Shown: positions 1 to 41,001 of the stretch, piece by piece
How positions within the stretch are numbered: position 1 is the stretch's first letter
Layout: each line of letters begins with the position of its first letter
Assembly: GCA_015490715.1 (NCBI GenBank)
Contig: WFXH01000094.1
Coordinates: 1-41,001, forward strand
Length of the DNA: 41,001 nucleotides
DNA from: Saprospiraceae bacterium
Lineage (GTDB): Bacteria > Bacteroidota > Bacteroidia > Chitinophagales > Saprospiraceae
Direction: 5' to 3'
The notes under the pieces: model-generated
Seen by the model: only the letters and a program-made list of their open reading frames with translations
Database searches by the model: none
Told to the model about the DNA's origin: nothing
Translations under genes and position numbers: made by a program

Positions 1-68
1 ACCACAAATTCCCAAGACGATTATCCTGACGAAGAAGTAGTGCGAAAACCAATATCGACAGCGACAAT

Positions 69-99
69 AAAAAGGACTGTCAGACGGCAGTCCTTTTTT
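69..99 (+). terminator. Rho-independent terminator of an upstream gene
   Basis: A perfect 11-bp stem (AAAAAGGACTG at 69-79 pairing with 88-98), an 8-nt loop and a run of T. The A run on the left arm makes it usable from the opposite strand too. The gene it serves lies mostly outside the window. One + frame stops at 38-40 and could be its last 12 codons, but another frame is open through the hairpin, so I do not call a CDS here. Confidence 0.8.
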
Positions 100-151
100 A
101 TTTTTGTAGATCATAGTGCGATGAACGTATCTGTAAAATAGAACTATATCG

Positions 152-3100
152 ATGTTGCGAAGAAGTGGGCTCATCGTATGCGGGATGTTATTGGGGCTTT
201 CGTTGTTCGCATGGAGATTACGCGTTGACCGTCCAAGCTATATCGATGGAGGGCAGCCATCCCAAAGGCTGTTTGAATCGATCCCGAAAGACCGCACTGG
301 TGTAGACTTTGTCAATGCCCTCAGCCCGCGTATGGACACGCGTCACAACTTGTTCGACTTCGATTACTACTACAATGGCGGCGGAGTAGCTCTTGCAGAT
401 TTTAATAACGATGGTCTAGTGGATATCTTTTTCTGCGGTAATGAAGTATCGGATCGCCTGTACTACAACCGCGGAAACTGGCAGTTTGAAGACGTCTCCG
501 AAGCTTCTGGCATATTAAAAGGGGAAGGATGGTCTAATGGCGTAACCGTCGTCGACATCAATGGCGATGGCTGGATGGATATCTATGTATGCCGCGGAGG
601 ACCCGATACGGGCACGGTGAGGAAAAACGCCCTCTACATCAATCACAACGGCAAATACTTCGAAGAGCGTGCCGAGGAATATGGCTTAGATGACAACGGA
701 CTATCGACCCAAGCCGTCTTTTTTGATTACGATCGCGATGGCGATCAGGATTGCTTCGTGCTCAACGAAAACGATTATTACGGCCTCCCACCGATCGACT
801 TTTTCAATACAGTCGGCTTGGATAGCCAACGATTTCATACAGCCTCCTCACATCTTTATGAAAATATTGGGGGGATGTATCGCGATGTGACGGCAAGGGC
901 TGGACTATTAAAGCCGACCTTCGGCCTCGGTGTTCTGGTTGTCGATATCAATCGAGATGGTTGGTGGGACCTCTATGTAGCCAACGATTATTTTATCCCC
1001 GACATGGTTTGGATTAATCAGCGTGATGGCACTTTTCGCGATGAGGCCAGAGAGCGCATCAAGCAGATGGTCTTTTATGGGATGGGACTCGATGCCGGAG
1101 ATCTCGACAACGACGGTGATGAAGATATCTACGTACTCGACATGGCTTACGGCGACCACTATCGATCGAAGAAGCTCATGCGCTCGATGAATGTCGACAA
1201 TTTTCGACTACTGGTTCGTGGCCTTCGCTTTCCCTATCAGTACATGTACAATGCCCTCTTGATGAACAATGGGAGCGGGTACTTTGATAATGTGGCGCAC
1301 TATGCGGGAGTGGCGAAGACGGGTTGGAGTTGGGCTGCACTCATTGAAGATATTGACGGCGATGGACTAAAGGATATCCTTGTCACTACGGGATACCGGC
1401 GCTATGCGCTGGACAACGATTTTCAATTGAAAGTGCTTGCGGCCAAGAGGCAATACGGAGGTAAGGTGCCCCTACACGTCAAAGAAGACCTTTACAACTC
1501 CATGTGGAGCGAGACCTATCCCAACATTGCCTATAGGAATATGGGAAATATGACCTTCGCTGATGTGTCGGACGAGTGGGGGTTTGCACTGTCGGGTTTT
1601 TCCAATGGAGCTGCCCTCGGCGATCTCGACAACGATGGGGATCTCGATATCGTCGTCAACAACATCGACCACGACGCCTATCTGCTTAAGAACAACCATC
1701 GCGAAAAGAGGGCATCCCGATTTCTCACCGTCGTCTTATCCGGTAAGTTGCGTAACCATCGTCCAACAGTCACAGTGTACACTGGACAGCAGCGCCTGCA
1801 CAAACAAATACGACGCGTACGGGGGTATTTTTCGTGTTCGCAACCCGTTGCGTATTTCGGCCTCGGCAATATCGATCGAGTCGATAGTCTGGTGTTGGAG
1901 TGGGAAGATGGTACGACTTGCGTATGGGTCGACCCTCCAATAGATACTGTCTATCGGGTAGACGAAAAGTGCACAGATAGAAAGCAATTGGTGCGAGCGG
2001 ACGTCGATACCGTTTCAGTTTTTAAGCAAATACCTGCTGAACGAATAGGTCTGACCTATCGGCATGTCGAAGATCCCTATGATGATTTCCAACGAGAGAT
2101 TTTGTTGCCGTACAAGCAGTCGACCTTAGGGCCACCTATAGCGGTGGGCGATGTCAACGGCGATGGTTGGCAAGATGTGTTGATTGGGGGGGCGCATGGC
2201 CAAGCTCTCCAGCTCTACCTCAACGAGGGAAATCGCTTTCGGCTACAGGATGTGGAGGCTTTTCAGCTGGAGGCGGCATATGAAGATGGAGGACTTTGTC
2301 TTGTGGATCTCGATCGCGACGGAGATTTAGACCTCTATGTGGTCTCTGCGGGAAACAGTCTGCCCCAGGGGCATCCGATGTATCGCGATCGCTGTTATCT
2401 CAATGACGGCCATGGAGGTTTTACACGATGGCATGCCGTGCGTGCTCCGCGCGGCGTGTATTCAGGTACGAGTGTAGCCGCATTGGATATCGATGGCGAT
2501 GGTTGGATGGACATAGTGGTGGGCAACCGCATCATACCGCAGCATTACCCTGCTGCAGCTCCTTCGTATGTATTGCGCAATACGGGGGATTCGCTGATCG
2601 ACTACACGGAGCAGTGGGCTCCGCAGTGGTCCCAGATCGGTATTGTCAATGATCTTACTGCGGTGGATTTTAATGCTGATAGGCGAACCGATATCGTCGC
2701 GGTCGTCGAGTGGGGTCCTCCCGTGTTTTTTGTCAATACGGGAAGCGGCCTACAGCGTACCCGATTTTTTGATGAAAGAATGTTGTACGGGTGGTGGTGG
2801 TCGGTTACTCCTGTAGATCTCAACAGTGATTCGTACATCGATTTTATACTAGGCAATGTCGGTCTCAATACCAAGTACAAGGCCAGCAGAGAAAAGCCCT
2901 TTTTGGTGTATGCCGGCGATGTGGACAGCAATGCCACCTGGGACCTCGTGCTCGCCTATTACGAGGGTGAGCGATGCGTGCCCGTGCGCGGCCGGGAGTG
3001 CAGCAGTCAGCAAATGCCCTTTATCTTGGAGAAATTTCCCACCTACGAGGCCTTTGCCAGAGCCGAAGTGTACGATATCCTCGGGGAGGATACTACCAGG

Positions 3101-3493
3101 CTGCTGCACAAGGAGATCCGAGAGTTTCGCTCCATGTACATGATTAATCAAGGAGGCAAGGGGTTTGAAATACACCCACTGCCCTGGCAGGCACAGCTTT
3201 TTCCTCTCATGGATGTCGTCCAGGGGGATTGGAATCGAGACGGCAAGTACGATTTTATACTCATCGGCAACGAATTCAATACGGAAGTGGAGACACCGCG
3301 ATGGGATGCGGGCTATGGCGTGGTCCTCAGTTGGGAAGGGAGCAAAGGCTTTGAGGTATGGGATGTACAAAGTTCAGGCATCTATCTGTTTGGCAATTAT
3401 AAAAAATGCGTAACTTTGAATACACAATTCGGCGAAGTATTGCTCTTCGTCCAAAATAACGGACCGCTGAGCATCTATGCATGGCACAAGTGA
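152..3493 (+). CDS. Secreted VCBS/FG-GAP repeat protein with ASPIC/UnbV domain
   Basis: A 1113-residue exported protein of the CRTAC1/UnbV type. A basic N-terminus and hydrophobic stretch (about residues 6-21) act as signal peptide or anchor. At least 14 calcium-binding-like loops of the form DxNxDGxxD are visible at about residues 83, 135, 192, 265, 317, 399, 492, 667, 718, 779, 839, 889, 924 and 1026; the loops at 839, 889 and 924 are degenerate. Such loops are typical of integrin-like beta-propellers. Between the two propeller halves, at about 530-600, lies an ASPIC/UnbV segment (VTVYTGQQ, then YFGLGNIDRVDSLVLEW). Long proteins of this plan are common in Bacteroidota and sit at the cell surface or periplasm; their substrates are mostly unknown. 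No sorting domain is evident at the C-terminus. Family assignment is firm; function is not. Confidence 0.9.
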   Translation: MLRRSGLIVCGMLLGLSLFAWRLRVDRPSYIDGGQPSQRLFESIPKDRTGVDFVNALSPRMDTRHNLFDFDYYYNGGGVALADFNNDGLVDIFFCGNEVSDRLYYNRGNWQFEDVSEASGILKGEGWSNGVTVVDINGDGWMDIYVCRGGPDTGTVRKNALYINHNGKYFEERAEEYGLDDNGLSTQAVFFDYDRDGDQDCFVLNENDYYGLPPIDFFNTVGLDSQRFHTASSHLYENIGGMYRDVTARAGLLKPTFGLGVLVVDINRDGWWDLYVANDYFIPDMVWINQRDGTFRDEARERIKQMVFYGMGLDAGDLDNDGDEDIYVLDMAYGDHYRSKKLMRSMNVDNFRLLVRGLRFPYQYMYNALLMNNGSGYFDNVAHYAGVAKTGWSWAALIEDIDGDGLKDILVTTGYRRYALDNDFQLKVLAAKRQYGGKVPLHVKEDLYNSMWSETYPNIAYRNMGNMTFADVSDEWGFALSGFSNGAALGDLDNDGDLDIVVNNIDHDAYLLKNNHREKRASRFLTVVLSGKLRNHRPTVTVYTGQQRLHKQIRRVRGYFSCSQPVAYFGLGNIDRVDSLVLEWEDGTTCVWVDPPIDTVYRVDEKCTDRKQLVRADVDTVSVFKQIPAERIGLTYRHVEDPYDDFQREILLPYKQSTLGPPIAVGDVNGDGWQDVLIGGAHGQALQLYLNEGNRFRLQDVEAFQLEAAYEDGGLCLVDLDRDGDLDLYVVSAGNSLPQGHPMYRDRCYLNDGHGGFTRWHAVRAPRGVYSGTSVAALDIDGDGWMDIVVGNRIIPQHYPAAAPSYVLRNTGDSLIDYTEQWAPQWSQIGIVNDLTAVDFNADRRTDIVAVVEWGPPVFFVNTGSGLQRTRFFDERMLYGWWWSVTPVDLNSDSYIDFILGNVGLNTKYKASREKPFLVYAGDVDSNATWDLVLAYYEGERCVPVRGRECSSQQMPFILEKFPTYEAFARAEVYDILGEDTTRLLHKEIREFRSMYMINQGGKGFEIHPLPWQAQLFPLMDVVQGDWNRDGKYDFILIGNEFNTEVETPRWDAGYGVVLSWEGSKGFEVWDVQSSGIYLFGNYKKCVTLNTQFGEVLLFVQNNGPLSIYAWHK

Positions 3494-3498
3494 TGGTC

Positions 3499-3517
3499 AA
3501 AAATACAGTGTATTTTT
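3499..3517 (+). terminator. A/T-rich hairpin, possible weak terminator
   Basis: AAAAATAC and GTATTTTT form an 8-bp stem around a 3-nt loop just after the stop of the VCBS gene. The right arm ends in five T. The stem has few GC pairs, so termination may be partial. Confidence 0.35.
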
Positions 3518-3546
3518 AGGCGTTAAATGATTTAAAGGAAGATCGT

Positions 3547-4593
3547 ATGATGCGCAGAATTACCACTACGTTGATGACACTGGGATTTGCGATGCAAGTG
3601 TGGGCGCAAGACATTCATTTTTCGCAATTTTATATGGCACCGCTGGATTTGAATCCTGCGCTGACGGGAGTGATGAACTGCAAGATGCGCTTTGCCGCAA
3701 ACATGCGCAATCAGTGGTGGCCCATCCTCCAAGCCGACGCCTACAATACGGTGATGATCAGCTACGATCAAAAGGTGCCGGTGGGGCGATACGATTACTT
3801 CGGCTTTGGCGGAAATCTCTGGCGAGATGCGGCGGGTGAGCTCAATTTTGCAACCATCCAATTTCGCGCTTCGGGCTCGTACAGCAAGCGCTTGGGTGGG
3901 GATCGCCACACGGCGCATTACTTAGTGTTTGGCATTAATGGAGGATTGGCGCAGCGGTCTATAGACTTTCAAAATGCGCGATGGGGTAGCCAACACGACG
4001 GCAAGGGAGGCTGGGATCCCAATGCGCCGCCAGAGCCCTTAGACGGCATCAATACCAATTTCCTCTTTACGGATCTCTCGGTAGGAGCGCTCTGGTACAG
4101 CATATATAACGGAGGGAGAGAAAGTTTCTTCATCGGAATAGCGATGAGTCATCTCGATCAGGCCAATGTCTCCTTTTACCGCACTGAGGTAGCCCCACTG
4201 TATTCGAAGCTCACCGTACACGCAGGAGGCGAAATACGCATGAACCGCAGTACTTCCCTTGTTCCGGGCATTGTCTATTTCGACCAGGGGCCCTCATGGG
4301 AAGTCAATGGAGGTACGAATGTGCGCTTCATACTTTCGGATCGCAAGTGGGATAAACAATCGTTCGATGTGGGGGTGTGGGCACGCGTGTCCAACGGCCA
4401 AGACAATCCTACCTTTGATGCGATTATTCTCACTGGGCGCTTTGATTTTAACAATTACGGAGTGGGATTAAGCTACGATATCAATACTTCGAGCCTGCGT
4501 CAGGCCAATGCAGCCAATAACGCCGTCGAGCTCTCCCTGGTGTATCAAATCTGTGCGCCTGAACGCAGAGGGGTCTATTGCCCCAACTTCTAA
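3547..4593 (+). CDS. PorP/SprF family type IX secretion system membrane protein
   Basis: A 348-residue outer-membrane protein of the PorP/SprF family, linked in Bacteroidota to type IX secretion and gliding. A signal peptide ends near AQDIHFSQFY; this start, with 'FSQFYMAPLDLNPALTG', is the hallmark of the family. The rest alternates aromatic and polar residues as expected for beta strands (for example YLVFGINGGLAQRSIDF and FGFGGNLWRDAAGEL). Length matches the usual 300-350. Two ATGs stand side by side at 3547 and 3550; I keep the first. The gene stands alone between a weak hairpin and a strong terminator, without gldKLMN neighbours, so it is probably one of several paralogs that handle particular cargo. 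That last point is inference. Confidence 0.93.
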   Translation: MMRRITTTLMTLGFAMQVWAQDIHFSQFYMAPLDLNPALTGVMNCKMRFAANMRNQWWPILQADAYNTVMISYDQKVPVGRYDYFGFGGNLWRDAAGELNFATIQFRASGSYSKRLGGDRHTAHYLVFGINGGLAQRSIDFQNARWGSQHDGKGGWDPNAPPEPLDGINTNFLFTDLSVGALWYSIYNGGRESFFIGIAMSHLDQANVSFYRTEVAPLYSKLTVHAGGEIRMNRSTSLVPGIVYFDQGPSWEVNGGTNVRFILSDRKWDKQSFDVGVWARVSNGQDNPTFDAIILTGRFDFNNYGVGLSYDINTSSLRQANAANNAVELSLVYQICAPERRGVYCPNF

Positions 4594-4614
4594 GGACCGA
4601 GATTTAATTCGATG

Positions 4615-4625
4615 TATGAAATGGT
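4615..4625 (+). repeat. Interspersed word TATGAAATGGT, copy 1
   Basis: Exact copy in the gap after the PorP/SprF gene, preceded by G and directly abutting the terminator stem. Confidence 0.7.
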
Positions 4626-4662
4626 AGAGGGGAAATTGTACATGCAGTTTCCCCTCTTTTTT
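4626..4662 (+). terminator. Rho-independent terminator after the PorP/SprF gene
   Basis: AGAGGGGAAA (4626-4635) pairs with TTTCCCCTCT (4648-4657) around a 12-nt loop, followed by five further T. It lies 32 nt after the stop codon. Confidence 0.88.
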
Positions 4663-4712
4663 GATGGGGCAGGGATGAGAGGAAAAGCCATAAAGGGTTT
4701 AAAACTGCTTGT

Positions 4713-7700
4713 ATGAAAAGTACAACTTGGGGCATTGTGTGCGGGCTGTGGACTGTGATCTTTTTTTCAGGGTGTGAAATAATAGCACAGATCGATACGA
4801 GTGTGTTTAGTGCCGTGGAGTGGCGGTGTGTGGGGCCGTGGCGTGGAGGTAGGTCGTGCGCAGTGGCGGGTATTCCCGGCGAAGATCAGCGATTCTATTT
4901 TGGTGCGACAGGAGGAGGAGTGTGGATGACCGACAACGGAGGTAAGACATGGAAAAACCTATCGGATGGATATTTTGGAGGATCTATTGGAGCGATCGCC
5001 ATTGCTCCGTCGGATGAAAACGTCATCTACGTCGGCCAGGGAGAGCAAACGCTACGGGGAAATGTCAGCTCGGGATTTGGCGTGTGGAAGTCGGAAGATG
5101 GAGGGATGAGTTGGAAGCATATGGGCTTAGACAAGACGCGTCACATCGCCCGCATCCGCGTGCATCCCGACAATCCCGACATTGTTTACGTTGCGGCCAT
5201 CGGCAATTTGTGGAAGAACAATCCTGAGCGCGGAGTGTACAAGTCGACCGATGGTGGCAAGACGTGGAGAAAAGTACTATATATCAACGACTCGGTGGGC
5301 ATAGCGGATCTGTGTATGGATCCGACCAACCCGCGTATCCTCTATGCCAGCTCGTGGTACGTACGCCGTACTCCTTACAGTTTTATAAGTGGCGGCCCAG
5401 GTTCGGGCCTGTGGAAAAGTACCGACGGGGGTGAAACTTGGGAAAACATTACCGAAAACAAAGGGCTGCCCAAAGGAGTATGGGGAATAAGCGGTGTTGC
5501 TGCAAGTGGGGCGAAGCGTGGACGCGTGTGGGCGATCATTGAAAATGCGGAGGGAGGCCTCTTCCTGTCGGACGATTACGGCAAGACCTGGAAGCGCGTC
5601 AACGACGACCGCAAAATACGACAACGTGCATGGTATTACTCGCGTATCTATGCAGATCCCATCCACCCCGAGGTGGTCTATGTGCTCAATGTGCACTTTT
5701 ACAAATCGATCGATGGGGGCAAGACACTACAGCGCATAGGTACTCCCCACGGCGATCACCACGACCTGTGGATCGACCCCCTCAATCCCGACCATCTCAT
5801 CATCGCCGATGACGGCGGTGCACAGGTCAGCCACAACGGGGGAAAGGACTGGACGGATTATCACAACCAGCCGACGGGACAATTTTATCGCGTCACTGTC
5901 GACAGTGCGTTTCCCTTTCGCATCTACGCGGCACAGCAAGACAACAGCACGGTGCGTATCCGCCATCGCTCATATCATCATGCCATCACCAGGGATGATT
6001 GGGAGCCGTCGGCAGGTGGAGAATCGGCCTACCTGGCGCCGGATCCCAAAGACAACGACATTGTCTATGGTGGGAGTTATGGTGGCTTTTTGACGCGCTA
6101 TAACCATCGCCTACGACGCCACCGCGCAGTGAGCGTGTGGCCGGATAATCCACTCGGCTATGGAGTGGAGGCGATGAAATACCGATTTAACTGGAATTTT
6201 CCCGTGTTCTTTTCCCGCCACGATCCCAATAAGCTCTACGTCTGCTCACATGTAGTACACCTCAGTACGGATGGGGGAGAGACGTGGGAGGTCATCAGTC
6301 CGGATCTCACCACGGCCGATAGTTCGAAGATGGGCCCATCGGGAGGGCCAATAACCAAGGACAACACCTCAGTAGAATACTATTGTACGATTGCTTCGGC
6401 AGCAGAATCACCTGTCAAGGAGGGCGTTCTCTGGACGGGCTCCGATGATGGAAAGGTGTTTGTACGTCGCAGCTATGCATCATCTTGGGAGGATGTCACG
6501 CCGAAGGGCTTACTTCCCATGACGCTCATCAATAGTGTGGAACCCTCGCCCCACGATAGCGCAACCTGTACCATTGCAGCCACGGCTTATAAGACCGGCG
6601 ATTACACTCCGATGATTTACCGAACGAAGGACTTCGGTCGGCATTGGAAAAATATTGCGCATGGGATACCTGCCGAACACTTCGTACGCGTGGTGCGCGA
6701 AGACCCCGAAGTGCGTGGCTTGCTCTACGCCGGCACCGAATACGGCATCTATGCCTCCTGGGATGAGGGGCGTACCTGGCATTCCATACAGCTCAATCTA
6801 CCAGAAGTGCCCATTACGGATATGGTGATAGTTGGTCCGCATTTAGTTATCTCTACTCAGGGGCGAGCACTCTGGATCATCGACGACCTGACGCCGATAC
6901 GCCATGCAGCTGCGGTGAGTGGCGTGCACAAACACTACCTCTTCCCTCCCAAGACGACTTACCGCATGCCGGGAGGGCAGGCCAAAAATCCGCGCAATGC
7001 TGGCCGCAATCATCCCAACGGCGCGATGATCTATTACTACTTAGCGAAGGACAGCCTGACAAAGGAAGATACCGTCAAATTGTGTTTTTACACCAGCGAA
7101 GATAGCCTCATCCGCTGCTTTTCAACACATGCCAAGGGACATCGAATGGGTAAACTCAAGGCCAAAGCGGGAAGCAATCTCTTCGTTTGGGATATGCGGA
7201 ATCCGCCGGCATACAAGCCCAAAGATATGATCCTCTGGTGGTCGAGCCTGCGCGGTCCGCGCATTTTACCGGGTAGGTATCGCGTGCGGTTAATGGTAGA
7301 TCAGGACACATTGATGCGCGATTTCGTGGTAGAAGCCGACAAAAACACAGAGGCATCCCTCGAGGAGATGAAGGCTCAGTACGATTTCATAAGACAAAAC
7401 AACGATGTGTTGGACAGCATGCACCGCATCATTGATGAGATCCGCCAGATACGGGATGCCCTTCGTGCGGTCAAAAAGCGCGTGCAAGACCATCCGAATT
7501 ACGCGCAATTCGACTCCCTTGCACATCGAATCGACAGCATAACGCGCTATGTCGAAGAGAGCCTTTATCAGACTCGGTTGAAGAGCTTTCAAGATCCCCT
7601 CAACTATCCCATAAAGCTCAACAACAAGCTGGCACATCTCAATGCGTTGATCGAAATGAACGATTTTGGACCGACGCAATCGATGCGAGAGGTGCAACAA

Positions 7701-7832
7701 GAGCTCATTCGAAAAGCGCGGGAACTCTTTAAAATATACAAGCGGTGTAAGCAGCGCGATGTCGAAGCATTAAATGAGTGGTTATGGAAACAACGGGTGC
7801 GCGTAGTGTTTCCCGTAGCGGGGGAAGATTGA
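4713..7832 (+). CDS. VPS10/sortilin-like Asp-box beta-propeller protein, exported
   Basis: A 1039-residue exported protein of the widespread 'glycosyl hydrolase / VPS10 domain' family of Bacteroidota. The first 21 residues form a hydrophobic signal ending in FFSGC, a plausible lipobox with Cys21; cleavage by signal peptidase I after IIAQ is an alternative. At least ten Asp-box motifs (S/TxDxGxTW type) occur at about residues 73, 127, 178, 236, 286, 332, 373, 518, 638 and 682, giving a sortilin-like or sialidase-like propeller. After a beta region, residues about 870-1010 are strongly helical and charged, probably coiled coil. Catalytic sialidase residues are not evident, so the enzyme label often attached to this family should be treated with caution. 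The tail overlaps the next gene by 4 nt, suggesting co-translation. Confidence 0.85.
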   Translation: MKSTTWGIVCGLWTVIFFSGCEIIAQIDTSVFSAVEWRCVGPWRGGRSCAVAGIPGEDQRFYFGATGGGVWMTDNGGKTWKNLSDGYFGGSIGAIAIAPSDENVIYVGQGEQTLRGNVSSGFGVWKSEDGGMSWKHMGLDKTRHIARIRVHPDNPDIVYVAAIGNLWKNNPERGVYKSTDGGKTWRKVLYINDSVGIADLCMDPTNPRILYASSWYVRRTPYSFISGGPGSGLWKSTDGGETWENITENKGLPKGVWGISGVAASGAKRGRVWAIIENAEGGLFLSDDYGKTWKRVNDDRKIRQRAWYYSRIYADPIHPEVVYVLNVHFYKSIDGGKTLQRIGTPHGDHHDLWIDPLNPDHLIIADDGGAQVSHNGGKDWTDYHNQPTGQFYRVTVDSAFPFRIYAAQQDNSTVRIRHRSYHHAITRDDWEPSAGGESAYLAPDPKDNDIVYGGSYGGFLTRYNHRLRRHRAVSVWPDNPLGYGVEAMKYRFNWNFPVFFSRHDPNKLYVCSHVVHLSTDGGETWEVISPDLTTADSSKMGPSGGPITKDNTSVEYYCTIASAAESPVKEGVLWTGSDDGKVFVRRSYASSWEDVTPKGLLPMTLINSVEPSPHDSATCTIAATAYKTGDYTPMIYRTKDFGRHWKNIAHGIPAEHFVRVVREDPEVRGLLYAGTEYGIYASWDEGRTWHSIQLNLPEVPITDMVIVGPHLVISTQGRALWIIDDLTPIRHAAAVSGVHKHYLFPPKTTYRMPGGQAKNPRNAGRNHPNGAMIYYYLAKDSLTKEDTVKLCFYTSEDSLIRCFSTHAKGHRMGKLKAKAGSNLFVWDMRNPPAYKPKDMILWWSSLRGPRILPGRYRVRLMVDQDTLMRDFVVEADKNTEASLEEMKAQYDFIRQNNDVLDSMHRIIDEIRQIRDALRAVKKRVQDHPNYAQFDSLAHRIDSITRYVEESLYQTRLKSFQDPLNYPIKLNNKLAHLNALIEMNDFGPTQSMREVQQELIRKARELFKIYKRCKQRDVEALNEWLWKQRVRVVFPVAGED
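7381..7391 (-). repeat. Interspersed word, TATGAAATCGT variant
   Basis: ACGATTTCATA on the + strand, inside the Asp-box gene where it encodes part of YDFIR. Confidence 0.45.
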
Positions 7833-8653
7833 GGGTACGTACATGGAGCGCATTTTTGGTAGCAACTCTCTTCCTGGGCTTCTGCTTCAACTGTAGTGGA
7901 CATTCGGCTGTCGCACCGAAGCTTTTGCCGTTGTACGGAGATACCGTAGAGGCCTTTAAGTACAGCCGACACATGTACTTCGTGCCGTGTAGCTGCGGGG
8001 ATAGCCTGCAGGTCACTGTAGAGGACGCGCCACGGTGGGTGCGGCTTGAGCAATGGTGTGATACGCTGTATCGGCTCATCATCAACGCACCGGAGGAAAA
8101 CCATGCCTATTATACAGTCAAGTTACAATTGGTAGACAGGGATGGTCAGATATGGGAGAGAGATTCGGTGGTGGTGTACGTACGAAGGCCGTATGCACGG
8201 TTTTACATCATCGAAAATCCGCGATTTTGGCGTGCCTTGCTCAAGCACCTCGATGTAGGCGACCTGGTGGTCGTGCGCGGTGATAGCTTTCCGCGGCTCA
8301 CCATTGAAGGGTTGCGGAAAAAGGCCGTGTATATTCGGCCAGAATCGGGCTATAAAGGTCGCATACGGGGCTTTGATATCTATCTCAGTAGTGGCATCGA
8401 CATTGCGGGATTTGAGTTTGTGCGCGATACGAATCCCGCAGTGTTTGTGGGAGCACAAAGTAGCCGCATGCGTTTCCATCACAATGTTTTTCACGCACGC
8501 ATGGGGGATAGAGATACAGTACCAGCCCTCCAAATACAGGGTAGCGAATTAAGGGTCGACTTCAATGCCCATCATTCTCCGCTCCACGGCGCGGACCTTT
8601 CACCGACGGTTAAGGTGGAGCACAATTATCGACTCTGTGCGGAGAATCGTTAG
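7829..8653 (+). CDS. Putative lipoprotein with short parallel beta-helix-like region
   Basis: I place the start at TTG 7829, which overlaps the upstream TGA as TTGA and gives a clean signal, RVRTWSAFLVATLFLGFCFNC, with a lipobox-like end and purine-rich GGGGGAAGA just upstream. An ATG at 7778 is open in the same frame but would overlap the previous gene by 55 nt and add a 17-residue basic tail before the signal; it is the alternative. Of about 275 residues, the first third resembles a cadherin or Ig-like strand domain (DAPRWVRL, YYTVKLQLVDRDG). From about residue 130, LKHLDVGDLVVVRGD, then 'FDIYLSSGIDIAGFEFV' and 'RMRFHHNVFHA', read like the first coils of chondroitinase-B/pectate-lyase beta-helices. 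Such enzymes are usually much longer, so this may be a binding protein or a shortened relative. Specific function unknown. Confidence 0.7.
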   Translation: MRVRTWSAFLVATLFLGFCFNCSGHSAVAPKLLPLYGDTVEAFKYSRHMYFVPCSCGDSLQVTVEDAPRWVRLEQWCDTLYRLIINAPEENHAYYTVKLQLVDRDGQIWERDSVVVYVRRPYARFYIIENPRFWRALLKHLDVGDLVVVRGDSFPRLTIEGLRKKAVYIRPESGYKGRIRGFDIYLSSGIDIAGFEFVRDTNPAVFVGAQSSRMRFHHNVFHARMGDRDTVPALQIQGSELRVDFNAHHSPLHGADLSPTVKVEHNYRLCAENR

Positions 8654-9318
8654 AGCGCGATTTTGAGCGATGGTGCGTACGATGGCTGGGTGTAGGTCTG
8701 CGGGACGGCTCCAGGGATGGCTTCCATGGCCAGCCGACGTTCGTGCAAGGTTTGGAGTACGAGTGGAAGGGCGGCGGAGAGGTTGCTCCATGCCTTGGGC
8801 GAATCGTGAAAGACGATGATGGAACCGCTCTTGGCATGGTCGAGAACGTTTTTAGCACACTGATCGGCATCGACATGGGGGTCGAAGTCACCGCTCATGA
8901 CATCCCACATGATGATTTTGTAATGGCGCAGGAGGTATTGGGCCTGACGTGGCTTGAGCTTGCCATAAGGGGGGCGAAATAGGTTGGTTTGCAGCAGATG
9001 TTGTGCGCGTTTGATATCCATCAGGTAACTCGTGTCATCGGTGGTCCAACCTGACGGATGGCTATAGCTATGGTTACCGATAGCGTGGCCGCGCTTGCGA
9101 ATCTCTTCTACATAATGGGGAAAGCGTTCTGCCTGACGGCCGACGCAGAAAAACGTCGCTTTGGCGTTCCACCGGTCGAGAAGGTCGAGAATCCAGGGGG
9201 TGTGTTGCGATGGCCCATCGTCGAAGGTCAGATACACCGTCTGCTCAGCGTCCTCGATGCGCCAGACAAAGCCCGGAAAGAGCTTCTGTACGACTTTTGG
9301 AATGTGCACAAAATACAT
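8650..9318 (-). CDS. Polysaccharide deacetylase (NodB homology, CE4)
   Basis: A 222-residue metal-dependent deacetylase of carbohydrate esterase family 4, which removes N- or O-acetyl groups from peptidoglycan or other polysaccharides. All CE4 motifs are visible: TFDDGP with Asp33-Asp34, the metal-binding HSYSH with His83 and His87, RPPYG at 115-119, WDVMSGDFD near 138-146, and IIVFHD with His171. Only a short N-terminal extension (FPGFVWR) precedes the fold and no clear signal peptide is seen, so it may be cytoplasmic or membrane associated. Its TAA and the TAG of the convergent lipoprotein gene share the four bases TTAG at 8650-8653. Substrate cannot be read from the sequence. Confidence 0.93.
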   Translation of the reverse strand: MYFVHIPKVVQKLFPGFVWRIEDAEQTVYLTFDDGPSQHTPWILDLLDRWNAKATFFCVGRQAERFPHYVEEIRKRGHAIGNHSYSHPSGWTTDDTSYLMDIKRAQHLLQTNLFRPPYGKLKPRQAQYLLRHYKIIMWDVMSGDFDPHVDADQCAKNVLDHAKSGSIIVFHDSPKAWSNLSAALPLVLQTLHERRLAMEAIPGAVPQTYTQPSYAPSLKIAL

Positions 9319-9375
9319 GGCATTACAAGTTTAAAACGTTCATGGGATTCATTGCCATCTTATATTTAGACGTAT

Positions 9376-9396
9376 AAAAAACCAAAAAAGTTTGGT
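9376..9396 (-). terminator. Possible - strand terminator upstream of the deacetylase gene
   Basis: On the - strand, ACCAAA, a CTTT loop and TTTGGT are followed by a run of T. The stem is only 6 bp with two GC pairs. If active it would end transcripts entering from 9740 before they reach the deacetylase start at 9318. Confidence 0.3.
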
Positions 9397-9634
9397 CAAC
9401 GCCTTGAAAAAATATTCAAGCAAGTTTGATATATAAAAAAGCTCCGTAATACGACGATTGTATACAAAAATGCTCCTTGTGTAAAACGCACAGCCCTTGA
9501 AAGGAGGCGTATTCAGGCGTTCGGCAATGGTACAGCAAACAGATTGGCGGCTTCATAGGAGTTAACGCACTCCTGGCTTTGGTATTGTCTCTGTAGAGAT
9601 CGTTTTGAAAAAATTTTTTCATTTTTCTACGGTA

Positions 9635-9645
9635 TATGAAATGGT
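9635..9645 (+). repeat. Interspersed word TATGAAATGGT, copy 2
   Basis: Exact copy in the gap upstream of gltX, 26 nt before the proposed -33 element. Confidence 0.7.
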
Positions 9646-9670
9646 CGATCGGATACGTAGGCAACCAAGC

Positions 9671-9700
9671 TTGGTAGCCGCAAATTGTGTCGTACCTTTG
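9671..9700 (+). promoter_or_regulatory. Promoter of gltX (Bacteroidota type)
   Basis: TTGG at 9671-9674, an 18-nt spacer and TACCTTTG at 9693-9700 match the Bacteroidota -33/-7 pattern (TTTG, then TAnnTTTG). This leaves a leader of roughly 85 nt before the gltX ATG. Confidence 0.6.
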
Positions 9701-9743
9701 CGCGTAAAGCATATGATCACAGCTATACGCATGAATAACAGTG

Positions 9744-9751
9744 CAAAGATA
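9744..9751 (-). promoter_or_regulatory. Possible - strand -7 element in the gltX leader
   Basis: CAAAGATA on the + strand reads TATCTTTG on the - strand, a fit to TAnnTTTG pointing away from gltX. No good -33 element is visible at the right spacing. It could drive the deacetylase gene through a long leader or a separate RNA. Confidence 0.3.
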
Positions 9752-9791
9752 CGGAAAGTCTCAAACATATTAGGAAAAATTTTAATGTGAT

Positions 9792-11336
9792 ATGGAAAAA
9801 AAAGTGCGCGTGCGGTTTGCTCCGTCGCCTACCGGGCCATTACACATCGGAGGGGTGCGCACGGCTCTGTACAATTATCTCTTTGCACGCCATCATGGAG
9901 GTGTCTTTATACTTCGTATAGAGGACACGGATCAAAAGCGCTTAGTTCCGGGTGCGGAGGAATATATTATAGAGAGTTTGTATTGGTTGGGGCTTCAATA
10001 TGATGAGGGGCCGGACATGGGCGGGGACTACGGTCCCTATCGGCAGTCGGAGCGCAGACAGTTGTACCTCGAATATGCACAGCAGCTCATCGATCGCGGC
10101 CATGCCTATTACGCTTTTGATACGCCCGAGGAGCTTGAGCAGATGCGCACGGCATTGAAAGAGCGTGGTGTGCAATCGCCGAAGTACGATGCATCGGTGC
10201 GCAAGCAGATGCGCAATAGTCTCACGCTTCCCTCGAGTGAGGTAGAGGCCATGATCGAAGCGGGGGTGCCGTATGTCGTTCGGCTCAAGGTGATGCCGGG
10301 GGAGGAGATAGCTTTTGACGATGTGGTGCGTGGCAGGGTGGTTTTTCAATCCGATAGTTTGGACGACAAGGTGTTGGTCAAAGCCGATGGGATGCCCACG
10401 TATCACTTAGCTAATGTGGTGGATGATCATCTCATGGGCATTACGCATGTCATTCGCGGGGAGGAGTGGTTGTCGAGCACACCGCATCACGTGTTGTTGT
10501 ATCGCTCCTTTGGGTGGGCTGATGCGATGCCGCTATTTGTGCATTTGCCCTTGATTTTAAAACCCTCGGGGAAGGGCAAACTGAGCAAGCGCGATGGGGT
10601 GGTGGGGGGATTTCCCGTCTTTCCCATTGCATGGAGGGAAGGCGAGTCGTACTATGAGGGCTATCGAGAGGTGGGATTTTTGCCGGAGGGGTTAAACAAT
10701 TTCCTGGCATTTTTGGGATGGAATCCCGGTGACGAGCGAGAAATTTTTACCATCGAAGAGCTCGCGGAGGCATTTTCGTTAGAGCGCGTGCAGGTCTCGG
10801 GGGCGCGTTTTGATTACCACAAGGCACTGTGGTTTAATCAGCAGCACATTGCGCGTAGTCCTATTGAGCGGCTTGTGAAGCTGGTAAAGCCATTTGTGGA
10901 AGATCGCCACGGGCCTGTTGAGGAGGAGTGGCTTGCTCGAGTGGTGGATCTTATGCGCGAGCGCATGCAGACGTTGAGGGATTTAGCGGTTCAAGCGTCG
11001 TATTTTTTTGTGGAGGATTATCCCATCGATGAAATTGAATTGCGCAAGCGCTGGAGTGCGGAGGCACGCGATTGGATCGAGCAAGTCATCCGCATTGTCG
11101 AGCGAGTGGAGTCGTTTGAGGCGGAGAAGTTGGCTGCGGAGGTCAAATCGTGGATGCGCGAAGCTGGGATAAAAGCAGGGAGAATATTGCCTTTGCTACG
11201 GCTTGCATGGACAGGCACCTTGAAGGGGCCGGACTTGTGGGCCACGGCGGAGCTATTGGGCAAGGAGCGGTGTTTGAAGCGCTTGCATCGATTTTTGCGC
11301 TTTACGGTAGAGAGGCAAACGGCTTCTAAGGACTGA
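9792..11336 (+). CDS. gltX: Glutamyl-tRNA synthetase
   Basis: Charges tRNA-Glu with glutamate using ATP, in the cytoplasm. The 514-residue protein carries the class I signatures: the HIGH motif as LHIGG at 17-21 after FAPSPTG, and KLSKR at about 263-267, plus RIEDTDQKR and the acceptor-binding HVIRGEEW. Length fits the 500-510 usual in Bacteroidota. The ATG at 9792 starts the canonical MEKKVRVRFAPSPTG and follows a TACCTTTG promoter. psuG begins 12 nt after the stop, so the two are probably co-transcribed. Confidence 0.97.
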   Translation: MEKKVRVRFAPSPTGPLHIGGVRTALYNYLFARHHGGVFILRIEDTDQKRLVPGAEEYIIESLYWLGLQYDEGPDMGGDYGPYRQSERRQLYLEYAQQLIDRGHAYYAFDTPEELEQMRTALKERGVQSPKYDASVRKQMRNSLTLPSSEVEAMIEAGVPYVVRLKVMPGEEIAFDDVVRGRVVFQSDSLDDKVLVKADGMPTYHLANVVDDHLMGITHVIRGEEWLSSTPHHVLLYRSFGWADAMPLFVHLPLILKPSGKGKLSKRDGVVGGFPVFPIAWREGESYYEGYREVGFLPEGLNNFLAFLGWNPGDEREIFTIEELAEAFSLERVQVSGARFDYHKALWFNQQHIARSPIERLVKLVKPFVEDRHGPVEEEWLARVVDLMRERMQTLRDLAVQASYFFVEDYPIDEIELRKRWSAEARDWIEQVIRIVERVESFEAEKLAAEVKSWMREAGIKAGRILPLLRLAWTGTLKGPDLWATAELLGKERCLKRLHRFLRFTVERQTASKD

Positions 11337-11348
11337 TAAAATGCCGCA

Positions 11349-12305
11349 GTGCTTATGTACAGGGCCATTGGTCGACGATTACACGTCTCCAGAGAGGTCG
11401 ATAGTGCGATTCGACAGGGTATGCCAATAGTGGCATTGGAGACGACAGTATTGAGTCATGGTTTGCCGCCGGGCAGTGGCCTTGCGGTGGCGGAGCGGAT
11501 GATGAAAGTGGTGCGCCAGGCGGGAGCTGTGCCTGCGTTTATTGGCCTCATCGACGGAAAGATTCTCGTGGGGATCGATCCCTCCCATTTACCCATGTGG
11601 ATTCATCGTTCGAGCGAGGTGGTCAAGTGTGGCATCGGGGACGTTGCAGCTGTGCTACACTCCAAAGGCATCGGGGCTACTACAGTAGCGACGACGGCGA
11701 TGTTTGCTGCGCAAGCGGGGATAGCTGTCGTAGCCACGGGTGGAATAGGTGGTGTCCATCGACAGGTCGGTCACTCGTGGGATATTTCTTCTGACCTGGT
11801 GGAATTGGCGCGCAATCGCATCGCTGTGGTCTGTTCGGGTCCGAAGGTGATTTTAGACCTTTCGAAGACCCGTGAGTATTTGGAGACCATGGGGGTAGCC
11901 GTGTACGGATGGCGGACGGAGGCCTTTCCAGGGTTTTATATTTGCGATACGGGGTTAAGAGTGGATGCGCGTTTTGACGACTTCGAATCGCTGTCGAGCG
12001 CCATTGGCTTGCACTTTGAGGTTGTCGATCGATCGGCGGTATTGGTGGTCAATCCTGTCCCACAGAGCCATGCCTTAGACGCGCGCATCGTCAATCAGTG
12101 GGTGGAAGAAGCCGAGCGTCATGCATCGTTAAAGGGCATACAGGGCAAGGACCTTACGCCTTTTATTTTAGAGTACATCCACCGGCGGTCGGAGGGGAAG
12201 ACGGTATCTGCCAATATAGCCTTGCTTCTGGACAATGCTGCTGTAGCTGCTCGGCTTGCCGTAGCCTATCGAAAGGTCCAGCTGACCTCAAGGGGTGGGC
12301 GATAA
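11349..12305 (+). CDS. psuG: Pseudouridine-5'-phosphate glycosidase
   Basis: Catalyses reversible cleavage of pseudouridine 5'-phosphate to uracil and ribose 5-phosphate; in cells it works in breakdown of pseudouridine released from RNA. The 318-residue protein shows the family's ALETTVLSHGLPPGSG, GAVPAFIGLIDG, TTVATTAMFAAQAGIAV and TGGIGGVHR blocks. The catalytic lysines appear as Lys93 (VVKCGIGD) and Lys166 (CSGPKVILD), the numbers expected from the E. coli enzyme when counting from GTG 11349; ATG 11355 is an alternative start. No psuK kinase or psuT transporter gene is adjacent. The 3' end overlaps the convergent pseudouridine synthase gene by 18 nt. Confidence 0.93.
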   Translation: MLMYRAIGRRLHVSREVDSAIRQGMPIVALETTVLSHGLPPGSGLAVAERMMKVVRQAGAVPAFIGLIDGKILVGIDPSHLPMWIHRSSEVVKCGIGDVAAVLHSKGIGATTVATTAMFAAQAGIAVVATGGIGGVHRQVGHSWDISSDLVELARNRIAVVCSGPKVILDLSKTREYLETMGVAVYGWRTEAFPGFYICDTGLRVDARFDDFESLSSAIGLHFEVVDRSAVLVVNPVPQSHALDARIVNQWVEEAERHASLKGIQGKDLTPFILEYIHRRSEGKTVSANIALLLDNAAVAARLAVAYRKVQLTSRGGR

Positions 12306-13100
12306 GTCGTCCTCTTGCTTATCCATTGCGCTGGAGTGCTCATTGGAATGTGTGTAATCCATGCCCAGCCACTTTCGCAATTGGTATTGCAGGGCTTTCA
12401 GATCAGAAGGTAAGGGCGATGTGAATTCCATGTTCTCCTTGTGATCTGGATGCTGGAAGCGGAGACTATGGGAGTGTAGGGTGAGGCGACTGAGGAGGGG
12501 CTTTTCCTCTTCACCTCTGGCGAGTCTGTACTTTTTGCCCTTCCATTGCGAGACGTAGACAGCCTCATTAAATCCGTAGAGTGGATCGATCAAGAGGGGA
12601 TGGCCGATGGCTTTGAGATGGGCACGTATTTGGTGGGTGCGACCCGTGAGGATATCCACCTCGAGCAGCGAGGCTTGGCCATAAGATTCCAACAGTCGGT
12701 AGCGCGTCTTAGCAGGCTTGCCCTTGCGCGAGGGAATCATCAAGGGCGAATCGTCTTTTGCCTTGCGCAGCGGTATATCGATGATATCTCGATGGGGCAC
12801 GGGTACCCCTTCGACAAAGGCGAGGTAGGTCTTCGACACCTTACGTTGCTGAAAGTCCAGACTCAATTGGCGGTGGGCCTCCGCGGTGCGTGCATATACC
12901 ATGATGCCGCTGGTATCTTTATCCAAGCGGTGGACAGGGTATACTTTTCCGAACATACGCGTGAGAAAGCTGAGCAAATTGTCGGGGTTTTGCCAGCGGT
13001 CGGGTATAGAGGGTATACCCGAAGGCTTATCGACGACGATGATGCTGTCGTCGGAATACTGGATGGATTCCTTTAACTTGCGAAACTTAATTTGACCCAT
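12288..13100 (-). CDS. RluA-family RNA pseudouridine synthase
   Basis: Converts specific uridines in rRNA or tRNA to pseudouridine. The RluA signature HRLDKDTSG is present with catalytic Asp60, along with VVDKPSGIPSIP, KTYLAFVEG and the LLEVDILTGRTHQIRAHL block. The frame extends upstream to 13157, but ATG 13100 (MGQIKFRK) starts just ahead of the conserved fold, and the extra 19 codons look non-coding; that gives 270 residues. No S4 domain is seen, so target specificity cannot be given. The last 40 residues are variable and acidic. It lies downstream of, and on the same strand as, the ribF fusion gene, 137 nt apart. Confidence 0.92.
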   Translation of the reverse strand: MGQIKFRKLKESIQYSDDSIIVVDKPSGIPSIPDRWQNPDNLLSFLTRMFGKVYPVHRLDKDTSGIMVYARTAEAHRQLSLDFQQRKVSKTYLAFVEGVPVPHRDIIDIPLRKAKDDSPLMIPSRKGKPAKTRYRLLESYGQASLLEVDILTGRTHQIRAHLKAIGHPLLIDPLYGFNEAVYVSQWKGKKYRLARGEEEKPLLSRLTLHSHSLRFQHPDHKENMEFTSPLPSDLKALQYQLRKWLGMDYTHSNEHSSAMDKQEDDLSPTP

Positions 13101-13237
13101 GTGCGTACATCGATGCTTATCCGTATAAACGCCTGTCTGCCGTGGCAAGTTCGCCAAAGGTTTTATACCAAAACATTGAAAGAATTCTTACAGGCGGCCT
13201 TGGCGCTATTACAGTCCAAGGAGGAGGGATGTTTCCC

Positions 13238-15259
13238 TTATGTTGAGGTGGGAGATTGGGATGGGCATGGGGTAGTGCGGATGCCCAGCTGGGCGAAGTG
13301 TTTTCGCTTTCGTATGAAATAGTTGACGATGAGCAATTGGTGATATCGGCCGATGCGGGATCGGTCGGGACCAATGCGTAGGGCGTGGATGTTCTTTCTA
13401 CTCTGTTGTCTCTTCTTCCATAGCTTGCGCAGGTGGTATACGATTTGTGCGTGTGCGGTGAGTACGGCGCGGGCATGAGAAAATTCACCCTTTGTCGCAA
13501 AGAAGAGGAGCGCTATGTAGTCGAGGGCTAAGCGCAAGGGCGCTTTCCAGAGGAGGGCCGCGAGGGGTGTATTTTTTATCAAGCTGGCCAGGCTGTTGCG
13601 GAAGTTGAAGAGGGTCTTGGTGGGGTGGGTGTAATTTAGTGTGCCACCGCCGAGGTGGTAGATGGTGGAGGAGGGCTCTACACAGATGGTATAGCCAGCG
13701 CGTTTGAGGCGCCAACACAGATCAATTTCTTCCTGATGGGCAAAAAACCACGGGTCAAAGCCACCAATTTTATGAAATAGTTCGGCACGGATGAGCATTG
13801 CTGCACCTGTTGCCCAGAATATTTCGATGGGGTCGTCGTATTGCCCTTTGTCTTCTTCGACGGTATCGAGTAAGCGGCCTCGGCAGAAGGGATATCCCAG
13901 TAGGTCGATCCATCCGCCGCAGGCCCCAGCGTATTCGAAGTGCGTCTTTTGGCGGTAGGAGCGCACCTTTGGTTGGACGGCAGCGACATTGGGAAATCGG
14001 TGGAGACGCTGGAGCAGAGGTGTGAGGATGTCGCAGTCGATGTAGACATCGGAGTTGAGGAGGAAATAGTATTCGGCATCGATGTGTTGGAGTCCGCGGT
14101 TGTAGCCCTCGGCAAAGCCGTAGTTTTTGTCGAGCGCTACGATTTCAACTTCGGGATGGTGTTTTCGGAGGTAGTCGAGGGATGTATCGGTGGAGCCGTT
14201 GTCGATCACGACGATGCGATAATGGCCGAGGTGTGCACAGACGGGGGGGAGGAAGGTCTTCAGATGTTGTAGACCATTGTAATTGAGGATCGCTATGGCT
14301 ACGGAGGTGTTTTTTCGCGATACGGGATGTTGTTGGAAATAGTGCATGACTTGATCTCTATCGCGGGCGATGGCGCGTTTTAGCTGGTTGAGGGAGTCGA
14401 ATTTTTCGTCTGGTCGTATGAAATGGTGAAACTCGATGCGGATGGTTTTCTGATAGAGGTCACCTTCGAAGTCGAAGAGGTGGATTTCGACGACGCGTTG
14501 GTCGTTGTTATCCAGGGTGGGGCGCACTCCTATGTAGAGCATACCTGTGTACGAGCACTCATCGACGGAGGCACGGACGGCGTAGATGCCGTCGGCGGGA
14601 ATGAGTTTGTAGGGATAGGAGATGTCGATATTGGCTGTGGGAAAGCCGAGCTGTCTGCCGAGGCGCATGCCTTTGACGACGGTGCCTTCCATGGTATAGG
14701 GGTATCCCAAAAGCGCATTGGCCGTGTGCACATCGCCACGGAGGAGCGCTCGGCGAATGGTGGTACTGTTCACCACGGTGTTGTCCATGCGGTATGGAGG
14801 GAACTCTTCTACGTCGAATGCGCCTTTTTCGGCGTAGGTGTTGAGCAATGCGATATCTCCTCGACGGCCGGCACCGAAGCGGTGGTCGTAACCCACTAGT
14901 ATTTTGGAGGGATGAAAGAAGCGGATGAGGAAGTTTTCGATGTATTCTTCGGGTGATTGTTGGGCAAAGGCGTCGGTAAAGGGTACGACGACGAGGTAGT
15001 CGATCTCGGTAGATTGGAGGCGGCAGATTTTTTCCTCTTTGGTGGTGAGGAGGAACCGCGGTGGGGGTGTCGGAGAGAGGACGATGCGCGGGTGGGGTTC
15101 GAAGGTGATCGCTACAGAGGGTTGCTCTGCCTTTTGGGCGAGGTCCACAAGGCGGTGCATTAATGCCTGGTGGCCTCGATGGATGCCGTCAAAAGCTCCT
15201 ACGGTAATAAGGGGGCGTCCGGGGATTGCGACATCGCGGAGTGATTCGATGACCTTCAT
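13238..15259 (-). CDS. ribF: Fusion: riboflavin kinase/FAD synthetase + family 2 glycosyltransferase
   Basis: A single 673-codon frame with two complete enzymes. Residues 1-310 are RibF, which phosphorylates riboflavin to FMN and adenylylates FMN to FAD: GAFDGIHRGH at 21-30 (nucleotidyltransferase), STTIRRALLRG at 165-175, and the kinase motif LGFPTAN at 204-210. Residues about 317-600 are a GT2 glycosyltransferase: AIAILNYNG at 321-329, VIDNGSTD at 351-358, NYGFAEGYNRG at 379-389, LLNSDVYID at 400-408 and the EEIDLCWRLKRAGY block at 510-523. The join has no stop. An internal ATG at 14347 (codon 305) could produce the transferase alone. The end of the protein is basic and shows no clear membrane anchor. 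Each domain is certain; whether the product stays joined in the cell is not known. Confidence 0.92.
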   Translation of the reverse strand: MKVIESLRDVAIPGRPLITVGAFDGIHRGHQALMHRLVDLAQKAEQPSVAITFEPHPRIVLSPTPPPRFLLTTKEEKICRLQSTEIDYLVVVPFTDAFAQQSPEEYIENFLIRFFHPSKILVGYDHRFGAGRRGDIALLNTYAEKGAFDVEEFPPYRMDNTVVNSTTIRRALLRGDVHTANALLGYPYTMEGTVVKGMRLGRQLGFPTANIDISYPYKLIPADGIYAVRASVDECSYTGMLYIGVRPTLDNNDQRVVEIHLFDFEGDLYQKTIRIEFHHFIRPDEKFDSLNQLKRAIARDRDQVMHYFQQHPVSRKNTSVAIAILNYNGLQHLKTFLPPVCAHLGHYRIVVIDNGSTDTSLDYLRKHHPEVEIVALDKNYGFAEGYNRGLQHIDAEYYFLLNSDVYIDCDILTPLLQRLHRFPNVAAVQPKVRSYRQKTHFEYAGACGGWIDLLGYPFCRGRLLDTVEEDKGQYDDPIEIFWATGAAMLIRAELFHKIGGFDPWFFAHQEEIDLCWRLKRAGYTICVEPSSTIYHLGGGTLNYTHPTKTLFNFRNSLASLIKNTPLAALLWKAPLRLALDYIALLFFATKGEFSHARAVLTAHAQIVYHLRKLWKKRQQSRKNIHALRIGPDRSRIGRYHQLLIVNYFIRKRKHFAQLGIRTTPCPSQSPTST
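13313..13323 (+). repeat. Interspersed word, TATGAAATAGT variant
   Basis: Lies in the 3' part of the ribF fusion gene, where the other strand encodes YFIR. It continues as TG, like the copy at 36219. Confidence 0.45.
13771..13781 (+). repeat. Interspersed word, TATGAAATAGT variant
   Basis: Lies in the transferase half of the fusion gene and is read in a different frame (LFHK) from the copies at 13313 and 14417. Confidence 0.45.
14417..14427 (+). repeat. Interspersed word TATGAAATGGT, copy 3
   Basis: Exact copy, preceded by G, in the RibF half of the fusion gene, where the other strand encodes HHFIR. Confidence 0.6.
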
Positions 15260-15267
15260 AAGTTGGG

Positions 15268-15275
15268 CAAAAATA
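15268..15275 (-). promoter_or_regulatory. Possible -7 element of the ribF fusion gene
   Basis: CAAAAATA on the + strand reads TATTTTTG on the - strand, 8 nt before the ATG at 15259. A -33 element is not clear; if used, the leader would be very short. Confidence 0.3.
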
Positions 15276-15397
15276 GGAACAAAATTCTACTGATAGGTCT
15301 AGCAAGGGGGATGTCTAAAGGCGGTTTTTTTCGTTTTTCGTCCAAAGACAACAAAACAAAAAATAAACTGTTAACACCAAATACCATGTGAAAGGCA

Positions 15398-15405
15398 TAC
15401 CTTTG
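15398..15405 (+). promoter_or_regulatory. -7 element of the sucAB promoter
   Basis: TACCTTTG matches TAnnTTTG exactly and is the same octamer as at gltX, folE and surE. It lies 70 nt upstream of the sucA ATG. The -33 region is poor (TTAAC near 15371). Confidence 0.5.
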
Positions 15406-15475
15406 TCGTAGAATGGAGCGTACTGGTACATTTTTCGTATATTGAAGATACAAACCCATACTAAAACCCCAGCAT

Positions 15476-18232
15476 ATGTTGACCCAAGCCACGGAATACA
15501 TCCTTCACGCGGATCCCTCATACGTGGAGTGGCAATACGAGCAGTACAAATCCAATCCTGCATCGGTCACGGAGGATTGGCGCCGCTTTTTTGAGGGGTT
15601 TGAATATGCTTTACGATATGGCAATGGTAAGGGGGTGGAAGCGGTTCCACAGGAAGGGGTCGTTACAGGCATTGATATTGAAGGGGAGTTGAAGGTCTTT
15701 CGGTACATTCAGGCTTTTCGCTTTCGGGGGCATCTCATTGCGGACACCAATCCCATTCGCAAGCGCAAGGATCGCAAGCCGCATCTTGATCTGGAGGATT
15801 TTGGGCTGTCTGAAGCCGATTTAGATAGGTCGTTTTACGTGGGTAAGGAATTGGGGATGCCCGGTGCTACTTTGCGCGAAATTGTTGAGCGTCTGCGTCG
15901 CGTGTGGGCGGGTTCGATCGGATTGGAATGGGACTACATTCGGGATCCGGAGGAGTATCGGTGGCTCTTACAGAAGATGGAGGTGGAATACGAGCGGTAT
16001 CAGCTGACGCGAGAGGAAAAACTCGACATTTTAAACAAGATTAGTGAGACGACGCTCTTTGAGGAGTTTCTTGGCAAAAAGTACCCCGGCGAAAAGCGCT
16101 TTTCTTTGGAGGGATCGGAGGCGGCCATTCCAGCCCTTGAGTTTATCATTCGAGAGGCGGTCGACCGAGGCATTGAGGAGATAGCGATTGGCATGGCCCA
16201 TCGGGGGCGGCTCAATGTACTGGCCAACTTGCTCAACAAGACGTACAAACAGATTTTTTCCGAGTTTGAGGGGGAAAGCCCGAGGGATCTCACCATGGGC
16301 GATGGCGATGTCAAGTATCACATGGGATATTCGTCGATGAAATTCAGTAGGGATGGCAAGCGCTATTACATCAAGGTTGCTCCCAATCCGTCGCACTTAG
16401 AGAGCGTCGACCCCGTGGTGTTGGGCTTTGTACGCGGCAAGGACGATGTCGTTTATCACTCGCAGGGGACCAAGATTATGCCCATATTGGTGCACGGCGA
16501 TGCGGCTATTGCAGGGCAAGGGGTGGTGTACGAAACGCTTCAGCTGTCGAGCCTTGAAGGGTATCAAGTCGGTGGGACGGTGCATCTCATCATCAACAAT
16601 CAAATAGGATTTACGACGGATTTTGACGAGGCGCGTTCTTCTGATTACTGTACGAGTGTGGCCAGTGTTATACGGGCTCCTGTCTTTCACGTCAATGGTG
16701 ATGATGTAGAGGCGGTAGTCTTTGTTGCTCGACTGGCTGCTGAGTGGCGACAGCGATTTCATCGCGATGTATTTATCGATATGGTGGCTTATCGCAAGCA
16801 CGGCCACAACGAGGCAGATGATCCCAAGTATACGCAACCGCTGTTGTACAAACTCATCGCCAAGCATCCGGGCGTGCGTCAGATCTATCTCGACAAGCTC
16901 CTCGCCGAAGGCGTCATCACTCGAGAGGAGTTTGAGAGGTATGAGAGAGAATTTTGGAGCCAGCTACAGGACAAGCTGCGTCAAATCAAGGAGCAGCCTC
17001 TACCGTATACGTATCAGGAGCCTGAGTTGGCGTGGAAAAAACTGCGTCCCCCACGCGAAGAGGATTTCCACCAATCCCCTCCGACGGGCGTAAAGCGAGA
17101 GGTGCTCGATCACATCGTGCGGCACATCACCACGGTACCGGAGGGTTTTAAGCCGCTTCCGAAGCTGGTGCGACAGTTTAAGAGAGCAGCAACACACTAT
17201 TTTGACGAGGGAAGGGTCGATTGGGCGACTGCGGAACTGCTGGCTTATGGCTCCATCATGATGGAGGGGAAGAATGTGCGATTGTCGGGACAGGACAGTA
17301 GGCGCGGCACCTTTGCGCATCGCCACGGAGTGATATACGACATCGAGAACAATGCTCCGCACAACCGCTTGGATGGTTTAGCAGAGGATGCGGGCAAGTT
17401 TTACATCTACAACTCACCCTTGTCGGAATTTTCGGTAGTGGGCTTTGACTACGGATATTCGCTCACTTCCCCCAATCACCTGGTCTTGTGGGAGGCGCAA
17501 TTCGGTGATTTTGCCAACGGGGCGCAGGTCATCTTTGATCAGTACGTGTCGAGTGCCTATAGCAAGTGGCATCGCATGAGTGGGTTGGTGCTTTTGTTGC
17601 CTCACGGTTACGAGGGGCAGGGTCCGGAGCATTCTAGTGCGCGTTTGGAGCGGTGGCTGCAGCTGTGTGCGGAGCTCAACATGTGTGTGATCAATCCCAC
17701 TACGCCGGCCAATTTCTTTCACGCGTTGCGCCGCCAGTTGGCATGGCCTTTCCGCATACCCTTAGTCGTCATGGCTCCGAAGTCGCTGTTGCGCCATCCG
17801 GAGGTCGTATCACCGGTCGAACAACTCGTCGAGGGGTGCTTTGAGGAAGTGCTCTGGGATGAGGACATCAATGCGGATGATCAAGTCAAGCGCGTCTTGT
17901 GTTGTTCGGGCAAGGTGTATTACGACTTGTTGGATTACAAGCGTGCCAATGGTATCCGCGATGTAGCCATCATTCGATTTGAGCAGCTCTATCCTTTCCC
18001 GATGAAAGAATGGCGTAGGATGCGTGCGCGTTTCAAACAAGCCGAGGTCGTATGGGTACAAGAGGAACCCGAAAATATGGGGGCGTATACGTATTTGCTT
18101 CGTATCTTGCGCGGCGAAACGTTTGGCTTGGTGTCGCGGCCCGAAAGTGCGAGCACGGCTACGGCGTTTAAGCGCGTACATCTGCAGGAGCGCGAGCAAA
18201 TCATTCGCAAGGCATTTGAATTAGAGGAATAA
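15476..18232 (+). CDS. sucA: 2-oxoglutarate dehydrogenase E1 component
   Basis: Thiamine-diphosphate enzyme that decarboxylates 2-oxoglutarate and hands the succinyl group to the lipoyl arm of E2, in the TCA cycle. The 918-residue length fits. The N-terminal E2-binding motif is seen as [16 protein letters not shown] followed by [23 protein letters not shown] near 239, the [12 protein letters not shown] block, [18 protein letters not shown], and [15 protein letters not shown] near 604 in the transketolase-like half all match the family. ATG 15476 directly precedes the conserved N-terminus. sucB follows 11 nt after the stop. The lipoamide dehydrogenase gene is not in the window. Confidence 0.97.
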
Positions 18233-18243
18233 AATGGTACTTC

Positions 18244-19500
18244 ATGGCCATAGAAATTAAGATCCCATCTGTAGGAGAGTCGATTACGGAGGTGACATTG
18301 GCAGCGTGGCTGGTTGAGGACGGAGCGCAGGTGGAAGAAGACCAAGCCATTGCGGAAATCGAATCCGATAAGTCGACGATGGAATTGACGGCCCCCTCGG
18401 CAGGAATTGTGCGCATTAAAGTGCCGGAAGGGACCGATATAAAAGTAGGTGAGATAGTGGCTATTTTGGAGCCTGTTGAGGGTGGTCAACAAGTTGAGAA
18501 GCCCGACACCTCGGATAAGGGAGCTGCTACGATAGAAGAAGCAACTCCCGTCGCTTCGCCAGCAGCAGCAAAGATTTTAAGGGAGTACAACATTCCCTTA
18601 GAGGAGGTAGAAGGTACGGGTAAAGGAGGGCGCATTACCAAAGCGGATGCCTTGCGCGAAATACGCAAGCGCGAAGTATCTGCAAGCAAAGAAGAAGAGC
18701 AAAAGATGAAGCTGGAGGAACGGACCGCTCCAACGGCTCCGACGCCACAAGAACAAAAAGCCACGGAAGAGCACGCACCAACGGTCTCTACGAGTGTTGG
18801 ACGCAAGATACATCGCAAGAAGATGTCGCGCATACGGCGTACCATCGCCGAGCACCTCGTCGAGGCCAAGAATCGCACTGCGATGCTCACCACATTCAAT
18901 GAGGCCGACATGAGCGCCATCATCGCCTTGCGCAGTCAGTTTAAGGAAAAATTTAAGGAAAAATACGGGGTGAGCCTGGGCTTTATGGGATTTTTTATCA
19001 AGGCTTGTGCACAGGCACTGATGGAATTTCCCGAGGTCAACGCGCGCTTGGAGGGCGATGAAATCGTCTACCACGACTATGTAGACATCAGCGTGGCGGT
19101 AGCTGCTCCGAAGGGATTGGTCACTCCCGTGGTGCGCAACGCGCACTTGCTGAACATCGCCGAGATTGAAAGACAGGTGAAGTATTTGGCCGAACGTGCA
19201 CGCGAAAACAAAATACAGGTAGAGGAGCTCGAGGGCGGGACTTTTACCGTGTCCAATGGCGGTGTATTTGGCTCGCTGCTGTCGACGCCCATACTCAATA
19301 TACCGCAGACGGCCATTTTGGGAATGCACCGTATTCAGGAGCGCCCCGTAGTGGTGGATGGCGAAATTGTCGTTCGTCCGATGATGTATCTAGCACTCTC
19401 ATACGACCATCGTCTCATCGATGGCAAGGAGGCGGTGAGCTTTTTGGTGCGCGTCGTGGAGCTGGTCGAAAATCCCGTTCGCATATGGCTTGGGATATAA
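18244..19500 (+). CDS. sucB: Dihydrolipoyllysine succinyltransferase (E2 of 2-oxoglutarate dehydrogenase)
   Basis: Transfers succinyl from its lipoyl arm to coenzyme A and forms the core of the complex. The 418 residues split into a lipoyl domain (1-75, lipoylated Lys43 in ESDKSTMEL), a linker, a peripheral-subunit-binding domain at about 102-137 ([28 protein letters not shown]), a charged Glu/Lys/Ala/Pro-rich linker, and the catalytic domain from about 185 with SYDHRLIDG near 388 carrying the active-site His and Asp. A single lipoyl domain and the FNEADMSAI segment favour the succinyl enzyme over the pyruvate complex, and sucA immediately upstream settles it. Confidence 0.96.
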
Positions 19501-19572
19501 TTTGAGACCATCCAGGAAGCTCTTCTAATAATCACAAATATTTACATATATATATCTGAGAGGAAGTTTTTA

Positions 19573-19580
19573 TACTTTTG
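19573..19580 (+). promoter_or_regulatory. -7 element of the phosphate transporter gene
   Basis: TACTTTTG fits TAnnTTTG and sits 22 nt before the ATG at 19603. No clear -33 box is seen in the AT-rich stretch upstream, so support is modest. Confidence 0.35.
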
Positions 19581-19602
19581 CCCTCAGAAATTCTTTTAGG
19601 GC

Positions 19603-21888
19603 ATGGATATCTATTTTATTGTACTCTGTATCCTTGCGCTTTTGGCCGTATCTGATTTGATTGTCGGAGTGTCCAATGATGCGGTCAACTTTCTCAATAC
19701 AGCGGTGGGAGCGCGGGTGGCGAAATTCAAGTGGATATTGTTGGTGGCGGGTATAGGAGTCATCTTTGGTGCGGTGACATCGAGTGGGATGATGGAAGTG
19801 GCGCGCAAGGGCATCTTTCACCCACAGTATTTCACTTTTCATCAGATCATTCTCATCTTTTTAGCGGTCATGGTGACCGATGTGCTCTTGTTGGATGCCT
19901 TTAACACCCTTGGGCTTCCGACATCGACGACGGTATCTATTGTGTTTGAGCTCTTGGGCGCAGCTTTTGGTATGGCCGTGATGATTACGTTTTTCGATCG
20001 TGTGGGAGAGCATTCGGTCATGGATTACATTAATTCAAGCAGGGCGCTGGTCATCATATTGGGGATACTTTTATCGGTATTGATTGCTTTTTTTAGCGGG
20101 GCGATTTTGCAGTTCATCAGTAGATCGCTGTTTTCGTTTCGTTATGAGCGAGCGCCAGTGCTTTTGACCTTGATATGGAGTGCGGTGGTAGCGACGGCAA
20201 TCACTTATTTTGTGGTCGTCAAAGGGGCCAAGTATGCCACTTTTATACCAGCATCGACGCGAAAGGCCTTCTTAGAACATCCGTGGATCATTTCGTCGTA
20301 TGCATTGGCCTTCTGGTTTATTGTCTTGATCATTTTGAAGATACTCAAGGTCAATATATTTCGAGTATTGATTCTCTTTGGGACCTTTGCCTTGGCGATG
20401 GCCTTTGCGGGCAATGATCTCGTCAATTTTATTGGTGTTCCCTTGGCGGGATATTCGGCGTATGAGATCTACGCTCAATCGGGTGTAGACCCGGATAGCT
20501 TATTGATGGAAGGCCTTGCACACAAGGTTCCAACGCCCACGATATTGCTCTTTTTAGCGGGCGTAATCATGATGATCACGCTGTTTGTGAGCTCGAAAGC
20601 CCGTCATGTGACGGAGACAGAGGTCAGCCTTGGCCGGCAGGGGTGGGGTGAGGAACGCTTTGGTGCTTCGGCGCTCTCGCGTGCTATTGTACGCGGAGCG
20701 ATCAATGTGGGTCAATTTTTTAAATATGTGACGCCGATCCCCGTGCAGAGCTATTTACGTCGGCGCTTTGACGACCGCCCTTTCAAGGAAAAGGTGAAAA
20801 AGCTCGGTCAGGACGCACCGATGTTTGACTACATCCGGGCATGTGTTACCCTCATGGTGGCCAGTATCCTGATTTCGATGGCTACTATCATGAAGCTACC
20901 CCTATCGACCACGTATGTGACCTTTATGACGGCCATGGGGACGAGTTTTGCCGATGGCGCTTGGGGTCGGGAAAGTGCTGTGTACCGCGTATCGGGCGTC
21001 TTTACGGTAGTCGGCGGATGGTTTGTTACGGCATTTTTGGCCTTTACCGTTTCGTTTATCATCGTCGGTGTGTTTTATTGGACGGGGTGGCCAGCAGTTT
21101 TTCTTATGCTCGCCTTGGTAGCCTACATCATCTATCGCACGCATAAGTACCACACCCTACAGCTCGAACGCAAAAAGGAAACCCGTCTCGAAGATTATCA
21201 CATCCAGACGAAGAGCGATTTGATCCGGGCAAGTCTGGGGCAGATTGAGTATGTAGCCACACAAATAGATGCCATCATCCCCGATGCTATCGAGGGACTG
21301 TATAGAGAAGATGTACGCCAACTGACCAATGCAGTAAAGGTCTTCGACGACCTCAATGTCAAGACCAAGCGATGGAAAGACTCCTTAGACGAGACAATCG
21401 ACAATTTACCCGAAGAGGTTCTGGACATTGCCCATTATTACGTGCAAGTGATGGATTACATCCGTGAGATCACCCACAGCATTTACCACATCGTGTATCC
21501 CGCTTACAATCACATACGGAACAATCACAAACCCATCAAGGAAGATCAAATGCACCAACTCCTCGAGCTGCATCAAAAAACCCGGGAGTTTTACATCCAT
21601 TTTATACAAATACTCCAACAGGGAGATTTTAAAAAGTATGAAAAGCTCTTAAAGCAGCAGAAGAAGCTCATCAAGCTCAACAATGAAATCCGTAAGAGCC
21701 AAATCAAGCGAATTAAAAAGGGCATCGTCGGAACGCGCAACAGCTTGCTCTTCTTCAACCTCCTGGCCGAATTCAAGAATCTCGCCCTCTACGGACTCAA
21801 CCTCTACAAGAGTCAACGCGATATGATCCTCAGCAGCCAGGGCAATCTCGTCGAAACCAACGAGGATACCGACGAAGAACTCGCATAG
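19603..21888 (+). CDS. PiT-family inorganic phosphate transporter with PhoU-like C-terminal domain
   Basis: An inner-membrane symporter for inorganic phosphate. The duplicated PiT signatures are present: SNDAVNFLNTAVGARVAK near residue 25, with PTSTTVSIVFELLGAAFG, and GNDLVNFIGVPLAGYSA near 270, with PLSTTYVTFMTAMGTSFADG near 430. About a dozen hydrophobic segments fall between residues 4 and 510. From about 535 to 745 the protein is soluble and helical (HIQTKSDLIRASLGQIEY, YVQVMDYIREITHSIYH), resembling PhoU/DUF47 bundles that regulate phosphate uptake. At 761 residues it is much longer than simple PiT proteins but in line with Bacteroidota versions carrying this tail. The ion coupled is not readable. 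A promoter-like TACTTTTG separates it from sucB, so it may be transcribed on its own. Confidence 0.92.
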   Translation: MDIYFIVLCILALLAVSDLIVGVSNDAVNFLNTAVGARVAKFKWILLVAGIGVIFGAVTSSGMMEVARKGIFHPQYFTFHQIILIFLAVMVTDVLLLDAFNTLGLPTSTTVSIVFELLGAAFGMAVMITFFDRVGEHSVMDYINSSRALVIILGILLSVLIAFFSGAILQFISRSLFSFRYERAPVLLTLIWSAVVATAITYFVVVKGAKYATFIPASTRKAFLEHPWIISSYALAFWFIVLIILKILKVNIFRVLILFGTFALAMAFAGNDLVNFIGVPLAGYSAYEIYAQSGVDPDSLLMEGLAHKVPTPTILLFLAGVIMMITLFVSSKARHVTETEVSLGRQGWGEERFGASALSRAIVRGAINVGQFFKYVTPIPVQSYLRRRFDDRPFKEKVKKLGQDAPMFDYIRACVTLMVASILISMATIMKLPLSTTYVTFMTAMGTSFADGAWGRESAVYRVSGVFTVVGGWFVTAFLAFTVSFIIVGVFYWTGWPAVFLMLALVAYIIYRTHKYHTLQLERKKETRLEDYHIQTKSDLIRASLGQIEYVATQIDAIIPDAIEGLYREDVRQLTNAVKVFDDLNVKTKRWKDSLDETIDNLPEEVLDIAHYYVQVMDYIREITHSIYHIVYPAYNHIRNNHKPIKEDQMHQLLELHQKTREFYIHFIQILQQGDFKKYEKLLKQQKKLIKLNNEIRKSQIKRIKKGIVGTRNSLLFFNLLAEFKNLALYGLNLYKSQRDMILSSQGNLVETNEDTDEELA

Positions 21889-21906
21889 CTTTCCTATCGG
21901 ATACAG

Positions 21907-21922
21907 CGAGGATAGAACCTCG
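21907..21922 (+). terminator. Small hairpin after the phosphate transporter gene
   Basis: CGAGG and CCTCG pair around a 6-nt loop, 18 nt after the stop. Only a broken T run follows (TGTACTTTTAG), and a second palindrome, GTAC...GTAC, lies at 21924-21936. Weak at best. Confidence 0.25.
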
Positions 21923-21974
21923 TGTACTTTTAGTACAACTTTGCCGTTGATTACTTCAGGGACAACGAGAGAAA

Positions 21975-24110
21975 ATGTGTTGCAACTCCATGTCGGATCA
22001 GAGGCTGTTCGTCCATGTGTATGGGGGTATACTTGTAGCGGTCTTAGCGTTGTTGTCTGGTGTACAATCTCAGCTGCCGCCCTATCCGCATACGCCGGAG
22101 CGTCCGGACTGCGATACTCTTCATAATGTAGTAGTTTGTGATCCCTACAGGTGGCTGGAGGATCTCGATCATCCCGAGGTCGAACGCTGGGTAGAGGCAC
22201 AGCGACAATATGCGCGCAATTACCTCGACGCGATCCCGTGGCGGGAGGCCTTGCGCGACACACTCCGCGTGATGTTGCAGGCCGATGTGCCGTTGGTACC
22301 GTATTGGGTGCAAGGTACGCTCTATTACACGCTTGCCAAGGCCAATTTAAACCAACCCATTTTAGTACGCTATAATCCGAAAGGGCATCGGGAGGAGGTA
22401 CTTATTGATCCCAATCAATGGTCGGATGATGGGACGGTATCGCTGATGTCGTTGCATTTCGACAGAGATGGCCGTTATCTGGCCTATCAAGTAGCTCATT
22501 CTGGATCGGATTGGCGCGTTGTGCGAGTGATGGATTTACACACTAACGAGGTGCTCGACGATAGCTTGACAGATGTTAAATTTTCAAATATTGCTTGGTC
22601 GAAAGACGGCTTTTACTACAGCCGTTTTATTGGGGGAGAGGGGCAGAGGGGTACTTTTTCGGAGTTGCGCCGTCAAGCGATCTACTACCACAAGATAGGC
22701 ACGTCCCAGTTGGAGGATCAGCGCATCTACCTCCCCCGTGCAGTGCGTACCTACGTACAGGCCCATGTCACCGACGATGGGCGATGGCTCATTGTGCACG
22801 AGATGCGTACTACATCGGGCAATCGCGTACTGGTCAAGCGCAACCACACGCAGGATACGATTCGCTACCTCGTAAGCCACGACGACAAGCGCTACCAATG
22901 GATCGGTATAGTAGGCGATACCTTCCTCTACCGCACCAATGATGGATTTGTCAATTATGGGGTAGTGGGGCTGTATTTTGACTCCAGCGGAGAGGTGAGG
23001 CGGAAGGTTTTTATCCCTGAGCGGAACGAGGCCCTCACCAACGCCTGGTGGTTTGATGGCATTTTTGTGCTCCACTATTTAAAGGATGCCAAGAGCCATG
23101 TAGTGATACGTGATGCGGAGAGGGAGCGAGCGATGCCGTTGCCGGGCCCAGGTACGGTACGCCATGTGCGTTGGGCAAAGGACGAGCGTGCCCTCTACTA
23201 CGTGTACACCTCCTTTATTCATCCCAACGCGATTTATCGGTATAAAATGGTGGACCACAAGAGCGAGGTCTACCTTTCGTCCCATCTACCATTTCATACG
23301 GAAGACTACATTACAGAGGAGTATTGGTATCCGAGTCACGATGGTACGCGCATACACGTGTTTGTGAGCCGTCATAAGGAAGTGGATATAACCGAGCCGC
23401 AGCCGGTCTTGCTCTATGGATATGGGGGATTTAACATTCCCATTACGCCTTCCTTTAGTGTGGAGCGGGCGGCGTGGATGCGTGGTGGGGGTGTCTATGT
23501 TGTGGCCAATTTGCGCGGGGGTGGAGAATACGGTGAGGCATGGCATCGACAGGGGACGAAGAGCCAAAAGCAAAACGTGTTTTACGATTTTCAATGGGCG
23601 GCGCAGTGGCTGATCGACACGGGATGGACGAGCAGTGATTTACTTGCCATCGAAGGGCGGTCGAATGGAGGCTTGTTGATAGGGGCATGTATCACCCAAC
23701 GTCCCGATTTGTATCGCGTGGCAGTACCCGTCGTGGGAGTCCTCGACATGTTGCGCTATCATCTCTTTACGATTGGCTGGGCCTGGGCTTCCGATTATGG
23801 GATCAGTACCAGGGCTTCGGATTTTTCGTACTTACGTCGATATTCGCCTGTGCACAATGTCGTTGATGCACACTATCCGTCGACGCTCATCATGACTGCC
23901 GATCACGATGATCGCGTGGTGCCGTCGCACTCTTATAAATTTGCTGCCCAGTTGCAAAAACACCAGCGGGCATCTCGCCCCGTCTTGCTTCGAGTCGAAC
24001 ACGGTGCGGGTCATGGTGCCGGTAGGTCGAAAGCACAACATCTGGCCGAGATGACCGATAAATTGGCATTTATTTGGTATGAAATGGGGCGACGTCCCCA
24101 ATGGAGATAG
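21975..24110 (+). CDS. Prolyl oligopeptidase family serine peptidase (S9A)
   Basis: A secreted or periplasmic peptidase that cuts short peptides, usually after proline. An N-terminal signal (LFVHVYGGILVAVLALLSGVQSQ) precedes the PPYPHTPERPD and DPYRWLEDLDHPEVERWV segments typical of S9A. A beta-propeller spans the middle. The C-terminal alpha/beta-hydrolase carries the triad: Ser in EGRSNGGLL near 563, Asp in DHDDRVVP near 645, and His in EHGAGHGAG near 676; RGGGEYGEAWH forms the expected oxyanion region. The 711-residue length is normal. ATG 21975 or ATG 21990 could be the start; both keep the signal peptide. cdaA begins 16 nt after the stop. Confidence 0.94.
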   Translation: MCCNSMSDQRLFVHVYGGILVAVLALLSGVQSQLPPYPHTPERPDCDTLHNVVVCDPYRWLEDLDHPEVERWVEAQRQYARNYLDAIPWREALRDTLRVMLQADVPLVPYWVQGTLYYTLAKANLNQPILVRYNPKGHREEVLIDPNQWSDDGTVSLMSLHFDRDGRYLAYQVAHSGSDWRVVRVMDLHTNEVLDDSLTDVKFSNIAWSKDGFYYSRFIGGEGQRGTFSELRRQAIYYHKIGTSQLEDQRIYLPRAVRTYVQAHVTDDGRWLIVHEMRTTSGNRVLVKRNHTQDTIRYLVSHDDKRYQWIGIVGDTFLYRTNDGFVNYGVVGLYFDSSGEVRRKVFIPERNEALTNAWWFDGIFVLHYLKDAKSHVVIRDAERERAMPLPGPGTVRHVRWAKDERALYYVYTSFIHPNAIYRYKMVDHKSEVYLSSHLPFHTEDYITEEYWYPSHDGTRIHVFVSRHKEVDITEPQPVLLYGYGGFNIPITPSFSVERAAWMRGGGVYVVANLRGGGEYGEAWHRQGTKSQKQNVFYDFQWAAQWLIDTGWTSSDLLAIEGRSNGGLLIGACITQRPDLYRVAVPVVGVLDMLRYHLFTIGWAWASDYGISTRASDFSYLRRYSPVHNVVDAHYPSTLIMTADHDDRVVPSHSYKFAAQLQKHQRASRPVLLRVEHGAGHGAGRSKAQHLAEMTDKLAFIWYEMGRRPQWR
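23288..23298 (-). repeat. Interspersed word TATGAAATGGT, copy 4
   Basis: Exact copy on the - strand (ACCATTTCATA on +), inside the S9A gene where it encodes LPFHT. Confidence 0.6.
24078..24088 (+). repeat. Near copy of the interspersed word (TATGAAATGGG)
   Basis: One mismatch at the last base; at the 3' end of the S9A gene, where it encodes WYEMG. Confidence 0.35.
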
Positions 24111-24126
24111 GATAAGAAAAGGATCC

Positions 24127-24963
24127 ATGACGACCTACCAGGTGCTCATACGATTTGTCGACTATTTGATCGTAGCGCTATTGATTTACTACTTGTATCG
24201 CTTGTTGCGGGGCACGCGCGCGTTTAATATCTTCCTGGGGCTCTTGTTGATCTATTTTTTGGGATGGTTGGTGCGATGGCTCGACATGCGATTGCTTTCT
24301 ACCATTTTAGAGCAGTTTCTCAACATCGGAGTCATTGTGATAGTGATCATCTTTCAGCCTGAGATTCGGCGCTTTCTCCTCATTTTGGGCAAAAATGCCT
24401 ATGATCGGCGCCTCAAGAAGCTTGCGTCCATCTTTAATTATCGAGAGGGCGAGCTTTTGACGCGCGAAGAAATCGGTGAGATTGTCGATGGAGTGCGCGC
24501 GATGAGTCGCCAGAAGCTCGGTGCTCTAATCATCATCCTCAAAGACGAAAGTCAGCTGGTATTCGATACGGGGGTAGACATCGATGCCTTCATACGGAGG
24601 GATCTATTGCTCGCTATCTTTGACAAGGATAGTCCCTTACACGATGGAGCAGTGACGATTTATGCCCACCGCATTCAAAAAGCACGCGTAATTTTACCCA
24701 TTAGCAGACGAGAGAAATTGCCATCGGTATTGGGCTTGCGCCATCGCGCAGCCATGGGTATTACGGAAAGCGTCGATTGCCTAGCGATCATTGTATCGGA
24801 AGAAAACGGGAAGATTTCGCTCTCGCGCGAAGGCAATATCGAGTACGATGTGTCGATCGAAAAGCTCGAGCAGGTGCTCCATGAAGAATTTGTCGAGCCC
24901 CTCAGCTCTCACGCCAATGGCGATTGGACACGTCGCTTTAAGTTTCCTACTCCACAACGCTAA
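24127..24963 (+). CDS. cdaA: Diadenylate cyclase (c-di-AMP synthase)
   Basis: Makes cyclic di-AMP from two ATP at the inner membrane. Three transmembrane helices at about residues 10-27, 33-50 and 62-78 precede a DisA_N domain with both catalytic motifs: DGA in SPLHDGAVTIY near 172 and RHR in LGLRHRAAMG near 204. The 278-residue length matches CdaA/YbbP. The frame is open upstream to 24079, inside the peptidase gene, but ATG 24127 (MTTYQVLIRF) starts just before the first helix. No cdaR or glmM gene is next to it, unlike in Firmicutes. Its TAA shares the bases CTAA with the stop of the convergent symporter gene. Confidence 0.95.
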   Translation: MTTYQVLIRFVDYLIVALLIYYLYRLLRGTRAFNIFLGLLLIYFLGWLVRWLDMRLLSTILEQFLNIGVIVIVIIFQPEIRRFLLILGKNAYDRRLKKLASIFNYREGELLTREEIGEIVDGVRAMSRQKLGALIIILKDESQLVFDTGVDIDAFIRRDLLLAIFDKDSPLHDGAVTIYAHRIQKARVILPISRREKLPSVLGLRHRAAMGITESVDCLAIIVSEENGKISLSREGNIEYDVSIEKLEQVLHEEFVEPLSSHANGDWTRRFKFPTPQR

Positions 24964-26438
24964 GGGCGTATCTTCGACGTCGAGATGAGCCACAGACCGA
25001 TAAAGGTCAACAAACCATTGAGGGCAATGATGGTAAAGCCAAAGCGAAAGCCTCCGAGCAAAGTCTCCGAATAGGAGTCAATCAAATAAGACAGCACAGG
25101 GGCGGCAATGACGACGAGGGGAATCCATCGATCGCGCACGGGATTGTGCATCAGCATGCCAAAGCTGAACATCCCAAGCAGAGGGCCGTAGGTGTACCCT
25201 GCTACGCGAAACAGGCTGTTGATGACAGCATCGTCGTTGATCCAATAGTACAGTAAAATGATGGCGAAGAGCAAGCTCGCAAAGGCCGCGTGTACGCGTT
25301 TTCGGATTTGGGTCTTTTGTTGCTCCGTCTTGGTCACATCCGACGGTAGGCGCAGTATGTCGATGCAAAAGGAAGTCGTCAGGGCAGTCAGCGCACTATC
25401 TGCACTGGAGTAAGCGGCCGCTATGAGTCCAATGATAAAGGAAAGGCCAATGGCGGGACTCAAGTACTTTAAGGCGAGCAAAGGATAGAGCTCGTCGGTG
25501 CGGTTGGGAATCTCAATACCGTTATTCCACGCATAGATGTAGAGTAGGCCACCCAGGCTCAAGAATACCATTTTCACCACAAAGAGGACTGCAGCGAAGA
25601 GGGTCATGTTTTTCTGTGCATCGCCGATATTGGGGCAACTGAGGTTTTTTTGCATCATATCCTGATCCAGCCCTGTCATGACGATGGCGATGAGTGCCCC
25701 GGAGATGAATTGTTTGTAAAAATTGTTGGGATCCGACCAGCCGTTGTCGAAAAAAAACCACTGAGCGAGATCGTATTCCCTCAACAGTCGCGGAATGTCC
25801 AACCATCCGGCGTCGAGGGTATGTAAGATAGCTCCAATCGTCAGAACGACTGCGGTGAGCATGCTGACCGTCTGCAGGGTGTCGGTCCATACGATGGTCT
25901 TAATGCCTCCTCGATAGGTATAGGTCAGTATTAATAAAATCGTAATGGCCACTGTATGCCAAAACTCCAGACCCATGGGGCCCGTCACAAACCGATCCAA
26001 TACGAGGGCCACCAGAAAAAGCCGAAAGGCGGCGCCGATCGTGCGCGAAAGCAGAAAGTAAAATGCCCCCCACAGGTACGCATTGTTGCCAAAGCGCTGG
26101 CCGAGATACTCGTAGATCGAAGTGAGATTGCGGCGATAGTACATGGGCATGAGCACAAAGGCGATGACAGCGTACCCCACCATGTATCCCATGACCATTT
26201 GCATATACGAAAACTTCATATTGGGACCTTCCGTTCCCACTACACCAGGTATGGAGATAAAAGTCACCCCAGAAAGAGTCGTACCGATCATGCCAATGGC
26301 GACCAATAGCCAGGGGGATTTTCTGCTGCCGATGTAAAAATCTGCATTGGTTGCCGATCGACCTGTCCAATGGGACAATATCATCAGCAATCCAAAATAG
26401 AGGGCTACGACTATGAGTATGTGGATCGGTTCGAGCAT
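24960..26438 (-). CDS. Sodium:solute symporter family protein
   Basis: A 492-residue inner-membrane transporter of the SSS family, with about 13 hydrophobic helices. Family features include the N-terminal hydrophobic helix followed by the TNADFYIGSRKSPW segment, GTTLSGVTFISIPG (second helix, sodium-site region), IYEYLGQRFGN, and IAAAYSSADSALTALTTSF near 340-358, equivalent to the conserved helix 8 that contributes to the sodium site. The substrate (sugar, sialic acid, amino acid or other) cannot be decided. The gene is divergent from the first DUF1800 gene, with which it shares an unusual symmetrical promoter region. Confidence 0.9.
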   Translation of the reverse strand: MLEPIHILIVVALYFGLLMILSHWTGRSATNADFYIGSRKSPWLLVAIGMIGTTLSGVTFISIPGVVGTEGPNMKFSYMQMVMGYMVGYAVIAFVLMPMYYRRNLTSIYEYLGQRFGNNAYLWGAFYFLLSRTIGAAFRLFLVALVLDRFVTGPMGLEFWHTVAITILLILTYTYRGGIKTIVWTDTLQTVSMLTAVVLTIGAILHTLDAGWLDIPRLLREYDLAQWFFFDNGWSDPNNFYKQFISGALIAIVMTGLDQDMMQKNLSCPNIGDAQKNMTLFAAVLFVVKMVFLSLGGLLYIYAWNNGIEIPNRTDELYPLLALKYLSPAIGLSFIIGLIAAAYSSADSALTALTTSFCIDILRLPSDVTKTEQQKTQIRKRVHAAFASLLFAIILLYYWINDDAVINSLFRVAGYTYGPLLGMFSFGMLMHNPVRDRWIPLVVIAAPVLSYLIDSYSETLLGGFRFGFTIIALNGLLTFIGLWLISTSKIRP

Positions 26439-26468
26439 TGGACGTAAAATAAGCGATTTAAGAGATGG

Positions 26469-26540
26469 ACAAATTTATAAAATCTCCCAGGCGAGCCGAT
26501 AGCGGGAGAGAGGGAGTAAAAAATTTTTTTATAAATTTGT
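26469..26540. promoter_or_regulatory. Divergent promoter region with 14-bp perfect inverted repeat
   Basis: ACAAATTTATAAAA at 26469-26482 and its exact reverse complement at 26527-26540 flank a 44-nt spacer. Each arm contains TAAATTTG, a TAnnTTTG-type -7 element: 26470-26477 facing the symporter gene (leader about 25-30 nt) and 26532-26539 facing the first DUF1800 gene. CTCCC (26484-26488) and GGGAG (26504-26508 and 26513-26517) extend the symmetry inward. Confidence 0.5.
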
Positions 26541-26595
26541 GGATAAGTGGAAATTATTATCGCAAAGGCTGGCTGACCCGTAAAATTTTACTCGG

Positions 26596-28407
26596 ATGAA
26601 GGCAAAAGTGTTGTATATTTTATCATTTTGCCTCTGTGTTTCCCCATACCTACGGGGGCAGAAGTATCTGGGAGGAGGCCATGGACAAGTGCAGGCGGTC
26701 TACAGCAGTGATGAATGGGTGGAGCCGTATCCAGGTACTTTTGTGGCGAAGGCGGAAAACACCATCAACGGCCGTGGGCTCGATGCCAAGCTCATGGAAG
26801 CATCGAGGTTTTTATCTCAGGCTACCCTCGGATACGATATGGAAGTGGTCGAGGAGGTAGCCCAAAAGGGCATTGAGCAATGGTTAGAAGAGCAGTTTGA
26901 CCAGCCGCCCCCCAACATGCACGATTTAACACAGGAAATCTTCGAGATATCCAATGCCTACAGTGTAGAAGTAGGGGGCACGGACCCCGAGCGACTTCCT
27001 CAGAGGCCGTCGTATTACCACTTTCTCTACGCCTGGTGGGAATACAATGTCTTCAATCGGCGGGATATGCTGAGGCAGCGGGTGGCCGAGGCCTTGAGTG
27101 AAATCTTTGTCGTGTCGTACGAAGATGCCAAGCTGCGCGCTCGCGGCCTCTCACTGGCTGCCTACTGGGACATCTTGACGCGCAACGCCTTCGGCAATTT
27201 TTACGACCTGCTGCACGACATCACCTATAGCCCAACGATGGGATTGTATCTATCGCACTTCAACAACCCCAAGAGCGATCCTTCAAAGAATCGCCATCCC
27301 GACGAAAACTATGCGCGTGAAATCATGCAGCTCTTTACTATCGGGCTGTACGAGCTCAATATCGACGGCACGCGCAAGAAAGATGCGCAGGGCAACGACA
27401 TCCCCACCTACGACAACGACGACATAAAGGAGCTCGCCAAGGTCTTCACTGGGCTATCGGCATCGGAAGTGGTCGAAAATCCGTACTACGACACGGCGCG
27501 ATTTAATATCTATTGGGGATGGACGGACTTCTCAAAGCCGATGCGGATGTACGAGGAGTGGCACGAGCCGGGAGAAAAGCGTCTCTTCGGTGGCAAAGTG
27601 GTGATACCCGCCGGTCAGTCGGGCGATGAAGATATTGCCATGGCCCTTCAAGCGCTGTTTCAACATCCCAATGTGGGACCCTTCATCGCACGGCGGCTCA
27701 TCCAACGCCTGGTAAAATCCAATCCCACACCACAATACATCCGCGATGTGGCGGAGGTCTTCAACGACAACGGCCATGGGGTACGAGGCGATCTCAAAGC
27801 AGTCATACGCGCTATTCTCCTCCATCCTGAAGCGCGCGACTGTGCGTGGATGTATCATCCCACCAACGGAAAGTTGCGCGAGCCCTTGCTGCGCTATACC
27901 CATTTTGCCTTTGCTATGCCCAAAATTCATCCCTATGGCTATTACTGGAACGTGGGCACGGATTTCGGCGAACGCGTGGGCCAAAACATACTGGGGTCAC
28001 CTTCGGTATTCAACTTTTACAGCCCAGATTACGCGCCCTTAGGGCCCCTTCGAGATAGGGAGTATGTGGCTCCGGAGTTTCAGATACTCAACACGCGTAC
28101 GGTCATCGAATGGGGCAATTACGTCTACCAGTTTGTACACTGGGGCAACTTGCTGGACGATTGGACGAGCGTGCCGGCGCGCACCACCGTCGATCTGCGG
28201 CACCTGTACGACTATGCGCGGACGGGTGAGCCTCTCACCAATTACTTAGATATATTGTTTACTTACGGTGATTTGAGTGATCAGACGCGCAAGGTGTTGC
28301 GCGATATCTACGAAACACGCCGCCGCAGTGGTCATTTCGTCAGGGATCGCGTGCGCCTCGGTTTGTACCTCGTCTTGATTTCACCAGATTATCTGATCAA
28401 AAAGTAG
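26596..28407 (+). CDS. DUF1800 family protein, copy 1
   Basis: A 603-residue exported protein with a Sec signal peptide (KVLYILSFCLCVSPYLRGQ). After a variable stretch comes the DUF1800 body: SRFLSQATLGYD near 75, WLEEQF, FYHFLYAWWEYN, LRQRVAEALSEIFVVSY, NFYDLLHDITYSPTMG, the HPDENYAREIMQLFTIGLYELN block near 233, and GVRGDLKAVIRAILLHPEARD near 395. DUF1800 has no established biochemical role that I know of; these genes are typically next to a DUF1501 gene, as here (24 nt downstream). It ends without a T9SS sorting domain, so the product is predicted to stay in the periplasm or reach the surface another way. The closest relative in view is the second copy at 30653. Confidence 0.9.
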   Translation: MKAKVLYILSFCLCVSPYLRGQKYLGGGHGQVQAVYSSDEWVEPYPGTFVAKAENTINGRGLDAKLMEASRFLSQATLGYDMEVVEEVAQKGIEQWLEEQFDQPPPNMHDLTQEIFEISNAYSVEVGGTDPERLPQRPSYYHFLYAWWEYNVFNRRDMLRQRVAEALSEIFVVSYEDAKLRARGLSLAAYWDILTRNAFGNFYDLLHDITYSPTMGLYLSHFNNPKSDPSKNRHPDENYAREIMQLFTIGLYELNIDGTRKKDAQGNDIPTYDNDDIKELAKVFTGLSASEVVENPYYDTARFNIYWGWTDFSKPMRMYEEWHEPGEKRLFGGKVVIPAGQSGDEDIAMALQALFQHPNVGPFIARRLIQRLVKSNPTPQYIRDVAEVFNDNGHGVRGDLKAVIRAILLHPEARDCAWMYHPTNGKLREPLLRYTHFAFAMPKIHPYGYYWNVGTDFGERVGQNILGSPSVFNFYSPDYAPLGPLRDREYVAPEFQILNTRTVIEWGNYVYQFVHWGNLLDDWTSVPARTTVDLRHLYDYARTGEPLTNYLDILFTYGDLSDQTRKVLRDIYETRRRSGHFVRDRVRLGLYLVLISPDYLIKK

Positions 28408-28430
28408 TACCCCATCAAAGTATCGTTCCT

Positions 28431-29831
28431 ATGAAAAAGACATCGCGAAGGGAGTTTATGAAATGGTTGAGCGCGGTAGGGCTCGGCATGTCGACGTACA
28501 ACACATGGGGCAGTATGCGCATGCTCTCCATGACCAGTATGTGGAACAGTGCGACGTTTTACGACAACGACTACAAAGCCCTGGTCTGCCTCTTCCTCAG
28601 TGGGGGAAATGACTCGTACAACATGCTAGTACCGCTTGACAATCGCGCATACAATGATTATGCTACGACGCGGTCGGAGCTGGCGTTGGACAAGTCGAAG
28701 TTGTTAAAAATCAATCCCCTCAATACGCGGGGGAAGAAATACGGCCTGCATCCTTCGCTGCAAAACATGCAGCAGCTCTTTGAGAGCCGCCACCTCGCCT
28801 TTTTAGTCAACATCGGCGCGCTGATCCAGCCGACAGAGCCCGAAGAGGTGCGCAAAAAGAGTGTGCCCCTGCCCTTAGGACTCTTTTCTCACTCCGACCA
28901 ACAAAAACACTGGATGACCGCCATGCCCCACCGACGCACCTCAGTGGGGTGGGGAGGCCGCATTGCGGATCGCATGCGCGATGTCAATCCCGACAACTCC
29001 ATCTCGATGAACATCTCCATCAGTGGGTCCAACATCTTCCAGCAAGGCGAGTCCACCATTGAGTTTACCGTCTCACCTCGAGGCAACACTTTTGGTTATT
29101 ACAACTACGGAAAAGAAGATTACTGGCGCTACTATGTCGACTATTCACGCGGTATCGACAGTCTCTCGGAGGCCCGATATAACGATCTGTTTCGCGACAC
29201 TTATGCCGGCATCATGCGCAATGCACGCGATGCGTATATACTCTTTTCGGAGGCCTTGCATTCGATCGATCCCATAAGCACTGCCTTCCCCGAGAGCCGC
29301 TTGGGCGATGCCATGAAGCGCATCGTCGAGATCATCCAGTCCAACAAGGTGCTCGGCTTTCGCCGTCAGATCTTCTTCGTACGGATGGGAGGGTGGGACA
29401 ACCACGACGAATTGCTCAACAATCACGAAGATAACCTGCGCGTAGTCGACCAGGCAGTGGGTGCGTTTTGGCAGGCACTCGAGGAGATCAATGCTACGCA
29501 AAACGTCGTCTTGTTTAACATGACGGAGTTTGCGCGTACTCTGACCTCAAACGGTAACGGTACGGACCACGCCTGGGGAGGCAATGTCTTCGTACTCGGT
29601 GGGCCAGTGCGTGGGAAGCGCATTTATGGCGAGTATCCCTCCCTGGCACTGAAGGCCGACCGCATGATCTATCGTCAAGCCCTGGTGCCGACGCGCTCGA
29701 TCGACGAGTACTTTGCCGAATTGGCCAAGTGGTTTGGCATGCACGATTCCGATATCCATGAAATTTTCCCCAATTTGAGCAACTTCCACGAGATGCGTCG
29801 TGGGTTGCCTTTTGGATTTTTACAGGTGTAA
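28431..29831 (+). CDS. DUF1501 family protein, copy 1, with Tat signal
   Basis: A 466-residue protein of a family with a sulfatase/alkaline-phosphatase-like fold. The N-terminus SRREFMKWLSAVGLG is a good twin-arginine signal, so it is predicted to be exported folded, probably with a metal cofactor. Family motifs: FLSGGNDSYNML near 57-68, SHSDQQKHW near 160, GGWDNHDELLNNH near 320, and TEFARTLTSNGNGTDHAWGG near 365-384, which carries Asp and His residues likely to bind metal. The last ten residues (MRRGLPFGFLQV) match copy 2. Catalytic activity has not been assigned to this family as far as I know. The discoidin-like gene follows 12 nt later. Confidence 0.9.
   Translation: MKKTSRREFMKWLSAVGLGMSTYNTWGSMRMLSMTSMWNSATFYDNDYKALVCLFLSGGNDSYNMLVPLDNRAYNDYATTRSELALDKSKLLKINPLNTRGKKYGLHPSLQNMQQLFESRHLAFLVNIGALIQPTEPEEVRKKSVPLPLGLFSHSDQQKHWMTAMPHRRTSVGWGGRIADRMRDVNPDNSISMNISISGSNIFQQGESTIEFTVSPRGNTFGYYNYGKEDYWRYYVDYSRGIDSLSEARYNDLFRDTYAGIMRNARDAYILFSEALHSIDPISTAFPESRLGDAMKRIVEIIQSNKVLGFRRQIFFVRMGGWDNHDELLNNHEDNLRVVDQAVGAFWQALEEINATQNVVLFNMTEFARTLTSNGNGTDHAWGGNVFVLGGPVRGKRIYGEYPSLALKADRMIYRQALVPTRSIDEYFAELAKWFGMHDSDIHEIFPNLSNFHEMRRGLPFGFLQV
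28457..28467 (+). repeat. Interspersed word TATGAAATGGT, copy 5
   Basis: Exact copy in the Tat-signal codons (FMKW) of DUF1501 copy 1. It continues as TGAGCGCG and so shares 18 of 19 bases with the copy at 39063. Confidence 0.5.
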
Positions 29832-29843
29832 AAAAGATTTTCA

Positions 29844-30605
29844 ATGATGTGTCGCACAATTTTATGCTGGTACTTCACAGTTTTTTTGCTTCTCAGCAGT
29901 TTGAAGGTAGGGGCGCAGTGTTATCCCGATCGGCACAACACGACGTGGTTTGATGCGTGGATTTCGTGCCGCAAGGCTCCCAATCCCAATCCTCAACGCG
30001 ATAGCAGTCACTGGATACTGTACGATTTTGGCGAGCTGTATGAAATCAACAGCGTCCACTTTTGGAATCTCAATGCTCCCAATTTCGTCGATGATGGAGT
30101 GCGTCGTATGGCCATCGATGTGTCGCGCGACGGTATGGATTGGAGGGAAGTGGGCGTCTTTACGGTGGGGAAAGCTCCTGCCTTGAGTCGCTACGAAGGC
30201 GAAGACCTGCTGGATTTTCCCGTCGTGGTGGGCAGGTATGTCTTGATTACCGTTTTGGAGAGCTGGGGCGGAGCATGTGCGGGATTTAGTGAAATTCGCT
30301 TTGGTGTTGATTCCGTCATCACCACCGACGTCGACAACACGGCTCCGCAGGAGCAGCGACAATGGTATTTCGACATCACCCCCAACCCCTCTTCATCCAA
30401 TCCCGTGATGGTACGCGTCTATTACGCTCCTTCGGGGCAGTATACCGTTGAAGATGTGATGGGTAAGATCCTCACACAGGGCAAATGGGAAGGTGCACCA
30501 CCGGTGGTCGAAATTCCCATCGACCTACCGCCTCAAAGGGGAACGTTTGTCATCAAGCTGCACTCCGGCAAACATGTACAGAGTCGCTTGCTGATACGCC
30601 TCTAA
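29844..30605 (+). CDS. Secreted discoidin-like protein with T9SS C-terminal sorting domain
   Basis: A 253-residue exported protein. The signal peptide ends near LLLSSLKVGAQ. Residues about 25-150 look like an F5/8 type C (discoidin) beta-sandwich: WILYDFGELYEINSVHFWN, VRRMAIDVSRDGMDWREVG, then GRYVLITVLESWGGACAGFSEIRFG. Such domains usually bind sugars or lipids. Residues about 175-253 form a type A sorting domain for type IX secretion (FDITPNPSSSN, YTVEDVMGKIL, GTFVIKLHSGKHVQSRLLI), meaning export across the outer membrane. It sits between the two DUF1800-DUF1501 pairs on the same strand with gaps of 12 and 47 nt, so it is likely part of the same transcription unit. Confidence 0.85.
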   Translation: MMCRTILCWYFTVFLLLSSLKVGAQCYPDRHNTTWFDAWISCRKAPNPNPQRDSSHWILYDFGELYEINSVHFWNLNAPNFVDDGVRRMAIDVSRDGMDWREVGVFTVGKAPALSRYEGEDLLDFPVVVGRYVLITVLESWGGACAGFSEIRFGVDSVITTDVDNTAPQEQRQWYFDITPNPSSSNPVMVRVYYAPSGQYTVEDVMGKILTQGKWEGAPPVVEIPIDLPPQRGTFVIKLHSGKHVQSRLLIRL

Positions 30606-30622
30606 GCTCAACGATTTCATAC
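30606..30622 (-). repeat. Long copy of the interspersed word (17 nt, C variant)
   Basis: On the - strand this reads GTATGAAATCGTTGAGC, identical over all 17 bases to 39062-39078. It lies in the 47-nt gap between the discoidin-like gene and DUF1800 copy 2. Confidence 0.6.
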
Positions 30623-30652
30623 AAGTCATAGAAAAAACAAACAAGCCGAAGA

Positions 30653-32467
30653 ATGGATAAATGGGTGTTCATTATTGTGTTGTTGGTGGGATGCCTTTCC
30701 GATGGGTTCTCCCAGGGGCGCACTATTGGTGCGGGATCAAACTATCGGGGCGTGCGCGTGCTGGCCAGCGATAGCTATGCCTACTACTCCGACAGCCTGT
30801 ACGTGGCGGCACCGATCCACACGATCGACGGACACGGCATGGATGGTCGCCTTGCGGAAGCTGCGCGATTGCTCAGTCAGGCGAGCTTGGGATATGACCT
30901 AAAGATGATCCATCAAGTAGCCGATATGGGCATCGAGGCGTGGATTGAAGACCAATTTGAAAAAGAGCCCCCTGATTTTATCCAATTGACGCGCGAAGCC
31001 TACGACGCCGAAGTGGCCTACATGCTCGGAGTGGGTGGGGTGGATTCCTCTGAGCTGCCCGATGACATCTATTTTTATCACTTCCTCTATGCGTGGTGGC
31101 AGTATCAGGCTTTTAATGCCCATGATGTGTTGCGACAGCGAGTGGCGGAGGCCTTGAGTGAAATCTTTGTCGTGTCCTATTTCAACGATCGGCTGAGTAG
31201 TCGAGGTCTCGGGCTGGCATATTATTACAACCTGCTCTTGAAAAACGCCTTTGGCAATTTTTACGATCTCTTGCGAGATATCACCTATAGCCCGGCCATG
31301 GGCATGTATCTATCGCATTTTCAAAATCCCCGTACGATACCTGAGGAAAACCAGCATCCCGACGAGAATTATGCGCGTGAAATCATGCAGCTCTTTACCA
31401 TAGGACTTTATGAACTCAATCCCGACGGCACGCGCAAGAAAGATGCCCAGGGGCGCGATATACCGACCTACGACAACGACGACATTTCCGAGCTGGCCAA
31501 GGTGTTTACGGGATTGGGGGCATCGGCTATTATCGACAATCCCTATGTGGATACGCCGAGCTGGGACATCTGGTGGGGCTGGGTCGATTTTACGCAGCCC
31601 ATGCGCATGTATGAAGATTGGCATGAGCCTGGAGAGAAACGGCTTTTCGGAGGCAAAGTCGTCATACCTGCAGGGCAAACCGGCGATGAAGACATTGCCA
31701 TGGCCTTGCGCGCATTGGTTGATCATCCCAATGTGGGTCCTTTTATCGCTCGTAGGCTTATTCAGCGCCTGGTCAAATCCAATCCCACGCCGGAGTATAT
31801 CCGCGATGTGGCTGCCGTGTTTGACGACAACGGCCATGGGGTGCGAGGGGATATGAAGGCCGTCATTCGCGCGATTTTACTTCATCCCGAAGCGCGAGAG
31901 TGCCAGTGGATAGAGCATCCCTCTGCCGGCAAATTGCGCGAACCACTCTTGCGCTATGTACACGTGGTACGCGCCCTACCCAAAGATCACCCTTACGACC
32001 TGTATTGGAACGTGGGATATACCTACGGTACGGAAGTGGGACAAAACATGTTTGGTGCACCCAGCGTGTTCAACTTTTACAAGCCCGATTTTGTGCCCAA
32101 CGGTGTATTGCAAGAGCGAGGCCTCTTCGGGCCGGAGTACGAAATCCATCACACGCAATCCTCTATTGAGTGGATCAATCGCGTCTTCATCTGGACGCAT
32201 TGGGAGTCGTTAATGTGGGATTGGACACCTATAGAAGCTTCGACTACTGCAGATTTCTATAAGCTATACGGTTTGGCGCGCATGGGAGAGCCGTTTATCA
32301 ACTATTGCGATCTCGTCTTTGCGCGAGGGATGATGAGCGACCAGACGAGGCAGTTGATTAGAGACGCCTTTCGCACTTTACAGACGACGACTTCTTACAA
32401 AGAGGACCGCGTCCGCCTTGCGCTGTTTTTGACGCTTATTTCACCAGATTTTACTGTTTTAAAATAA
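30653..32467 (+). CDS. DUF1800 family protein, copy 2
   Basis: A 604-residue paralog of the gene at 26596, in near-perfect register with it: the HPDENYAREIMQLFTIGLYELN block lies at about 232 here and 233 there. Across about 165 residues of the central region I count roughly 25 differences, while the first 60 residues and the C-terminal third (GLFGPEYEIHHTQSSIEWI) diverge more. A Sec signal peptide (WVFIIVLLVGCLSDGFSQ) is present and no sorting domain. The final motif LISPD is shared by both copies. The next gene starts 2 nt after the stop, so translation is probably coupled. Family function unknown. Confidence 0.9.
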   Translation: MDKWVFIIVLLVGCLSDGFSQGRTIGAGSNYRGVRVLASDSYAYYSDSLYVAAPIHTIDGHGMDGRLAEAARLLSQASLGYDLKMIHQVADMGIEAWIEDQFEKEPPDFIQLTREAYDAEVAYMLGVGGVDSSELPDDIYFYHFLYAWWQYQAFNAHDVLRQRVAEALSEIFVVSYFNDRLSSRGLGLAYYYNLLLKNAFGNFYDLLRDITYSPAMGMYLSHFQNPRTIPEENQHPDENYAREIMQLFTIGLYELNPDGTRKKDAQGRDIPTYDNDDISELAKVFTGLGASAIIDNPYVDTPSWDIWWGWVDFTQPMRMYEDWHEPGEKRLFGGKVVIPAGQTGDEDIAMALRALVDHPNVGPFIARRLIQRLVKSNPTPEYIRDVAAVFDDNGHGVRGDMKAVIRAILLHPEARECQWIEHPSAGKLREPLLRYVHVVRALPKDHPYDLYWNVGYTYGTEVGQNMFGAPSVFNFYKPDFVPNGVLQERGLFGPEYEIHHTQSSIEWINRVFIWTHWESLMWDWTPIEASTTADFYKLYGLARMGEPFINYCDLVFARGMMSDQTRQLIRDAFRTLQTTTSYKEDRVRLALFLTLISPDFTVLK

Positions 32468-32469
32468 GC

Positions 32470-33885
32470 TTGGCCGTGGATAAAAATCGAAAAATTGCAC
32501 GCAGGAAGTTTATCAAGTACCTGAGCAGCCTGGGGCTCGGCATCAGTACCTCCAATGCGCTGGGGGGGCTGCATCTGCTTCAGCATCACGGATTTTACAA
32601 CAATGCGGTCTATTACGACGGCAATTACAAGGCGCTCATATGTATCTATCTCAGTGGAGGCAATGATTCGTTTAACATGCTCGTACCTCTGGAGGCGAAG
32701 GCGTATGCCGATTATGCGTCCACGCGTTCGGAGCTTGCGATCGATCGCACGCGCCTTCTGCCGATTCGGCCGCTCAACACCAATGGCAGGGAATACGGCT
32801 TACATCCGGCGATGAAAAATATCCAGCGCCTTTTCGAGAGTGAGCAGCTCGCCTTTGTGGTCAATATCGGCACCCTCATACAGCCGACGACGCCGGAAGA
32901 AGTGCTCACAGAATCGGTGCCGCTGCCGCTGGGATTGTTTTCGCACTCCGACCAGACCCACCAGTGGATGACGGGTTGGCCCCACGAGCGCACATTAAAG
33001 GGGTGGGGAGGTAAAATAGCCGATCGGATGCAGAGTCTGAATCCCTCTGGAGAAATTTCGATGAACATTTCCCTCAGCGGCACCAATGTCTTCCAACAGG
33101 GGCACCACACCATTGAGTTTTCCGTCAGTGTCGATGACGAGTTGCTCGGGATTATCAATTACGGCATGGAAGATTATTCGATCTATTGGTCGGAGTACAC
33201 GCGAGGGATCGACTCGACGTTGGAGCGCCATTATGCGCATCCCTTTGATAGGGCTTATGTCGAAGTGCTTCGCAAGGCGCGCGATGCATATCGGGATTTT
33301 AATGCGGCCATGCAACAGGTTGGTCCTTTGCAGACTCCCTTTGAAGACGACGAGCTCAGCAAGGCGATGCGTCGCATAGTTCAAATCATTAAGGCCAATC
33401 AGTACTTGGGCTTTCAGCGACAAATCTACTTTGTCGAAGCTCCGGGCTGGGACAATCACGACGAACTGTTGAACAACCACGCCGAACTACTCGAAAACCT
33501 CGATACCGCTGTAGGATCGCTTTGGGACGGCCTGGTCGAGATAGGTGCGCAGGATCAGGTGGTGGTGTTTGTGATGACGGAGTTTGCGCGCACGCTCACG
33601 TCCAATGGCAACGGCACCGACCACGCATGGGGGGGCAATGTCTTTGTACTTGGTGGACAGGTGCGAGGACGCCGCTTTTACGGGGAGTATCCCGACCTGT
33701 CGCTGGGGGCGGATCGCATGATCTATCGCCAGGCCCTCGTGCCCACGCTTGCCACGGATCTCTACTTTGCCGAGCTCGCTCGCTGGTTTGGCTTGCACAA
33801 TTCCGATATCCACGAGATCTTTCCCAATTTGAGCAACTTTCACTCGATGTCGCAGGGCATGCCCTTGGGATTTTTGCCGGGGTGA
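32470..33885 (+). CDS. DUF1501 family protein, copy 2, with Tat-like signal
   Basis: A 471-residue paralog of the gene at 28431. There is no ATG near the start; TTG 32470 or GTG 32476 begins the protein ahead of ARRKFIKYLSSLGLG, a twin-arginine-like signal. The same motifs appear in order: YLSGGNDSFNML, SHSDQTHQWM, PGWDNHDELLNNH, and TEFARTLTSNGNGTDHAWGGNVFVLGG (first 20 residues identical to copy 1). Differences are concentrated in the middle (about 220-310). This is the last gene of the 7.3-kb + strand block, and no clear terminator follows before the convergent yqgE gene 90 nt away. Confidence 0.9.
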   Translation: MAVDKNRKIARRKFIKYLSSLGLGISTSNALGGLHLLQHHGFYNNAVYYDGNYKALICIYLSGGNDSFNMLVPLEAKAYADYASTRSELAIDRTRLLPIRPLNTNGREYGLHPAMKNIQRLFESEQLAFVVNIGTLIQPTTPEEVLTESVPLPLGLFSHSDQTHQWMTGWPHERTLKGWGGKIADRMQSLNPSGEISMNISLSGTNVFQQGHHTIEFSVSVDDELLGIINYGMEDYSIYWSEYTRGIDSTLERHYAHPFDRAYVEVLRKARDAYRDFNAAMQQVGPLQTPFEDDELSKAMRRIVQIIKANQYLGFQRQIYFVEAPGWDNHDELLNNHAELLENLDTAVGSLWDGLVEIGAQDQVVVFVMTEFARTLTSNGNGTDHAWGGNVFVLGGQVRGRRFYGEYPDLSLGADRMIYRQALVPTLATDLYFAELARWFGLHNSDIHEIFPNLSNFHSMSQGMPLGFLPG

Positions 33886-33898
33886 GGGGTGTCTTTGG

Positions 33899-33909
33899 TA
33901 TGAAATGGT
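33899..33909 (+). repeat. Interspersed word TATGAAATGGT, copy 6
   Basis: Exact copy, preceded by G, in the 90-nt gap between convergent DUF1501 copy 2 and yqgE, 14 nt after the stop. Confidence 0.7.
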
Positions 33910-33975
33910 GCGTGTGGAGAGGAGCAGGCAAGACACATGTATGCCGTAGGTAGCATGCAGGTGCGGAGCAGAGCG

Positions 33976-34545
33976 CTAATTGTATTTCGCCTGCCAGCTC
34001 ATGGGGATTTCGGAGAGCACGGTATAGATATCCCCTTGATTTTCCATGGCTTTTTTCCAGCACTTATAGAAGGGCACCTTGAAGACGTAATTTCGGTCGC
34101 CGTGGCCGACAAACCAGGAGCCGCGTTCGAGTTCGTCTTCGAGTTGGCCGGGGGCCCATCCGGAATACCCTACGTAAAAGCGGATTTTGTTGCTTGTGAT
34201 GAGTTTTCGGTCGACAAAGATTTTGAGCTTTTCGAAGTTGCCCCCCCAATAGAGCCCGTAGCCGATGGGCGTGCTGTCTTCTAAGAGGTCACCATAGGTG
34301 TGGATGTAGTGGATGGTGTTGGTCTGTACGGGTCCACCGTACCAGGCCAAACCGTTAAAACGCGGGAAGTCGGAGATGAGGCGTTCGACGCTCAGTTGGA
34401 GGGGTTTGTTGAGAATAAATCCGACGGCACCTTCTTCGGGGGAATAATCGGCAAGGAGGATGACGGACCGCGTAAAGGGTGGTGAGTGGAGATAGGGTTG
34501 TGCGATGAGGATGCGTCCCGGTTGTAAGTCCACTTTGGAATTCAT
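33976..34545 (-). CDS. YqgE/AlgH family protein
   Basis: A 189-residue cytoplasmic protein of a conserved bacterial family whose biochemical role is not settled (AlgH was named for alginate regulation in Pseudomonas). Family patterns are clear: PGRILIAQPYLHSPPFTRSVILL at the start, GAVGFILNKPL, WYGGPVQ, and FYVGYSGWAPGQLEDELERGSWF. Length is normal. It starts 12 nt after fabD stops, in a run folE-fabD-yqgE on the - strand. Confidence 0.93.
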   Translation of the reverse strand: MNSKVDLQPGRILIAQPYLHSPPFTRSVILLADYSPEEGAVGFILNKPLQLSVERLISDFPRFNGLAWYGGPVQTNTIHYIHTYGDLLEDSTPIGYGLYWGGNFEKLKIFVDRKLITSNKIRFYVGYSGWAPGQLEDELERGSWFVGHGDRNYVFKVPFYKCWKKAMENQGDIYTVLSEIPMSWQAKYN

Positions 34546-34557
34546 AAGAGCGAGTAA

Positions 34558-35436
34558 TTAAATGGTCTGGACGGGTATATCCCGTCGTATTTTTTTGAGC
34601 AAGCCGGTGAGCACTTTGCCGTTTCCACCGACTTCGACCATCTGTGTAATGCCGTCGTGGATCATCTGTTCCATTGTGTTAGTCCAACGAACTGGGGCAG
34701 TCAATTGTTTTGACAGGTTTTCGACAATTTCGTTGATGTCGGTGTGTGGCTGGGCGTCGACATTTTGGTAGATCGGACATTTGGGGGTGCGGAAGGTGGT
34801 ACGTCGTATTTGTGCTTCGAGATGTTGTTGGGCGGGGGCCATGAGTGGGGAGTGGAAGGCTCCACCTACGTTGAGCAAAATGGCGCGCCGAGCGCCTGCA
34901 TCTTTGAGGAGCTGGACGGCTTTTTTGACGGCTTCGACTTCGCCAGAGATGACGAGCTGGGAGGGAGAGTTGTAATTGGCAGGGACGACGATGCCGTCGA
35001 CCTGTCGGCAGAGGGCTTCGATGCGCTCAAAGTCCAATCCGACGATGGCGGCCATCGTACCGGGATGGAGTTCGCAGGCCTTTTGCATTGCAAGGGCCCG
35101 CTCGCGGACGAGGCGGAGACCGTCTTCGAAGTCGACGGCATCGGCTGCAACCAGGGCCGTCCACTCGCCGAGGGAGTGTCCCGCCACGGCGTCAAACTGC
35201 AGCGGCTCCTCCATGGCATAGAGTCGCGCCAACGAATGCAGAAATATGGCCGGCTGCGTCACATCAGTGCGCTTGAGATCTTCGTCCGACCCTTCGCGCA
35301 TCAGCTCCAGGATGTCAAAGCCCAGGATATCGATGGCCGCTTCAAAGAGTTGGCGCACACGTGGTGTATCGGGGATGTCCTTGCCCATACCCACATACTG
35401 TGCACCTTGTCCCGGAAACAAAAATGCCGTCTTCAC
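34558..35436 (-). CDS. fabD: Malonyl-CoA:ACP transacylase
   Basis: Loads malonyl groups from CoA onto acyl carrier protein for fatty acid synthesis. The 292-residue protein has FPGQGAQYVGMG at 7-18, the nucleophile Ser88 in GHSLGE, the substrate-binding Arg111 in RERALAMQ, and catalytic His194 in GGAFHSPLM, followed by PVRWTNTM and VGGNGKVLTGL. Other fab genes are not nearby. The gene begins 2 nt after folE ends, so the two are very likely co-translated. Confidence 0.97.
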   Translation of the reverse strand: MKTAFLFPGQGAQYVGMGKDIPDTPRVRQLFEAAIDILGFDILELMREGSDEDLKRTDVTQPAIFLHSLARLYAMEEPLQFDAVAGHSLGEWTALVAADAVDFEDGLRLVRERALAMQKACELHPGTMAAIVGLDFERIEALCRQVDGIVVPANYNSPSQLVISGEVEAVKKAVQLLKDAGARRAILLNVGGAFHSPLMAPAQQHLEAQIRRTTFRTPKCPIYQNVDAQPHTDINEIVENLSKQLTAPVRWTNTMEQMIHDGITQMVEVGGNGKVLTGLLKKIRRDIPVQTI

Positions 35437-35438
35437 CG

Positions 35439-36032
35439 TCAGTGGAGTTTTTTCATTCCGATGAGGTTGAGAAATTCCATGCGCGTCTCAGTGCGAGTAA
35501 AAGATCCAGTAAAGGCCGAAGTGGTGGTGATGGAATTTTGCTTTTCTACCCCTCGCATCATCATGCAGAGGTGTTGTGCTTCGATGACGACTGCTACGCC
35601 GTGTGGTTGTAGTGTTTCCTCGATGCTCTGGAGGATCTGATGGGTAAGGCGCTCTTGGACTTGAAGCCTACGAGCAAAGACGTCAACGACGCGCGCCAGC
35701 TTGCTCAGTCCCACGATTTTACCGTTGGGAATATAGGCGATATGGGCCTTGCCGATAAAGGGCAACAGATGATGTTCGCAGAGGGAATACAGCTCGATGT
35801 CTTTGACGATGACCATTTCACTGTAGGCCTCGTCGTATAGGGCCGAACGGAGTATAGAATTGGCATCTTGGGTATAGCCCCTGGTCAAAAACTGCCAGGC
35901 TTTGGCTATGCGCATAGGGGTATTTTGTAAGCCTTGTCGGTCGGGATCTTCGCCCAATAGGCGAATGACCTCGCGGAAATGCCTGGCCATTTCCGCGGCC
36001 TGCTTGAGACGGTCGTCTGAGGTCGTTTTCAT
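35439..36032 (-). CDS. folE: GTP cyclohydrolase I
   Basis: Converts GTP to 7,8-dihydroneopterin triphosphate, the first step toward folate. The 197-residue protein carries the zinc ligands Cys85 and His88 in CEHHLLPF and Cys156 in [11 protein letters not shown], plus [20 protein letters not shown] and TTTSAFTG. The start at 36032 is preceded by a TACCTTTG element only 5 nt upstream, so the mRNA may be leaderless or have a very short leader. First gene of folE-fabD-yqgE. Confidence 0.97.
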
Positions 36033-36036
36033 AGCG

Positions 36037-36044
36037 CAAAGGTA
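36037..36044 (-). promoter_or_regulatory. -7 element of the folE promoter
   Basis: CAAAGGTA on + is TACCTTTG on the - strand, ending 5 nt before the folE ATG. No strong -33 box is visible. Confidence 0.5.
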
Positions 36045-36197
36045 CGCATTTTCACTTCCATTGAACGGTGTGAAAATTCGAGGAAGATCGAACTGCCCTT
36101 GAGGGGATTGCGTTTATAGTATTTCCTCTTTGAAGAGGGATTCCAAAGTAAGGTTGGTTTTTCTCGTGAAATGGTGGGTGCTCCGTGTGAGGCAACT

Positions 36198-36229
36198 ACC
36201 GTTTCATACAAGTCGACAACTATTTCATA
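36198..36229 (-). repeat. Paired copies of the interspersed word upstream of surE
   Basis: Two copies point the same way on the - strand: 36219-36229 (TATGAAATAGT) and 36198-36208 (TATGAAACGGT, one mismatch). Their 5' ends are 21 nt apart, about two helical turns. They end about 10 nt before the surE -7 element, so binding here could affect surE. The copy at 36198 and the one at 30611 share the 13-mer GACTTGTATGAAA. Confidence 0.55.
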
Positions 36230-36238
36230 CATAGGTGC

Positions 36239-36246
36239 TACCTTTG
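36239..36246 (+). promoter_or_regulatory. -7 element of the surE promoter
   Basis: TACCTTTG, 22 nt before the surE ATG. It stands back to back with the folE element 195 bp away. Confidence 0.5.
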
Positions 36247-36268
36247 AACTGGAAAATTACGACGAGCG

Positions 36269-37048
36269 ATGACATCCGACCGACCACTGATATTGGTGAC
36301 CAATGACGATGGGATTGTAGCGCCGGGGCTTCGCGCACTTGTAGAGGCAGCGAAGAAATTCGGTCGTGTCGTCGTGGTGGCTCCCAATGCACCGCAGTCT
36401 GGGCAAGGGCATGCCATCACCATAGAGGTACCCATCCACATCGATCGCATTGAGTTGTTTGAAGGAGTGGAGAGCTACGAATGTACGGGTACCCCTGTCG
36501 ATTGCGTCAAGCTTGCGACCAATGTCATCTTGAAGGGACAGCGGATTGACTTGTGTCTTTCGGGCATCAATCACGGCTCCAACGCATCGATCAACATTTT
36601 ATACTCCGGCACGATGTCGGCTGCTATGGAGGCTTCGCTGGAGGGAATTCCCTCTATTGGATTTTCGCTGGACAATTATTCGATGGATGCCGATATGCGG
36701 CCTGCACAACACATTGCTGAGCGCATTATCGACTACGTGTTGCGGTACAAGATGCGCGATGCGCTGTTGTGGAACGTCAATATTCCCGACCTTCCTCTGG
36801 AGCAAATCAAGGGCATCAAATTAACTCGCCAGGCGAAGGGCAAGTGGCAGGAGAGCTTTCAAGAGGGCATCAATCCGAGAGGGAGGAAGTACTATTGGCT
36901 CACGGGCACGTTTGTCCCACAGGATAACGGAAGCGATACGGATCTCAAAGCGTTGAAGGAGGGATACGTATCGATTGTGCCGACGGGACACGACTTAACG
37001 GTACGCTCGGCGCTTCAGTCCAACAAGGACGTAGAAGGCATATTATGA
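36269..37048 (+). CDS. surE: 5'/3'-nucleotidase SurE
   Basis: Metal-dependent phosphatase acting on nucleoside monophosphates. The 259-residue protein has the metal site TNDDG with Asp13-Asp14, Ser44 in APQSGQGHAIT, and Asn101 in SGINHGSN, plus YSGTMSAAMEASLEGIPSIGFSL and the C-terminal SIVPTGHDLT. Length and start fit the family. It is convergent with panC, their stops overlapping within TTATGA at 37043-37048. Confidence 0.96.
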   Translation: MTSDRPLILVTNDDGIVAPGLRALVEAAKKFGRVVVVAPNAPQSGQGHAITIEVPIHIDRIELFEGVESYECTGTPVDCVKLATNVILKGQRIDLCLSGINHGSNASINILYSGTMSAAMEASLEGIPSIGFSLDNYSMDADMRPAQHIAERIIDYVLRYKMRDALLWNVNIPDLPLEQIKGIKLTRQAKGKWQESFQEGINPRGRKYYWLTGTFVPQDNGSDTDLKALKEGYVSIVPTGHDLTVRSALQSNKDVEGIL

Positions 37049-37900
37049 GGGGGGATTGTCGAGGGGAAGATTGTCGATGAGGCGTACGTCTTTGACCCAG
37101 CATGCTAAGAGGGCGATCTTTTGAGGGGCGTCATTCCAGGTTTGTAATTCACGGAAGGTTTGGGCATCGCATACGACGAGATACTCGAGGCGAAAGTCGG
37201 GCAGGTCGAGCAAGGCTTGGGCGCGTTGGACGGCGGTAGGCAGGGGTACCTCGTCACGGTACATTTGCTCGAGATAGACAAGTGCTTCGAAGAGTCGAGA
37301 GGCGCGCAGGCGGTCAAGGGCCGAGAGGCGTTGGTTGCGCGAGCTCATCGCCAAACCGCTTGGCTCCCGCACGGTAGGTACTTCGACGATTTCGACGGGT
37401 AGCTGAAAGTGGTGGAGCATCTTGCGGATAACGGCGATCTGCTGGTAGTCCTTTTGGCCGAGGTACAATCGATGGGGCTGCACGATGTCGAGCAAGCGCT
37501 TGACGACCTGTGCTACGCCCTGGAAGTGGCCAGGACGGTGGGCTCCTTCCAAAATTTGATCCAAACCGCCCAAGTCGATGGGTTTCCATGCATCCCTACC
37601 GTGGGGATAAATTTCGCTTTCGGTAGGAATGAAGACCACGTCGACCCCCTTGCTTTCGAGCAGGGCCAAGTCGGCATCGACCGTGCGAGGATAAAGGAGG
37701 TAGTCTTCGGGATCGTTAAACTGCGTGGGATTGACGAAGATGCTCACCACCGTGCAATCGTCGCGTCGAAGGGACTGGCGTACCAGCGCGAGGTGGCCTT
37801 CGTGCAGGGCGCCCATCGTGGGGACAAAGCCAATCGTCTGGTCCTCACGGATGGTAGATAAGTGGGATTGAAGAGCCTGGACTGTACGAAAAGCCTTCAT
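37043..37900 (-). CDS. panC: Pantothenate synthetase
   Basis: Joins pantoate and beta-alanine using ATP to make pantothenate, the precursor of coenzyme A. The 285-residue protein shows PTMGALHEGH at 27-36 (HIGH-like, His33 and His36), SIFVNPTQF, the YPRTVDADLALLE segment, the KDYQQ motif, and SSRNQRLS. The panB and panD genes are not in the window. The start at 37900 directly precedes the conserved N-terminus (MKAFRTVQALQ). Confidence 0.97.
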   Translation of the reverse strand: MKAFRTVQALQSHLSTIREDQTIGFVPTMGALHEGHLALVRQSLRRDDCTVVSIFVNPTQFNDPEDYLLYPRTVDADLALLESKGVDVVFIPTESEIYPHGRDAWKPIDLGGLDQILEGAHRPGHFQGVAQVVKRLLDIVQPHRLYLGQKDYQQIAVIRKMLHHFQLPVEIVEVPTVREPSGLAMSSRNQRLSALDRLRASRLFEALVYLEQMYRDEVPLPTAVQRAQALLDLPDFRLEYLVVCDAQTFRELQTWNDAPQKIALLACWVKDVRLIDNLPLDNPPS

Positions 37901-38003
37901 CGCTCGATGTGTTCGTTTGCTGTAGGATAAACATGCAGCAAGAGAGATTTAGTACGCGTCGAATCCTAAAATGTCGTAACTTGTCGACACTTCAAGCGTG
38001 TGC

Positions 38004-38297
38004 ATGATGAAATGGGATCGATGGATAGTAGGTTTTGTCGTTGGCTTAGTCGTGCCGGTCGTAGGGTATGCGGTAATGTATTTGGTTGTCGAAACGATCA
38101 ATGAACTGCTCGATGAGGGATTGCCGAGGTTTTTTTTGCGGCCGCGGACGCACTATTTGCTTGCCCTGGCCTTTAACATCGTGCCTGTCCACTGGGCGAA
38201 CGATCGGTATTACACCAATGTGGTGCGTGGATTGGTAACGGCCACCATGCTGTATGCGGCGGTATGGCTGTGGCTCTTTTATCGCGAGGTACTATGA
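38004..38297 (+). CDS. Small conserved-context membrane protein next to lpxB
   Basis: About 97 residues with two hydrophobic helices, at about 6-26 (WIVGFVVGLVVPVVGYAVMY) and 74-92 (GLVTATMLYAAVWLWLF), separated by a loop with LRPRTHYLLALAFNIVPVHW, itself partly hydrophobic. I do not recognise a named domain. From memory, small membrane proteins are often found between surE and lpxB in Bacteroidota; here panC has been inserted on the other strand. Possible starts are GTG 37998, ATG 38004 and ATG 38007. It ends 36 nt before lpxB, so a link to lipid A or envelope work is plausible but inferred from position only. Confidence 0.75.
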   Translation: MMKWDRWIVGFVVGLVVPVVGYAVMYLVVETINELLDEGLPRFFLRPRTHYLLALAFNIVPVHWANDRYYTNVVRGLVTATMLYAAVWLWLFYREVL

Positions 38298-38333
38298 GTA
38301 GACGCTAAAAAGAGCTAAAAAGCTGGGACTACA

Positions 38334-39455
38334 GTGGGCAAGCGGGTCTTCTTCATAGCAGGAGAAAAATCCGGCGACATGCACGCTGCGGAGGTAATAC
38401 GCCAACTGATAAAGGCGAAGCCTGAGGTGGAGATTGCCTTTTGGGGAGGCAGTGCTATGGCAGAGGCAGTGGGAGCGCCGCCGTTGGTGCACATTCGCCA
38501 ACTCGCTACGATAGGCTTTTGGGAAGTAGTGAGGAAATTGCCTCACTTCGTGCGGCTTTGGCATCGCGTGCAGCGTGATATCGAGTCTTTTCGTCCAGAG
38601 GTGTTGGTGTTGGTCGACTTTCCGGGGTTGAATTTGCGCGTTGCCAGATGGGCTAAGCAACGCGGATACTCCGTGCACTATTACATTGCCCCAAAAGCCT
38701 GGGCATGGAATCGCAGGCGCGTCGATACCATGGCAAAGTGCATCGACCGCCTATATGTCATCCTCCCCTTTGAAGAAGACTTTTTCAAATCCTTCGGCAT
38801 CCGCGTGCAGTATGTGGGCAATCCCGTCGTGGAGCGATACCTCAAGGCGCTACGCCACGGGAGCATACAGCCCTTTGAAGAGAGGGATGACGATGCCCTC
38901 TTGCTCTTGCCCGGCAGTAGACTTTCGGAGGTGCGCTACCTCTTGCCCGTAATGGCTAAAGCAGCTCACAATGCCGGTATAAGACGCATCCACATCTCCC
39001 GAGTGCAGGAGATACCACTCGATGAATACCATCGGGTTATTGGTACGATAGAGGGTAGCAGGTATGAAATCGTTGAGCGCGATCTTGCCGCGATTTTGGG
39101 GCAGTATCGTCATGCGTGGGTGGCATCGGGTACGGCTACCTTGGAAGCTGCACTGTGGGATGTGGTGCAAATCGTGCTCTATCGCGTCCATCCCATCACC
39201 TATTTCGTCGCCAAACGCCTTGCTCAGGTGTCGTATGTATCGCTGGTGAACCTCATACTCCAAGCTCCACTTGTACCTGAGCTCCTACAGGACCAGATGC
39301 GCGTTACCAGGCTCTTACAGCAGTGGGAGCAAATCCGACATCCTGAGGAAATACAGCGCATACGTGAGGGCTATGCAGATCTGCGTCGCCGCCTTGGAGA
39401 GCGCTCCCCCTCTCAGGAAGTTGCGCTTTCGTTGGCAGAGGCTTTACGTCGATAA
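38334..39455 (+). CDS. lpxB: Lipid-A-disaccharide synthase
   Basis: Condenses UDP-2,3-diacylglucosamine with lipid X to form the disaccharide core of lipid A, on the inner face of the inner membrane. The 373-residue protein begins with the family's AGEKSGDMHA, followed by FWGGSAM, the IGFWEVVRKLPH segment, LVDFPGLNLRVA, YYIAPKAWAWNRRR, YVGNPVVE, LLPGSRLSEV and ASGTATLEAAL. The start is GTG 38334, since an in-frame stop lies 18 nt upstream and no ATG is available. This shows the organism makes lipid A. It ends 11 nt from the convergent lipoprotein gene. Confidence 0.96.
   Translation: MGKRVFFIAGEKSGDMHAAEVIRQLIKAKPEVEIAFWGGSAMAEAVGAPPLVHIRQLATIGFWEVVRKLPHFVRLWHRVQRDIESFRPEVLVLVDFPGLNLRVARWAKQRGYSVHYYIAPKAWAWNRRRVDTMAKCIDRLYVILPFEEDFFKSFGIRVQYVGNPVVERYLKALRHGSIQPFEERDDDALLLLPGSRLSEVRYLLPVMAKAAHNAGIRRIHISRVQEIPLDEYHRVIGTIEGSRYEIVERDLAAILGQYRHAWVASGTATLEAALWDVVQIVLYRVHPITYFVAKRLAQVSYVSLVNLILQAPLVPELLQDQMRVTRLLQQWEQIRHPEEIQRIREGYADLRRRLGERSPSQEVALSLAEALRR
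39062..39078 (+). repeat. Long copy of the interspersed word (17 nt, C variant)
   Basis: GTATGAAATCGTTGAGC inside lpxB (codons for RYEIVER), identical to the reverse complement of 30606-30622. Confidence 0.6.
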
Positions 39456-39466
39456 CTGTGGTGTAA

Positions 39467-40879
39467 TCAGCGCCGACGCACGAATTGATGATCGTGTAGC
39501 TCGACAAACTCTATGTGCTGGTTTTCGAAAAAGTCTACCTTGGGGTCGTTATTGGTGTAGATGGGGTGGATGAGAAAAGTCTGGCCGATGCCCTGAAAGC
39601 GCTTGTCCTGCATCCACTGTATTTGAGGAAACGTACCGTGTTTGTGCAGGGATTGGCCGACAAATCGCATGATGTCGTATCCCTCGTAGGCATCGGGTAG
39701 CGGCATGAAGCCGTATTCTTGTAGGAAGCGTTGGCGGAAAGTGCGCACGCGCTCATCGAAGGGGTCTACCAGTCGAAAGACGGGAATGCGCACGTGATGC
39801 ACATTGAGTAGATCGCGCACTTCATCGTTGTAATCCAGCCAGCGATACATGCCGTAGATAGTATGTGCTTTGCTGTTGGGCAAAAGAGACAGCTTTTGGA
39901 GGAAGCTGAAGACGAGCAACTGGTCTTTTGCCAGGGTGTATGGGAAAAACAGACAGTGAGCCGTGTCGGCAAACCACTCGATGAGCTCTTCCTTATCGCC
40001 CAAAAGGGTTGATCCGTGTAAGACAGTGTCCCGATTTAGGAGCACCACCTTTATGGGAAGAGACTTTTTCCCTCCAGTGAGATTATTGATGAGCTTCTCG
40101 AAGTGCTTTTGCTTGTTGATGTCGTCTTCGAGGAGGAAGATGGCCGTGCGGTTGGTATCGCATTCTTGGAGCATGTGGCGCAGTACGGTTTCATACTGAA
40201 GATCCAGATGCGGCCGAAGCTGTACGTAGAAGGGATTGGACTGGGTCATCTTAGCGGAAGCTATCCACGGAGAGAGGAGGAGTATGCGTTGTTGGCGGGC
40301 CTTTTGGCTGAGGTAACGCATGCTGTTGCGTTTATAGGGGCCGATGATGGCATCGGGGTGTAGTTGGCGGATGCGCTCCCACAGCTGGGGGAGGTAGGCT
40401 TCATCGAATTTGGTGTCGAAGGCGTGCACTTCGATGGGCATGCCCATGCTTTGTAAATCTCGAGCGGCCAGCTTGGCGCCAAGCCAAAAGTGAATAAAAC
40501 GCTCCGAAGATGGGCTGATGTATGGCTGGCGGTTGGCCTGGTTTTCGCGGAGAATTTGCGCGGCACGAAAGGGCAGCAATACGGCGATGCGGTACTTCGA
40601 TTTGTAGGTGGTCTTATAGGGATAGCCCGGATCAGGTGCTAAGTGGTCGGTGATGACGGGGCTGTCTTTTTTGAGTTCGTATTTAGGGGTGATGACGCGC
40701 ACGCTTTTTCGATGGATGGGCTTCGGTGTGCGCTTTTTAGGGCGGTGTACTTTGCTGTGGCGGTCTTGGCGTACGGGCTTGAGGACTTCACAGGATTGAA
40801 GCGTACCGACAGCGACGACGAGAGCCAGCAAAGATAAGATCGATGTGATAGAGGGTATGAAATGGTGGACTCTACGCAT
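39467..40879 (-). CDS. Periplasmic-binding-protein-like lipoprotein
   Basis: A 470-residue lipoprotein from ATG 40879: signal segment with ITSILSLLALVVAVGTLQSC and lipidated Cys30. ATG 40909 lies upstream in frame but only delays the signal. Residues about 35-80 are a strongly basic linker (DRHSKVHRPKKRTPKPIHRKS). The rest resembles the type 1 periplasmic-binding fold of branched-chain amino-acid receptors: YRIAVLLPFRA, FWLGAKLAARDL, DAIIGPYKRNSMRYLSQKA, then a second lobe ending with GYDIMRFVGQSLHKHG. Related Bacteroidota proteins next to guaA, as I recall them, carry LysM repeats before this fold; here none is seen, and the basic linker may serve for wall contact. No ABC-transporter gene is nearby, so uptake is doubtful. 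Ligand unknown. Confidence 0.75.
   Translation of the reverse strand: MRRVHHFIPSITSILSLLALVVAVGTLQSCEVLKPVRQDRHSKVHRPKKRTPKPIHRKSVRVITPKYELKKDSPVITDHLAPDPGYPYKTTYKSKYRIAVLLPFRAAQILRENQANRQPYISPSSERFIHFWLGAKLAARDLQSMGMPIEVHAFDTKFDEAYLPQLWERIRQLHPDAIIGPYKRNSMRYLSQKARQQRILLLSPWIASAKMTQSNPFYVQLRPHLDLQYETVLRHMLQECDTNRTAIFLLEDDINKQKHFEKLINNLTGGKKSLPIKVVLLNRDTVLHGSTLLGDKEELIEWFADTAHCLFFPYTLAKDQLLVFSFLQKLSLLPNSKAHTIYGMYRWLDYNDEVRDLLNVHHVRIPVFRLVDPFDERVRTFRQRFLQEYGFMPLPDAYEGYDIMRFVGQSLHKHGTFPQIQWMQDKRFQGIGQTFLIHPIYTNNDPKVDFFENQHIEFVELHDHQFVRRR
40856..40866 (+). repeat. Interspersed word TATGAAATGGT, copy 7
   Basis: Exact copy, preceded by G, at the very start of the lipoprotein gene; the other strand encodes HHFIP in the signal peptide. 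Confidence 0.6.
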
Positions 40880-40912
40880 AATTCGAATGCTTGGCCAAGA
40901 TATAAACACGCA

Positions 40913-41001
40913 TTACTCCCATTCTATTGTGGAGGGGGGTTTGGTGCTTATGTCGTAGACGACGCGGTTGATACCCGGCACTTGATTGATGATGGCGCTG
41001 G
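40913..41001 (-). CDS. guaA: GMP synthase (glutamine-hydrolysing), 3' end only
   Basis: The last 28 complete codons of a gene that runs off the right edge, ending at TAA (40913-40915). The visible C-terminus, VPGINRVVYDISTKPPSTIEWE, is the highly conserved tail of GuaA, which aminates XMP to GMP. The downstream lipoprotein gene starts 33 nt after its stop on the same strand. Confidence 0.93.
   Translation of the reverse strand, partial: SAIINQVPGINRVVYDISTKPPSTIEWE

Follow-up and report, generated by a model that had tools for sequence, protein, structure and literature searches.

Among the general DUF1800-DUF1501 gene pairs are ones that adjoin bacterial chitin synthases, and a twin-arginine motif on DUF1501 has been noted in the accessible part of that work (PMC5122149). 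The available excerpts of the literature mention the two families in the context of gene neighbourhoods, catalogues or expression, and no description of their function was found in those excerpts (PMC5122149, PMC4452313, PMC4960237, PMC6653060, PMC2754498, PMC5615132). Equally, proteins of the so-called planctomycete-specific cytochrome module PSCyt1-PSCyt2-PSD1 (DUF1549/DUF1553) may, according to an excerpted source, bear an F5/8C domain (PMC5615132). With respect to export, Tat hitchhiker complexes such as PaoABC are described, as a signal-less partner beside a Tat-bearing one (PMC4273604), and a Sec-type signal is said to be universal for T9SS effectors (PMC10202324, PMC12618676). In the literature examined, neither a Tat-to-T9SS route nor the export of a hetero-complex as T9SS cargo was found reported, nor was the passage of a partner without a tail through this system.

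Here, five genes from a Saprospiraceae bacterium are analysed, located on a stretch of 41,001 nucleotides (contig WFXH01000094.1, positions 1 to 41,001), hereafter the window. DUF1800, DUF1501 and a discoidin protein, termed D, keep company across Bacteroidota and seem to form a single module destined for the cell surface. What is new here is the sorting pattern, with the predicted T9SS tail located on many of the long DUF1501 encoded without D and, in the cassettes, on D.

Organization of the locus

The preliminary description recognized two DUF1800-DUF1501 pairs on one strand and in the same order around one discoidin protein, a layout on which gene calls and profiles agree (Table 1). PF08811 scores 277.9 and 280.7 bits for the two DUF1800 (curated cut-off 26.1), PF07394 114.5 and 125.9 bits for the two DUF1501 (curated cut-off 27) and the F5/8C profile 32.7 bits for D (cut-off 28.2). 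The genes are separated, in order, by 23, 12, 47 and 2 bp. Promoter and terminator scans gave no excess over shuffled sequences (7 found versus 7.4 expected and 10 found versus 7.9 expected). The listed start of DUF1501-B is a TTG; a GTG at 32476 aligns with the ATG of the sister species and may be the true start.

Table 1. Features of the five-gene locus (positions in the window)
Feature	Position	Strand	Properties
DUF1800-A	26596-28407	+	603 aa; PF08811 E 2.3e-82; Sec-type signal peptide; without T9SS tail
DUF1501-A	28431-29831	+	466 aa; PF07394 E 8.3e-33; Tat-like signal R6 R7 F9; without T9SS tail
D, discoidin protein	29844-30605	+	253 aa; F5_F8_type_C PF00754 E 9.6e-8; Sec-type signal
D: F5/8C domain	residues 50-142, nt 29991-30269	+	PF00754
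D: weak T9SS type A tail	residues 178-248, nt 30375-30587	+	TIGR04183 E 0.028
DUF1800-B	30653-32467	+	604 aa; PF08811 E 3.1e-83; duplicate of DUF1800-A
DUF1501-B	32470-33885	+	471 aa; PF07394 E 2.9e-36; Tat-like signal ARRKF; duplicate of DUF1501-A

Linkage of D with the enzyme pair

D had been proposed to be tied to the pair, a proposal that D genes located away from the pair in relatives would contradict. Across 60 related genomes, 35 D homologues were counted, of which 33 adjoin the pair and two lie near contig ends (37 rows before G049:C47 and G018:C28 were dropped as tail-only matches). D comes first in 5 of the 33 linked loci, so linkage is kept in both gene orders. A survey of how often such a binding protein is encoded beside the pair had also been suggested; D lies at most three ORFs from a cassette-type DUF1800 in 52 of 58 loci from Bacteroidota and in the single Chlorobiota locus (1/1), compared with 0/20 in four other phyla; L232, which has no DUF1800 ORF of its own, was left out. 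The T9SS occurs in Chlorobi, and this distribution thus confines D to groups in which the T9SS occurs. A wider phylum sample (296 genomes, E<=1e-10) contained D in five further genomes, with DUF1501 adjoining D in two and a flank too short in three. Judged from this conservation of neighbourhood, D is no chance neighbour but the third gene of a standard DUF1800, DUF1501 and D cassette. The initial picture of a duplicated module enclosing D holds insofar as two pairs flank D, but is recast with D as the third cassette gene around which a duplicate pair has been placed.

Domain fusions extend this association. In locus L201, a D-type discoidin domain (D profile E 8e-34) is fused to the N-terminus of DUF1800, without a tail and on a contig that stops after DUF1501. 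Other DUF1800 proteins are fused to another F5/8C domain (L206) or to PA14/PKD (L228), and some relatives of D possess CBM_4_9, PA14 or fn3 domains. A sugar or lipid, as previously suggested, would be a plausible ligand of D, made likelier by these domains in D relatives and by the F5/8C or PA14 domains fused to some DUF1800.

Location of the T9SS tail

The D protein of the window had been described to carry a type IX sorting domain. Its own tail is weak, with 14.4 bits for TIGR04183 below the cut-off of 23, and at E<=0.001 the genome yields 48 tail matches, none of which is D. Across 19 aligned D proteins, that of the window among them, TIGR04183 matches 16 at E<=0.05 and PF18962 matches 14 at E<=0.01; a hydrophobicity test assigns a Sec-type start to all 19. 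Long DUF1501 proteins encoded without D possess the tail themselves in 15 of 24 cases by TIGR04183 (E<=0.01; the other nine have no match at this threshold) and in 7/24 by PF18962, and a rescan with a profile built from D tails alone again yielded 15/24. The tail counts of 15/24 and 0/16 are not population frequencies, because the 40 extra DUF1501 stretches were picked by open-frame length among the matches listed. Of 36 tail proteins, five with an open 5' end were dropped from the counts, and a motif-only tail test (D 10/19, long DUF1501 5/24) was too strict. One long DUF1501 with a Tat-like start and a T9SS tail is encoded in the same genome as the window. With the tail on D in cassettes and on many long DUF1501 in pairs without D, the pattern suggests that the enzyme might be delivered to the outside either by a tail of its own on DUF1501, in cis, or by that of D, in trans.

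It is unlikely, on the other hand, that only D leaves the cell, with DUF1800 and DUF1501 as periplasmic proteins that modify or load D as a substrate or act on an envelope glycan subsequently bound by D. Such an arrangement agrees with the lack of a T9SS tail in all 61 cassette-type DUF1800 and all 21 DUF1501 beside D (0/21 also with the profile from D tails only) and with the approximately two to four times faster evolution of D (dN/dS 0.118 versus 0.031-0.057 for the pair genes), as a substrate or adhesin might display. It accords poorly with the fusion of a D-type domain to DUF1800 in L201 and with the tail-bearing long DUF1501, as the tail marks the enzyme as meant for the outside in those pairs.

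Tat and Sec signals

Tat-like starts were recognized by our own test, which combines the motif RRx[FLM] with an uncharged h-region, in all 69 cassette-type DUF1501, in 23 of 24 long DUF1501 without D and in 14/16 of a further set, compared with 7 of 572 background ORFs; TatC is encoded in the genome. These counts rest on this motif-plus-hydrophobicity test, since curated Tat profiles match few of the proteins (PF10518 1/21 cassette DUF1501; TIGR01409 3/24 long DUF1501; DUF1501-A versus Pfam TAT_signal E 0.059). General-class DUF1800 encoded beside a Tat-like DUF1501 is mostly without signal, with an h-region value >=1.8 in 2/38 (both TTG upstream extensions) and >=1.5 in 4/38. Plasmid-borne pairs served as an outside check (9 of 53 matching records examined). 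Among six readable intact pairs, DUF1800 is without signal in five, with Phyllobacterium as the exception, and DUF1501 is Tat-like in five, with Miltoncostaea failing the test; the unannotated Persicobacter pair was taken from ORFs, and Thermus (IS982 interrupts DUF1800), Cupriavidus and Novosphingobium (unannotated, unclear ORF call) were left out. A signal-poor DUF1800 beside a Tat-like DUF1501 suggests that, in pairs without D, DUF1800 might ride DUF1501 through Tat.

The same signal-less state of general-class DUF1800 would be expected of a dedicated maturation chaperone of DUF1501, similar to the Tat redox-enzyme chaperones and not itself part of the enzyme. This role is improbable, because a cytoplasmic chaperone requires neither the hydrophobic, Sec-type start present in 71 of 78 cassette-type DUF1800 nor the extracellular-type F5/8C, PA14 and PKD domains fused to some DUF1800.

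Fold and conserved residues

A sulfatase/phosphatase-like fold had been assigned to DUF1501, in line with its AlphaFold model (pLDDT 88), for which NPP phosphodiesterases are the highest-scoring PDB chains (Z 18.7 to 7cba with rmsd 3.5 over 250 aligned residues; 18.5 to 7mw8; Z>=8 for 488 of 1000 chains). Foldseek retrieves a choline sulfatase (E 7.4e-6), and one short-class DUF1501 matches Sulfatase PF00884 (E 0.0011). Candidate active-site residues of DUF1501-A are D61, S153, H154, D323, H325, E366, D379 and H380. At the level of the alignment, equivalents of D61, H154, D323, H325, D379 and H380 are present in 109/109 sequences and the serine before the histidine in 108/109; this D/H residue set is of a metal type, and DUF1501 may bind metal as proposed. 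No residue that matches AlkP H412 was identified in DUF1501. DUF1501 models as an enzyme of the alkaline phosphatase superfamily with a conserved D/H residue set.

For the DUF1800 model (pLDDT 90.5), Foldseek found no PDB match at E<=0.001 (best 1.8) and VIA-align none with Z>=2 among 438 chains, a result from which neither a new fold nor a distinction of the modelled protein from any family follows. Searches by phmmer or profile retrieved no PDB relative of DUF1800 and no meaningful one of DUF1501; a PSD1 protein matched PDB sequences only at E>=0.37.

Duplication of the pair and its age

Copies A and B are identical at 365/599 positions (61%) in DUF1800 and 289/463 (62%) in DUF1501. The approximately 25 differences in 165 residues reported for the DUF1800 proteins correspond to the best 165-column stretch, with 140 identical and 25 differing residues. 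Divergence of N-terminal and middle regions had equally been pointed out, and these are indeed the most diverged parts, with 11/50 identical at the start of the DUF1800 alignment (columns 1-50) and 19/50 in columns 251-300 of DUF1501. DUF1800-A, DUF1800-B and the B copy of the sister species constitute one clade (SH-aLRT 97), as do the DUF1501 copies A and B including those of the sister species (SH-aLRT 99); the sister species holds orthologues of both DUF1501 copies, D and DUF1800-B. By these phylogenies, the second pair arose by a duplication specific to this lineage and before the split from the sister species. A recent duplication is ruled out by the difference of A and B at 38-39% of residues, dS values of 1.6-2.3 with synonymous sites near saturation and the orthologues in the sister species. 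Four genes can be compared between the two species (both DUF1501, D and DUF1800-B), and their dN/dS values of 0.031-0.118 indicate purifying selection. The preliminary description had preferred two specialized versions over a recent duplication; trees and dS agree that the event is not recent, and as to specialization the sequence displays only the retention of both copies. That the second pair is a mere product of dosage or drift without a new role, with D linked by operon inheritance only, is hardly probable: the lineage-specific origin of the duplication and the inability of sequence to reveal a functional A/B difference would suit it, but D linkage survives in both gene orders, dN/dS is low in all four comparable genes and enlarged clusters arise in other lineages as well (L233, L234, L175, L176, L223).

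Proposed function of the cassette

We favour, with modest confidence, the interpretation that the five genes represent one surface-directed enzyme cassette of DUF1800, DUF1501 and D with a duplicated enzyme pair, in which D takes the pair outside or holds it there. DUF1501 would most likely be a metal-dependent enzyme, a hydrolase or transferase with a phosphate or sulfate ester as its substrate, and would fold in the cytoplasm before leaving by Tat. DUF1800 would be its regular, mostly helical partner, with a predicted Sec-type signal of its own in the cassette subtype. With a putatively glycan-binding discoidin domain and a predicted type IX sorting tail on the same protein, D could bring the pair to the outer cell face or keep it there, a role in trans that would equal the role of the DUF1501 tail in cis where D is absent.

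A more far-reaching proposal, which we put forward only tentatively, is that two proteins cross both membranes together as a folded enzyme, the signal-less DUF1800 riding on DUF1501 through Tat and the complex subsequently passing the T9SS by the tail of DUF1501 or D. Under this two-step export, D would serve as an exchangeable adaptor for sorting and glycan binding. If the combination of Tat and T9SS signals is read correctly, the rule of Sec entry for every T9SS effector fails for a whole family, and the cargo of the T9SS may include complexes that are already folded and loaded with cofactor. The tails, fusions and signals point to a probable site of action of DUF1800-DUF1501 and to its probable enzyme component, whereby the question becomes testable.

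Comparison with known systems

The general DUF1800-DUF1501 pairs consist of the same two families as the cassette and have, within the accessible part of their description, the twin-arginine DUF1501 in common with it. They differ by the absence of D, a DUF1800 mostly without signal and a tail on DUF1501 in 15/24 long Bacteroidota proteins.

The PSCyt1-PSCyt2-PSD1 module resembles the cassette in that DUF1501 is the next gene downstream in 4/4 loci read, a carbohydrate-binding domain can be present (Laminin_G_3 in 1/2 scanned) and 12 relatives of D contain a CxxCH domain with a weak likeness to PSCyt1. Pfam PSCyt1 matches 3/7 scanned D relatives with CxxCH or CxxxCH, always below the cut-off (15.0-17.3 versus 22), with a clear heme motif. 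The module differs by its other partner protein and by the D of the window, which lacks CxxCH; none of PSCyt1, PSCyt2 and PSD1 matches the window proteins at E<=1, and PSD1 is unmatched in the whole genome. Comparison of DUF1800 with PSD1 by hhalign gave probabilities of 0.7-3.8% for the first profile pairs and 18-35% for deeper alignments, with a score of 41.1 versus a mean of 16.7 and a maximum of 26.2 for 120 column-shuffled controls; among the real profiles used as controls, four in all, the D alignment scored 34.5 and a second one 29.1. Homology of DUF1800 and PSD1 is only suggested and serves as a lead only. The parallel with this PSCyt/PSD1-DUF1501 module, known from PVC bacteria, suggests that many unexplained genes share a general enzyme design.

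With the NPP and sulfatase branches of the alkaline phosphatase superfamily, DUF1501 shares the predicted fold and apparently the conserved D/H residues, while identity is about 10%, the D-x-H spacing differs and DUF1501 is known from sequence and model. The general-class pair, with a signal-less DUF1800 beside a Tat-like DUF1501, appears to resemble PaoABC-type hitchhikers as far as the excerpted source describes them, but a second, outer-membrane step is implied here and the DUF1800 of the window has its own signal. Finally, D is comparable to established type IX cargo, with the Sec-type start and, weakly in the copy of the window, the type A tail that reviews require, whereas the long DUF1501 resemble such cargo by their tail (15/24), yet break the stated Sec definition by a Tat-like start (23/24), a combination for which reviews do not allow (PMC10202324, PMC12618676).

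The locus and its gene order

D, a discoidin (F5/8C) protein with a weakly matching type IX secretion (T9SS) type A C-terminal sorting domain, and the DUF1800-DUF1501 pair constitute a genuine cassette of three conserved parts, whose enzyme pair underwent an old duplication at this locus; the cassette is a novel form of a gene pair that is known but unexplained. In the 2.45 Mb genome, distributed over 115 contigs of which the window is one complete contig (C94), the five genes DUF1800-A, DUF1501-A, D, DUF1800-B and DUF1501-B are separated by gaps of 23, 12, 47 and 2 bp, and all five products score above the Pfam cut-off for their families. Two more DUF1800-DUF1501 pairs, of another subtype, are located on contigs C45 and C80.

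Coordinates of the cassette genes and of further features in the window and in stretches from relatives (L-numbers)
Stretch	Positions	Strand	Feature
Window	152-3493		1113-aa protein, nine FG-GAP_3 stretches and a UnbV_ASPIC domain
Window	24079-24963		CdaA-type diadenylate cyclase gene, just upstream of cassette
Window	24960-26438		Sodium:solute symporter, just upstream of cassette
Window	26596-28407	+	DUF1800-A
Window	28431-29831	+	DUF1501-A
Window	29844-30605	+	D
Window	30653-32467	+	DUF1800-B
Window	32470-33885	+	DUF1501-B
L119 (contig C80, window's genome)	7882-9444		DUF1501
L233 (Emticicia sp. BO119, different family)	3535-13454		Five-gene layout matching that of the window
L350 (Thermus thermophilus plasmid)	1000-3005		DUF1800 gene split by IS982 transposase, DUF1501 adjoining

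Linkage of D to the pair

Homologues of D were searched in 60 related genomes, giving 37 rows; two matching the tail only were set aside, while 35, from 18 of the 60 genomes (the window's counted), match the discoidin part. The preliminary description had linked D to the pair, and the occurrence of D away from the pair in relatives, which would speak against it, was not encountered: 33 of the 35 rows directly adjoin DUF1501 or DUF1800, and the other two are at or near contig ends, L143 running off its contig end and L144 lying 1.2 kb from one, with one other ORF between. The usual order is DUF1800-DUF1501-D, with D first in five loci; genes beyond these three vary between loci, as judged by eye.

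In a second set of 80 loci, retrieved by the DUF1800 profile and overlapping in part with the 60-genome set, D was at most three ORFs away for 52 of the 58 loci from Bacteroidota and for the only one from Chlorobiota, a MAG with a DUF1800 that is placed close to those of Flavobacteriaceae. Within the same distance, D was found in none of the 20 loci of Pseudomonadota (9), Verrucomicrobiota (8), Chloroflexota (2) and Lentisphaerota (1). Among the six Bacteroidota loci without a separate D, L160, L187, L202 and L206 stop at a contig end or at most 1 kb from it, L225 begins within the DUF1800 gene, and L201 carries a D-type discoidin domain fused to the DUF1800 N-terminus (D profile, E 8e-34). 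In L206, an F5/8C domain that the D profile did not find is fused to DUF1800. The DUF1800 of L228 (Lentisphaeria) contains five PA14 stretches plus PKD.

History of the two copies

In quick trees of 82 DUF1800 and 88 DUF1501 rows, assessed by SH-aLRT support only, A and B fall together in a single clade (97 for DUF1800, 99 for DUF1501), the nearest outside row being the single-copy cassette L158 from another Saprospiraceae genome. In the sister species G001, DUF1501-A, D, DUF1800-B and DUF1501-B have orthologues in conserved order; its contig begins 323 bp before DUF1501-A, hence a DUF1800-A is not visible there. The duplication of the pair therefore involved both genes together and took place within this lineage, earlier than the split of the two species. 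The low dN/dS between them (DUF1501-A 0.031, D 0.118, DUF1800-B 0.043, DUF1501-B 0.057) indicates purifying selection on the four genes seen in both. The copies are 61% (DUF1800) and 62% (DUF1501) identical, and the 25 differences reported earlier over 165 central DUF1800 residues are exact for the best stretch of that length; judged from sequence, the two pairs might possibly be specialised. In Emticicia L233, the order is DUF1800-DUF1501-D-DUF1800-DUF1501, the first DUF1800 being read as two ORFs, and enlarged clusters of other forms occur in L234, L175, L176 and L223.

DUF1501 as a candidate enzyme

The DUF1501-A model (pLDDT 88, pTM 0.85, 69-sequence alignment), with sulfatases as top Foldseek hits (E 7.4e-6) and NPP phosphodiesterases as top VIA-align hits (Z 18.7, rmsd 3.5, 250 residues), matches the alkaline phosphatase superfamily; in one short-class DUF1501, Sulfatase PF00884 is matched by sequence (E 0.0011). 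All 109 sequences compared, from three DUF1501 classes, have equivalents of D61, H154, D323, H325, D379 and H380, and 108 of them also keep the serine preceding H154. By analogy with the ligand positions of AlkP/NPP, these residues and the serine are likely candidate metal ligands and nucleophile. DUF1800-A is confidently modelled as mostly helical (pLDDT 90.5).

Export signals and tails

By our own motif-plus-hydrophobicity criterion, a Tat-like start is present in 69/69 cassette-type DUF1501 versus 7/572 background ORFs; in these proteins, curated Tat profiles detect far fewer such starts (PF10518 in 1/21 cassette DUF1501). TatC is present in the window's genome. Sec-type hydrophobic starts characterise 71 of 78 cassette-type DUF1800 and all 19 D, and the T9SS tail is found on D (TIGR04183 16/19, E<=0.05; PF18962 14/19, E<=0.01), the match in the window's D being weak (E 0.028). 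The 21 cassette DUF1501 and 61 DUF1800 searched gave no tail match.

For comparison, 40 further stretches from relatives, picked by open-frame length among the DUF1501 matches listed, were read together with the C45 and C80 pairs, and D was found in none of them. The 40 DUF1501 comprise a short class (n=16, mostly ~400 aa), which includes the C45 protein, truncated by its contig end, and a long class (n=24, mostly 510-550 aa). In this length-picked sample, tails occur on long-class DUF1501 (TIGR04183 15/24, PF18962 7/24, a profile built from D tails alone 15/24) and on 0/16 short-class proteins, with Tat-like starts in 23/24 and 14/16, respectively. Ahead of the RR motif, many long DUF1501 of L275-L295 have a Met-Cys start and a stretch of ~25-35 residues containing His and Asp. 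The 38 DUF1800 of this set mostly start inside the domain without a signal peptide: two, both via TTG upstream extensions, reach the signal threshold of 1.8 and four that of 1.5 (cytosolic controls 0/12 and 1/12), and none of the 38 has a tail. Across the sets covered, tails were located on DUF1501 or on D but not on the two together. The C80 DUF1501 combines a Tat-like start with a T9SS type A tail, the sole Tat-test pass among 31 tail proteins with readable start (36 of the genome's 48 tail matches read); the tail protein L328 has an RR pair and failed the test.

Proposed export route and relation to known systems

Most simply, the pair would act as a unit outside the inner membrane. In the general class without D, DUF1800, for the most part observed to lack a signal, would be carried through Tat by DUF1501, a co-export that we infer; in Bacteroidota, a tail would then direct the unit outside, acting in cis where DUF1501 carries it and in trans where D does. 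The ride of DUF1800 through Tat does not apply to the window, because both its DUF1800 have their own Sec-type start. According to the review PMC10202324 and to PMC12618676, every T9SS effector has a Sec signal, with which PMC5445135 and PMC9251779 agree. In the partly covered literature on Tat with T9SS, or on DUF1800/DUF1501 with Tat or hitchhiker export, no recognisable description of this route was found; the cis/trans tail placement and the combination of Tat and T9SS signals are surprising and directly testable.

The planctomycete cytochrome module PSCyt1-PSCyt2-PSD1 shares the partner DUF1501 with DUF1800: in relatives, DUF1501 comes after the PSCyt1-PSCyt2-PSD1 protein in 4/4 loci read, and one of the two such proteins scanned has a Laminin_G_3 domain. 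PSCyt-PSD1-type genes have been described in PMC5615132 to adjoin two unknown families and to occur with CBM and F5/8C domains. A heme-binding CxxCH domain, weakly resembling PSCyt1, follows the discoidin part in twelve D relatives (L136, L137, L140, L142, L144, L153, L199, L200, L203, L205, L215, L229), and a thirteenth, L134, has the variant CxxxCH; if the T9SS tail works, these proteins would place a cytochrome on the surface. DUF1501 as common partner and the CxxCH domain in D relatives suggest a single design behind both DUF1800 with D and PSCyt-PSD1, and DUF1800 and PSD1 may be directly homologous.
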